Below are positions 1 through 34,734 of a stretch of DNA of 34,734 nt, one piece after another. A program made the position numbers and the translations under genes. Source of the DNA: Falsigemmobacter intermedius. Lineage in GTDB: Bacteria; Pseudomonadota; Alphaproteobacteria; Rhodobacterales; Rhodobacteraceae. The notes beneath the pieces were generated by a model, which saw nothing but the letters and a program-made list of their open reading frames with translations, was not told the DNA's origin and did not search any database. Each line of letters begins with the position of its first letter. Position 1 is the stretch's first letter. The stretch is taken from assembly GCF_004054105.1 (NCBI RefSeq), contig NZ_SBLC01000029.1, positions 220 through 34,953 of the forward strand, read 5' to 3'.

Positions 1-4
1 GGAT

Positions 5-1456
5 TTACCAGCGCGCGCCTGCCATCTGCAAAAGCGCGCTCACATCAAGATGGGTTTCCAGATGCGCGGCCAGCTCATCGAGCACGGTTTTGACCGTGTT
101 CTGATAAGAATAGCTCACACTCCCCGCGCCAAAGTTCGATAGCCAGGCCGAACGAAACTCATCCGCGCTGAAAAGCCCGTGCAAATAGCTGCCTTGCACC
201 CGTCCGTCGGACGAGCGCGCGCCCTCGGCTGTGCCGTCAACCCTGGCAAAGGGGCGGGCGCAATCGGGGCCAGTGGTGCGGCCAAGGTGGATCTCATAAC
301 CCTCGACCCTTAGCCCAGTAGCTTCGTGCTGTGCCGTCACACGGGCAAGGCGCTTGTCCGGCGACATCACGGTTTCCACATCCAGATAGCCCAAGCCTTC
401 GGTGCGGCCGGCCGGGCCTTCAAGGCCCTGCGGGTCATGGATCATTTTCCCAAGCATTTGATAACCGCCGCAAATCCCAAGGATACGCCCGCCGCGCCGG
501 TGATGCGCCTGGAGATCAATATCCCAGCCCTGCGCACGCAGAAACGCCAGATCCCCGCGGGTCGATTTGGTGCCCGGCAGGATCACCAGATCGACATCTC
601 CCGGAATGGGCTGCCCGGGCCGGACCATCTCCAGCCGGACGGATGGCTCCATCTTCAGCGGGTCCAGATCGTCAAAATTCGCAATCCGCGACAGCGTAAG
701 GCAGGCGATTTTCACCGGCCCGCTGCCAGAGGCCCGCAGGTCCAGCGCGTCTTCAGCCGGCAGCAAAGCGGCGCGGGAGAACCAAGGCACGACCCCCAGC
801 CCCTGCCAACCGGTCCGATCCGCGATCAGGCGGTAGCCATCATCAAAAAGGCTTGGATCGCCGCGAAAGCGGTTGACGATGAAACCGCGGATGCGGGCCG
901 CATCTGCCGCCTCCATCACCACCTGGCTGCCGACCAGCTGCGCGATGACCCCGCCGCGGTCAATATCACCCACCAGCACCACCGGCACTTCGGCAGCCGC
1001 CGCGAAGCCCATATTGGCAATGTCATTGGCGCGCAGATTGACCTCGGCCGGGCTGCCCGCACCTTCAACGATCACCAGATCACATTGCGTTTTCAACCGG
1101 TTAAAGCTTTCCAGAACCGGGGCCATCAACTGCGGCTTCAGCCGCGCATAGTCGCGCGCCTTCACCGTGGCCAAGCGGCGCCCCTGCACGATCACCTGCG
1201 AGCCGACATCCGTTTCGGGCTTCAGCAGCACCGGGTTCATATCCGTATGCGGCGCCACCCCACAGGCCAGGGCCTGCAACGCCTGGGCACGGCCGATCTC
1301 GCCACCGTCTTGGGTCACCGCGGCATTGTTGGACATATTCTGCGGCTTGAAGGGCCGCACCGACAGCCCCCGCAGCGTTGCCGCCCGGCAGATCCCCGCC
1401 ACCAGCAGCGATTTGCCGACATTCGAGCCGGTGCCTTGGATCATCAGCGTCGCCAT
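5..1456 (-). CDS. cobQ: Cobyric acid synthase (glutamine-hydrolysing) CobQ
   Basis: This 483-residue protein amidates four peripheral carboxyls (b, d, e, g) of adenosylcobyrinic acid a,c-diamide to give cobyric acid, using glutamine and ATP in the cytoplasm. The N-terminal half is a dethiobiotin-synthetase-like ATP-binding domain with the P-loop GTGSNVGKS near residues 8-16 and the conserved run [10 protein letters not shown]. The C-terminal half is a triad glutamine amidotransferase with the nucleophile in [10 protein letters not shown] (Cys about 329) and a His in SYLHGLF (about 426). Length is normal for the family and the gene is complete, with its stop 5 bases inside the left edge. Its ATG shares one base with the stop of the upstream cobO (TGATG), so the two are co-transcribed and probably translationally coupled. 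Confidence 0.97.
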
Positions 1457-2082
1457 CAGAATTCGATCCCGGCCTGCGCCTTAATCCCCGCGCGGAAGGG
1501 ATGTTTTACCACCGTCATTTCCGTGACAAGATCAGCAATTTCGATCACTTCCAGCTTTGCATTGCGGCCCGTCAGCAAAACGTGGGTCATCGGGGGCTTG
1601 TGATCGCGCAAGAAGCTGACCACCTCGGCCACATCGAGATAGTCATAGCGCAGCGCAATGTTGATCTCGTCCAGCAGCACCAGACGGTTCGCCGGATCAA
1701 GGATCATCTCTTTCGCCATCTCCCAGCCACGACGGGCAGCGGCGATATCGCGGGCGAGATCCTGAGTCTCCCAAGTGAAGCCCTCGCCCATAGTGTGAAA
1801 GCGGCAAAGATCGGGAAAATGTTGCAACAGGAAATCGCGCTCACCCGTGGCCATAGCTCCCTTGATGAACTGTACCACAGCAACCGGCATGCCATGTGAT
1901 ATCGCCCGCATCACCATGCCGAAAGCTGAAGAAGACTTGCCTTTTCCCGGCCCCGTCAACACAAGAATCAGGCCTTTCTCACCGGTCTTTTCAGCCATCA
2001 TGCGGTCCCGAGCGGCTTTGATTTTCGCCTTTCTATCGGCGTGGCGGCTCAGGTCTTCTGCGGCGGGCAGATCATCCGTCAT
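1456..2082 (-). CDS. cobO: Cob(I)yrinic acid a,c-diamide adenosyltransferase CobO
   Basis: This 208-residue cytoplasmic enzyme transfers the 5'-deoxyadenosyl group of ATP to the reduced cobalt of cobyrinic acid a,c-diamide (CobA/BtuR family of enterics). The N-terminal tail is charged. The Walker A-like P-loop GPGKGKSSS lies at residues 44-52, followed by the family landmarks VVQFIKG and LDEIN. I chose the ATG at 2082 rather than the possible start at 2130 because an AAGGGAA purine run sits just upstream and the family's conserved N-terminus begins there. It is first in a two-gene minus-strand operon with cobQ, and divergent from the DUF1636-cobW-cobN operon. Its leader is under 50 bases before it runs antisense to the plus-strand riboswitch, so its promoter must overlap that region. 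Confidence 0.95.
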
Positions 2083-2129
2083 CACACATTCCCTTGACAA
2101 AACAGGCCTCTCGTGGCTTGCCTGACGCA

Positions 2130-2335
2130 TCGTTGGTTCCTGCCTATGGCAGGCTAAGAGGGAATGCGAGAGCTGATTTTCGGATCAGAACACCGCAGCC
2201 GCCCCCGCGACCGTGACCGGAGAGGTCATCCGATTTGCCACTGAAGCCGCTTTTGGCTTTGGGAAGGCCGGATGCCCGCCGGGGGGTACCCCCCCCCGAC
2301 ATCCGCAAGCCGGGAGACCTGCCAGCGTGTGGACG
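2130..2335 (+). promoter_or_regulatory. Cobalamin (AdoCbl) riboswitch upstream of the DUF1636-cobW-cobN operon
   Basis: Conserved cobalamin-riboswitch blocks occur in the right order: a CTAAGAGGGAAT block near 2154, a variant B12 box GCCGCCCCCGCGACCGTGA near 2198, GCCACTG at 2237, GGGAAGG near 2258, and the 3' block CGGGAGACCTGCC at 2311-2323. The B12 box departs from the usual form (GCGACCG instead of GCAACTG). The aptamer ends about 130 bases before the first gene. Between them lies a GC hairpin with arms at 2393-2400 and 2403-2410, with no T-run, so control is more likely translational than by an intrinsic terminator. The expected effect is repression when adenosylcobalamin is abundant. 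Confidence 0.9.
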
Positions 2336-2467
2336 CGAGCTTTTCGCTTTCACGGATGAATGCGGTCGGGGTGAACCGTGTGCCAGCCATGTCGCGGGCC
2401 AGGGCCCGCGCGTGTCTTCGCACAACTTTGCACCTCTCCCGTGTGATCAGGCATGCCGGGAGGGCAG
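2336..2467 (+). other. Leader between riboswitch aptamer and first gene, with inverted repeat
   Basis: This non-coding leader holds a perfect 8-bp inverted repeat (CGCGGGCC at 2393-2400, GGCCCGCG at 2403-2410) with a 2-base gap. It ends in a GGGAGG ribosome-binding site at 2458-2463, four bases before the ATG at 2468. No U-tract follows the hairpin. It may be part of the riboswitch expression platform; this is inference. Confidence 0.45.
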
Positions 2468-2818
2468 ATGGCCGAACAAAATCATCTGGTGGTTTGTACC
2501 ACCTGCCGACGCGAAGGGGCCGATCCCGAGGCCCCGCGCGATGGCGCGCGCCTGTCACAGGCCCTGACGGCGCAGGGCATCGCCCATGACACCCAGGAAT
2601 GCTTTTCCGCCTGCAAAGGCAGCTGCGTGGTAGCCCTGCGTGGCAAGGGCCGCTGGACCTATGTGCAGGGCGCGCTCGACCCCGATCAGCATCTTGAGGA
2701 TCTGATCGAGATGACCCGCGCCTACAGCGCCAGCGCCGACGGCATCGTGCCGTGGAGGGCGCGTCCTGAAGTCATCCGCAAAAATACCATTGCCCGCATT
2801 CCGCCGCTGGAGATCTGA
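2468..2818 (+). CDS. DUF1636-like Cys-containing protein, first gene of the cobW-cobN operon
   Basis: This 116-residue soluble protein begins with VVCTTCRREG and has a second cysteine cluster ECFSACKGSC around residues 45-54. The layout resembles thioredoxin-like [2Fe-2S] ferredoxins and the DUF1636 family of predicted metal-binding proteins. That assignment is by pattern recall and was not computed. I chose the ATG at 2468 because GGGAGG lies four bases upstream; an ATG at 2453 in the same frame lacks a good site. It is the first gene after the cobalamin riboswitch and its stop is one base from the cobW start. A role in metal or electron supply for cobalt chelation is inferred from position only. 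Confidence 0.8.
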   Translation: MAEQNHLVVCTTCRREGADPEAPRDGARLSQALTAQGIAHDTQECFSACKGSCVVALRGKGRWTYVQGALDPDQHLEDLIEMTRAYSASADGIVPWRARPEVIRKNTIARIPPLEI

Positions 2819-2819
2819 T

Positions 2820-3836
2820 ATGTCGCTTGCAAAAACCCCTGTCACCGTCATCACCGGCTTCTTGGGGGCGGGCAAAACCACACTGATCCGGCACCTGCTG
2901 CAAAACCCCGAAGGCCGCCGTCTGGCCGTTCTGGTCAATGAGTTCGGCGATGTCGGTGTGGACGGTGATCTGATCCGCGCCTGCGCCGATGCGAACTGCC
3001 CCGAGGCCAATATTGTCGAGCTGACCAACGGCTGCATCTGCTGCACTGTGGCCGATGAGTTTATCCCTTCGATCGAGCGTCTGTTGGCACTCGACCCCAA
3101 ACCCGATCATATCGTGATCGAAACCTCGGGTCTTGCGCTGCCAAAACCGCTGCTGAAAGCCTTTGACTGGCCGGATCTGCGCTCGCGGATCACGATTGAC
3201 GGGGTGGTGGCCGTAGCCGATGCCGAGGCCGTCGCGAAAGGTCTGTTCGCCCCCAACCCCGCCAATCCTGGCGACACGGAGGACGTCGATCACGAAACCC
3301 CGCTGTCAGAGGTGTTTGAGGATCAGATTGCCTGCGCCGATCTGGTGCTGCTGTCGAAAGCCGATCTGGCAGGCAAAGACGGCCTTGCGAAAGCGCGCGC
3401 CGTGATCGAAGCAGAAGCCCCCCGCCCCCTTCCGATGGTTGCCCTGACCGAGGGCGTCATCGACCCCCGCGTGGTTCTGGGGCTGCACGCCGCCGCCGAA
3501 GACAGCCTTGATCAGCGCCCCTCGCATCACGACGGCCATGATGATCATGACCATGACGATTTTGACACCATCGTCGTGGATCTGCCCGAACAGGCTGACC
3601 CCGAAGTGCTGGTGGCAAAGGTCAAAGCTCTGGCCGAAAGTCATCAGATCCTGCGCGTCAAAGGCCATGTCGCGGTGGAGGGAAAACCCCTGCGCCTGCT
3701 GATCCAGGCCGTAGGTGCGCGGGTGCGCCATCAGTTTGACCGCCCCTGGGGGGGCCAGCCGCGCCTGAGCCGTCTGGTGGTGATTGCCGAGCATGACCAC
3801 ATCGATGCCGAAGCCATCCGGGCCGCGCTGATCTGA
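2820..3836 (+). CDS. cobW: CobW-family G3E GTPase metallochaperone
   Basis: This 338-residue protein of the G3E GTPase family is thought to deliver cobalt to the CobNST chelatase. Visible features are the P-loop GFLGAGKTT near residues 14-22, the metal-binding motif GCICC near 73-77, the G3-like ETSGLALP, and the base-recognition motif LLSKADLAG. A His/Asp-rich loop (HHDGHDDHDHDDF, about residues 237-249) is typical of metal-handling members and precedes the C-terminal CobW_C domain. The ATG at 2820 follows the stop of the upstream gene by one base. The stop shares one base with the cobN start (TGATG), indicating coupling. The protein is complete and of normal length. Confidence 0.95.
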   Translation: MSLAKTPVTVITGFLGAGKTTLIRHLLQNPEGRRLAVLVNEFGDVGVDGDLIRACADANCPEANIVELTNGCICCTVADEFIPSIERLLALDPKPDHIVIETSGLALPKPLLKAFDWPDLRSRITIDGVVAVADAEAVAKGLFAPNPANPGDTEDVDHETPLSEVFEDQIACADLVLLSKADLAGKDGLAKARAVIEAEAPRPLPMVALTEGVIDPRVVLGLHAAAEDSLDQRPSHHDGHDDHDHDDFDTIVVDLPEQADPEVLVAKVKALAESHQILRVKGHVAVEGKPLRLLIQAVGARVRHQFDRPWGGQPRLSRLVVIAEHDHIDAEAIRAALI

Positions 3837-6800
3837 TGCACGTCCTGTTTCGCGAAAGCCACGGCTTGGAAGAGACCGCACTCCCCGAAGATCTGCAGCA
3901 AGAGCCTGCGGATCTGGTGGTTTTGTCGTTTTCAGACAGTGATCTTGGGGCTTTCGCGGCTGGATGGCGGCGCGGGCGTGCGGCGCTGCCCGGCCTGCGG
4001 CTGGCCAGTCTGGCACGCCTGCGCCATCCGCTGTCGGTTGATACCTATGTCGATCAGACACTTATGCAGGCCAAAGGTGTGCTGGTGCGGCTGATCGGTG
4101 GCAAAAGTTACTGGTCCTACGGCGTGGAAGAGCTGTCGCGCATCGCCCGCGCCCGCGCCCGCGGCATTGCGCTGGCCTTTCTGCCCGCCGATGGCCAGCC
4201 CGATCCGGTGCTGGAGGCGGCGTCGACCCTTCCGGTGGCCACGCTGCGCCGTCTGTCGCAGCTCTGCGACGCGGGGGGTGAAGTCGCAGCCCAAGCGGCG
4301 CTGGCCCAACTGGCGCTGGCCTCGGGTCTTTATGCAGGGCCGGTTCCGGGGCTGAAGACGCTACCGGAGTTTGGTTTCTGGCACCCGAACCACGGGCCTT
4401 TGCAAAGCTTTCAACCCGTCGCGGGACGGGATCTGGTCGTTATTCCCTTCTACCGCGCCTGGGCCACGGCGGCTGATACCGAAGCCATCGCCGCTCTGAT
4501 CCGCGGGTTTGAGGCGGCGGGCCTTGCCGCCATCGGCGTCTTTGTCCCCAGCCTCAAGGACCCGTCTGCAGCGGACTGGCTCAAAGCGGTGCTGGCCGAT
4601 CTGCGCCCGGCGGCGATTGTGAATACCACCGCCTTTTCGGCCCGAAGCCACGGGGCCTCGCCACTGGATACGGCAGCTGTGCCGGTGTTTCAGGCCATCC
4701 ATGCCACCGCCCCCCGCGCCGCCTGGGCAAGCGCCGAGCGGGGCCTTTCGGCGGCGGATCTGGCCATGCATATCGCCCTGCCCGAGGTGGACGGGCGGCT
4801 GAACGGCGGCGTTATTTCCTTCAAAGAGCTGCAGCCGCCGGACCCGGATCTGCAATATGCCCTGCAACGCCATTGCCCGGACGCTGAACGTATTGCGGCC
4901 TTGGTGGGCCGCGTAACCCGTTGGATCGCGTTGCAAAAGCCTGCCGCCCAGCCCATGGCGCTGATCCTTTCCACCTATCCCGGCAAGGAATGGCGCCTGG
5001 CCCATGCGGTGGGGCTGGATGCGCTGGCCTCGGCGGCGGCCATTTGCGAAGACCTGGGTCAAAGCCTGAGTGATGACCAGCTGTTGGTGGGCCTGCAGCA
5101 AACGCGTCTTGACTGGCCCGAGGGGGCTTGGGCGCAGGCGGTTGCGCTTTTGCCGGGTGCGCTGCGTGAAGGGCTGGATCTGCCCGCCACGCCGCCACAG
5201 ATCCGGGCGTTCTGGCAGGGCAATCTGCTGATTGCTTTGCAACCTGAACGCGGCGACCTCGCGACCCGCGAAGACAGCTATCACGACCTCAGCGCGCCGC
5301 CATCGGTCGACTATATCGCGTTTTATCTGTGGCTGCGGGTGGTGGCGCGGGTTCGTGCGCTGATCCATATCGGTGCGCATGGCACGCTGGAATGGCTACC
5401 CGGCAAGGCCGTGGCGCTATCGGACACCTGCTGGCCCGAGGCGCTGACCGGCGGGCTGCCGGTGATTTATCCCTTTATCGTCAATGACCCCGGCGAGGCC
5501 GCCCAAGCCCGCAGGCGGCTGGGGGCCGTCACCCTTGGCCATCTGCCGCCGCCGCTGGTTGACGCAGGCCTGCCGCAAAATCTGGCGCGGCTGGAAGCGC
5601 TGCTGGATGAATATGCCACCGCTGACGGCCTTGATCCGGCCCGCCGCCTGCGGCTGATCCCCGCCATCCGGCAAGAGGCACAGCGCGAGGGCCTGGAGGC
5701 GGATCTTGGCCTTGCCCCGAACGCCAGCCCCACCGAGGCCATCACCATCATTGACCGCTTTGTCTGCGACCTGAAGGAAAGCCAGTTCGGCGAAGGGCTG
5801 CATATCTGGGGCCGTGGTACCCCCGGGCCCGATGGTCAGCCGCAGGGTGAGGCCACGTCCCTGCAGGCAGAGCGCCGCTCAATCCCTGCTGCGCTGCAGG
5901 GGCGATGGATTGCCCCCGGCCCCTCTGGCTCGCCCTGGAAGGGCCGCATCGATGTGCTGCCCACCGGGCGCAACCTCTTTGGCATTGACCCCCGCGCGGT
6001 CCCGAGCCGCACGGCCTGGGCCCAGGGTGTACGGCTGGCCGAAGAATTCGTCCGCCGCCATCTGCAGGACCACGGCGATTATCCCAAAGCGGTTTTGCTG
6101 AACCTTTGGGGCTCGGCCACCATGCGCACCTCGGGCGAAGATTTCGCCATGGCGCTGCATCTGGCAGGGTTGAAACCCCTGTGGGATCCGCAGACCGAGC
6201 GGGTGACGGGCTTTGAGATCACCCCCTACGCGCTGATGGACCGTCCCCGGATTGACGTGACTTTGCGGGTCTCGGGGCTATTCCGTGACACTTTCCCCGA
6301 GCTTGCCACCCTGTTTGAGGCAGGCTGCACGGCACTGGCCGCGCGGGATGAGGCGGCGGATGTGAACCCCTATACCGCAGCCCCCCCCGGGCCGCGCGTT
6401 TTTGCCCCGGCGCCTGGGCGCTATGGCACCGACATTGATGAGGCGATGGACCGCGACAGGGCCGGGCAGGCCTGGCTGCAAAACTCGTGCTACGACGCGC
6501 TTGGCCGCCCCGATCCTGAAGCACTGGCACAGCGGGTGCGTGCGGCAGAAGCCTTTGTGCTGTCTCAGGATCTGCCGGAAACGGATCTGCTGCTGGCCAT
6601 GGATTATGCAGCCCATGAGGGCGGCTTTGCCGCCGCCCGCCATGCCCTTGGGCTGCAGCCGGTGGCCTTGGTGCATCTGGATGCCACGCGCACAGACCGC
6701 CCCAGGGCCCGCGCCCTTTCAGAGGAAATCGCCCGGGTTCTTCGCGCCCGTGCCACCAGCCCGGTCTGGCTCGCCGGGATGATGCGGCACAAATTCCGCG

Positions 6801-7030
6801 GAGCAGCGGAAATCGCGGCCACGCTGGAGCATATGGCCGCCTTTTCCCGCCTGGCCGATGCCGTGCCCGCGCATCTGTTCGACCTTTACCGCGACGCCAC
6901 TCTTGGAACCCCCGAAATCGCCCAGTTCCTGCGCGACGAAAACCCCGCAGCCCTCGCCCGCATGGAAGAGATTTTCACCGAGTTCAGCACGCCTGACCTG
7001 CGCCGCAACAGCCGGGGCCCTTGGTCATGA
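3836..7030 (+). CDS. cobN: Aerobic cobaltochelatase large subunit CobN
   Basis: This 1064-residue protein is the porphyrin-binding, magnesium-chelatase-H-like subunit that inserts cobalt into hydrogenobyrinic acid a,c-diamide with the ATPase partners CobS and CobT. The family signature AHGTLEWLPGKAVAL is present near residues 514-528, followed by the conserved WPEALTGGLPVIYPF and VNDPGEAAQARRR. It is somewhat shorter than the roughly 1275-residue P. denitrificans CobN, but it is uninterrupted and spans both the N- and C-terminal conserved regions. Its start overlaps the cobW stop, and its stop overlaps the cobG start (ATGA). No cobS or cobT is in the window, so the enzyme needs partners encoded elsewhere. 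Confidence 0.96.
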   Translation: MHVLFRESHGLEETALPEDLQQEPADLVVLSFSDSDLGAFAAGWRRGRAALPGLRLASLARLRHPLSVDTYVDQTLMQAKGVLVRLIGGKSYWSYGVEELSRIARARARGIALAFLPADGQPDPVLEAASTLPVATLRRLSQLCDAGGEVAAQAALAQLALASGLYAGPVPGLKTLPEFGFWHPNHGPLQSFQPVAGRDLVVIPFYRAWATAADTEAIAALIRGFEAAGLAAIGVFVPSLKDPSAADWLKAVLADLRPAAIVNTTAFSARSHGASPLDTAAVPVFQAIHATAPRAAWASAERGLSAADLAMHIALPEVDGRLNGGVISFKELQPPDPDLQYALQRHCPDAERIAALVGRVTRWIALQKPAAQPMALILSTYPGKEWRLAHAVGLDALASAAAICEDLGQSLSDDQLLVGLQQTRLDWPEGAWAQAVALLPGALREGLDLPATPPQIRAFWQGNLLIALQPERGDLATREDSYHDLSAPPSVDYIAFYLWLRVVARVRALIHIGAHGTLEWLPGKAVALSDTCWPEALTGGLPVIYPFIVNDPGEAAQARRRLGAVTLGHLPPPLVDAGLPQNLARLEALLDEYATADGLDPARRLRLIPAIRQEAQREGLEADLGLAPNASPTEAITIIDRFVCDLKESQFGEGLHIWGRGTPGPDGQPQGEATSLQAERRSIPAALQGRWIAPGPSGSPWKGRIDVLPTGRNLFGIDPRAVPSRTAWAQGVRLAEEFVRRHLQDHGDYPKAVLLNLWGSATMRTSGEDFAMALHLAGLKPLWDPQTERVTGFEITPYALMDRPRIDVTLRVSGLFRDTFPELATLFEAGCTALAARDEAADVNPYTAAPPGPRVFAPAPGRYGTDIDEAMDRDRAGQAWLQNSCYDALGRPDPEALAQRVRAAEAFVLSQDLPETDLLLAMDYAAHEGGFAAARHALGLQPVALVHLDATRTDRPRARALSEEIARVLRARATSPVWLAGMMRHKFRGAAEIAATLEHMAAFSRLADAVPAHLFDLYRDATLGTPEIAQFLRDENPAALARMEEIFTEFSTPDLRRNSRGPWS

Positions 7031-8139
7031 GCCGCAAGGGCTGGTGCCCCGGCGCTTTGCGCCCGATGCCTGCGGGCGATGGGCTGCTGCTGCGGCTGCG
7101 CCCGCGCGGCTCGATGCTGGCGGCGGATCAGGTCGCCGGTCTGGCCGATCTGGCCACGCTCTATGGCAACGGGGCGATTGATCTGGGCAGCCGCGCCTCG
7201 TTGCAGCTGCGCGGGGTGACGGCGGCTGCCCTGCCCGATCTGCATAAGGCGCTGGCCGATCTGGCGCTGTTGGACAGCGACCCCGCCCTGGAGGCACGGC
7301 GCAATACTATCACCACCCCGCTGTGGCAGACCGGCGATGAAACGGCGGATCTGATCACGCTGCTGGAGGACGGCCTGCAACACGCCCCCGATCTGCCCGC
7401 GAAATTCGGCTTCGCGCTGGACACCGGCCGCGCACCCTGTCTGCAGCTGGCCTCGGCTGATCTGCGGATTGAAGAAAGCAGTGCCGGCCTGATCCTGCGC
7501 CCCGACGGCTGCCCAATGGGCCAGGTTTTCCAGCCCCTCGACCTGCCCGAACTGTTGGGCAAGCTGTTGCATTGGTTTGTGAAAACCGATTGCCCGCGTA
7601 TGGCGGTAGCGCTGCGCGACGGCCATGTAGCCCCCTTGCGTCAGGATGCGCCCCCGCGCCCGCAGCCTGCCATGGCGGATCTGTTGCAGACATCGGGTCT
7701 GTTGTTTGCGCCTTTCGGGGCGGCGTCCTCGCAGGCCTTCCATGAGCTTGCGGCCCAGGGCCTGCGGCTGACACCCTGGCGCGCGGTGCGCCCCGACAGC
7801 CCACCGCCCCTCACCCGGCACTGGCTGCAAAACCCCAATGATACCCGCCTGCGGGTCGACGCCTGCCCCGGCGCGCCACATTGCAGCGCGGCCAGCGTCA
7901 CCACGCGGGATCTGGCCCTGCAGCTGGCGCCTTTGGTGCCGCCGGGGCGCCACCTGCACCTGTCGGGCTGCGCCAAAGGCTGCGCCCGCGCCACCGCCGC
8001 CGATGTGACCCTGACGGGGCGGGACGGGCGCTTTGATCTGATCCTGCAGGGCCGGGCCGGGGATGCGCCCGCGCAGACCGGCCTTGCCCCTCACACTCTT
8101 GCCGCAGCCATAGGAGGGCATTTTGCGCCACCACTATGA
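7027..8139 (+). CDS. cobG: Precorrin-3B synthase CobG
   Basis: This 370-residue iron-sulfur mono-oxygenase converts precorrin-3A to precorrin-3B with O2. Its presence marks the aerobic pathway. It belongs to the nitrite/sulfite reductase ferredoxin-like fold. The [4Fe-4S] ligands are visible as C280-x5-C286 (CPGAPHC) and C315-x3-C319 (CAKGC). The N-terminus (RKGWCPGALRPMPAGDG) matches the half-domain of this fold. I chose the ATG at 7027, which overlaps the cobN stop as ATGA; an in-frame TTG at 7021 is less likely. The 3' end overlaps cobH by 17 bases. Confidence 0.94.
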   Translation: MSRKGWCPGALRPMPAGDGLLLRLRPRGSMLAADQVAGLADLATLYGNGAIDLGSRASLQLRGVTAAALPDLHKALADLALLDSDPALEARRNTITTPLWQTGDETADLITLLEDGLQHAPDLPAKFGFALDTGRAPCLQLASADLRIEESSAGLILRPDGCPMGQVFQPLDLPELLGKLLHWFVKTDCPRMAVALRDGHVAPLRQDAPPRPQPAMADLLQTSGLLFAPFGAASSQAFHELAAQGLRLTPWRAVRPDSPPPLTRHWLQNPNDTRLRVDACPGAPHCSAASVTTRDLALQLAPLVPPGRHLHLSGCAKGCARATAADVTLTGRDGRFDLILQGRAGDAPAQTGLAPHTLAAAIGGHFAPPL

Positions 8140-8752
8140 AACCGATGGCGCCGCCATCTATCGCGCCTCCTTTGCCACCATCCGTGCCGAGGCGGATCTG
8201 GCCCGCTTTACCCCCGAAGAGGAGACCGTCGCGGTGCGGATGATCCATGCGGCGGGCCTCGTGTCCATCGCGCCACAAATCCATTTTGCCCCGGGCTTTG
8301 CCATCGCCGCCCGCGCCGCGCTGGAGGCTGGTGCCCCGATCCTTTGCGATGCAAAGATGGTCTCCGAAGGCATCACCCGCGCGCGCCTGCCCGCGAAGAA
8401 CGAGGTGATCTGCACCCTGCGGGACCCCCGGGTGCCGGGTCTGGCCAAGGCGATCGGCAATACCCGCTCTGCCGCGGCGATTGAGCTGTGGCGGCCGCAT
8501 CTAGCGGGCGCTGTGGTGGCCATCGGCAATGCCCCGACCGCGCTTTTTCATCTGCTGAACCTGCTGGATGATCCGGATTTTCCGCGCCCTGCGGCCATTA
8601 TCGGCTGCCCCGTGGGGTTCATTGGCGCGACGGAATCAAAAGACGCGCTGCGGGCCGACAATCCCCTGCCCTGGTGCATCACCGAAGGGCGAATCGGCGG
8701 ATCCGCGATCACCGTGGCGGCGGTCAATGCCCTTGCCGCACGACAGGAGTAA
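8123..8752 (+). CDS. cobH: Precorrin-8X methylmutase CobH, TTG start
   Basis: This 209-residue enzyme moves the C-11 methyl group to C-12, turning precorrin-8X into hydrogenobyrinic acid. The catalytic histidine falls in VRMIHAAG at about residue 42, matching His43 of the well-studied P. denitrificans enzyme. Further family blocks are ILCDAKMVSEGI and GNAPTALFHLL. The start is decided by a strong GGAGG at 8113-8117, placed five bases before a TTG codon inside the end of cobG. No in-frame ATG gives the conserved N-terminus, so this is a genuine TTG start. cobI follows after three bases. Confidence 0.95.
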   Translation: MRHHYETDGAAIYRASFATIRAEADLARFTPEEETVAVRMIHAAGLVSIAPQIHFAPGFAIAARAALEAGAPILCDAKMVSEGITRARLPAKNEVICTLRDPRVPGLAKAIGNTRSAAAIELWRPHLAGAVVAIGNAPTALFHLLNLLDDPDFPRPAAIIGCPVGFIGATESKDALRADNPLPWCITEGRIGGSAITVAAVNALAARQE

Positions 8753-8755
8753 GAC

Positions 8756-9472
8756 ATGACCGGCAAAATCATCTGCCTCGGTCTGGGCCCGGGCGATCCC
8801 GAGCTGATGAGCGTGAAATCCCACCGCATCCTAACCTCTGCCCGTCAGGTGGCCTGGTTTCGCAAAGCGGGCCGCGCAGGTCAGGCGCGGCGCATGGTGC
8901 AGGGGCTGATCCACGAAGATGCCCGGGAACTGCCGATGGATTACCCCGTCACCACGGAAATCCCGCTCAGCGATCCGCGCTACAACGCGCTTTTGTCGGC
9001 TTTCTATGACGACTGGACTACGCGTCTGTCCGATCTGGCCCGTAACGGGGATGTGGTGGTGCTCTGCGAAGGCGACCCCTTCTTTTACGGCTCGTTCATG
9101 CATCTCTACACCCGTCTGCCGCGAGAGCTGGTTGAGGTCGTGCCCGGCATCCCGGGCATGGTCGGCTGCTGGACGGCCAGTGGCCAGCCCATCACCTGGG
9201 GCGATGATATTCTGACCGTGCTGCCCGCCACCCTGCCCGAAGAGGCGCTGGCCCGCAGGCTGGCCGAGACCGACGCCGCCGTGGTGATGAAAATCGGGCG
9301 CAATCTGCCAAAGCTGGTCCGCGCGCTGCATTCTGCGGGCAAATATGACCGCGCGGTGCTGGTGGAATATGGCACCATGCCAGAAGAGCGCCTGCGCCCG
9401 CTGTCTGAGGTGACAGGCGATGTGCCCTATTTCTCGATCGTGCTGATCCACGGTCAGGGGCGCCGGCCATGA
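8756..9472 (+). CDS. cobI: Precorrin-2 C20-methyltransferase CobI
   Basis: This 238-residue SAM-dependent enzyme of the tetrapyrrole methylase family makes precorrin-3A from precorrin-2. The glycine-rich N-terminal motif LGLGPGDPELMSVK (residues 7-20) and the second conserved block VVLCEGDPFFYGSFMH identify it. The residue set around DPFFYGS separates C20-methyltransferases from CobJ and CobM. A CAGGAGT ribosome-binding site precedes the ATG. Its stop overlaps the cobJ start (ATGA). Confidence 0.95.
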   Translation: MTGKIICLGLGPGDPELMSVKSHRILTSARQVAWFRKAGRAGQARRMVQGLIHEDARELPMDYPVTTEIPLSDPRYNALLSAFYDDWTTRLSDLARNGDVVVLCEGDPFFYGSFMHLYTRLPRELVEVVPGIPGMVGCWTASGQPITWGDDILTVLPATLPEEALARRLAETDAAVVMKIGRNLPKLVRALHSAGKYDRAVLVEYGTMPEERLRPLSEVTGDVPYFSIVLIHGQGRRP

Positions 9473-10203
9473 GCGGCACTCTGGTCATCGCGGGGCTTGG
9501 CCCCGGGGATGAGGCTTTGGTCACGCCCCAAGTCAGCGCGGCGCTGGCGCGGGCCAGTGATATCATCGGCTATATCCCTTATGTTGCGCGTATCAGCCCG
9601 CGCCCCGGCCTGCGGCTGCACCCCAGCGACAACCGGGTCGAGCTGGACCGTGCGCGACACGCGCTGGAACTGGCCGCAGGTGGCGCGCATGTGGTGGTGG
9701 TCTCCTCTGGCGATCCGGGGGTTTTCGCGATGGCCGCAGCCGTGTTCGAGGCCTTGGAGGACGCCTCCACAGCTTGGGCCGATCTGCAGATTGAGGTTTT
9801 GCCCGGCATCACCGCCATGCTGGCGGCCGCCGCCGCGGCGGGGGCACCGCTGGGTCATGATTTCTGCGCCATCAACCTGTCGGATAACCTCAAACCCTTT
9901 GATCTGGTGCTTAAACGGATCCGGCTGGCGCTTGAGGGCGATTTCGCAATGGCCTTCTATAATCCAAGGTCAAAATCGCGGCCCCATCAGTTTGCCGAAG
10001 TGCTGGAGACGCTGCGGCAGGGCGCGGGGCCGGAACGGCTGGTGATCTTTGCCCGCGCGGTCTCGACACCGGAACAGGCCATCCGCGTTGTGCCTTTGTT
10101 CGAGGCACGGCCCGAGATGGCCGATATGCGCACCGTCGTGATTATAGGTGCCTCAAACACAAGGCAGGTCGGGCGCTATACCTATACCCCGAGGCGGGTA
10201 TGA
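9469..10203 (+). CDS. cobJ: Precorrin-3B C17-methyltransferase CobJ
   Basis: This 244-residue tetrapyrrole methylase carries out ring contraction and C17 methylation, giving precorrin-4. Motifs are AGLGPGDEALVTP near the N-terminus, SSGDPGVFAMAAAVFE around residue 80, and the family-diagnostic MAFYNPRSKSRP with GASNTRQ near the end. It is the last gene of the plus-strand run that began at 2468. Its final 22 bases overlap, tail to tail, the 3' end of cobK on the other strand. Confidence 0.95.
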   Translation: MSGTLVIAGLGPGDEALVTPQVSAALARASDIIGYIPYVARISPRPGLRLHPSDNRVELDRARHALELAAGGAHVVVVSSGDPGVFAMAAAVFEALEDASTAWADLQIEVLPGITAMLAAAAAAGAPLGHDFCAINLSDNLKPFDLVLKRIRLALEGDFAMAFYNPRSKSRPHQFAEVLETLRQGAGPERLVIFARAVSTPEQAIRVVPLFEARPEMADMRTVVIIGASNTRQVGRYTYTPRRV

Positions 10204-10925
10204 AGCCAGGATATCACGCCCTGCAGATCGCCACAGACCTGCCGCGCGGGCACCGGGGGCCGGGCGATCATCACCACCTCCAGCCCCAGCTGGCGGGCGG
10301 CGTCGATCTTGGCCTGCGCACCCGCGCCGCCTGCGTTTTTGGCGACCAGAATCTCGGTGCCGTGACTGCGCATCAGGGCCAGATCATCGGCCAGCGAAAA
10401 CGGGCCACGCGCCACTTCGATCCGCGCACCGGGCAGCGGGAAATCGGCCTGCGGCACATCCACGACCCGCAGCAGGAAATCATGCTGCGAAAGAGGCGCG
10501 AAAGCCGCCAGATGCAGACGTCCGATGGCCAGAAACACCCGTGCGGCGGGGCGCTGCAGCGCCTGAACGGCGCTTTGGATATCCGCGACATTCTGCCACC
10601 GATCGCCCGGCTCGGGTTGCCAGGCCGGGCGTTCAAAGGCGCAAAGCGGCACGGCGCTCAGGGCTGCGGCCTTAACCGCATTGGCGCTGATCTGGGCGGC
10701 AAAGGGGTGGGTGGCGTCGACGATCTGCCCGATGTTTTCAGCCCGCAGATAGTCGGCCAGCCCCGCCACCCCGCCAAAACCGCCCACCCGCACCGGGACC
10801 GGCTGGGCGCGGGGCTGATCCACGCGGCCCGCATAAGACAGCACCGCGGGCAACCCCTGACGGGCCAGTTCGGCGACCAGGGCGCTGGCCTCGGTGGTGC
10901 CGCCAAGAACAAGGGTGCGTTTCAT
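10182..10925 (-). CDS. cobK: Precorrin-6A reductase CobK
   Basis: This 247-residue NADPH-dependent reductase converts precorrin-6A to precorrin-6B. The N-terminal LVLGGTTEASALVAEL (residues 5-20) is the family's nucleotide-binding start. The conserved VDATHPFAAQIS and LVAKNAGGAGAQAKIDAA blocks are also present. The gene lies alone on the minus strand inside an otherwise plus-strand series. Its 3' end overlaps cobJ, and its start codon shares two bases with the cobL start codon on the opposite strand (CATG at 10923-10926). Its promoter and ribosome-binding site must therefore lie within cobL coding sequence; I see no strong purine run there. Confidence 0.93.
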   Translation of the reverse strand: MKRTLVLGGTTEASALVAELARQGLPAVLSYAGRVDQPRAQPVPVRVGGFGGVAGLADYLRAENIGQIVDATHPFAAQISANAVKAAALSAVPLCAFERPAWQPEPGDRWQNVADIQSAVQALQRPAARVFLAIGRLHLAAFAPLSQHDFLLRVVDVPQADFPLPGARIEVARGPFSLADDLALMRSHGTEILVAKNAGGAGAQAKIDAARQLGLEVVMIARPPVPARQVCGDLQGVISWLHTRLGV

Positions 10926-12102
10926 GACTGACTGGCTTTCACTGATCGGGATTGGCGAAGACGGCGCTCCGGGCCTCTGTGCCGCAGCGCAGACCGCCCT
11001 GGCAAGGGCCGACGTGGTTTTCGGCGGCGCACGGCATCTGGCGATGATCGAGCATCGGGATAAACGCCCCTGGCCCGTGCCCTTTTCGCCCGCAGAGCTA
11101 CTTGCGCTTCGCGGCAGCGCCCGGGTCGCGGCGCTGGTCTCGGGGGATCCGTTCTGGCATGGCGCGGGCGGCTCCCTTGCAACGGACCTGCGTCCCGACG
11201 AATGGCGCTGCTATCCGCAGCCTTCGGTATTTTCGCAGGCTGCCGCCCGCCTTGGCTGGCGGCTGGAAGAAGTCACTTGCCTTGGCCTGCATGCAGCCCC
11301 CCTTGCACGGCTGAGGCGCGATCTGCAGCCGGGACAACGGCTGATCGTGACCCTCCGCGACGGCAAAGCCCCGGCTGAACTGGCCGCCTATCTCGCAGCC
11401 AGCGGCTTTGGCACGGCCGATCTGTGGGTGATGGAGCGTCTGGGCGGCCCAAATGAACGCATCACCCGCCTGCAGGCCAGCGATACGGTGGCCCCGACTG
11501 CGGCCCCCGTTGCCTGCGCGATTGCGCTGCGGGACGGTCCGGCAATCCCACTGGCCAGCGGGCGGGACGACGCGTTTTTCGCCCATGACGGCCAGATCAC
11601 CAAACGCCCCATCCGGGCACTGGCGCTTTCAGCGCTGGCCCCGCGCGCGGGCGAGTTGCTATGGGATCTGGGCACCGGCTCCGGCTCGGTCGCGGTTGAA
11701 TGGCTGCTGGCCCATCCGAAAAACCGCGCGATTGGTGTGGAGCGTGACCCTGTGCGAGCGGCACGTGCGCAGTCCAATATCGCAGCTTTCTGCCCAGGCG
11801 CCGGCGATGTCCTGGTGGGCGAGAGCCTCGCCCATATCGCCGCTCTGCCCGACCCGGACGCGGTCTTTGTCGGCGGCGGCTTTGACCACGCCCTGCTCGA
11901 CGCCCTCTGGGCGCGACTGCCGGCCGGCTGTCGTCTGGTGGTCCATGGGGTGACGCTGGAAACCGAAAGCCTGCTGGCAAAGGCGCATGACCGGTTTGGC
12001 GGCAGCCTGTTGCGTATTGAACTGGCGCAGGCCGCCCCCCTTGGCCGTCTGCGCGGCTGGAAAGCGAGCTACCCGGTCGTACAGTGGCAGGTGGTGCGAT
12101 GA
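10924..12102 (+). CDS. cobL: Precorrin-6B C5,15-methyltransferase (decarboxylating) CobL
   Basis: This 392-residue fusion joins an N-terminal CbiE-like tetrapyrrole methylase (SLIGIGEDG at residues 6-14, SGDPFWHGAGG at 73-83) to a C-terminal CbiT-like Rossmann methyltransferase (LWDLGTGSGSVAVEW at 246-260). It methylates C5 and C15 and decarboxylates the C12 acetate, giving precorrin-8X. I chose the ATG at 10924 because homology begins at MTDWLSLIGIG; a weak AAGGG lies upstream inside cobK. It overlaps the downstream cobE start. Confidence 0.94.
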   Translation: MTDWLSLIGIGEDGAPGLCAAAQTALARADVVFGGARHLAMIEHRDKRPWPVPFSPAELLALRGSARVAALVSGDPFWHGAGGSLATDLRPDEWRCYPQPSVFSQAAARLGWRLEEVTCLGLHAAPLARLRRDLQPGQRLIVTLRDGKAPAELAAYLAASGFGTADLWVMERLGGPNERITRLQASDTVAPTAAPVACAIALRDGPAIPLASGRDDAFFAHDGQITKRPIRALALSALAPRAGELLWDLGTGSGSVAVEWLLAHPKNRAIGVERDPVRAARAQSNIAAFCPGAGDVLVGESLAHIAALPDPDAVFVGGGFDHALLDALWARLPAGCRLVVHGVTLETESLLAKAHDRFGGSLLRIELAQAAPLGRLRGWKASYPVVQWQVVR

Positions 12103-12491
12103 GGGTGGTTCTGGGCCTTGGACTGCGCGAAAGCGCCGAGCTGGCGGGTTTTGATGAGCTGTCCACTCGACTTTGCGCGTCCGCAGACTGCGGGGTCGCC
12201 GTGCCGGATTTTCGCAGCCATCTGCCGCTAATCGCAATGCTGCGCGGCCTTGGGCGACAAGTCATACTGATCCCGCGCGATGCGTTGCGAGGCGTGCCAA
12301 CCATCAGCCAAAGCGCGCGTAGTCTGGCCACCTATGGCACCGGATCCGTGGCCGAGGCCTGCGCCCTGATCGCCTGTCCGGGCGGGGCGATTTTGCAGCC
12401 CGCGCGCCGATCCTTTGACAACCGACTGACCGGCGCACTGGCGCAGGCCCCCTCTGACGCTCCGATTATCCATGAAAGGCCACAGCCATGA
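12099..12491 (+). CDS. cobE: CobE / CbiG C-terminal-domain protein
   Basis: This 130-residue protein matches the small CobE/CbiG_C family of cobalamin clusters. It has the N-terminal [16 protein letters not shown], the central [14 protein letters not shown] and the glycine-rich [11 protein letters not shown]. In aerobic clusters the family's exact role is unsettled; binding of a pathway intermediate has been proposed. The ATG at 12099 overlaps the cobL stop and its own stop overlaps the cobM start. It is therefore in the middle of a translationally coupled run. Confidence 0.85.
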
Positions 12492-13261
12492 CGGTTCACT
12501 TTATTGGGGCGGGCCCCGGCGCGCCCGATCTGCTGACACTACGCGGGCGCGATCTGATCGCCGCATCGCCGGTCTGCCTGTATGCAGGCTCGCTAATCCC
12601 CGAGGCGATCCTCGCCCACTGCCCGCCCGGTGCGCGGATTGTAAATACCGCGCCCCTTGATCTGGACCAGATCATCGCGGAAATCGCTACCGCCCATGCG
12701 GCGGGGCTGGATGTGGCACGTCTGCATTCAGGTGATCTGTCGGTCTGGTCAGCCATGGGTGAACAGCTGCGCCGTCTGCGCGCGTTGGATATTCCCTATG
12801 ACGTGACGCCGGGGGTGCCCTCCTTTGCCGCCTCGGCCGCGACATTGGGCTGCGAGCTGACCCTGCCGGGCGTGGCGCAAAGCGTGATACTGACCCGCAC
12901 ATCAGGCCGCGCCTCGGCCATGCCCCATGGCGAGACCCTGGCGGCCTTTGCCGCAACAGGGGCCACGCTGGCGATCCATCTGTCGATCCATAAGCTGCAG
13001 GAAACGGCGGCGGAACTGGCGCAGTACTATGGCTCCGACTGCCCGGTGGCCGTGGTCTGGCGGGCAAGCTGGCCCGATGAGCGGGTCGTGCGCGCCACGC
13101 TGGCCGATATCGCCACGGCCGTGGGTGACACGATGGAGCGGACCGCCCTGATCCTGGTGGGCCAGGCGCTTGCGGCCGGGGACTTTGACGAAAGCTGCCT
13201 TTATTCAACCGATTACGATCGCCGCTTTCGCGCAGGCCGCGCCGATGCGGTGAAAGGATGA
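12488..13261 (+). CDS. cobM: Precorrin-4 C11-methyltransferase CobM
   Basis: This 257-residue tetrapyrrole methylase converts precorrin-4 to precorrin-5. The N-terminal [16 protein letters not shown] is typical of the C11-methyltransferase, with the alanine form of the GxGPGxPDL motif. It is followed by [26 protein letters not shown] and the late motif [17 protein letters not shown] overlaps are found at both ends, with cobE and cobB. Confidence 0.96.
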
Positions 13262-14565
13262 GCGCGCAGACCCTGCCCGGGCTGGTGATCTCGGCCCCGC
13301 GTTCGGGGGCGGGCAAAACCACGGTGATGCTGGGCCTTTTGCGCTGCCTGCGCGAGGATGGCCTGCGGGTGCAGCCCTATAAGTGCGGACCCGATTATAT
13401 CGACCCCGCCTTTCACCGCGCGGCCTGCGGGGTGGCCTCGCGCAATCTGGACAGTTGGGCCATGCCGCGGGCCTTGCTGGCCGAGCAGCTGGCCCAGCCC
13501 GGTGATATTGCCCTGACGGAGGGCTCGATGGGGCTCTTTGACGGAGTGGCGACGCCGGGGGCCTCGGGGACCGGCGCAAGCGCCGATATTGCGGCGCAAA
13601 CCGGCTGGCCGGTTGTGGTGGTGCTGGATGTCTCCGGCCATGCGCAGACGGTGGCGGCCCTGGCGCTTGGGCTGAAACATTACCGCCAGGATATCACCCT
13701 CGCGGGGGTTATTCTGAACCGGGTGGCATCTGCGCGTCATGAGCGGCTGTGCCGTCTGGCGCTGGAGGCCGCGGGCATCCCCGTCTTCGGCGCCCTCCCG
13801 CGTCGGGGGGACCTGGCCCTGCCTGAGCGGCACCTTGGGCTGGTGCAGGCGGTGGAACACCCCGATCTGGAACGCGCGATCTGCGGCTACGCGGCCTTTC
13901 TGCGCGCCCATGTCGATCTGGAGGCACTGAAAGCGGCAGCCCGGGGGGGTGTGACCCTGGGGGCAAGGCTTGCGCCGCAGCCGCCCGCGCAGCGCATCGC
14001 CATGGCGCAGGACGCCGCCTTTTCCTTTGCCTATCCGCATTTGCTGGCCGCCTGGCGCAGTGCCGGGGCCGAACTGCTGCCCTTTTCGCCGCTGGCCGAT
14101 GAAGCCCCGCCCCCGGCAGAGCTGTGCTGGCTGCCGGGTGGCTATCCCGAATTGCATGCCGGGCGGCTGGCGGCCAGCCAGCGATTTCTGCACGGCCTGC
14201 GCGAATTTTCGAAGACTACGCCCGTCCACGGCGAATGCGGCGGCTACATGGTGCTGGGCGAAAGCCTGACGGATGCGCAGGGCGCGGTGCATCCCATGGC
14301 GGGGCTTTTGGGCCTGAAGACCAGCTATGCGCAGCGCCGGATGCACCTTGGCTATCGCCGCGCGACCCTGCTGGCCCCGGTGCTGCACTTTCCCACCGGC
14401 CAGGCGCTGCGCGGGCATGAGTTCCACTACTCCACCATTCTTGCGCAGCCCGACGCACCGCTTGCCACGGTAACCGATGCCGATGGCAATTCTGTCCCCG
14501 AAACCGGATCCCGTCGGGGCACGGTGTCGGGCACCTTCTTTCATCTGATCGCGGAAGACCAATGA
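13258..14565 (+). CDS. cobB: Hydrogenobyrinic/cobyrinic acid a,c-diamide synthase CobB
   Basis: This 435-residue glutamine-dependent enzyme amidates the a and c acetate side chains of hydrogenobyrinic acid before cobalt insertion. The N-terminal ATP-binding domain has the P-loop [10 protein letters not shown] (about residues 13-22) and [13 protein letters not shown]. The C-terminal amidotransferase domain has its nucleophile in [11 protein letters not shown] (Cys about 327) and a His near 429 (TFFHLIAE). It is complete and overlaps cobM and cobA by four bases each. Confidence 0.96.
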
Positions 14566-15293
14566 CCACTCCTGAACTGCCCGTAAGTTTTGTCTCTTCA
14601 GGACCTGGGGACCCGGAGTTGCTGACACTCAAAGCCGTGAAACGCCTGCAGGCGGCAGATGTAGTGCTTTATGATGACCTTTCAGCCGGGCCTATTTTGC
14701 AGCTGGCGCACCCCGAGGCGGATCTGATTTCGGTCGGCAAACGCGCGGGCCGCGCCTCGCCAAGGCAGGATCATGTCAGTCGCCTGCTGGTGGATCACGC
14801 ACGCACCGGAGCCAAGGTAGTGCGGCTGAAATCCGGCGACAGCGGGATTTTCGGGCGGCTTGAGGAGGAAATCACCGCGCTGGAAGCAGCAGGTCTGAGT
14901 TACGAGATTATCCCCGGCGTCACCGCCCCATCGGCCGCAGCGGCGGCTTTTGGCATTCCGCTGACGCGGCGACTGACCGCGCGGCGGGTGCAGTTTGTGA
15001 CCGGCCATGACGTGACCGGCACTCTGCCCGAGGGGCTGAACTGGGCCGCCCTGGCAGATCCGCAGGCCGTCACCGCGGTTTACATGGCGCGGGCCACCTT
15101 CCCGGCTTTTGCCGCAAAGCTGCTGGAAGCGGGTCTGTCGCCGCAGACCCCTGCCCTGCTGGCCTTGGGCGTTTCAACTGCAGCTGAAAGCTTTATCCCC
15201 GGCACCCTCGCCAGCCTGAGCACGCTTTGCCGCGATCAGCCGCGTGACCCGTCCCCGGGTTTGATCCTTTACGGTGCATTGTCGGCGCGCTGA
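14562..15293 (+). CDS. cobA: Uroporphyrinogen-III C-methyltransferase CobA
   Basis: This 243-residue SAM-dependent enzyme methylates C2 and C7 of uroporphyrinogen III, making precorrin-2, the committed entry to corrin and siroheme synthesis. The N-terminal GPGDPELLTLKAVKRLQ, the run VVLYDDLS, and the motifs VRLKSGDSGIFGRLEEE and IPGVTAPSAAAA are all characteristic. It is a stand-alone enzyme with no CysG-like dehydrogenase domain. It is last in the plus-strand run, and its 3' end overlaps cobF tail to tail by 25 bases. Confidence 0.95.
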   Translation: MTTPELPVSFVSSGPGDPELLTLKAVKRLQAADVVLYDDLSAGPILQLAHPEADLISVGKRAGRASPRQDHVSRLLVDHARTGAKVVRLKSGDSGIFGRLEEEITALEAAGLSYEIIPGVTAPSAAAAAFGIPLTRRLTARRVQFVTGHDVTGTLPEGLNWAALADPQAVTAVYMARATFPAFAAKLLEAGLSPQTPALLALGVSTAAESFIPGTLASLSTLCRDQPRDPSPGLILYGALSAR

Positions 15294-16024
15294 CGGCGCA
15301 GCAGATATGTATCCATAATCCAGCCGCGCGCCGCACGGGCCTGCGCGCGGCGCGCCTCAATACGCGGGCCTGCCTCAGACAGGGGGCCATGATCCAGAAT
15401 CTGGCCCGGCATGCCCAAATAGGCCCCCCACCAGATGCTGACCCCCTCGGGGTCAAGCTCACGAAAGGCACAGTCGCCATCCAGCATGACCACAAGCGTG
15501 TCCACCCCCGCAGGCCAGCCCGAATTGCGCAAATGCCGACCCGTGGTGACCAGAAACGGCTCTGCCAGCGCATTAAGCGGCACGGCATGGGCCGCCGTCA
15601 GCAGCTGGATGGAGGTCAGCCCCGGCACCACGCTCAGGGTAAAATCCATCTGCCCGCGCAGGCGCTCGGCGATCCGCAGGGTGCTGTCAAAGAGCGACGG
15701 ATCGCCCCAGACCAGCAGCACCACCCGCAACCCGGGTTGCAGCGCCCCAAGCGCGTGCAGCCAGGCCGCGGCAATCGCATCATGCCAAAGGTTCACCCGC
15801 GTTTTATAATCTGCGATGTCAGGGTCGCGCACCGGCATGTCAAAACCAATTACCCGCCCCGCACCAAATGTTTCGCACAGGGTCAGCCGCAGCTGCGACA
15901 GCTCTTCTTTATCCTCTCCCTTTTGCGGGATCAGGATAACCTCGGCCTGCGATATAGCCTCGATGGCGGCGGCGGTCAGATGGGCCGGATTTCCCGCAGC
16001 AATCCCAACAAGTTTCAAATCCAT
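15269..16024 (-). CDS. cobF: Precorrin-6A synthase (deacetylating) CobF
   Basis: This 251-residue tetrapyrrole methylase acts at C1, releasing the extruded acetyl fragment to give precorrin-6A. It is specific to the aerobic pathway. The N-terminal LVGIAAGNPAHLTAAA, the motif LVWGDPSLFDSTLR and PVRDPDIADYKTRVNLWHD fit this family rather than the other methylases in the cluster. I chose the ATG at 16024 because AGGAAAGGCGG lies upstream and the conserved start follows. The open frame extending to 16141 lacks such support. It is transcribed against cobA and away from btuB. Confidence 0.92.
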   Translation of the reverse strand: MDLKLVGIAAGNPAHLTAAAIEAISQAEVILIPQKGEDKEELSQLRLTLCETFGAGRVIGFDMPVRDPDIADYKTRVNLWHDAIAAAWLHALGALQPGLRVVLLVWGDPSLFDSTLRIAERLRGQMDFTLSVVPGLTSIQLLTAAHAVPLNALAEPFLVTTGRHLRNSGWPAGVDTLVVMLDGDCAFRELDPEGVSIWWGAYLGMPGQILDHGPLSEAGPRIEARRAQARAARGWIMDTYLLRRQRADNAP

Positions 16025-16184
16025 GACGCCGCCTTTCCTGACCTGACGGGCACCTAATGCCGCATTCCTGCGAGGTTCAATACCAAAGCGGTTCCGACAC
16101 AGTCTTGCGCAAAATAAGCGGATCAGGACAGAAAACGCCACTAATCCCTTGACATAAAGGCCCGCTGCGCCGCAGAAAAAGCCC

Positions 16185-16360
16185 GTCGTGGTGCTGTGTT
16201 AAGCAGCATTATAGGAACTTGGGTGCGCCGCGAAAACGGCAATGCCCGGACTGCCCCCGCAACTGTAGGTGGTGAGCGACGGCCAGAGTCCACTGTGCCC
16301 AACCGGCATGGGAAGGCGGCCCGAAGCTGTGACCCACAAGTCAGGAGACTGGCCACGACG
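16185..16360 (+). promoter_or_regulatory. Cobalamin riboswitch upstream of btuB
   Basis: Conserved blocks in order: GGAACTTGGGTGCG near 16214, the B12 box ACTGCCCCCGCAACTGTAGG at about 16250-16269, GTCCACTGTGCCC near 16288, GGGAAGG near 16310, and the 3' block AAGTCAGGAGACTGGCC ending at 16354. It sits on the btuB strand with its aptamer ending about 135 bases before the btuB ATG. Repression of uptake genes by adenosylcobalamin is the expected output. Confidence 0.95.
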
Positions 16361-16495
16361 CTCACCCATTCCCGACGCGGGGCGCGTTTCGGGGAGCGGC
16401 ACTCCCGCAGCGGTGACATCAAACGGGCCTGTGGGACTTCCCCGCGGGCCGAAATGTCATGCTGGCCCCTTTGGGCCTTATCAGGGGATGATCCG
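16361..16495 (+). other. btuB leader with candidate expression-platform hairpin
   Basis: The leader contains GGCCC (16464-16468), a four-base loop, and GGGCC (16473-16477), followed after six bases by the GGGGA ribosome-binding site at 16484-16488. The CCCC of the hairpin could alternatively pair with the GGGG of that site. No T-run is present, so translational control seems more likely than termination. This is inference from pairing potential only. Confidence 0.4.
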
Positions 16496-18373
16496 ATGCG
16501 ATCCTCGTCTTTGTCTGTTCTGGCCATCAGCATTGTGCTGCCGGCTATCTCTGCGCCCGCATTCTCCCAAACCGAAACGACGCTGGATCCTGTGGTTGTA
16601 TCGGGCGGTCTGACCCCGATGCGTGCGGCAGATTATGGCCGCGCCTTCAGCGTGGTGACCGCTGAAGAGATCGAAAAGCGCGGGATCACCACCGTGCAGG
16701 ACGCGCTGCGCGCGGTTCCGGGTGTCTCGGTCAACGGCACAGGCCGGGAGATGGGCCAGGTTCGCATCCGTGGCGGCGAAGGCGACCATACTCTGGTGCT
16801 GATTGACGGCGTGCCCGCGGCGGGCGGCTCGCGCGAATATATGTTCGCCGGACTTGAGACCAACAATATTGAGCGCATTGAAGTCCTGCGCGGCCCGCAG
16901 GCGGCCTTCTTCGGCTCGAACGCTTCGTCGGGCGTGATCAACATCATCACCCGCAAAGCAGAGGGCACTGGCTACGGTGGCCAGTTTGAGCTGGGCAATG
17001 GACATAACGTCAGCGCCTATACGCAGGTGCGCGGTCAAAACGGCGGCCTGCGCGTCAGCTTTGGCGAGCTGAAAGACAACGGCCACGACCTTTCTGGCAG
17101 CAACGGCGAAAAAGACGGCATGTCGCGGCAGTGGGCGCAGCTGAGCGGGGACTGGCAGGCAACGGAGCGGCTGTCGTTCTCGATGCTGGCGCGTTGGGCG
17201 GATGAGGTTCACGAGAACGATCCCGAACCCGACACCGGCACCGGCACCAATCTCACCAATATCCTTTCCGATGATCCCGATAGCGGCAGCTTCCGTCAGG
17301 AACATGCGCTGAGCTTTGCCGCCCGCTATGGCCGCACGGATGAACGCGTTGTGCATCATCTGTCCGTCGCCAATGTCATCAGCAAAAGCCGCTGGTATCT
17401 GAACAACGTTCCAGACCGCGCAGAGACCAGGTCTCTGAAATACCGCGCGGAAATCGGGCTTGATGGCAGTGTCGCAAGCGCCGGTCACGTGCTGAACCTG
17501 CTGGCGGAACGCCAGCTTGAAAACTTTATCGGTGCCTATCAGCCGCTGACCAAACGCCAGCAAAGCTCCTTTGCGGCAGAGTATCGCGGCAATCTGGCAG
17601 ACAACCTGTCGCTGCAGTTTGGTCTGCGCCACGACCTCAATACCGTTTACGATGACTTCACCAGCTGGAACGCGGCAATCAGCTATCAGATCAACGATCA
17701 GATCCGGCTGCATGCCTCGGCCGGTCGCGCCCGTGTGCTGCCGACCTGGTCCGAGCTTTACACCGTCACCAGTAACTTCGTGGGCAACCCCAACCTGAAA
17801 CCCGAGATCAACAACAGTATTGATCTGGGGGTGGAATTCTCCACCGCTGACGGGCGCGGTCTTGTCGATGTTACGCTGTTCAAAGAGCGGCTGAAGAACG
17901 AAATCTACGGAGTGTCGAATGGCACCTCGTCGAGCCCCGTCAACCGTGTTGAGGACAGCGATCGTCAGGGCGTCGAAGTCTCGGGCCGCTGGGCCATGAA
18001 CCAGCAGCTGAGCTTCGGGGCCAATTACACCTGGCTTGACGCAACAGAATGGGATGGCAGCCCTGAAATCCGCCGTCCCAAACACGAACTGGGCCTGAAC
18101 GCGACCTGGGTCTCGCAGGATGATCGCCTGACGCTGAACGGCAACCTGCGTCTGGTGTCGGGGAACTGGGACAAAGCCCGGCTGTCCACCGGTACGGTCA
18201 CCGCAAAGATGCCGACCTATGCGGTGGTGAATGTGGCAGCCAGCTACAAGCTGCGCGACAATCTGACTTTGACAGGACGGGTGAACAACCTGTTCGACAA
18301 AGACTATGCCGATGCCTGGGACTACAAGTCACCCGAGCGTAACATCTGGGTTGGCGTCAAGGCTGACTTCTGA
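16496..18373 (+). CDS. btuB: TonB-dependent cobalamin outer-membrane receptor BtuB
   Basis: This 625-residue receptor imports corrinoids across the outer membrane. Residues 1-25 form a signal peptide ending near APAFSQ. Next come a TonB-box-like TLDPVVVSGG, a plug domain (AEEIEKRGITTVQDALRAV, VRIRGGEGDHTLVLIDGVP, LRGPQAAFFGSNASSGVINI) and a beta-barrel ending in an aromatic-terminated strand (WVGVKADF). I chose the ATG at 16496 because it follows GGGGATG and starts the signal peptide; the frame is open further upstream only because it reads through the riboswitch. The riboswitch and the btuF/C/D-like genes downstream support the substrate assignment. Confidence 0.93.
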   Translation: MRSSSLSVLAISIVLPAISAPAFSQTETTLDPVVVSGGLTPMRAADYGRAFSVVTAEEIEKRGITTVQDALRAVPGVSVNGTGREMGQVRIRGGEGDHTLVLIDGVPAAGGSREYMFAGLETNNIERIEVLRGPQAAFFGSNASSGVINIITRKAEGTGYGGQFELGNGHNVSAYTQVRGQNGGLRVSFGELKDNGHDLSGSNGEKDGMSRQWAQLSGDWQATERLSFSMLARWADEVHENDPEPDTGTGTNLTNILSDDPDSGSFRQEHALSFAARYGRTDERVVHHLSVANVISKSRWYLNNVPDRAETRSLKYRAEIGLDGSVASAGHVLNLLAERQLENFIGAYQPLTKRQQSSFAAEYRGNLADNLSLQFGLRHDLNTVYDDFTSWNAAISYQINDQIRLHASAGRARVLPTWSELYTVTSNFVGNPNLKPEINNSIDLGVEFSTADGRGLVDVTLFKERLKNEIYGVSNGTSSSPVNRVEDSDRQGVEVSGRWAMNQQLSFGANYTWLDATEWDGSPEIRRPKHELGLNATWVSQDDRLTLNGNLRLVSGNWDKARLSTGTVTAKMPTYAVVNVAASYKLRDNLTLTGRVNNLFDKDYADAWDYKSPERNIWVGVKADF

Positions 18374-18375
18374 TC

Positions 18376-19215
18376 ATGGGCCTGAGGGCCTTCATGCTTG
18401 CGGGCGTCTGGCTCGTGAGCATGGCATCGGGTGCTGCGGCTGAAAGGCCGCAGCGCGTGGTGTCAATGAACCTGTGCACCGATCAGCTGGCCATGCTGCT
18501 GGCGGCACCAGGGCAGCTGATCTCGGTCAGCTACCTGGCGCGGGACGCACGCTCTTCCGCCATGGCAGAAGTTGCGCAGAATTTTGATGTCAACCACGGG
18601 CTGGCCGAAGAAATCGCCTTCCTGCGCCCCGATCTCGTGCTGGCGGGGCGCTACACCACCCGCGTCACCGTCGATATGCTGCAGCGGCTGGGCTACCGGG
18701 TTGAGATCTTTCAACCCGAGAACACTCTTGATGACATTCGCACCAACCTTTTGCAGATGGGCAAGGCCCTTGGCCGCGAGGCTGAGGCAGAGCGCATCGC
18801 AGAGGCGATGGACCGAGACATCCTGAACTTGCGTGTGGCGGCGGATCGCGGCCCCCGCCCGGAGACCGCGGTCTATTACTCCTCGGGCTATACCGCCGGG
18901 GGGCGCAGCCTGGGCCATGACATCGTCACCACCGCCGGATTGCAAAATATCGCGGCAAAACTGGGGCTTGGCGCCGGGGGCATTCTGCCGCTGGAGGCGC
19001 TGATTCTGTCGGATGCCGATATGGTGATCCGGGGGGCCAGCTATCAGGGCCACAGCCGGTCCGAAGAAATGCTGCGCCATCCCGCCCTTCAGAAGATGTT
19101 GGCAGCCCCCCGTTTGACGGCCGAAACCCGGCCCGAATGGACGTGTGGCACGCCACTGACGCTGAACGCCATCCATGATTTGCGCGCCGCTGCCGGACTG
19201 GAACCGCTGGAATGA
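18376..19215 (+). CDS. btuF: Periplasmic corrinoid-binding protein, BtuF-like
   Basis: This 279-residue substrate-binding protein of the helical-backbone metal/corrinoid type (PF01497-like) has a signal peptide of about 22 residues ending GAAA. It continues with RVVSMNLCTDQLAMLL, the usual N-terminal signature of BtuF-type proteins. LRPDLVLAGRYTT and YYSSGYTAGGRSLGHDIV are other family-like blocks. It starts two bases after the btuB stop, and its stop overlaps the permease start. Delivery of corrinoid to the downstream ABC transporter is inferred from this order. Confidence 0.88.
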   Translation: MGLRAFMLAGVWLVSMASGAAAERPQRVVSMNLCTDQLAMLLAAPGQLISVSYLARDARSSAMAEVAQNFDVNHGLAEEIAFLRPDLVLAGRYTTRVTVDMLQRLGYRVEIFQPENTLDDIRTNLLQMGKALGREAEAERIAEAMDRDILNLRVAADRGPRPETAVYYSSGYTAGGRSLGHDIVTTAGLQNIAAKLGLGAGGILPLEALILSDADMVIRGASYQGHSRSEEMLRHPALQKMLAAPRLTAETRPEWTCGTPLTLNAIHDLRAAAGLEPLE

Positions 19216-20192
19216 AACTGCTCCTTTCGCTGGCCGCGCTTTGCGCAGGGCTGACACTGGTGTCGCTGTTTGTCGGCTCCAGCAATGTGCCGCTGCTCGA
19301 CACAGCCTGGGCCTATTTCGGCGCTGGTGATCCGCTGATCGTTCTGGTCATGCAGGAATTGCGCCTGCCCCGCGCGGCGCTGGCCCTGCTGATCGGCGCA
19401 GCCCTGGGCCTTGCCGGGGCCGCGATGCAGGGTTTTTTGCGCAACCCTCTGGCCGATCCGGGCATTGTGGGGACCTCGGCGTTTGCCGCCCTCGGGGCGG
19501 TGATCGCTTTGCAAACGGGAATAGTGGCACTTTTCCCCATGGCGCTGCCGCTGATGGCCCTGTGCGGGGCGTTTATTTCGGTGCTGGCCCTGCTGGCCCT
19601 GGCCGGTCGGGGGGCGCGCACCACCACGCTGATCCTGTCAGGAGTTGCGCTGTCTTCAGCGGCAGCGGCGCTGGTCAGCCTGGTACTGAACCTCTCGCCC
19701 AATCCCTTTGCGGCCAATGAGATTACCTTTTGGATGATGGGGTCACTGGCCGACCGTTCATTCCGGCATGTCAGTGTGGCTTTGCCAATTCTGCTGCTGG
19801 GGGCCGTGCTGATCTGGCGGGCGCGGAAAGGCCTTGATGCGCTGTCCTTTGGCGAAGAGACGGCACTTTCGATGGGGGTGAATGTGCGCCGGTTGCGGCT
19901 GCAGCTGATCCTCGGCTCCGCCTGTCTTTCCGGCGCGTCCACTGCGGTAGCCGGGATGATCGGCTTTGTGGGGCTCGTGATCCCGCATCTGCTGCGTCGC
20001 GTCACCGGGGGAATGCCTTCGCGTCTGCTGTTGCCTGCGGCGCTTGGCTCCGCGGCGCTGATCCTTGCGGCCGATATCGCGGTGCGGATGATCCTGCCGG
20101 GGCGCGATCTGAAGCTGGGGGTGCTGACCGCACTTCTGGGCACGCCAGTGTTTCTACACATGGTTTGGAAATCCCGGGGGCGGGACGCATGA
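19212..20192 (+). CDS. btuC: FecCD-type corrinoid ABC transporter permease, BtuC-like
   Basis: This 326-residue integral membrane protein of the FecCD/BtuC family has multiple hydrophobic segments. Family motifs are LRLPRAALALLIGAALGLAG, MQGFLRNPLADPGIVGTSA and the late GFVGLVIPHLLRR, the cytoplasmic region that contacts the ATPase. It overlaps the binding-protein gene by four bases and the ATPase gene by four bases, so the three are coupled. Confidence 0.92.
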   Translation: MKLLLSLAALCAGLTLVSLFVGSSNVPLLDTAWAYFGAGDPLIVLVMQELRLPRAALALLIGAALGLAGAAMQGFLRNPLADPGIVGTSAFAALGAVIALQTGIVALFPMALPLMALCGAFISVLALLALAGRGARTTTLILSGVALSSAAAALVSLVLNLSPNPFAANEITFWMMGSLADRSFRHVSVALPILLLGAVLIWRARKGLDALSFGEETALSMGVNVRRLRLQLILGSACLSGASTAVAGMIGFVGLVIPHLLRRVTGGMPSRLLLPAALGSAALILAADIAVRMILPGRDLKLGVLTALLGTPVFLHMVWKSRGRDA

Positions 20193-20905
20193 AGCCCTTG
20201 TTATCCATAGAGAACATCTCTGTCGCGGGGCGGCTCTTTGATGCCACGCTGCAGATCTTTCCCGGCGAGTTCGTCGGCCTGATCGGACCGAACGGCGCGG
20301 GCAAGACCACGCTTTTGCGCGCCGCTATCGGGATGATCCCGGCAGGCGGAACAAGCTCGCTTCTGGCCCATAAGATCGCGGCGCGCCCGCGCCATGTGGC
20401 CTATCTGGCGCAGGAGCGTGAGGTGGTCTGGCCGATTTCGGTGCGCGAGGTCGTGGCCCTTGGCCGCCGTGCCCACCCGGATTGCGGCGGCGATGATCAG
20501 GCGCGCGCAGATGCCATTTTGCAGGCACTGGACCTTAGCGAATTTGCCAACCGCCAGATCCCGGATCTTTCTGGCGGCGAGCGCGCGCGCGTGCTTCTGG
20601 CCCGGGCGCTGGCCCAGGGGGCGCCCCTGTTGCTGGCGGATGAGCCCTGCGCCGCCCTTGATCCGATCCATTCAATCCGCACGGCCAAACTGCTGCGCGA
20701 CGAAGCCCTGGCCGGGCGCGCCGCCCTTGCGACCCTGCATGATCTGCCACTGGCCGCCCGCTGGTGCACGCGCCTTGTGGTGATTGAACGCGGCGTGATC
20801 GTCGCCGATGGCACGCCCGATCAGGTCCTGGCCCCCGAGCTTTGCCGCCGGGTTTTCGGAATAAGTCTGACCCGCCATGGCCAGTCCTGGCTTCTTGAGG
20901 AGTAA
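20189..20905 (+). CDS. btuD: Corrinoid ABC transporter ATPase, BtuD-like
   Basis: This 238-residue ABC ATPase has Walker A GPNGAGKTTL (about residues 33-42), the signature LSGGERARVLLARAL, Walker B LLLADEPCAALD and the switch histidine in LATLHDLPLAARW. I chose the ATG at 20189 because it forms an ATGA overlap with the permease stop and begins the conserved N-terminus. The ribosome-binding site of the next gene is contained in its last codons. Confidence 0.92.
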   Translation: MKPLLSIENISVAGRLFDATLQIFPGEFVGLIGPNGAGKTTLLRAAIGMIPAGGTSSLLAHKIAARPRHVAYLAQEREVVWPISVREVVALGRRAHPDCGGDDQARADAILQALDLSEFANRQIPDLSGGERARVLLARALAQGAPLLLADEPCAALDPIHSIRTAKLLRDEALAGRAALATLHDLPLAARWCTRLVVIERGVIVADGTPDQVLAPELCRRVFGISLTRHGQSWLLEE

Positions 20906-20909
20906 CCCA

Positions 20910-21851
20910 GTGAGAGATCTTGTGCAGCAATGGCTTGCTGATGAAATCACCGGCTGGTCGATGGGCAGTTTCGGCGCGATCAGCGAGTTTATCCGCTGGC
21001 CCGGCGATGCCCCTGCGATCGCAGCAGATAGCGGCATGGGCTGGTACACACCCCGCGGAGGCATTCGGATTGACCGCACCGAAGGCCTCACCGCACTCGC
21101 CTGGGAGATGCCTTCGACCAAGTCTGAGCGGTTTTTCCGCCACGTCGAATTTCTGCTGCCCGATGCCGAGGCGCTGGTTCCGCAACCGGCGGGCTTCACC
21201 GAACTTGGCCCTGATACCGGGGCGATTCGCCCGGAAGACCAGGACATGATCCTGTTTGACTGCGGCCTGCAGCAAAAGAACGTCCGGTTCTGTGTGCGGA
21301 CCCGCGATCCTGAGTTGATCGCGGAAATGCGCCGCTGCGAAGGCATGGGGAATTTCGCCCCAGGCAATACGGCGGCGGCTATGATTTTTGCCCGTCATCC
21401 GCACCGCATCTCCATCACCGCGATCGGCCGGGTTGAGGTTTATCAAAAGATCGGCGGCCCCGACACCGATTGGAAAAGCCCGGACGGCCCGCATACCCAC
21501 CTGCTGCCAAAACTGCTGGCAGCCGGGCGGACCCATTCGGCCAATACACCGATCCCGCCCGGTTTTTTACCTGTCGCCAGTCTTCATCCGGCATCGCCCT
21601 TCTCATTGCCCGACGGGACGGAGCGTCCGTTCTGCCGCAAAACTTGGGCGCATTACTCCGACTTGATGGCAGCACACAGATCGATTGAGGCGACAGAACT
21701 GCGGGCTGCCCTTGACCGCGGCGCGGCCGCCCCGGCCGGAGAGATAATCGATGCTGATGAGATTTCCGACGGCAGCCCCCTGCCCCAAGGCCGCCACCAG
21801 CGCCATACCGCCCGCGTCTGGGAATTAGAGCGGAAGTTGACCGAAGCCTGA
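20910..21851 (+). CDS. Unrecognised conserved-looking protein at the end of the btu operon (GTG start)
   Basis: This 313-residue protein is one I cannot name. No signal peptide or membrane segment is evident, and composition and codon use match its neighbours. Visible features are an N-terminal DEITGWSMGSFGAISEF, the run FDCGLQQKNVRFCVRTRDPEL with two cysteines, and His-containing stretches (FARHPHRIS, GPHTHLLPK). The C-terminal tail is low in hydrophobic residues. I prefer the GTG at 20910 because GAGGAG at 20897-20902 lies seven bases upstream, while the in-frame ATG at 20877 lies inside btuD. Its place at the end of a riboswitch-led uptake operon suggests a corrinoid-related role. Its end overlaps cobC tail to tail by 27 bases. 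Confidence 0.75.
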   Translation: MRDLVQQWLADEITGWSMGSFGAISEFIRWPGDAPAIAADSGMGWYTPRGGIRIDRTEGLTALAWEMPSTKSERFFRHVEFLLPDAEALVPQPAGFTELGPDTGAIRPEDQDMILFDCGLQQKNVRFCVRTRDPELIAEMRRCEGMGNFAPGNTAAAMIFARHPHRISITAIGRVEVYQKIGGPDTDWKSPDGPHTHLLPKLLAAGRTHSANTPIPPGFLPVASLHPASPFSLPDGTERPFCRKTWAHYSDLMAAHRSIEATELRAALDRGAAAPAGEIIDADEISDGSPLPQGRHQRHTARVWELERKLTEA

Positions 21852-22796
21852 CGCGCGCACCGCCTGCTTCAATAGCGGCAGATCGGCCAGTGCCGGAACG
21901 CCGAGCCGCAGCAGGCGGTCGCTCCAGGGAAAGCGCCGCGTCCAGATATGCTGCGCGGCCAGTGCTGCCTGAACTGCCCCGGCATCCCCGACGTCATAAA
22001 GCGCAAACAGATCGCAGCCGCCGGTTTTGGCCCAGGGCAGTATCGCATCCATTTGGGCGGCAGCTGCCACCAGATCGGCTTTCGCCGTTTCAATCCACTT
22101 CTGATCGCGCATCGCGGTGATCCCCACCTCAATCGCCGCACCCGAGACTGGCCAGGGGCCCACCGCCTGCGCCATCTGTGCGCAAATCACCGGATCGCCG
22201 AGTGCGAACCCAAGCCGCACACCCGCAAGTCCAAAGAATTTCCCAAACGATCTCAATATGATTAACCCCTCATTACCAGCCATGGGAGCGAGGCTTTTGT
22301 CGGGCGTCATATCCATGAAACTTTCGTCCACAACCAGCAGCCCCACCTGCCCGAGGAGGTCAAGAAGCGCAGCGCGTGACCAGCGGCGGCCGTCCGGGTT
22401 GTTAGGATTGACCACGATAGCTACATCGGCACCCGCTAGTTCCTGGAGGCTCTCTGCCGCAGTGACCTGCCAGCCTGCCGCATGAAACACAGCCGCGTAC
22501 TCGTTATAGGTCGGGCTGATAATCCGCATCTGATGGCCCCTGCGCAGACCGGGCAAAAGCTGGATGGCCGACTGCGCCCCCGCCAATGGCACTACATCCG
22601 CCGGGGTGTCAAAATAGACTTGTGCCGCTGCTCGCAGCGACGCCATATCGGACCGGGTCGGCAGATCCGTCCAGACCCTGTGGGTCAAATCAGGAACCGG
22701 ATAGGAAGTTCGGTTGATCCCTGTCGACAGGTCAATCCACGGGCCAGCGCCCCAGGTTGCAATAGCGCGGTCAAGATCGCCGCCGTGGTCACGCAT
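21825..22796 (-). CDS. cobC: L-threonine-O-3-phosphate decarboxylase CobC
   Basis: This 323-residue PLP enzyme of the class I aminotransferase fold makes (R)-1-amino-2-propanol O-2-phosphate for the lower-loop arm (called CobD in Salmonella). The start HGGDLDRAIATWG is typical. NPNNPDG lies at residues 130-136, DESFMDM follows, and the Schiff-base lysine is K186 in SFGKFFGLAGVRLGF. I chose the ATG at 22796, preceded by GGAGGG; an upstream in-frame TTG would place the ribosome-binding site inside the gene. It overlaps the bluE stop by eight bases. Threonine phosphate from BluE is its expected substrate. Confidence 0.93.
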   Translation of the reverse strand: MRDHGGDLDRAIATWGAGPWIDLSTGINRTSYPVPDLTHRVWTDLPTRSDMASLRAAAQVYFDTPADVVPLAGAQSAIQLLPGLRRGHQMRIISPTYNEYAAVFHAAGWQVTAAESLQELAGADVAIVVNPNNPDGRRWSRAALLDLLGQVGLLVVDESFMDMTPDKSLAPMAGNEGLIILRSFGKFFGLAGVRLGFALGDPVICAQMAQAVGPWPVSGAAIEVGITAMRDQKWIETAKADLVAAAAQMDAILPWAKTGGCDLFALYDVGDAGAVQAALAAQHIWTRRFPWSDRLLRLGVPALADLPLLKQAVRASGFGQLPL

Positions 22797-23583
22797 GTTG
22801 CCCTCCAATAAGAAAGCTGTGGACGTAAGTGAAATTGACCGCGGTCAATTCTGCCATAAGCGGCGCGGGGTCTGCTTCAGGCCGCATCAAGAATCCACGG
22901 GCTGAGCCTGTATGGGCGATGGAAACCCCCAAGGCACCATAGCGCTCTGCAATGGCAGAGAGACTATCAAACCCACGCTTGTTCCGCAGCGCCATACTGC
23001 GCTGGCTGCAGCGGCTAACAAGATCCCCAATTTTCGCAGCACTTTCGCAAGCCGCGGGCCATGCGGCGACCAGATCCGCGATGTCCGGGAAATTCATATC
23101 CTGCGGATCCGTACGCTCTCCGGGCCCGTCAAAACCGCCGACAATGCGCAGGCCGGGCAGGGGCGGCAGATGTGCCAGAACCCGGCCTTCCCGGGACGCC
23201 CAGAGCACCCTCTCCGGCTCTGGCACATGCAAAGGGTCGCTCGCCCCCTCCAGCGCGAGGGCCATCCTGCTGAAATCGTCAAGGGACGGTGCCGGACTAA
23301 AGGCCCGATAAATGGCCAAAAGCGCCGCGGTCGATGCGCCAGCCCCTGCACCGATTGGCATGGCGGTGCGCAGGCGAAACGGTGCAGGCTCTGTCCGCCC
23401 GCAATGCTGCTGTACTGCTTTGACCTGTTCAGTTGACAGGAAGTGTTCGGCAGTATCAGCACTTAGCAATTCCAGAAACAAAGCAGGGCTTGGCAGCGTA
23501 ATCAGCGCAACCGGACGACCCGGCCCCATCCGCCCCTGTAGCAATTCACCCAGGTGACCATAAACTCTGACAGGTGCCTTCAT
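22789..23583 (-). CDS. bluE: L-threonine kinase BluE/PduX-like (GHMP family)
   Basis: This 264-residue protein has the GHMP-kinase ATP-binding motif PIGAGAGASTAALL at residues 76-89 and a late GSARGFL motif. It matches the PduX/BluE group that phosphorylates threonine for cobalamin assembly. It precedes cobC on the same strand with an eight-base overlap, so kinase and decarboxylase are made together. Residues 245-251 (ELTAVNF) are encoded by a perfect 18-bp palindrome identical to two others nearby, so the C-terminus appears to have been shaped by, or to tolerate, a DNA site. Confidence 0.88.
   Translation of the reverse strand: MKAPVRVYGHLGELLQGRMGPGRPVALITLPSPALFLELLSADTAEHFLSTEQVKAVQQHCGRTEPAPFRLRTAMPIGAGAGASTAALLAIYRAFSPAPSLDDFSRMALALEGASDPLHVPEPERVLWASREGRVLAHLPPLPGLRIVGGFDGPGERTDPQDMNFPDIADLVAAWPAACESAAKIGDLVSRCSQRSMALRNKRGFDSLSAIAERYGALGVSIAHTGSARGFLMRPEADPAPLMAELTAVNFTYVHSFLIGGQHA
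22833..22850. repeat. Candidate parS-type palindrome 1 (inside bluE)
   Basis: AATTGACCGCGGTCAATT is a perfect 18-bp palindrome. It lies within the C-terminal codons of bluE, where it reads ELTAVNF together with its flanks. Identical copies are at 23740 and 25178. The proximity to repA-repB-repC, whose RepB is a ParB-like protein, supports a centromere (parS) role. The binding itself is inference. Confidence 0.75.
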
Positions 23584-23849
23584 GCATGGGATCTTTCGAC
23601 CGGAACCAAACTGTCAGCTGCGAACTGGCCCAAGAGACCCAGGCTGCATGGGACAGACCGACTCCCCAGACAAAGGCACAGCTGAGCTCGCGTAAAATAT
23701 TCCGCGAAGTGCCCAGATTCCGGGCCCTTTTCATCGAGAAATTGACCGCGGTCAATTTCCGAATCCTGGTCAATTGCTGCCCGCCGCACGGGCAGCGCAA
23801 TGATCAATCTAAGTGGCATAACAATGCCTTCGCCGTTAAAGAGGAGCGA
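23584..23849. other. Divergent intergenic region between bluE and the cobD leader ORF
   Basis: This gap carries the promoters for bluE (minus) and cobD (plus), which I cannot place with confidence. It holds palindrome 2 at 23738-23759. It also holds a strong hairpin with arms TTGCTGCCCG (23774-23783) and CGGGCAGCGCAA (23789-23800), not followed by a T-run. No cobalamin-riboswitch blocks are present on either strand, unlike ahead of the other B12 transcription units. Confidence 0.6.
23738..23759. repeat. Candidate parS-type palindrome 2 (bluE-cobD intergenic)
   Basis: This is the longest copy. The shared 18-bp core AATTGACCGCGGTCAATT is at 23740-23757, extended by GA on the left and TC on the right to a perfect 22-bp palindrome. 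A half-site GGTCAATT follows at 23768. It could act both as a partition site and as an operator for the divergent genes. Confidence 0.75.
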
Positions 23850-23933
23850 ATGAGCCGAATGATGAGCGAGCCTCAAGCCCGTTCTCCATTGGCAATCCGT
23901 CGCAGCACCCACAGCGTGGAGCCCAGCATATGA
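23850..23933 (+). CDS. 27-residue leader ORF coupled to cobD
   Basis: This very short frame (MSRMMSEPQARSPLAIRRS..., 27 residues, no hydrophobic segment) starts at an ATG placed behind AAAGAGGAGCGA. That is one of the strongest ribosome-binding sites in the window. Its TGA overlaps the cobD ATG as ATGA, the same coupling used between the certain cob genes. I do not recognise the peptide. It is either a leader peptide that sets cobD translation or a small protein; expression is not shown by sequence alone. Confidence 0.5.
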   Translation: MSRMMSEPQARSPLAIRRSTHSVEPSI

Positions 23934-24898
23934 GTGAAATCGCCGAGAGCCTTTTGGGACTCCTTCTGGGCTTCAGTCTGGACCTGCTGCTGGGCTGGCC
24001 CGTCTGGCTTTACCGTCGGATCGGCCATCCTGTGGGATGGCTGGCCGCACCGGTGACATTGCTGGAGGCCCGGCTGAATAAGCCCGCTTTTAGCAACGCA
24101 AGACGGTTTGTATCGGGCGCTGTTTTGGCACTGAGCGGCATTGCAGTCGCCGGCCTGATTTGGGCCGGGTTGACCTCTCTGGCCGGAGCACTGCCCTTGA
24201 CCGCGGTCTGGCTGGGGTTGTTGTATTGGCCGCTGATTGCGGCCCGTTCGATGCATGATCACGTCGCGGCCGTCGCCGATCCGCTGGAGAAAGGGGATCT
24301 GCCGAATGCCCGCATAGCCGTTTCGATGATCGTGGGTCGGGATCCGAACCGGCTTGATGAGGCTGGTGTCAGCCGCGCCGCACTTGAAAGCCTTGGCGAA
24401 AACACCTCGGATGGGATTATTGCCCCGATCTTCTGGGGCGTGCTTTTGGGACCGGCCGGCATGGCGGCTTACAAGGCGATCAATACCTTTGACAGTATGA
24501 TTGCGCATCGTAACAGCCGCTATGAATGGTTTGGAAAATGCGCTGCCCGCATCGATGATCTGGCAAATCTGGCCCCCGCGCGCCTGACGGGGTTTCTCTA
24601 CGCACTCACGACAGGGCGGCGCGTAAAATCGGTACTGAAGGTCATGTGCCGGGACGCCGGTGCGCATCGCTCTCCCAATGCCGGCTGGCCCGAGAGCGCC
24701 CTGGCCGCAGCCCTGAATGTCAGGCTGTCTGGCCCGCGGGTTTATGACGGCAGCATTTCTCCCGAGCCGTGGCTGAATGGCGATTGCCCGGATCCCGACG
24801 GATCCGGCGTTCGCAAAGGGCTCACGCATTATCGGCGGCTCCTTGCCCTGACGGGCGCGGGCCTTCTTGGCCTGACTGTCGTAGCTGTGATGCTTTGA
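23930..24898 (+). CDS. cobD: Adenosylcobinamide-phosphate synthase CobD (CbiB)
   Basis: This 322-residue inner-membrane enzyme joins aminopropanol phosphate to adenosylcobyric acid. Several hydrophobic segments are present (residues about 8-28, 63-100, 145-160, 305-321). The family-specific LDEAGVSRAALESLGENTSDGIIAPIFW and YKAINTFDSMIAHRN are clear. The start at 23930 overlaps the stop of the 27-residue ORF. The codons for LTAVW at residues 90-94 contain a truncated copy of the parS-like palindrome (24197-24208). Its end overlaps, tail to tail, an unrecognised minus-strand gene. Confidence 0.94.
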   Translation: MSEIAESLLGLLLGFSLDLLLGWPVWLYRRIGHPVGWLAAPVTLLEARLNKPAFSNARRFVSGAVLALSGIAVAGLIWAGLTSLAGALPLTAVWLGLLYWPLIAARSMHDHVAAVADPLEKGDLPNARIAVSMIVGRDPNRLDEAGVSRAALESLGENTSDGIIAPIFWGVLLGPAGMAAYKAINTFDSMIAHRNSRYEWFGKCAARIDDLANLAPARLTGFLYALTTGRRVKSVLKVMCRDAGAHRSPNAGWPESALAAALNVRLSGPRVYDGSISPEPWLNGDCPDPDGSGVRKGLTHYRRLLALTGAGLLGLTVVAVML

Positions 24899-25385
24899 CG
24901 AGCCTTGCCGCTTCGGCAAGCTCCAAAAATTCAGAAAGTTTCCAGCCTGAAATGGCATAACGTTTCCCGTGATGTTCGCAAGGAATACGAAGTGTGGGAA
25001 GCGGGCTCAACCGAGCGATAAGATCGGCGGAAACCCCGAGTAATTTCGGCGCTTCGTTCACAGTAACCGGTTTAAAGATGTAGGCTCTTAACTGCTTGAA
25101 TGCCGCTCTTGCGGCTGCCTGATTTTGCCCTGTCGGATCGAGCCAGGTCGCTCCAAATTCCTCTAAGCCGGAGTTGAAATTGACCGCGGTCAATTCCGCC
25201 GCCCTGAGCTTGTTCAGACGACGTTTCGCATGGACCAGCCTGCGAGGCAGGGCTGCTGAGAAAATTTCGGGTAATCTTACACGCAGTATAAGCTTGTCCT
25301 GAGTTTGGGTCAGGCACAGTGAGCATGTGCCTTCACTGATCAGCCTGGCCAGCTGTCGCGCATCATTAAAAAGCATCTGCCACAC
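24822..25385 (-). CDS. Unrecognised riboswitch-linked protein with a possible C-terminal helix-turn-helix
   Basis: This 187-residue frame starts at GTG 25385 or ATG 25376; neither has a strong ribosome-binding site. The C-terminal part (VNEAPKLLGVSADLIARL, then RIPCEHHGKRYAISGWKLSEFLELA) resembles the excisionase-type winged-helix pattern, but I cannot assign a family. Residues 64-70 (ELTAVNF) are encoded by palindrome 3. The gene follows a cobalamin riboswitch on its own strand, 165 bases upstream, and overlaps cobD by 77 bases tail to tail. It could be a regulator, or a chimeric remnant left by rearrangement around the plasmid backbone. Confidence 0.55.
   Translation of the reverse strand: MWQMLFNDARQLARLISEGTCSLCLTQTQDKLILRVRLPEIFSAALPRRLVHAKRRLNKLRAAELTAVNFNSGLEEFGATWLDPTGQNQAAARAAFKQLRAYIFKPVTVNEAPKLLGVSADLIARLSPLPTLRIPCEHHGKRYAISGWKLSEFLELAEAARLVKASQLRQSGQEGPRPSGQGAADNA
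25178..25195. repeat. Candidate parS-type palindrome 3 (inside the riboswitch-linked gene)
   Basis: Third perfect copy of AATTGACCGCGGTCAATT. As in bluE, it is in frame so that it and its flanks encode ELTAVNF. Confidence 0.75.
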
Positions 25386-25425
25386 CGATCGGCCCGTCGT
25401 GTGGTAATATTAACTACCTGACGGG
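25381..25425 (-). promoter_or_regulatory. Mutually exclusive hairpins over the start of the riboswitch-linked gene
   Basis: Hairpin A pairs CCCGTC (25393-25398) with GACGGG (25420-25425), with inner arms GGTA (25403-25406) and TACC (25415-25418). Hairpin B pairs CACAC (25381-25385) with GTGTG (25399-25403) and, on the minus strand, buries the GTG start codon at 25385. The two cannot form together. This is the arrangement expected of a translational riboswitch switch; it is inferred from pairing only. Confidence 0.45.
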
Positions 25426-25549
25426 TCACGCCTTTTCCCTTTGGCCATACGGCCATGACAATTGAACCGCACAGCCAAAGCTGAGCGATGACGATTGCCA
25501 CCTCTGCGGAAACTCCGCTCCTGTGGCACGCCCCGCGCCACGGATGGGT

Positions 25550-25728
25550 GATCGACGTAACAGGTCTCCTGACTTGCGGGTCACAGCACCGGGCCAGCCT
25601 TCCCATGTCCGAATGACACAGTGGCAAATTGGCTGGCGCTCTCCGCTTACAGTTGCGGGGGCAGTCCGGGATTTGTCGAAGGACGCACCCGAGTTCCCTT
25701 GAAAGCCGCTCTCACGGCATCACGTCAT
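25550..25728 (-). promoter_or_regulatory. Cobalamin riboswitch between repC and the unrecognised gene
   Basis: Read on the minus strand, the blocks run GGGAACTCGGGTGCG near 25698-25684, then the B12 box with GACTGCCCCCGCAACTGTAA around 25670-25648. GCCACTGTG follows near 25624, GGGAAGGCTGG near 25604, and AAGTCAGGAGACCTG around 25578-25563. Together with the expected spacing this is a complete aptamer. Its 5' end begins within a few bases of the repC stop, so it may be read by transcription running through repABC. Confidence 0.93.
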
Positions 25729-25732
25729 GAAT

Positions 25733-26848
25733 TTATTGCACTTTCGCGGGGAATCTTGTCAAGGAAGTCAAAAGGCCTGGTGTTGTTTGCCGTGCTGTTT
25801 GGACAGCAGTTAACAAATAGCCTGCTGGTGAGGGGATTTCGCTGATCTTTCGTGCCATACGGTCAAGTATTCCCAGAAGCGTCAGAACAGGTACCTCATA
25901 TGCTGCCTTAGACAGCGTTGTATGTTGCAGGCCGAGCATCTGTCCAAAAAAATAGGCTGTCTTCTGCGCTTCTGTCTCTGAGCAGGGCGGTGGGAAGAAG
26001 GTGCTGAGTTCTGTGAACTGTTCCCAATTCATTGCCTCTGTCGCAATGACTGCCTGCTTAGGTTTTATTGTATTAGATTCTGGATTAATGAGACGGTCAG
26101 AATGTCCGGCAGAGACGGACATTTCCACTGGTTCTTGAGTGCTTTTGCGCGAGGAAGTGTCGATCATTTCTGAGGCTTCCCGGATCGCGACAACAGCTTC
26201 CGTCACCGTAAGCGACGCGCGGCGTGCCAAACGGGTGAAATGACCCAGAACTTCAGCGACATCACCCCCGACGCGCAGATTTGCGATACGGGCACACAGA
26301 TGCCGCAGGCGGGCGCGAAGTCCGCGTAATTCCTGGTCCTGCTCGCGGCGGAGTTTTGCGGAGCCGATGATATCAGAGGCGCGCAGGAAAAGCGGCGTCA
26401 GATCCAGACCGAAAGCTCCGACCACCTGGCCGCCACGCATCAGCGGAAAGCGTTTGCCATTCGCGCTGTCACGGCGCAGCAGCAGGCCCTGTTTTTCCAG
26501 CGTGTCGAGATGCCGGCGCAACTGACGATCGGTGATCCCTTTCGCCCGGAAGCACAGGGTTTCATTGCTGGCATAGACTGTCAGCAATATTTTATGCGTC
26601 ACAAGGCCGTTTTGTCCGTGCGAGCAGGGCAGGCAGCTGAGCAAGGCATCGAGCGTCACCAGCACGCCTGGCGACAGCCCAAGGTCACGCCGACAGGTAT
26701 TGACCGCGGCCATGATGTCGCGCCGTGCCACAGGTTCAAACATCGGTTGAGCAGTAATCTCTCCACAGCCGACGTAGCTCGTGGCAGCTAAGAGCGCAGC
26801 ATGCTGCGCCAGCCCGGCAGGATCTGCCGGTTTTGTGATCTTGTTCAT
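25733..26848 (-). CDS. repC: Plasmid replication initiator RepC
   Basis: This 371-residue protein is the initiator of repABC plasmids and acts at an origin normally located inside its own gene. The N-terminal winged-helix part shows LGLSPGVLVTLDALLSCLP, ITDRQLRRHLDTLEKQGLLLRRDS and GKRFPLMRGGQVVGAFGLDLTPL, all typical. The C-terminal part includes NWEQFTELSTFFPP and PSPAGYLLTAVQTA. It is slightly shorter than many RepC proteins. It is third in the repA-repB-repC order and separated from repB by a 211-base gap with the features of a countertranscribed-RNA region. No strong ribosome-binding site precedes the ATG, as is common for RepC. Confidence 0.94.
   Translation of the reverse strand: MNKITKPADPAGLAQHAALLAATSYVGCGEITAQPMFEPVARRDIMAAVNTCRRDLGLSPGVLVTLDALLSCLPCSHGQNGLVTHKILLTVYASNETLCFRAKGITDRQLRRHLDTLEKQGLLLRRDSANGKRFPLMRGGQVVGAFGLDLTPLFLRASDIIGSAKLRREQDQELRGLRARLRHLCARIANLRVGGDVAEVLGHFTRLARRASLTVTEAVVAIREASEMIDTSSRKSTQEPVEMSVSAGHSDRLINPESNTIKPKQAVIATEAMNWEQFTELSTFFPPPCSETEAQKTAYFFGQMLGLQHTTLSKAAYEVPVLTLLGILDRMARKISEIPSPAGYLLTAVQTARQTTPGLLTSLTRFPAKVQ
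26058..26090. other. A+T-rich tract inside repC, candidate oriV
   Basis: A short stretch rich in A and T (including TTTTATTGTATTAG) stands out within otherwise GC-rich repC coding sequence. In studied repABC plasmids the origin maps to an A+T-rich part of repC. Assignment here is by analogy. Confidence 0.4.
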
Positions 26849-26926
26849 GACTATTCAGACCGCAAACAGCGACCGTTCACCGAAATCGATGTTGCATGAG
26901 CTAAATTTTCGGGGTACCGAGTAAGT

Positions 26927-26981
26927 GCATAAGTTACAGGGAACCCTTCGGGAGCACATCGCTTTCGGGGGGTTTCTTTTT
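26927..26981 (+). ncRNA. Putative countertranscribed RNA (ctRNA) controlling RepC
   Basis: A plausible promoter is TTGCAT (26892-26897), 17 bases, then TACCGA (26915-26920), which would start transcription near 26927. The RNA would end at the intrinsic terminator, giving about 55 nucleotides, close to ctRNAs of other repABC plasmids. It runs opposite to repABC. The start is inferred; the terminator is clear. Confidence 0.6.
26942..26981 (+). terminator. Intrinsic terminator of the putative ctRNA
   Basis: A 14-bp stem (26942-26955 with 26961-26974, four G-U pairs if transcribed) closes a five-base loop ACATC and is followed by the T-rich tail TTTCTTTTT. On the repC transcript the mirror of this hairpin could occlude translation initiation. 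Confidence 0.75.
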
Positions 26982-27023
26982 GCCGTGTCCGCTCCTTTTG
27001 GCTGGTTGCGAAATTAATTCAGA

Positions 27024-27039
27024 ATTGACCAGCGGTCAA
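27024..27039. repeat. Variant TTGACC-N3-GGTCAA palindrome upstream of repC
   Basis: TTGACCAGCGGTCAA (27025-27039) has the same half-sites as the three perfect copies but a three-base instead of a two-base centre. Half-sites are thus shifted by one base. It may be a weaker RepB site or a regulatory variant. Confidence 0.5.
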
Positions 27040-27059
27040 AAAAGGTCGCATTTCGGACC

Positions 27060-28010
27060 TTATTTGACGCGGCCTGTCTCTTTGGCGTTTCCCTGATCAC
27101 GCAGATAGTCCTCCAGGATCTGGTCCAGCCGATCATCAAGATAGGCCGTAAACCCCGTCAGTGATTTATCCGCGCAGCGAATTGCCAGCTTCTTAGGGCT
27201 GCGTTCGATGGTCAGCTTTTCGCGCAACACCCGTTTGGCGCTCGCCGTCTGGGCACCCGCTGGGCGTTTGGTCAAGGCAGTGAGCACAGCCTGCAACCGC
27301 TCGGTGCTTGCGCGATCAGCCGGGACCATGGCGAGCAGGGCCGCCTCTGTCAGGTCGGGCTGTGCTGACAGCACCTCGCGCAATTGCATCCAGGGGCGAC
27401 GGCCGGAATCATGTGCCGGGCCAATGGCCGCGATCAAAGTGGCGGGCACCGCCTCGGCAATACCAAGCATCCGGCTGAGAGTTGTCTTGTCGATGGCCAG
27501 CACGTCGCAGACTTCATCGCGCGAAAAGCTATGGTTCAGCAATTGCTCGGCATAGACGGCCTGTTCAATGAAGCTGCGCTGCAAACGGGCTGCGTTTTCA
27601 AGACCCTGAGAGATCAGCGCCTCGCGGTCATCCATCTCGCTGATATAGGCCTGAACGTCGATGCCAAGCTGGCGGCAGGCTTCAATCCGGCGGCGACCGT
27701 AGACAACCTCATAGGGCAGGGGGCCGCCGCGCACGCGGCGCAGAAGCACCGGCAGGCGCTGTCCCGACGCTTTAATCGAGGCGACCAGATCCTCCAGCCC
27801 GTCCTGAATGTCAAAACGGTCGCGGATGGCGCTGCCCGCAATCTCAGACGGGCTAATTGCCCGCGCCGCGCCGGCGGCCAGCTGGTCAAGGCCGCGCTGC
27901 ACATCCAGCACGCCTGACAGGCGCCGCGGCTTCAGATCGGCCTCGGCTTTCGCAGCTTCGCGGCCCTCACGAACGGCTTTCAGGCTTGATGCCAGCAAAT
28001 CTTTCCGCAT
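27060..28010 (-). CDS. repB: Plasmid partition protein RepB (ParB family)
   Basis: This 316-residue centromere-binding protein works with RepA. The ParB/Sulfiredoxin-like N-terminal domain shows EDLVASIKASGQRLPVLLRR and VVYGRRRIEACRQLGI (the box II/GRRR region). The helix-turn-helix follows in FSRDEVCDVLAIDKTTLSRMLGIAEAVP around residues 157-185. The long basic N-terminus (MRKDLLASSLKAVREGREA) fits RepB. Its ATG overlaps the repA stop by one base (TGATG). It is the likely binder of the palindromes in this window. Confidence 0.94.
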   Translation of the reverse strand: MRKDLLASSLKAVREGREAAKAEADLKPRRLSGVLDVQRGLDQLAAGAARAISPSEIAGSAIRDRFDIQDGLEDLVASIKASGQRLPVLLRRVRGGPLPYEVVYGRRRIEACRQLGIDVQAYISEMDDREALISQGLENAARLQRSFIEQAVYAEQLLNHSFSRDEVCDVLAIDKTTLSRMLGIAEAVPATLIAAIGPAHDSGRRPWMQLREVLSAQPDLTEAALLAMVPADRASTERLQAVLTALTKRPAGAQTASAKRVLREKLTIERSPKKLAIRCADKSLTGFTAYLDDRLDQILEDYLRDQGNAKETGRVK

Positions 28011-29209
28011 CAGTTACGCCCCCAATTCGACTGCAGCATCTGGAAAATTTCTTCCGAGACCTCATGCACGGACTGGATCGCCCGTTCATAGGTTTTTCGG
28101 TTGCGCATATCTGCCAGTTCAACTTCGAGAACCGTCTGTTGCGAGACCCCCGCTTCACTGATCGCTGATGATTTCAGGAAGGCGGATTTCATCACCGCAT
28201 CGCCGAAAAGATCACGGATGAAGCCGGCAAACTCGACCTGGGTGGTGATATTGGTGTCGAAACGGCTGAGCAGGAAGCGAAAATTGTCAAACAACCCCAC
28301 GCCCGCGCTTTCATTCAGAACCTCGGTCAATGAGGCCGCCATGTTCAGAAACTGTGCCGCTGAGGCCAGGTCCACTCGCTCGGGGATCAGCGTCATAATG
28401 ATATTGCGCGCGGCACAAATTGCCGAGAGCGTCACATAGCCCAGCTGTGGCGGACAATCGAGCACGACCACATCATAGTCATCCTCGACCATCTTCAGCG
28501 CGGAACGGATCCGGTCAAAGAACACTGGGGTCTCGCCCCGGCTCAGGGCGGCCGGGGTTTCATGTTCAAATTCCGCGACCTGGATGCCCCCAGGGACGAG
28601 GTCCAGATTGGGGAAATAGGTTTTACGGATGATCTCGGTAATCGGCTTCGGACCCTCGCCGGTTTCCCGGTCACGGTAGCGGATCACGTCGTAAAGCGAT
28701 CCGCCGGTGAAGAAATCCAGCTCGGGCTGATAGCCGAAGAAGGTGGTCAGCGAGGCCTGTGGGTCGCAGTCAATCGCCAGCACCCGTAAGCCACGCAGGC
28801 TCAGTTCCTGCGCTGTATGGATGGCCGTCGAGGTTTTGCCGCTGCCGCCTTTGAAGTTCACAAAGGCCAGCACCTGAAGTGTATCGACCGCAGGGTCGCG
28901 CCGCCCAGGCCGGAACTGATCAGGGTTCTTTGCCGTTTCGGCCAGACGCCGGCGGATCTCTGCCAGTTCAGAGGCCGCATAGCGACGCCGTCCACCGGGG
29001 CTGGTTTCCACGTCGGGAATGCGGCCTTCATGGTGGGCTTTGCGCAGATAGCCATCGGCAACGCCCAGATAGTAGCTGGCTTCGCCCGCCGAGAATGTGC
29101 GAAGTGATTTCACGTCATGGGGCGCAAATGAGCTTTCGGACAGCGCTTTCAACGCGGTCGTCAGATCCCGCGCGAAGGACATGAGATGGTCATGAAGCGC
29201 CTGCGTCAT
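28010..29209 (-). CDS. repA: Plasmid partition ATPase RepA (ParA family)
   Basis: This 399-residue ATPase moves plasmid copies apart and usually represses repABC. An N-terminal winged-helix segment (FSAGEASYYLGVADGYLRKAH, YAASELAEIRRRL) precedes the deviant Walker A KGGSGKTSTA at about residues 120-129. The later motifs VLAIDCDPQASLTTFFGY and VVLDCPPQLGYVTLSAI are also present. The ATG at 29209 lies inside one of two direct repeats that could be its operator. An internal ATG ten codons in is a possible alternative. Confidence 0.95.
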   Translation of the reverse strand: MTQALHDHLMSFARDLTTALKALSESSFAPHDVKSLRTFSAGEASYYLGVADGYLRKAHHEGRIPDVETSPGGRRRYAASELAEIRRRLAETAKNPDQFRPGRRDPAVDTLQVLAFVNFKGGSGKTSTAIHTAQELSLRGLRVLAIDCDPQASLTTFFGYQPELDFFTGGSLYDVIRYRDRETGEGPKPITEIIRKTYFPNLDLVPGGIQVAEFEHETPAALSRGETPVFFDRIRSALKMVEDDYDVVVLDCPPQLGYVTLSAICAARNIIMTLIPERVDLASAAQFLNMAASLTEVLNESAGVGLFDNFRFLLSRFDTNITTQVEFAGFIRDLFGDAVMKSAFLKSSAISEAGVSQQTVLEVELADMRNRKTYERAIQSVHEVSEEIFQMLQSNWGRN

Positions 29210-29280
29210 TCGTTCACTCTGCTCATCTTGGCGTCGGAACGGTATCCCGCCCCTTTATCAATTAATTTCGTTCATTCTAT
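29207..29280 (-). promoter_or_regulatory. Candidate repA promoter and RepA operator repeats
   Basis: TTCGTTCACTC (29209-29219) and TTCGTTCATTC (29267-29277) are 11-bp direct repeats differing at one base. The first covers the repA start and the second covers a possible minus-strand -10 element TAGAAT (29279-29274). A possible -35 TTGCCA is at 29304-29299 with a long 19-base gap. Autorepression by RepA through these repeats is inferred. Confidence 0.4.
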
Positions 29281-29674
29281 GCACAGCGGCCAATCGCTTG
29301 GCAAGCTGAACATAGCGCTATTGGAACGGTCGGGGCGATTTTAGTTGACGGTCAGCGTTCCTTTCTTTGGATCGCACGTTCAGAAAATTATCTAAACGAT
29401 TGAAAAACCTATTAAAAACCAAAATCGAATGGGTAGGCGTCCATCGGTCAGAACGCCAACCGGTCGGATCCGGCGCCTGACCGTCCGGCCGGAGTGGCTC
29501 TGCTCGTAACGCTAACCCATTGCGATTCGCGTTTCGGCGTTCGCTTGTGGCGGCGCTGCGGGAACGGGATTCGAGCAGAGGGCGTAGAACCGTAAACCAA
29601 AGCAGTGCCGCGCCTGCGAAAAACCGTTACGTCCCATACCCTCTTGCCGAAGCGGTAAGCCTCGGTTAGCCAGA
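29281..29674. other. Intergenic region between repA and the fourth riboswitch
   Basis: I see no convincing gene. The left part is A+T-rich (29340-29430), unlike the surroundings. A perfect 9-bp inverted repeat (CTCTGCTCG at 29498-29506, CGAGCAGAG at 29572-29580) encloses 65 bases. A 7-bp pair (CGGTCAG 29445, CTGACCG 29477) also lies here. The promoter for the riboswitch-led operon must be in the right part. Confidence 0.5.
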
Positions 29675-29850
29675 AGAGCCGGTTTCCGAGAGGAAATAAC
29701 AGGGAATCCAAAACACAGGCTCTGCCTGCTGAAAATGGAGCTGCCCCCGCAACTGTAGGCGGTGAGCCCCGCATCCGATGACCACTGAGAGCGATCTTGG
29801 GAAGGGGGATGCAGGGCGATGACCCGTCAGTCAGGAGACCTACCGGCTGA
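29675..29850 (+). promoter_or_regulatory. Cobalamin riboswitch upstream of the second ABC transporter operon
   Basis: Blocks in order: ACAGGGAATCC near 29699, the B12 box GAGCTGCCCCCGCAACTGTA at 29738-29757 followed by GGCGGTGAGCC, GACCACTGAG near 29780, GGGAAGGGGG near 29799, and AGTCAGGAGACCTACCGG ending about 29845. It is a complete aptamer on the plus strand. Downstream, CCGAC (29864-29868) and GTCGG (29874-29878) form a hairpin touching a GGGGAGGAG ribosome-binding site. Confidence 0.95.
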
Positions 29851-29890
29851 ATGCAACCACGAGCCGACGGGGTGTCGGGGAGGAGAGAAC

Positions 29891-30040
29891 ATGACCAATA
29901 TCCGAGGGCTGCGTGCCCGCGGCTGCCGGGCGTGGCGTTTTCTGCCATCCCCTCTTCGGCTCTGCTTTGGAGCCCGTTTCCATGTCCTTCAAGACCCTTC
30001 TGTGCAACAGTGCTTTCGCACTGGCAGCCTCACTCACTAG
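29891..30040 (+). CDS. 49-residue riboswitch-proximal ORF (possible leader peptide)
   Basis: This ATG is preceded by GGAGGAGAGAAC, the best ribosome-binding site in the operon, and lies directly after the riboswitch hairpin. The peptide is arginine-rich (MTNIRGLRARGCRAWRFL...) and not recognised. It ends 58 bases inside the substrate-binding-protein gene in a different frame. It may be a leader whose translation transmits the riboswitch state, or a chance frame. Confidence 0.35.
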   Translation: MTNIRGLRARGCRAWRFLPSPLRLCFGARFHVLQDPSVQQCFRTGSLTH

Positions 30041-30992
30041 CGTTCAGGCGCAGGCCACCGAATATCCCCTGACCATTGAGAACTGCGGTTTCCCCCAGGT
30101 GTTCGAGGCGGCACCCAAAAATGTCGTCAGCGTTGGTCAGCAGGGGACCGAGATCCTCTATGCGCTGGATTTGGGGGACCGGCTGTCCGGGACAGCCCTG
30201 TGGTTCACCGAAATTTTGCCGGAGTATAAGGCGCAGAACGACAAGGTCGAGCGTATCGCTGACAATATGCCCGGCTTTGAGGCGGTGATTGCCAAACGCC
30301 CGGAGCTTGCCTTTACTCAATACGAATGGATGATCGGCGCACAGGGCGTGGTGGGCACTCGCCCGCAATTTCATGATCTGGGCGTCAAAACTTATATCAT
30401 GCCGACCGATTGTGACGGGAAAGACAACCTTGTCGGATCTGACGGTACCAGGACTGAGGCTTTCAGCATCGAGAGCCTCTATAAAACGATTACCGAACTG
30501 GGCCAGATCTTTGATCGTCAGCAGGCGGCCCTGGAACTCGTAGATCAGCTGAAATCCCGCGAAGCGGCGGCTGTGGCAAAGGCGGCCGAACTCAAGGCCG
30601 ATCAGATGACCGCCGCGGTCTGGTTCTCATCGGCTGAGATGGAGCTTGACCCCTATATGGCAGGCCGCAGCGGCGCTGCAGGTGATATGATCCGCGCCAT
30701 CGGCCTCACCAATGTCGTCACCTCGGATGAGGAATGGCCGACCGTTGGCTGGGAAACCATCGCAAAGGCCAATCCGACCTGGCTGATCCTCGCCGAGATG
30801 GATCGTCGCCGTTTTCCGGCTGATGACGTCGAGAAGAAACTGGAGTTTCTGAAGTCCGACCCCGTGGCCAGCCAGCTTGAGGCGGTCAAATCCGGACGGA
30901 TCATTGTGATCAACTCGCAAGAAATGGAAGCCTCGCTGCGCCGTGTTACCGGCATTGAGAAGATCGTCACCGCAATCGCCAGGGCGAAGTAA
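29982..30992 (+). CDS. Periplasmic substrate-binding protein of a riboswitch-controlled ABC transporter
   Basis: This 336-residue protein has a signal peptide of about 24 residues (LLCNSAFALAASLTSVQAQA) and the helical-backbone binding fold of metal-chelate and corrinoid carriers (YPLTIENCGFPQVFEAAPKNVVSVGQQGTEIL, then LGLGDRL-type and PSWLILAEMD-type regions). I chose the ATG at 29982, behind GGAG at 29969; the frame is open upstream to 29913 but lacks a start with support. The riboswitch argues for a cobalamin, cobinamide or cobalt-chelate ligand. It is clearly different in sequence from the BtuF-like protein at 18376. Confidence 0.88.
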   Translation: MSFKTLLCNSAFALAASLTSVQAQATEYPLTIENCGFPQVFEAAPKNVVSVGQQGTEILYALDLGDRLSGTALWFTEILPEYKAQNDKVERIADNMPGFEAVIAKRPELAFTQYEWMIGAQGVVGTRPQFHDLGVKTYIMPTDCDGKDNLVGSDGTRTEAFSIESLYKTITELGQIFDRQQAALELVDQLKSREAAAVAKAAELKADQMTAAVWFSSAEMELDPYMAGRSGAAGDMIRAIGLTNVVTSDEEWPTVGWETIAKANPTWLILAEMDRRRFPADDVEKKLEFLKSDPVASQLEAVKSGRIIVINSQEMEASLRRVTGIEKIVTAIARAK

Positions 30993-32051
30993 ATGGGTGC
31001 GCTCCACGCGACGGGTCGTGGGGTGCTGGCCAAACTGACAGCGCGAAGCGCGCTGTCAGTTCTGGTGCTGGGCCTAGCGCTCTTGGCGGGTACGGCGATA
31101 GGCGAGACCCGCATCCCCTTTGACACGGTTCTAAGTGCGCTCGCGAACCGGATCTTTGGAGCGAACTACCCCATCGATAAGATAGATGAGGGGATCATCT
31201 GGGCCTACCGGCTGCCTCGGGCGGTTACCGCCGCTTGCTGCGGGGCGGCGCTGGCGCTTTCGGGCGTGGTGCTGCAAAGCCTTTTGCGCAACCCGCTGGC
31301 AGAGCCATATCTGATGGGGATTTCGGCGGGGGCCTCAACCGGGGCAGTGCTGGTGACCGTGGCGGGTCTTGGCGGCGGCATGGTGTCGATGTCTTTTGGC
31401 GCGCTGATCGGTGGCATCACGGCCTTTGGTCTTGTAGCGGGGCTGGCGGCAGCCTCGGGGGCCGGGTCGGGCATGAAGGCCAGCGGCCAGATCATTCTGG
31501 CGGGCATTGCGGGCAGCCAGATGTTCAATGCTATCACCTCCTTTATCATCACGAAATCCGCCAATTCCGAACAGGCGCGGGGCATCATGTTCTGGCTTTT
31601 GGGCAATCTTTCAGGCGTTCGATGGGATGATCTCTGGCTGGCGGTTCCGGTAGCATTGATCGGCCTTATCATTTGCCTGCTGCATATGCGTGTGCTGGAT
31701 GCCTTCGGCTTCGGCGCGGAATCTGCGGCCTCGCTGGGCGTCAACCTCGGACGCACGCAGGTGCTGCTGATCGGGACCGCCTCGGCGATGACGGCGCTGA
31801 TGGTTTCGATTGTCGGGGCGGTGGGTTTTGTGGGTCTGGTGGTGCCGCATGCCGCGCGGCTGATGTTTGGCACGCGGCATTACCATCTGATCCCGGCCTC
31901 GGCGCTTCTGGGGGCGGTGTTCCTGATCGGATCGGACATCCTGTCGCGGACGCTGATTTCGGGTCAGGTGCTGCCCATTGGCGTGATCACCTCGCTGATC
32001 GGGGCGCCGTGCTTTGCAGTGCTTTTGTTGCGGATGAGGCGACAGAGATGA
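30993..32051 (+). CDS. FecCD-family ABC transporter permease
   Basis: This 352-residue polytopic membrane protein has WAYRLPRAVTAACCGAALAL, VVLQSLLRNPLAEPYLMGIS and GFVGLVVPHAARLMFG, the standard FecCD/BtuC landmarks. A 40-residue N-terminus precedes the first conserved region. It starts immediately after the stop of the binding-protein gene, and its stop overlaps the ATPase start (ATGA). It is the inner-membrane channel of the second riboswitch-controlled importer. Confidence 0.93.
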   Translation: MGALHATGRGVLAKLTARSALSVLVLGLALLAGTAIGETRIPFDTVLSALANRIFGANYPIDKIDEGIIWAYRLPRAVTAACCGAALALSGVVLQSLLRNPLAEPYLMGISAGASTGAVLVTVAGLGGGMVSMSFGALIGGITAFGLVAGLAAASGAGSGMKASGQIILAGIAGSQMFNAITSFIITKSANSEQARGIMFWLLGNLSGVRWDDLWLAVPVALIGLIICLLHMRVLDAFGFGAESAASLGVNLGRTQVLLIGTASAMTALMVSIVGAVGFVGLVVPHAARLMFGTRHYHLIPASALLGAVFLIGSDILSRTLISGQVLPIGVITSLIGAPCFAVLLLRMRRQR

Positions 32052-32827
32052 CGATGCCCCTCCTTCAGGCGCGGCATCTGACGCGCAGCATTCGCGGCCG
32101 GGCGGTGGTCAGTGATGTCTCCTTTGACGTTCACGCTGGTGAGTGCATCGGCCTTATCGGCCCGAATGGTTCTGGAAAATCCAGCCTTTTGCGGCTGCTC
32201 ACCGGGCTCCAGCGGCCCAATAGCGGCGAAATCACGCTAAAGGGTGAGCTGCTTTCCCGGCTGTCTCGGCGTCAGATTGCGCGCTGCCTCGCCTTTGTGG
32301 CCCAGTCGCAGGAGGCCAGTGAGCGGCTGACCGTACGCCAGTCGGTGGCGCTTGGCCGAACTCCCTGGCTCTCGGTGCTCTCGCCCTGGGGGCCAGCGGA
32401 CGAAGGGGCTGTGCAAAAGGCATTGTCTTCTGTCGGGCTGACGGGGTTTGAGGGCCGCGACTGGGAAAGCCTCTCGGGTGGTGAGCGCCAACGCGGCCAT
32501 ATCGCCCGCGCGCTCGCGCAGGAGCCGGAGCTGCTGATCCTGGATGAGCCGGCCAACCATCTCGATATCCACCACCAGCTGGCAGTGCTGGATCTGATTG
32601 CGGGGCTGAATGTCACCACCATTCTCGCGGTGCATGACCTGAACCACGCGATGCGCTGTGACCGCATCGCCTGCCTCGATCAGGGGCAGCTGGTAGCCCT
32701 CGGCCCCCCCGCTGAGGTTTTGACCCCGCAGCTTTTGCGAGAGGTCTTTCACATCCGCGCCCGACAGCTGAGCGATCCGCACGACGGTCAGCTGATCTGG
32801 CGCTTTGACGCTTTAGAGAAGGTATAA
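32048..32827 (+). CDS. ABC transporter ATPase of the FecE/BtuD type
   Basis: This 259-residue ATPase has Walker A GPNGSGKSSLLR (about residues 38-49), signature LSGGERQRGHIARAL, Walker B LLILDEPANHLD and switch AVHDLNHAMR. I chose the ATG at 32048 because it overlaps the permease stop; upstream extension only reads the permease gene in another frame. The next gene starts three bases after its stop. Confidence 0.93.
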   Translation: MTMPLLQARHLTRSIRGRAVVSDVSFDVHAGECIGLIGPNGSGKSSLLRLLTGLQRPNSGEITLKGELLSRLSRRQIARCLAFVAQSQEASERLTVRQSVALGRTPWLSVLSPWGPADEGAVQKALSSVGLTGFEGRDWESLSGGERQRGHIARALAQEPELLILDEPANHLDIHHQLAVLDLIAGLNVTTILAVHDLNHAMRCDRIACLDQGQLVALGPPAEVLTPQLLREVFHIRARQLSDPHDGQLIWRFDALEKV

Positions 32828-32830
32828 CTC

Positions 32831-33253
32831 ATGCGCAGTCTTGCCCTTGTTCTGGCCCTCATGGCCGCTCCCGCCTTTGCCGAAGTTCATGAAGTAGAAA
32901 TGCTCAACCGCAGTGAAAATGGCTCGATGGTTTATGAGCCTGATTTTCTGCGTATCGCCCCGGGGGATAGGGTTGTCTTTCGCGCCACCCATCCCAGCCA
33001 CAACGCGGCCACCATCGCGGGCATGATCCCCGAGGGGGCCGCAAAACACCTTGGCAAGATCGATCAGGAAATTGAGATGACCCTCACTGTGCCGGGCAGC
33101 TATGGCATCAAATGCAGCCCGCATTTTTCGATGGGGATGGTGATGATGATCGAGGTAGGCGAGGGCCAGCCTGATCTCGCCGCATTGCCCGCCGACTTGC
33201 CGCCTATGGCGGCCGAGCGGTTCCGCGCCATCATCGCGAGAGCGGCGCAATGA
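32831..33253 (+). CDS. Pseudoazurin-like periplasmic blue copper protein
   Basis: This 140-residue cupredoxin has a 17-residue signal peptide ending APAFA. The type 1 copper ligands are all present with pseudoazurin spacing: His57 (in THPSHNAA), Cys95, His98 and Met103 (in KCSPHFSMGM). Known pseudoazurins donate electrons to nitrite or nitrous-oxide reductases. Here the gene sits between a corrinoid-type ABC transporter and a methyltransferase under riboswitch control, with no denitrification gene nearby. A periplasmic redox role in metal or corrinoid handling is possible. GAGAAGG precedes the ATG. Confidence 0.9.
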   Translation: MRSLALVLALMAAPAFAEVHEVEMLNRSENGSMVYEPDFLRIAPGDRVVFRATHPSHNAATIAGMIPEGAAKHLGKIDQEIEMTLTVPGSYGIKCSPHFSMGMVMMIEVGEGQPDLAALPADLPPMAAERFRAIIARAAQ

Positions 33254-34026
33254 GCCGGGCCAACCAAGATCTTTCCGAGGAAATCCGCGCCTATTGGGGG
33301 CGGCGGGCCGACAGCTTTGATCAAAGCTTCGCCCATGCCATTGCAGCGGGCGCGGAGTTTTCTGCCTGGGCGCAGGAGATCGAACGCCATCTGCCACCGG
33401 CTCCTGCGCGGGTGCTGGAGTTGGGCTGCGGCACGGGCGAGGTGACGCGTGTGATCCTTTCGCTTGGTCACCAGGTGACGGGCCTTGATTTCACTCCCGA
33501 GATGCTGGCGCGTGCGAAGGCCAAACATGCCGGAAACGCGCAGGCGAAATTCTACCTTGCCGATGCGCAGAACACGATGGAGCCCGATGCAGCTTATGAT
33601 GCGGTGATCGCCCGTCATTTAACCTGGACCCTGACAGATCCGAAGGCCGCCTATCGCGACTGGCTGCGCGTGCTGCGCCCCGGTGGCAGGGTCGTTTTGT
33701 TCGACGGTGACTGGGCGCGTGAAAGCAGGATCACGCGGGCTTTGTCGCCGATTATCCGCTGGCTTGGGCGCAACCTTCCGCCCGATCCTGTTGATGCGGA
33801 AATGACAGAGAGTCACAACGCGATTATGGCCTCTCTGCCTTACGGTGAGGGGCTGTCGGCAAGACGTCTTGCTACAGACCTGAAAGACGCGGGTTTCGTG
33901 GGCGTCACCGTCCACAGTCACGCCCGCGTAACACGCGGCATGGGAAAGAACGCGCCACTGGCCCGCCGAATTCGCCTGCGCAGGTGGAGAAGATTTATTG
34001 TTTCTGCATCAGCTCCACAGTTGTGA
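33250..34026 (+). CDS. Class I SAM-dependent methyltransferase
   Basis: This 258-residue cytoplasmic methyltransferase has motif I VLELGCGTGE at residues 55-64, an acidic motif II (VTGLDFTPEML) and VLRPGGRVVLFDGDW after the core, of the UbiE/methyltransf_11 type. The tail is strongly basic (RRIRLRRWRRF). The substrate is unknown. It overlaps the cupredoxin gene by four bases (ATGA), so it belongs to the transporter operon. Similar methyltransferases occur beside iron-chelate transporters, which suggests modification of the imported ligand, but this is inference. Confidence 0.88.
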   Translation: MSRANQDLSEEIRAYWGRRADSFDQSFAHAIAAGAEFSAWAQEIERHLPPAPARVLELGCGTGEVTRVILSLGHQVTGLDFTPEMLARAKAKHAGNAQAKFYLADAQNTMEPDAAYDAVIARHLTWTLTDPKAAYRDWLRVLRPGGRVVLFDGDWARESRITRALSPIIRWLGRNLPPDPVDAEMTESHNAIMASLPYGEGLSARRLATDLKDAGFVGVTVHSHARVTRGMGKNAPLARRIRLRRWRRFIVSASAPQL

Positions 34027-34103
34027 GCAGCGATCGGCTTGCTATGCTATAGGATTTCGGTCGCCGTATCAGACGGACAGGGTTCGGAGCGTGCGATGGC
34101 CCA

Positions 34104-34734
34104 TCATTGGACTACCCCCATTCCAAAATCGTTCACCGCATCGTTGCGAAGGCCATCAAGATCGATCCTATCGAGGCGGTTCAGGTTGCGATCGATGGCA
34201 TTTTCCCTCGGATAAAGATCCTCTTGGGCACGGCCGAGTGTCGAGCCGACACCAGTCATAGACTCAATGTTGGTAGAGCGCATGTCGAGCATGCCGCTGG
34301 CGGCGAGCATTCCGGTCCATTCAGACAGGTCCACCCGCTCCATATCGAGGTTCTGGAACTGGGCAAGCGTGATGCCACGGCAATCCGGGTTCTCTGGCGG
34401 CCCCCACGGGATGTTCAGCTGTAGACGGGCTTGCTCGTTCATGATGCGCGCCAAGGGCGAGTTGAACATGCAATATCCAGTCTTTCGCTTGACGCATTTC
34501 CCTAAGATCTTGGTGGAACACCATGTGCCGATCTCATCCGTTGATCGGAGGGCCTTTCGCACCTGAAGCTCCTGTTCACTTTCTGAGCAGGCAAACAGAA
34601 TCTCAACAAGCACTGAGATAAGCGCATAGACGGTGTAGGCTGTCATCACCGCGCTCATGACCGAGGCGGCACCAGAGGTCAGGGAAATGGTGCCCTGTTG
34701 CAGAGCGCCGTTGGCAACGGCAGGCCCGCCGCCC
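34104..34734 (-). CDS. traN: Conjugal transfer mating-pair stabilisation protein TraN, C-terminal part
   Basis: This is the 3' portion of a larger gene; the frame stays open through the right edge, so the start is outside the window. The visible 210 residues include a hydrophobic segment (SAVMTAYTVYALISVLVEIL). The cysteine-rich TraN-like end follows: CSESEQELQVRKA, IGTWCSTKILGKCVKRKTGYCMF, NSPLARIMNEQARLQL and NPDCRGITLAQFQNLDMERVDLSEW. TraN is an outer-membrane protein of F-type conjugation systems that binds the recipient. Its presence indicates a transfer region to the right and a plasmid able, or once able, to conjugate. Confidence 0.85.
   Translation of the reverse strand, partial: GGGPAVANGALQQGTISLTSGAASVMSAVMTAYTVYALISVLVEILFACSESEQELQVRKALRSTDEIGTWCSTKILGKCVKRKTGYCMFNSPLARIMNEQARLQLNIPWGPPENPDCRGITLAQFQNLDMERVDLSEWTGMLAASGMLDMRSTNIESMTGVGSTLGRAQEDLYPRENAIDRNLNRLDRIDLDGLRNDAVNDFGMGVVQ

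Follow-up and report, generated by a model that had tools for sequence, protein, structure and literature searches.

A cobalamin-riboswitch operon of Falsigemmobacter intermedius that probably imports a cobalt-carrying compound

A five-gene operon behind a cobalamin riboswitch

Five adjacent genes of Falsigemmobacter intermedius, led by an RNA that senses B12, probably serve to bring a cobalt-carrying compound into the cell. The locus occupies positions 29663-34026 of the window (the whole stretch of DNA analysed, 34,734 nt), where a riboswitch and a hairpin precede genes for a binding protein, a permease, an ATPase, a pseudoazurin and a SAM methyltransferase:

29663..29861, + strand: Cobalamin riboswitch aptamer RF00174 (cmscan 94.0 bits, E 2.3e-22, full model 1-189)
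29912..29937, + strand: terminator-like hairpin with a T tail, possibly the riboswitch expression platform (pattern scan)
29982..30992, + strand: periplasmic binding protein, Peripla_BP_2, of a FecCD-type importer (Pfam 133.4 bits)
30993..32051, + strand: FecCD-family permease (Pfam PF01032, 288.6 bits)
32048..32827, + strand: ABC ATPase, ABC_tran (Pfam PF00005, 122.7 bits)
32831..33253, + strand: pseudoazurin (Copper-bind) of the operon-type HNAA clade (TIGR02375, tree, motif, copper ligands)
33250..34026, + strand: class I SAM-dependent methyltransferase, Methyltransf_11 (Pfam PF08241, 81.3 bits; alignment, structure model)

The aptamer is full-length and scores far above the gathering score of 31.5, and every gene has a Pfam match, bearing out the initial annotation, which had described a riboswitch ahead of five close-packed genes (two of the junctions are 4-base overlaps, one is abutting and one is a 3-base gap). 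The boundaries given there, 29675-34026, were right at the end and began 12 bases inside the aptamer. A pattern scan places the hairpin with its T tail at 29912-29934, 5' of the first gene, and terminator-like sites number 4 across both strands of 29200-30100 versus 1.0 in shuffles. Cobalamin would be expected to repress the genes downstream of the riboswitch, a role that the terminator-like hairpin fits. Three further Cobalamin riboswitches lie elsewhere in the window; all four were among the 18 aptamers, found with Rfam, that went into our riboswitch model R1.

An importer with separable accessories

All three importer components (Peripla_BP_2, FecCD and ABC ATPase) exceed their Pfam cut-offs within one operon, and C35 and C144 of the binding protein are invariant in an alignment of 29 sequences that includes the window's own. 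The same window holds a btuBFCD-like set at 16196-20905 with its own riboswitch, from which the operon importer had been proposed to differ; the two are indeed distinct, with a permease HMM made here scoring 640 bits on the operon permease and 165 on the btuBFCD-like one. The operon shares with BtuFCD a FecCD-type ABC importer, a riboswitch and adjoining cob genes, but its permease falls below the BtuC cut-offs (NF003001, 198 of 334; NF007081, 205.1 of 461), and it adds a pseudoazurin and a methyltransferase. The curated models with the best scores are EitA for the binding protein and those of the putative F420-0 importer for the permease and ATPase, with EitC second, yet the operon proteins stay below every cut-off of either system (EitA 263.3 of 640 and EitC 274.9 of 485, NF052484/NF052485; TIGR03868/3869/3873, 176.7 of 392.4, 274.2 of 437.35 and 276 of 372.4). 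By fold, the closest solved binding proteins are uncharacterised, followed by heme and siderophore binders; the 50 matches listed include binders of siderophores, heme and molybdate but lack BtuF, a weak indication.

The full order (riboswitch, binding protein, permease, ATPase, pseudoazurin, methyltransferase) recurs in three loci (L014, L015 and L016) at 49-67% protein identity and is therefore not a product of chance. The five-gene operon with its own riboswitch was found in Cereibacter, Rhodobacter capsulatus and Ensifer, the unit of R. capsulatus SB 1003 residing on plasmid pRCB133, and the importer, pseudoazurin and riboswitch occur together in all six further plasmid loci opened (L202-L207). 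Among 17 relatives seeded by the binding protein (clade A, defined by a score over 400 against a five-sequence HMM that includes the window), a cobalamin riboswitch lies directly upstream in 15, a pseudoazurin is present in 5 and a methyltransferase in 4, counts that are uncorrected for relatedness and include one place unreadable downstream and one at a contig end. Neither accessory is found in nine of the 17, counting L161, which starts at a contig end; a tenth, L160 (genome G051), reads N over 1-6501 and is readable only up to the permease, ATPase onward not. The assessment of L111 and L114 covers just 2.5-3.8 kb. In the related clade A2, two of nine places have a riboswitch. The importer thus occurs alone, with the pseudoazurin, with the methyltransferase or with both; the two are separable accessories, neither essential to the importer, and this sample rules out the five genes as an obligate unit. 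The expectation that the cupredoxin and methyltransferase would be co-conserved with the transporter accordingly holds in one half: both recur and their subfamilies are tied to such importers, but they do not form an obligate set with it.

Pseudoazurin and methyltransferase subfamilies

The pseudoazurin scores 113.3 bits against the TIGR02375 cut-off of 109.85, and its N-terminus looks, by eye, like a signal peptide. All four type 1 copper ligands are present in the precursor (His57, Cys95, His98 and Met103, positions that we take to be the ligands from general knowledge of the family), so the copper site is intact, as had been claimed. With the window protein as query, 149 genomes of one family yielded 39 places, 30 of them with loci. 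In a tree that omits eight places without loci, duplicates, the partial L018 and hits scoring below 60 bits, the operon pseudoazurins form one clade (98/98) with altered residues beside the copper ligands, carrying the motif HNAA in 14/14 cases versus 0/27 among the others and CSPH in 13/14 versus 0/27. A second pseudoazurin of the window's own genome, one of the places without loci and available as L002, falls outside this clade. Respiratory pseudoazurins (for example, PDB 1bqk) belong to the same family and likewise have a complete type 1 copper site, whereas HNAA and mostly CSPH are features of the operon clade, a subfamily that, from its sequences, looks dedicated to such importers.

The methyltransferase has no signal peptide by eye and is presumably cytoplasmic. 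Its structure model has a pLDDT of 90.7, and the 50 structural matches listed are phosphoethanolamine N-methyltransferases, natural-product methyltransferases and other methyltransferases at 11-24% identity, from which a reaction could not be read. It stays below the cut-off for the corrinoid protein-associated methyltransferase CpaM (NF043040, 70.3 of 180). An alignment of 40 sequences, the window's included, represents its family; in 299 genomes of the phylum, members turned up at E 1e-25 solely in the class to which the window belongs. Of 20 sampled places of the family, 18 have a FecCD permease in the stretch retrieved. Such a permease is also present in 17 of the 20 loci L030-L049, versus none of the 59 that hold distant methyltransferases (12 of these 59 loci span less than 10 kb). 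The remaining three of L030-L049 have SBP_bac_5/Opp-type importers, that of L047 directly 3' of a cobalamin riboswitch; transporters of this type are used to carry peptides and small metal chelates. Binding proteins beside other family methyltransferases (L017 and L023) match 6b2x and YiuA entries labelled iron/siderophore. Kinship to PA2913 of the binding proteins in this second group, considered from the names of solved structures, was discarded, 9hrp being YiuA of Yersinia ruckeri. The methyltransferase subfamily, too, looks dedicated to such importers. PA1921, a methyltransferase under Zur regulation whose gene adjoins those of a TonB receptor and a CobN-like protein, as described in the available part of PMC4542158, could be kin to the family.

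Cobalt and corrinoid gene context

The window contains cobW-cobN, and genes of related function adjoin several relatives: cbiM/cbiQ, cobyrinate synthase and metH in L014, cobO/cobW/cobN in L202, and cobF and cobM in L205. Ethanolamine ammonia-lyase, a B12-dependent enzyme, is encoded near L017, and a matching cluster is present in L030, L048 and L151. CobN occurs in all 14 carriers in which three importer genes were read versus 10 of 15 controls (one-sided p 0.025; 0.021 when G051, its importer read to the permease and its CobN present, is included; 0.15 over all 17 carriers), in a small test that ignores relatedness and whose split into damaged and undamaged carriers was made after the result was known. 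In one carrier without CobN (G026, L029), the binding-protein and permease frames are interrupted; in the other (G114, L161), the contig opens with the binding protein, and no permease follows. The window's own genome has CobN and no match to CbiM, CbtA or NicO. CbiM is found in 11/17 carriers versus 8/15 controls and CbtA in 6/17 versus 4/15; as 13/15 undamaged carriers have one or the other, about as commonly as controls, the importer is not the carriers' only cobalt route, and the idea that carriers as a rule lack other cobalt transporters was abandoned. The operon itself contains no outer-membrane receptor and no gene for chelator synthesis.

Discussion

The reading that we favour, at a probability of about 40%, is a cobalamin-repressed operon supplying de novo B12 synthesis with cobalt taken up as a chelate, which would undergo a redox step in the periplasm and have its ligand methylated in the cytoplasm. 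At low levels of coenzyme B12, the riboswitch would permit transcription; the periplasmic binding protein would capture the chelate (a cobalt-bearing metallophore or a similar small complex) and pass it to the FecCD permease and ATPase for import. The pseudoazurin may be a dedicated periplasmic electron carrier for the cobalt complex, or for a partner that handles it, its simplest role being a Co(III)/Co(II) exchange that would render the complex transportable or labile. The methyltransferase would then methylate the organic ligand of the imported complex, freeing the cobalt and preventing re-chelation, so that CobN could use the metal. Speaking for this reading are the presence of CobN in every carrier with three importer genes read, the lack of CbiM, CbtA and NicO matches in the window's own genome, the genes of cobalt supply and insertion beside several loci, and the siderophore-type importers found with kin of the methyltransferase; against it count the CbiM or CbtA of most carriers, the small CobN test, the places with neither accessory, and the lack of receptor and chelator genes in the operon. 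Methylation of the ligand seems likelier than that of the metal centre, given that kin of the methyltransferase accompany siderophore-type and Opp-type importers. Spm, which methylates pyochelin, sets a precedent for a methyltransferase modifying a metallophore, although the role reported in the available part of PMC11449898 is protection against a foreign siderophore and the likeness is one of description, not sequence. Similarly, the pyochelin-cobalt importer PA2911-PA2914 of Pseudomonas aeruginosa is a siderophore/B12-type ABC importer reported to take up a cobalt metallophore, but, as far as the available part of PMC11481552 describes it, it is Zur-regulated and has a TonB receptor, with no methyltransferase or cupredoxin among its four genes; here again we liken by description and claim no homology.

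We prefer a cobalt chelate to a corrinoid as cargo with modest confidence, the latter being a close rival and a real possibility. The operon would then import cobinamide, a non-native cobamide or degraded cobalamin outside the btuBFCD range, the pseudoazurin aiding reduction or decyanation of the cobalt centre and the methyltransferase remodelling the corrinoid or its lower ligand. Of the four functional classes into which the available part of PMC3766115 sorts cobalamin riboswitch regulons, one comprises transporters of B12 or its precursors; FecCD importers include BtuC, models of which are among the permease's best matches, and corrinoid genes form islands in the window and in several relatives, with the ethanolamine ammonia-lyase genes or cluster near four loci. 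Nevertheless, a btuBFCD-like set with its own riboswitch is already at hand, the BtuC scores are insufficient, BtuF is missing from the listed fold matches (weakly telling), the importer is damaged or incomplete in both carriers that lack CobN, and the methyltransferase family is also at home beside importers of siderophore-like and Opp type. It is unlikely that the cargo is a chelate of another metal (iron, zinc or copper) linked only indirectly to B12 status, or that the two accessories have unrelated targets and accompany the importer for the sake of regulation: the nearest solved binding proteins and the mostly riboswitch-free clade A2 would suit this, but the riboswitch directly upstream in nearly all clade-A places and the tie of both accessory subfamilies to riboswitch-type importers argue against it. 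Very improbable, finally, is a mixed B12-stress operon whose pseudoazurin donates electrons in ordinary respiration, for example to nitrous oxide reductase, and owes its shared regulation to the destruction of B12 by N2O: N2O does inactivate B12 and alter B12-riboswitch gene expression in Paracoccus denitrificans (available parts of PMC5987163 and PMC8390676) and the TIGR02375 score is that of a pseudoazurin, but the operon proteins form a separate clade with changed residues beside the copper ligands, the genome has a second pseudoazurin outside it, and NosZ (TIGR04244) is unmatched in five of the six genomes with the operon pseudoazurin, the window's own included. NosZ is plainly not required, and donation to it under N2O/B12 stress is unlikely as a rule; among other carriers it is found in 5/11 (4/9 without the partly unreadable G051 and G114), a contrast that is not significant and covers TIGR04244 only, with clade II NosZ and NirK outside its scope, and 5/15 controls score over the cut-off.

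The gene combination is undescribed in the full-text literature searched, a scope that leaves aside supplementary regulon tables, the B12 regulon survey of 2003 and the bulk of subscription papers. A recurrent B12-riboswitch unit in the tractable R. capsulatus SB 1003, with its seemingly dedicated redox protein and methyltransferase, makes it testable how aerobic B12 producers obtain chelated cobalt and how imported chelates yield their metal. An answer would assign a function to the methyltransferase family and to a pseudoazurin clade that is now annotated as a respiratory-type carrier. A bolder and more doubtful version of our reading is a cobalt-specific metallophore salvage system whose import is controlled directly by B12: a cupredoxin built for the task would carry out redox chemistry on the chelate in the periplasm, and in the cytoplasm a SAM methyltransferase would disarm the ligand and so release the cobalt to CobN. 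If this were true, the wider methyltransferase family would be a general class of enzymes that modify chelates to free their metal, its members going with importers of various metals.

Operon organization and replicon setting

The operon occupies the right end of the window. The window belongs to a contig of 34,953 bases from a 4.05-Mb genome and bears an extensive island of corrinoid genes that includes four cobalamin riboswitches. Also present are genes for plasmid replication and partitioning: RepB scores above the cut-off, RepC below it, and a ParA-like gene lies at 28010-29209.

25733-29209: plasmid genes left of the operon (RepC-like, RepB, ParA-like)
29663-29861: cobalamin riboswitch of the operon
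29912-29934: terminator-like hairpin between riboswitch and binding protein
34104-34658: C-terminal piece of TraN, right flank of the operon

After the hairpin, genes with overlapping ends encode, in order, a binding protein, a FecCD permease, an ATPase, a pseudoazurin and a class I methyltransferase ending at 34026. As the initial annotation held, the copper site of the pseudoazurin is intact, all of the type 1 site being present in the sequence, and the importer is distinct from the btuBFCD-like set of the window (16196-20905). The strongest riboswitch of the window, also of the cobalamin type (25542-25739, reverse strand, 113.4 bits), precedes frames 24822-25385 and 23873-24958, neither of which matched NCBIfam or Pfam. 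A DUF6925 protein (20877-21851, forward strand) comes after the btuFCD-like genes, and DUF6925–DUF1289 fusions adjoin the importer in related loci L021 (7552-8436, reverse strand) and L014 (9740-10684, reverse strand), in the latter behind a cobalamin riboswitch; DUF6925 is a B12-linked family of unknown function.

Recurrence and the pseudoazurin clade

The operon is real and recurrent. A search of plasmid records with the window methyltransferase returned 534 records, and three of the six examined among 40 listed carry all five genes with a cobalamin riboswitch directly upstream, at 49-67% protein identity to the window operon.

L014: Cereibacter azotoformans pORIO2, five-gene operon and riboswitch
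L015: Rhodobacter capsulatus SB 1003 pRCB133, five-gene operon and riboswitch
L016: Ensifer sp. PDNC004, five-gene operon and riboswitch

L018 starts inside the pseudoazurin, where the record ends, and L017 and L019 combine importer and methyltransferase without pseudoazurin or riboswitch.

Phylogenetic analysis of 14 operon pseudoazurins together with 27 others places the operon sequences, which span Rhodobacterales and Rhizobiales, on one side of a branch (support 98/98). At the type 1 copper ligands, the motif HNAA occurs in 14/14 operon pseudoazurins versus 0/27 others, and CSPH in 13/14 versus 0/27. The operon pseudoazurin looks dedicated. A plasmid search with this protein returned 319 records; in all six new loci examined among 25 listed (L202-L207), riboswitch, importer and an HNAA pseudoazurin follow in that order (CSPH in five). 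The methyltransferase is in line with the operon in none of the six, and in Roseomonas marmotae (L206) it adjoins the operon convergently. In L202 the pseudoazurin is followed by a convergent cobO and then by another riboswitch ahead of a DUF1636 gene, cobW and cobN. In L205, cobF comes next on the same strand, with further cob genes beyond.

Importer core and accessory genes

A sample seeded with the binding protein, blind to both pseudoazurin and methyltransferase, comprised 26 places besides the window (seven in 385 class genomes, 19 in 248 family genomes), of which 17 scored above 400 against a five-sequence model including the window (clade A) and nine scored 320-342 (A2). The initial annotation had placed five families together under a cobalamin riboswitch. 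The link between riboswitch and importer stood, with a riboswitch directly upstream at 15/17 clade-A places, while constancy of the last two genes did not, both being missing from nine of the 17, including L161 at a contig end. Both occur at L029 and one of two L021 places, the methyltransferase alone at L020 and L145, and the pseudoazurin alone at L156-L158; L160 is unreadable 3' of the permease. Of the carriers (genomes with a clade-A importer) that could be read, half or more have neither. Since these genes are mixed or absent in the clade-A sample, riboswitch and importer form the core, and pseudoazurin and methyltransferase are independent options. As to the two places counted without a riboswitch, L159 matched neither Rfam nor our model of 18 Rfam-found aptamers (the window's four included), and L161 starts at the contig end. 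Two of nine A2 places have a riboswitch (L163, L166); neither pseudoazurin nor methyltransferase was found in A2. At L029 (2682-6651, genome G026), the riboswitch and each of the five genes can be made out, with binding-protein and permease frames interrupted by decay or assembly error; CobN, CbiM and CbtA searches of this genome gave no match.

A genome-contig scan seeded with the methyltransferase kept at least 79 loci, the matches listed comprising 20 close relatives (L030-L049, 42-54% identity) and 59 distant ones (L050-L108); L034 and L040 apparently duplicate the contigs of L020 and L021. Among the close loci listed, 16/20 have a cobalamin riboswitch (L030-L043, L047, L049), six a pseudoazurin (L035, L038, L040, L042, L043, L049) and 17 a FecCD permease, the last versus 0/59 distant loci, 12 of them under 10 kb. 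In the remaining three (L045-L047), importers of the SBP_bac_5/Opp type are found instead. At L045 and L046 the Opp-type importer and SBP_bac_5 are clustered with a TonB receptor and the methyltransferase; L045, where the methyltransferase is present in two copies, opens with the last part of a cobalamin-independent methionine synthase. In L047, a riboswitch (7593-7792) is followed by methyltransferase, SBP_bac_5 and permease, and another cobalamin riboswitch lies ahead of ribonucleotide reductase (2318-5549). Sampled genomes held 20 family members besides the window's (ten in 248 family genomes, seven in 385 class genomes, three more in 299 phylum genomes), 18 with a FecCD permease within the fetched stretch (absent at L027 and L152); a riboswitch search at the three phylum-sample loci gave no match.

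Other neighbours include a 178-residue protein directly 3' of the L021 methyltransferase (7031-7564, forward strand), membrane-like by eye and matching no Pfam family, and a PepSY/flavodoxin/oxidoreductase protein (L028, 8274-10457) close to methyltransferase and FecCD importer, perhaps an alternative redox partner replacing pseudoazurin. EamA-type exporters lie near related importers in L015 (4306-5241) and L159, assigned by Pfam, and in L023, L162 and L168, by similarity.

Cargo and proposed mechanism

A cobalamin riboswitch fits either a cobalt chelate or a corrinoid as cargo. CobN occurs in 15/17 clade-A carrier genomes (the window's own counted) versus 10/15 controls (one-sided p = 0.15); the exceptions are G026, with its interrupted importer frames, and G114, whose binding protein sits at a contig start with no permease after it. 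Under a split into undamaged and damaged carriers chosen after the result was seen, p is 0.021 (15 undamaged) or 0.025 (14 with three importer genes read). CbiM was found in 11/17 carriers versus 8/15 controls, CbtA in 6/17 versus 4/15 and NicO in 11/17, a count covering carriers alone. The window's own genome has CobN and gave no match to CbiM, CbtA or NicO; most other carriers possess cobalt routes of these types. Among 50 structural matches listed for the predicted binding protein (pLDDT 92.5), the closest are the uncharacterised 4mlz and 4n01, followed by heme and siderophore binders, and BtuF is absent. The binding proteins of L017 and L023, whose neighbours are other members of the methyltransferase family, match 6b2x and YiuA entries.

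Taken together, these observations lead us to favour, tentatively (probability about 0.40), import of a metal (cobalt) chelate. Against this reading speak the small, post hoc nature of the statistics behind cobalt and the frequency of carriers with neither pseudoazurin nor methyltransferase. A corrinoid cargo is nearly as probable; ethanolamine ammonia-lyase genes adjacent to L017, and the matching cluster present in L030, L048 and L151, would be compatible with it as well.

With a cobalt chelate as cargo, the pseudoazurin would hand electrons either to the complex itself or to a partner not seen here, and the methyltransferase would alter the ligand of the complex once imported; structural matches do not reveal the substrate of this enzyme. 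The observed basis comprises the regulatory riboswitch aptamer, the order of the genes and their overlapping ends, the copper site, separate clades and genomic association. To our knowledge, action of a cupredoxin on a cobalt chelate is without precedent. Reports of a metallophore-methylating enzyme, Spm (PMC11449898), and of an importer of a cobalt–metallophore complex, PA2911-PA2914 (PMC11481552), offer precedents for methylation and for import, each singly. As far as the literature could be searched, we found no description of importer, pseudoazurin and methyltransferase combined. The operon is a variant of the cobalamin-riboswitch importer, equipped with two helper proteins from apparently dedicated subfamilies.
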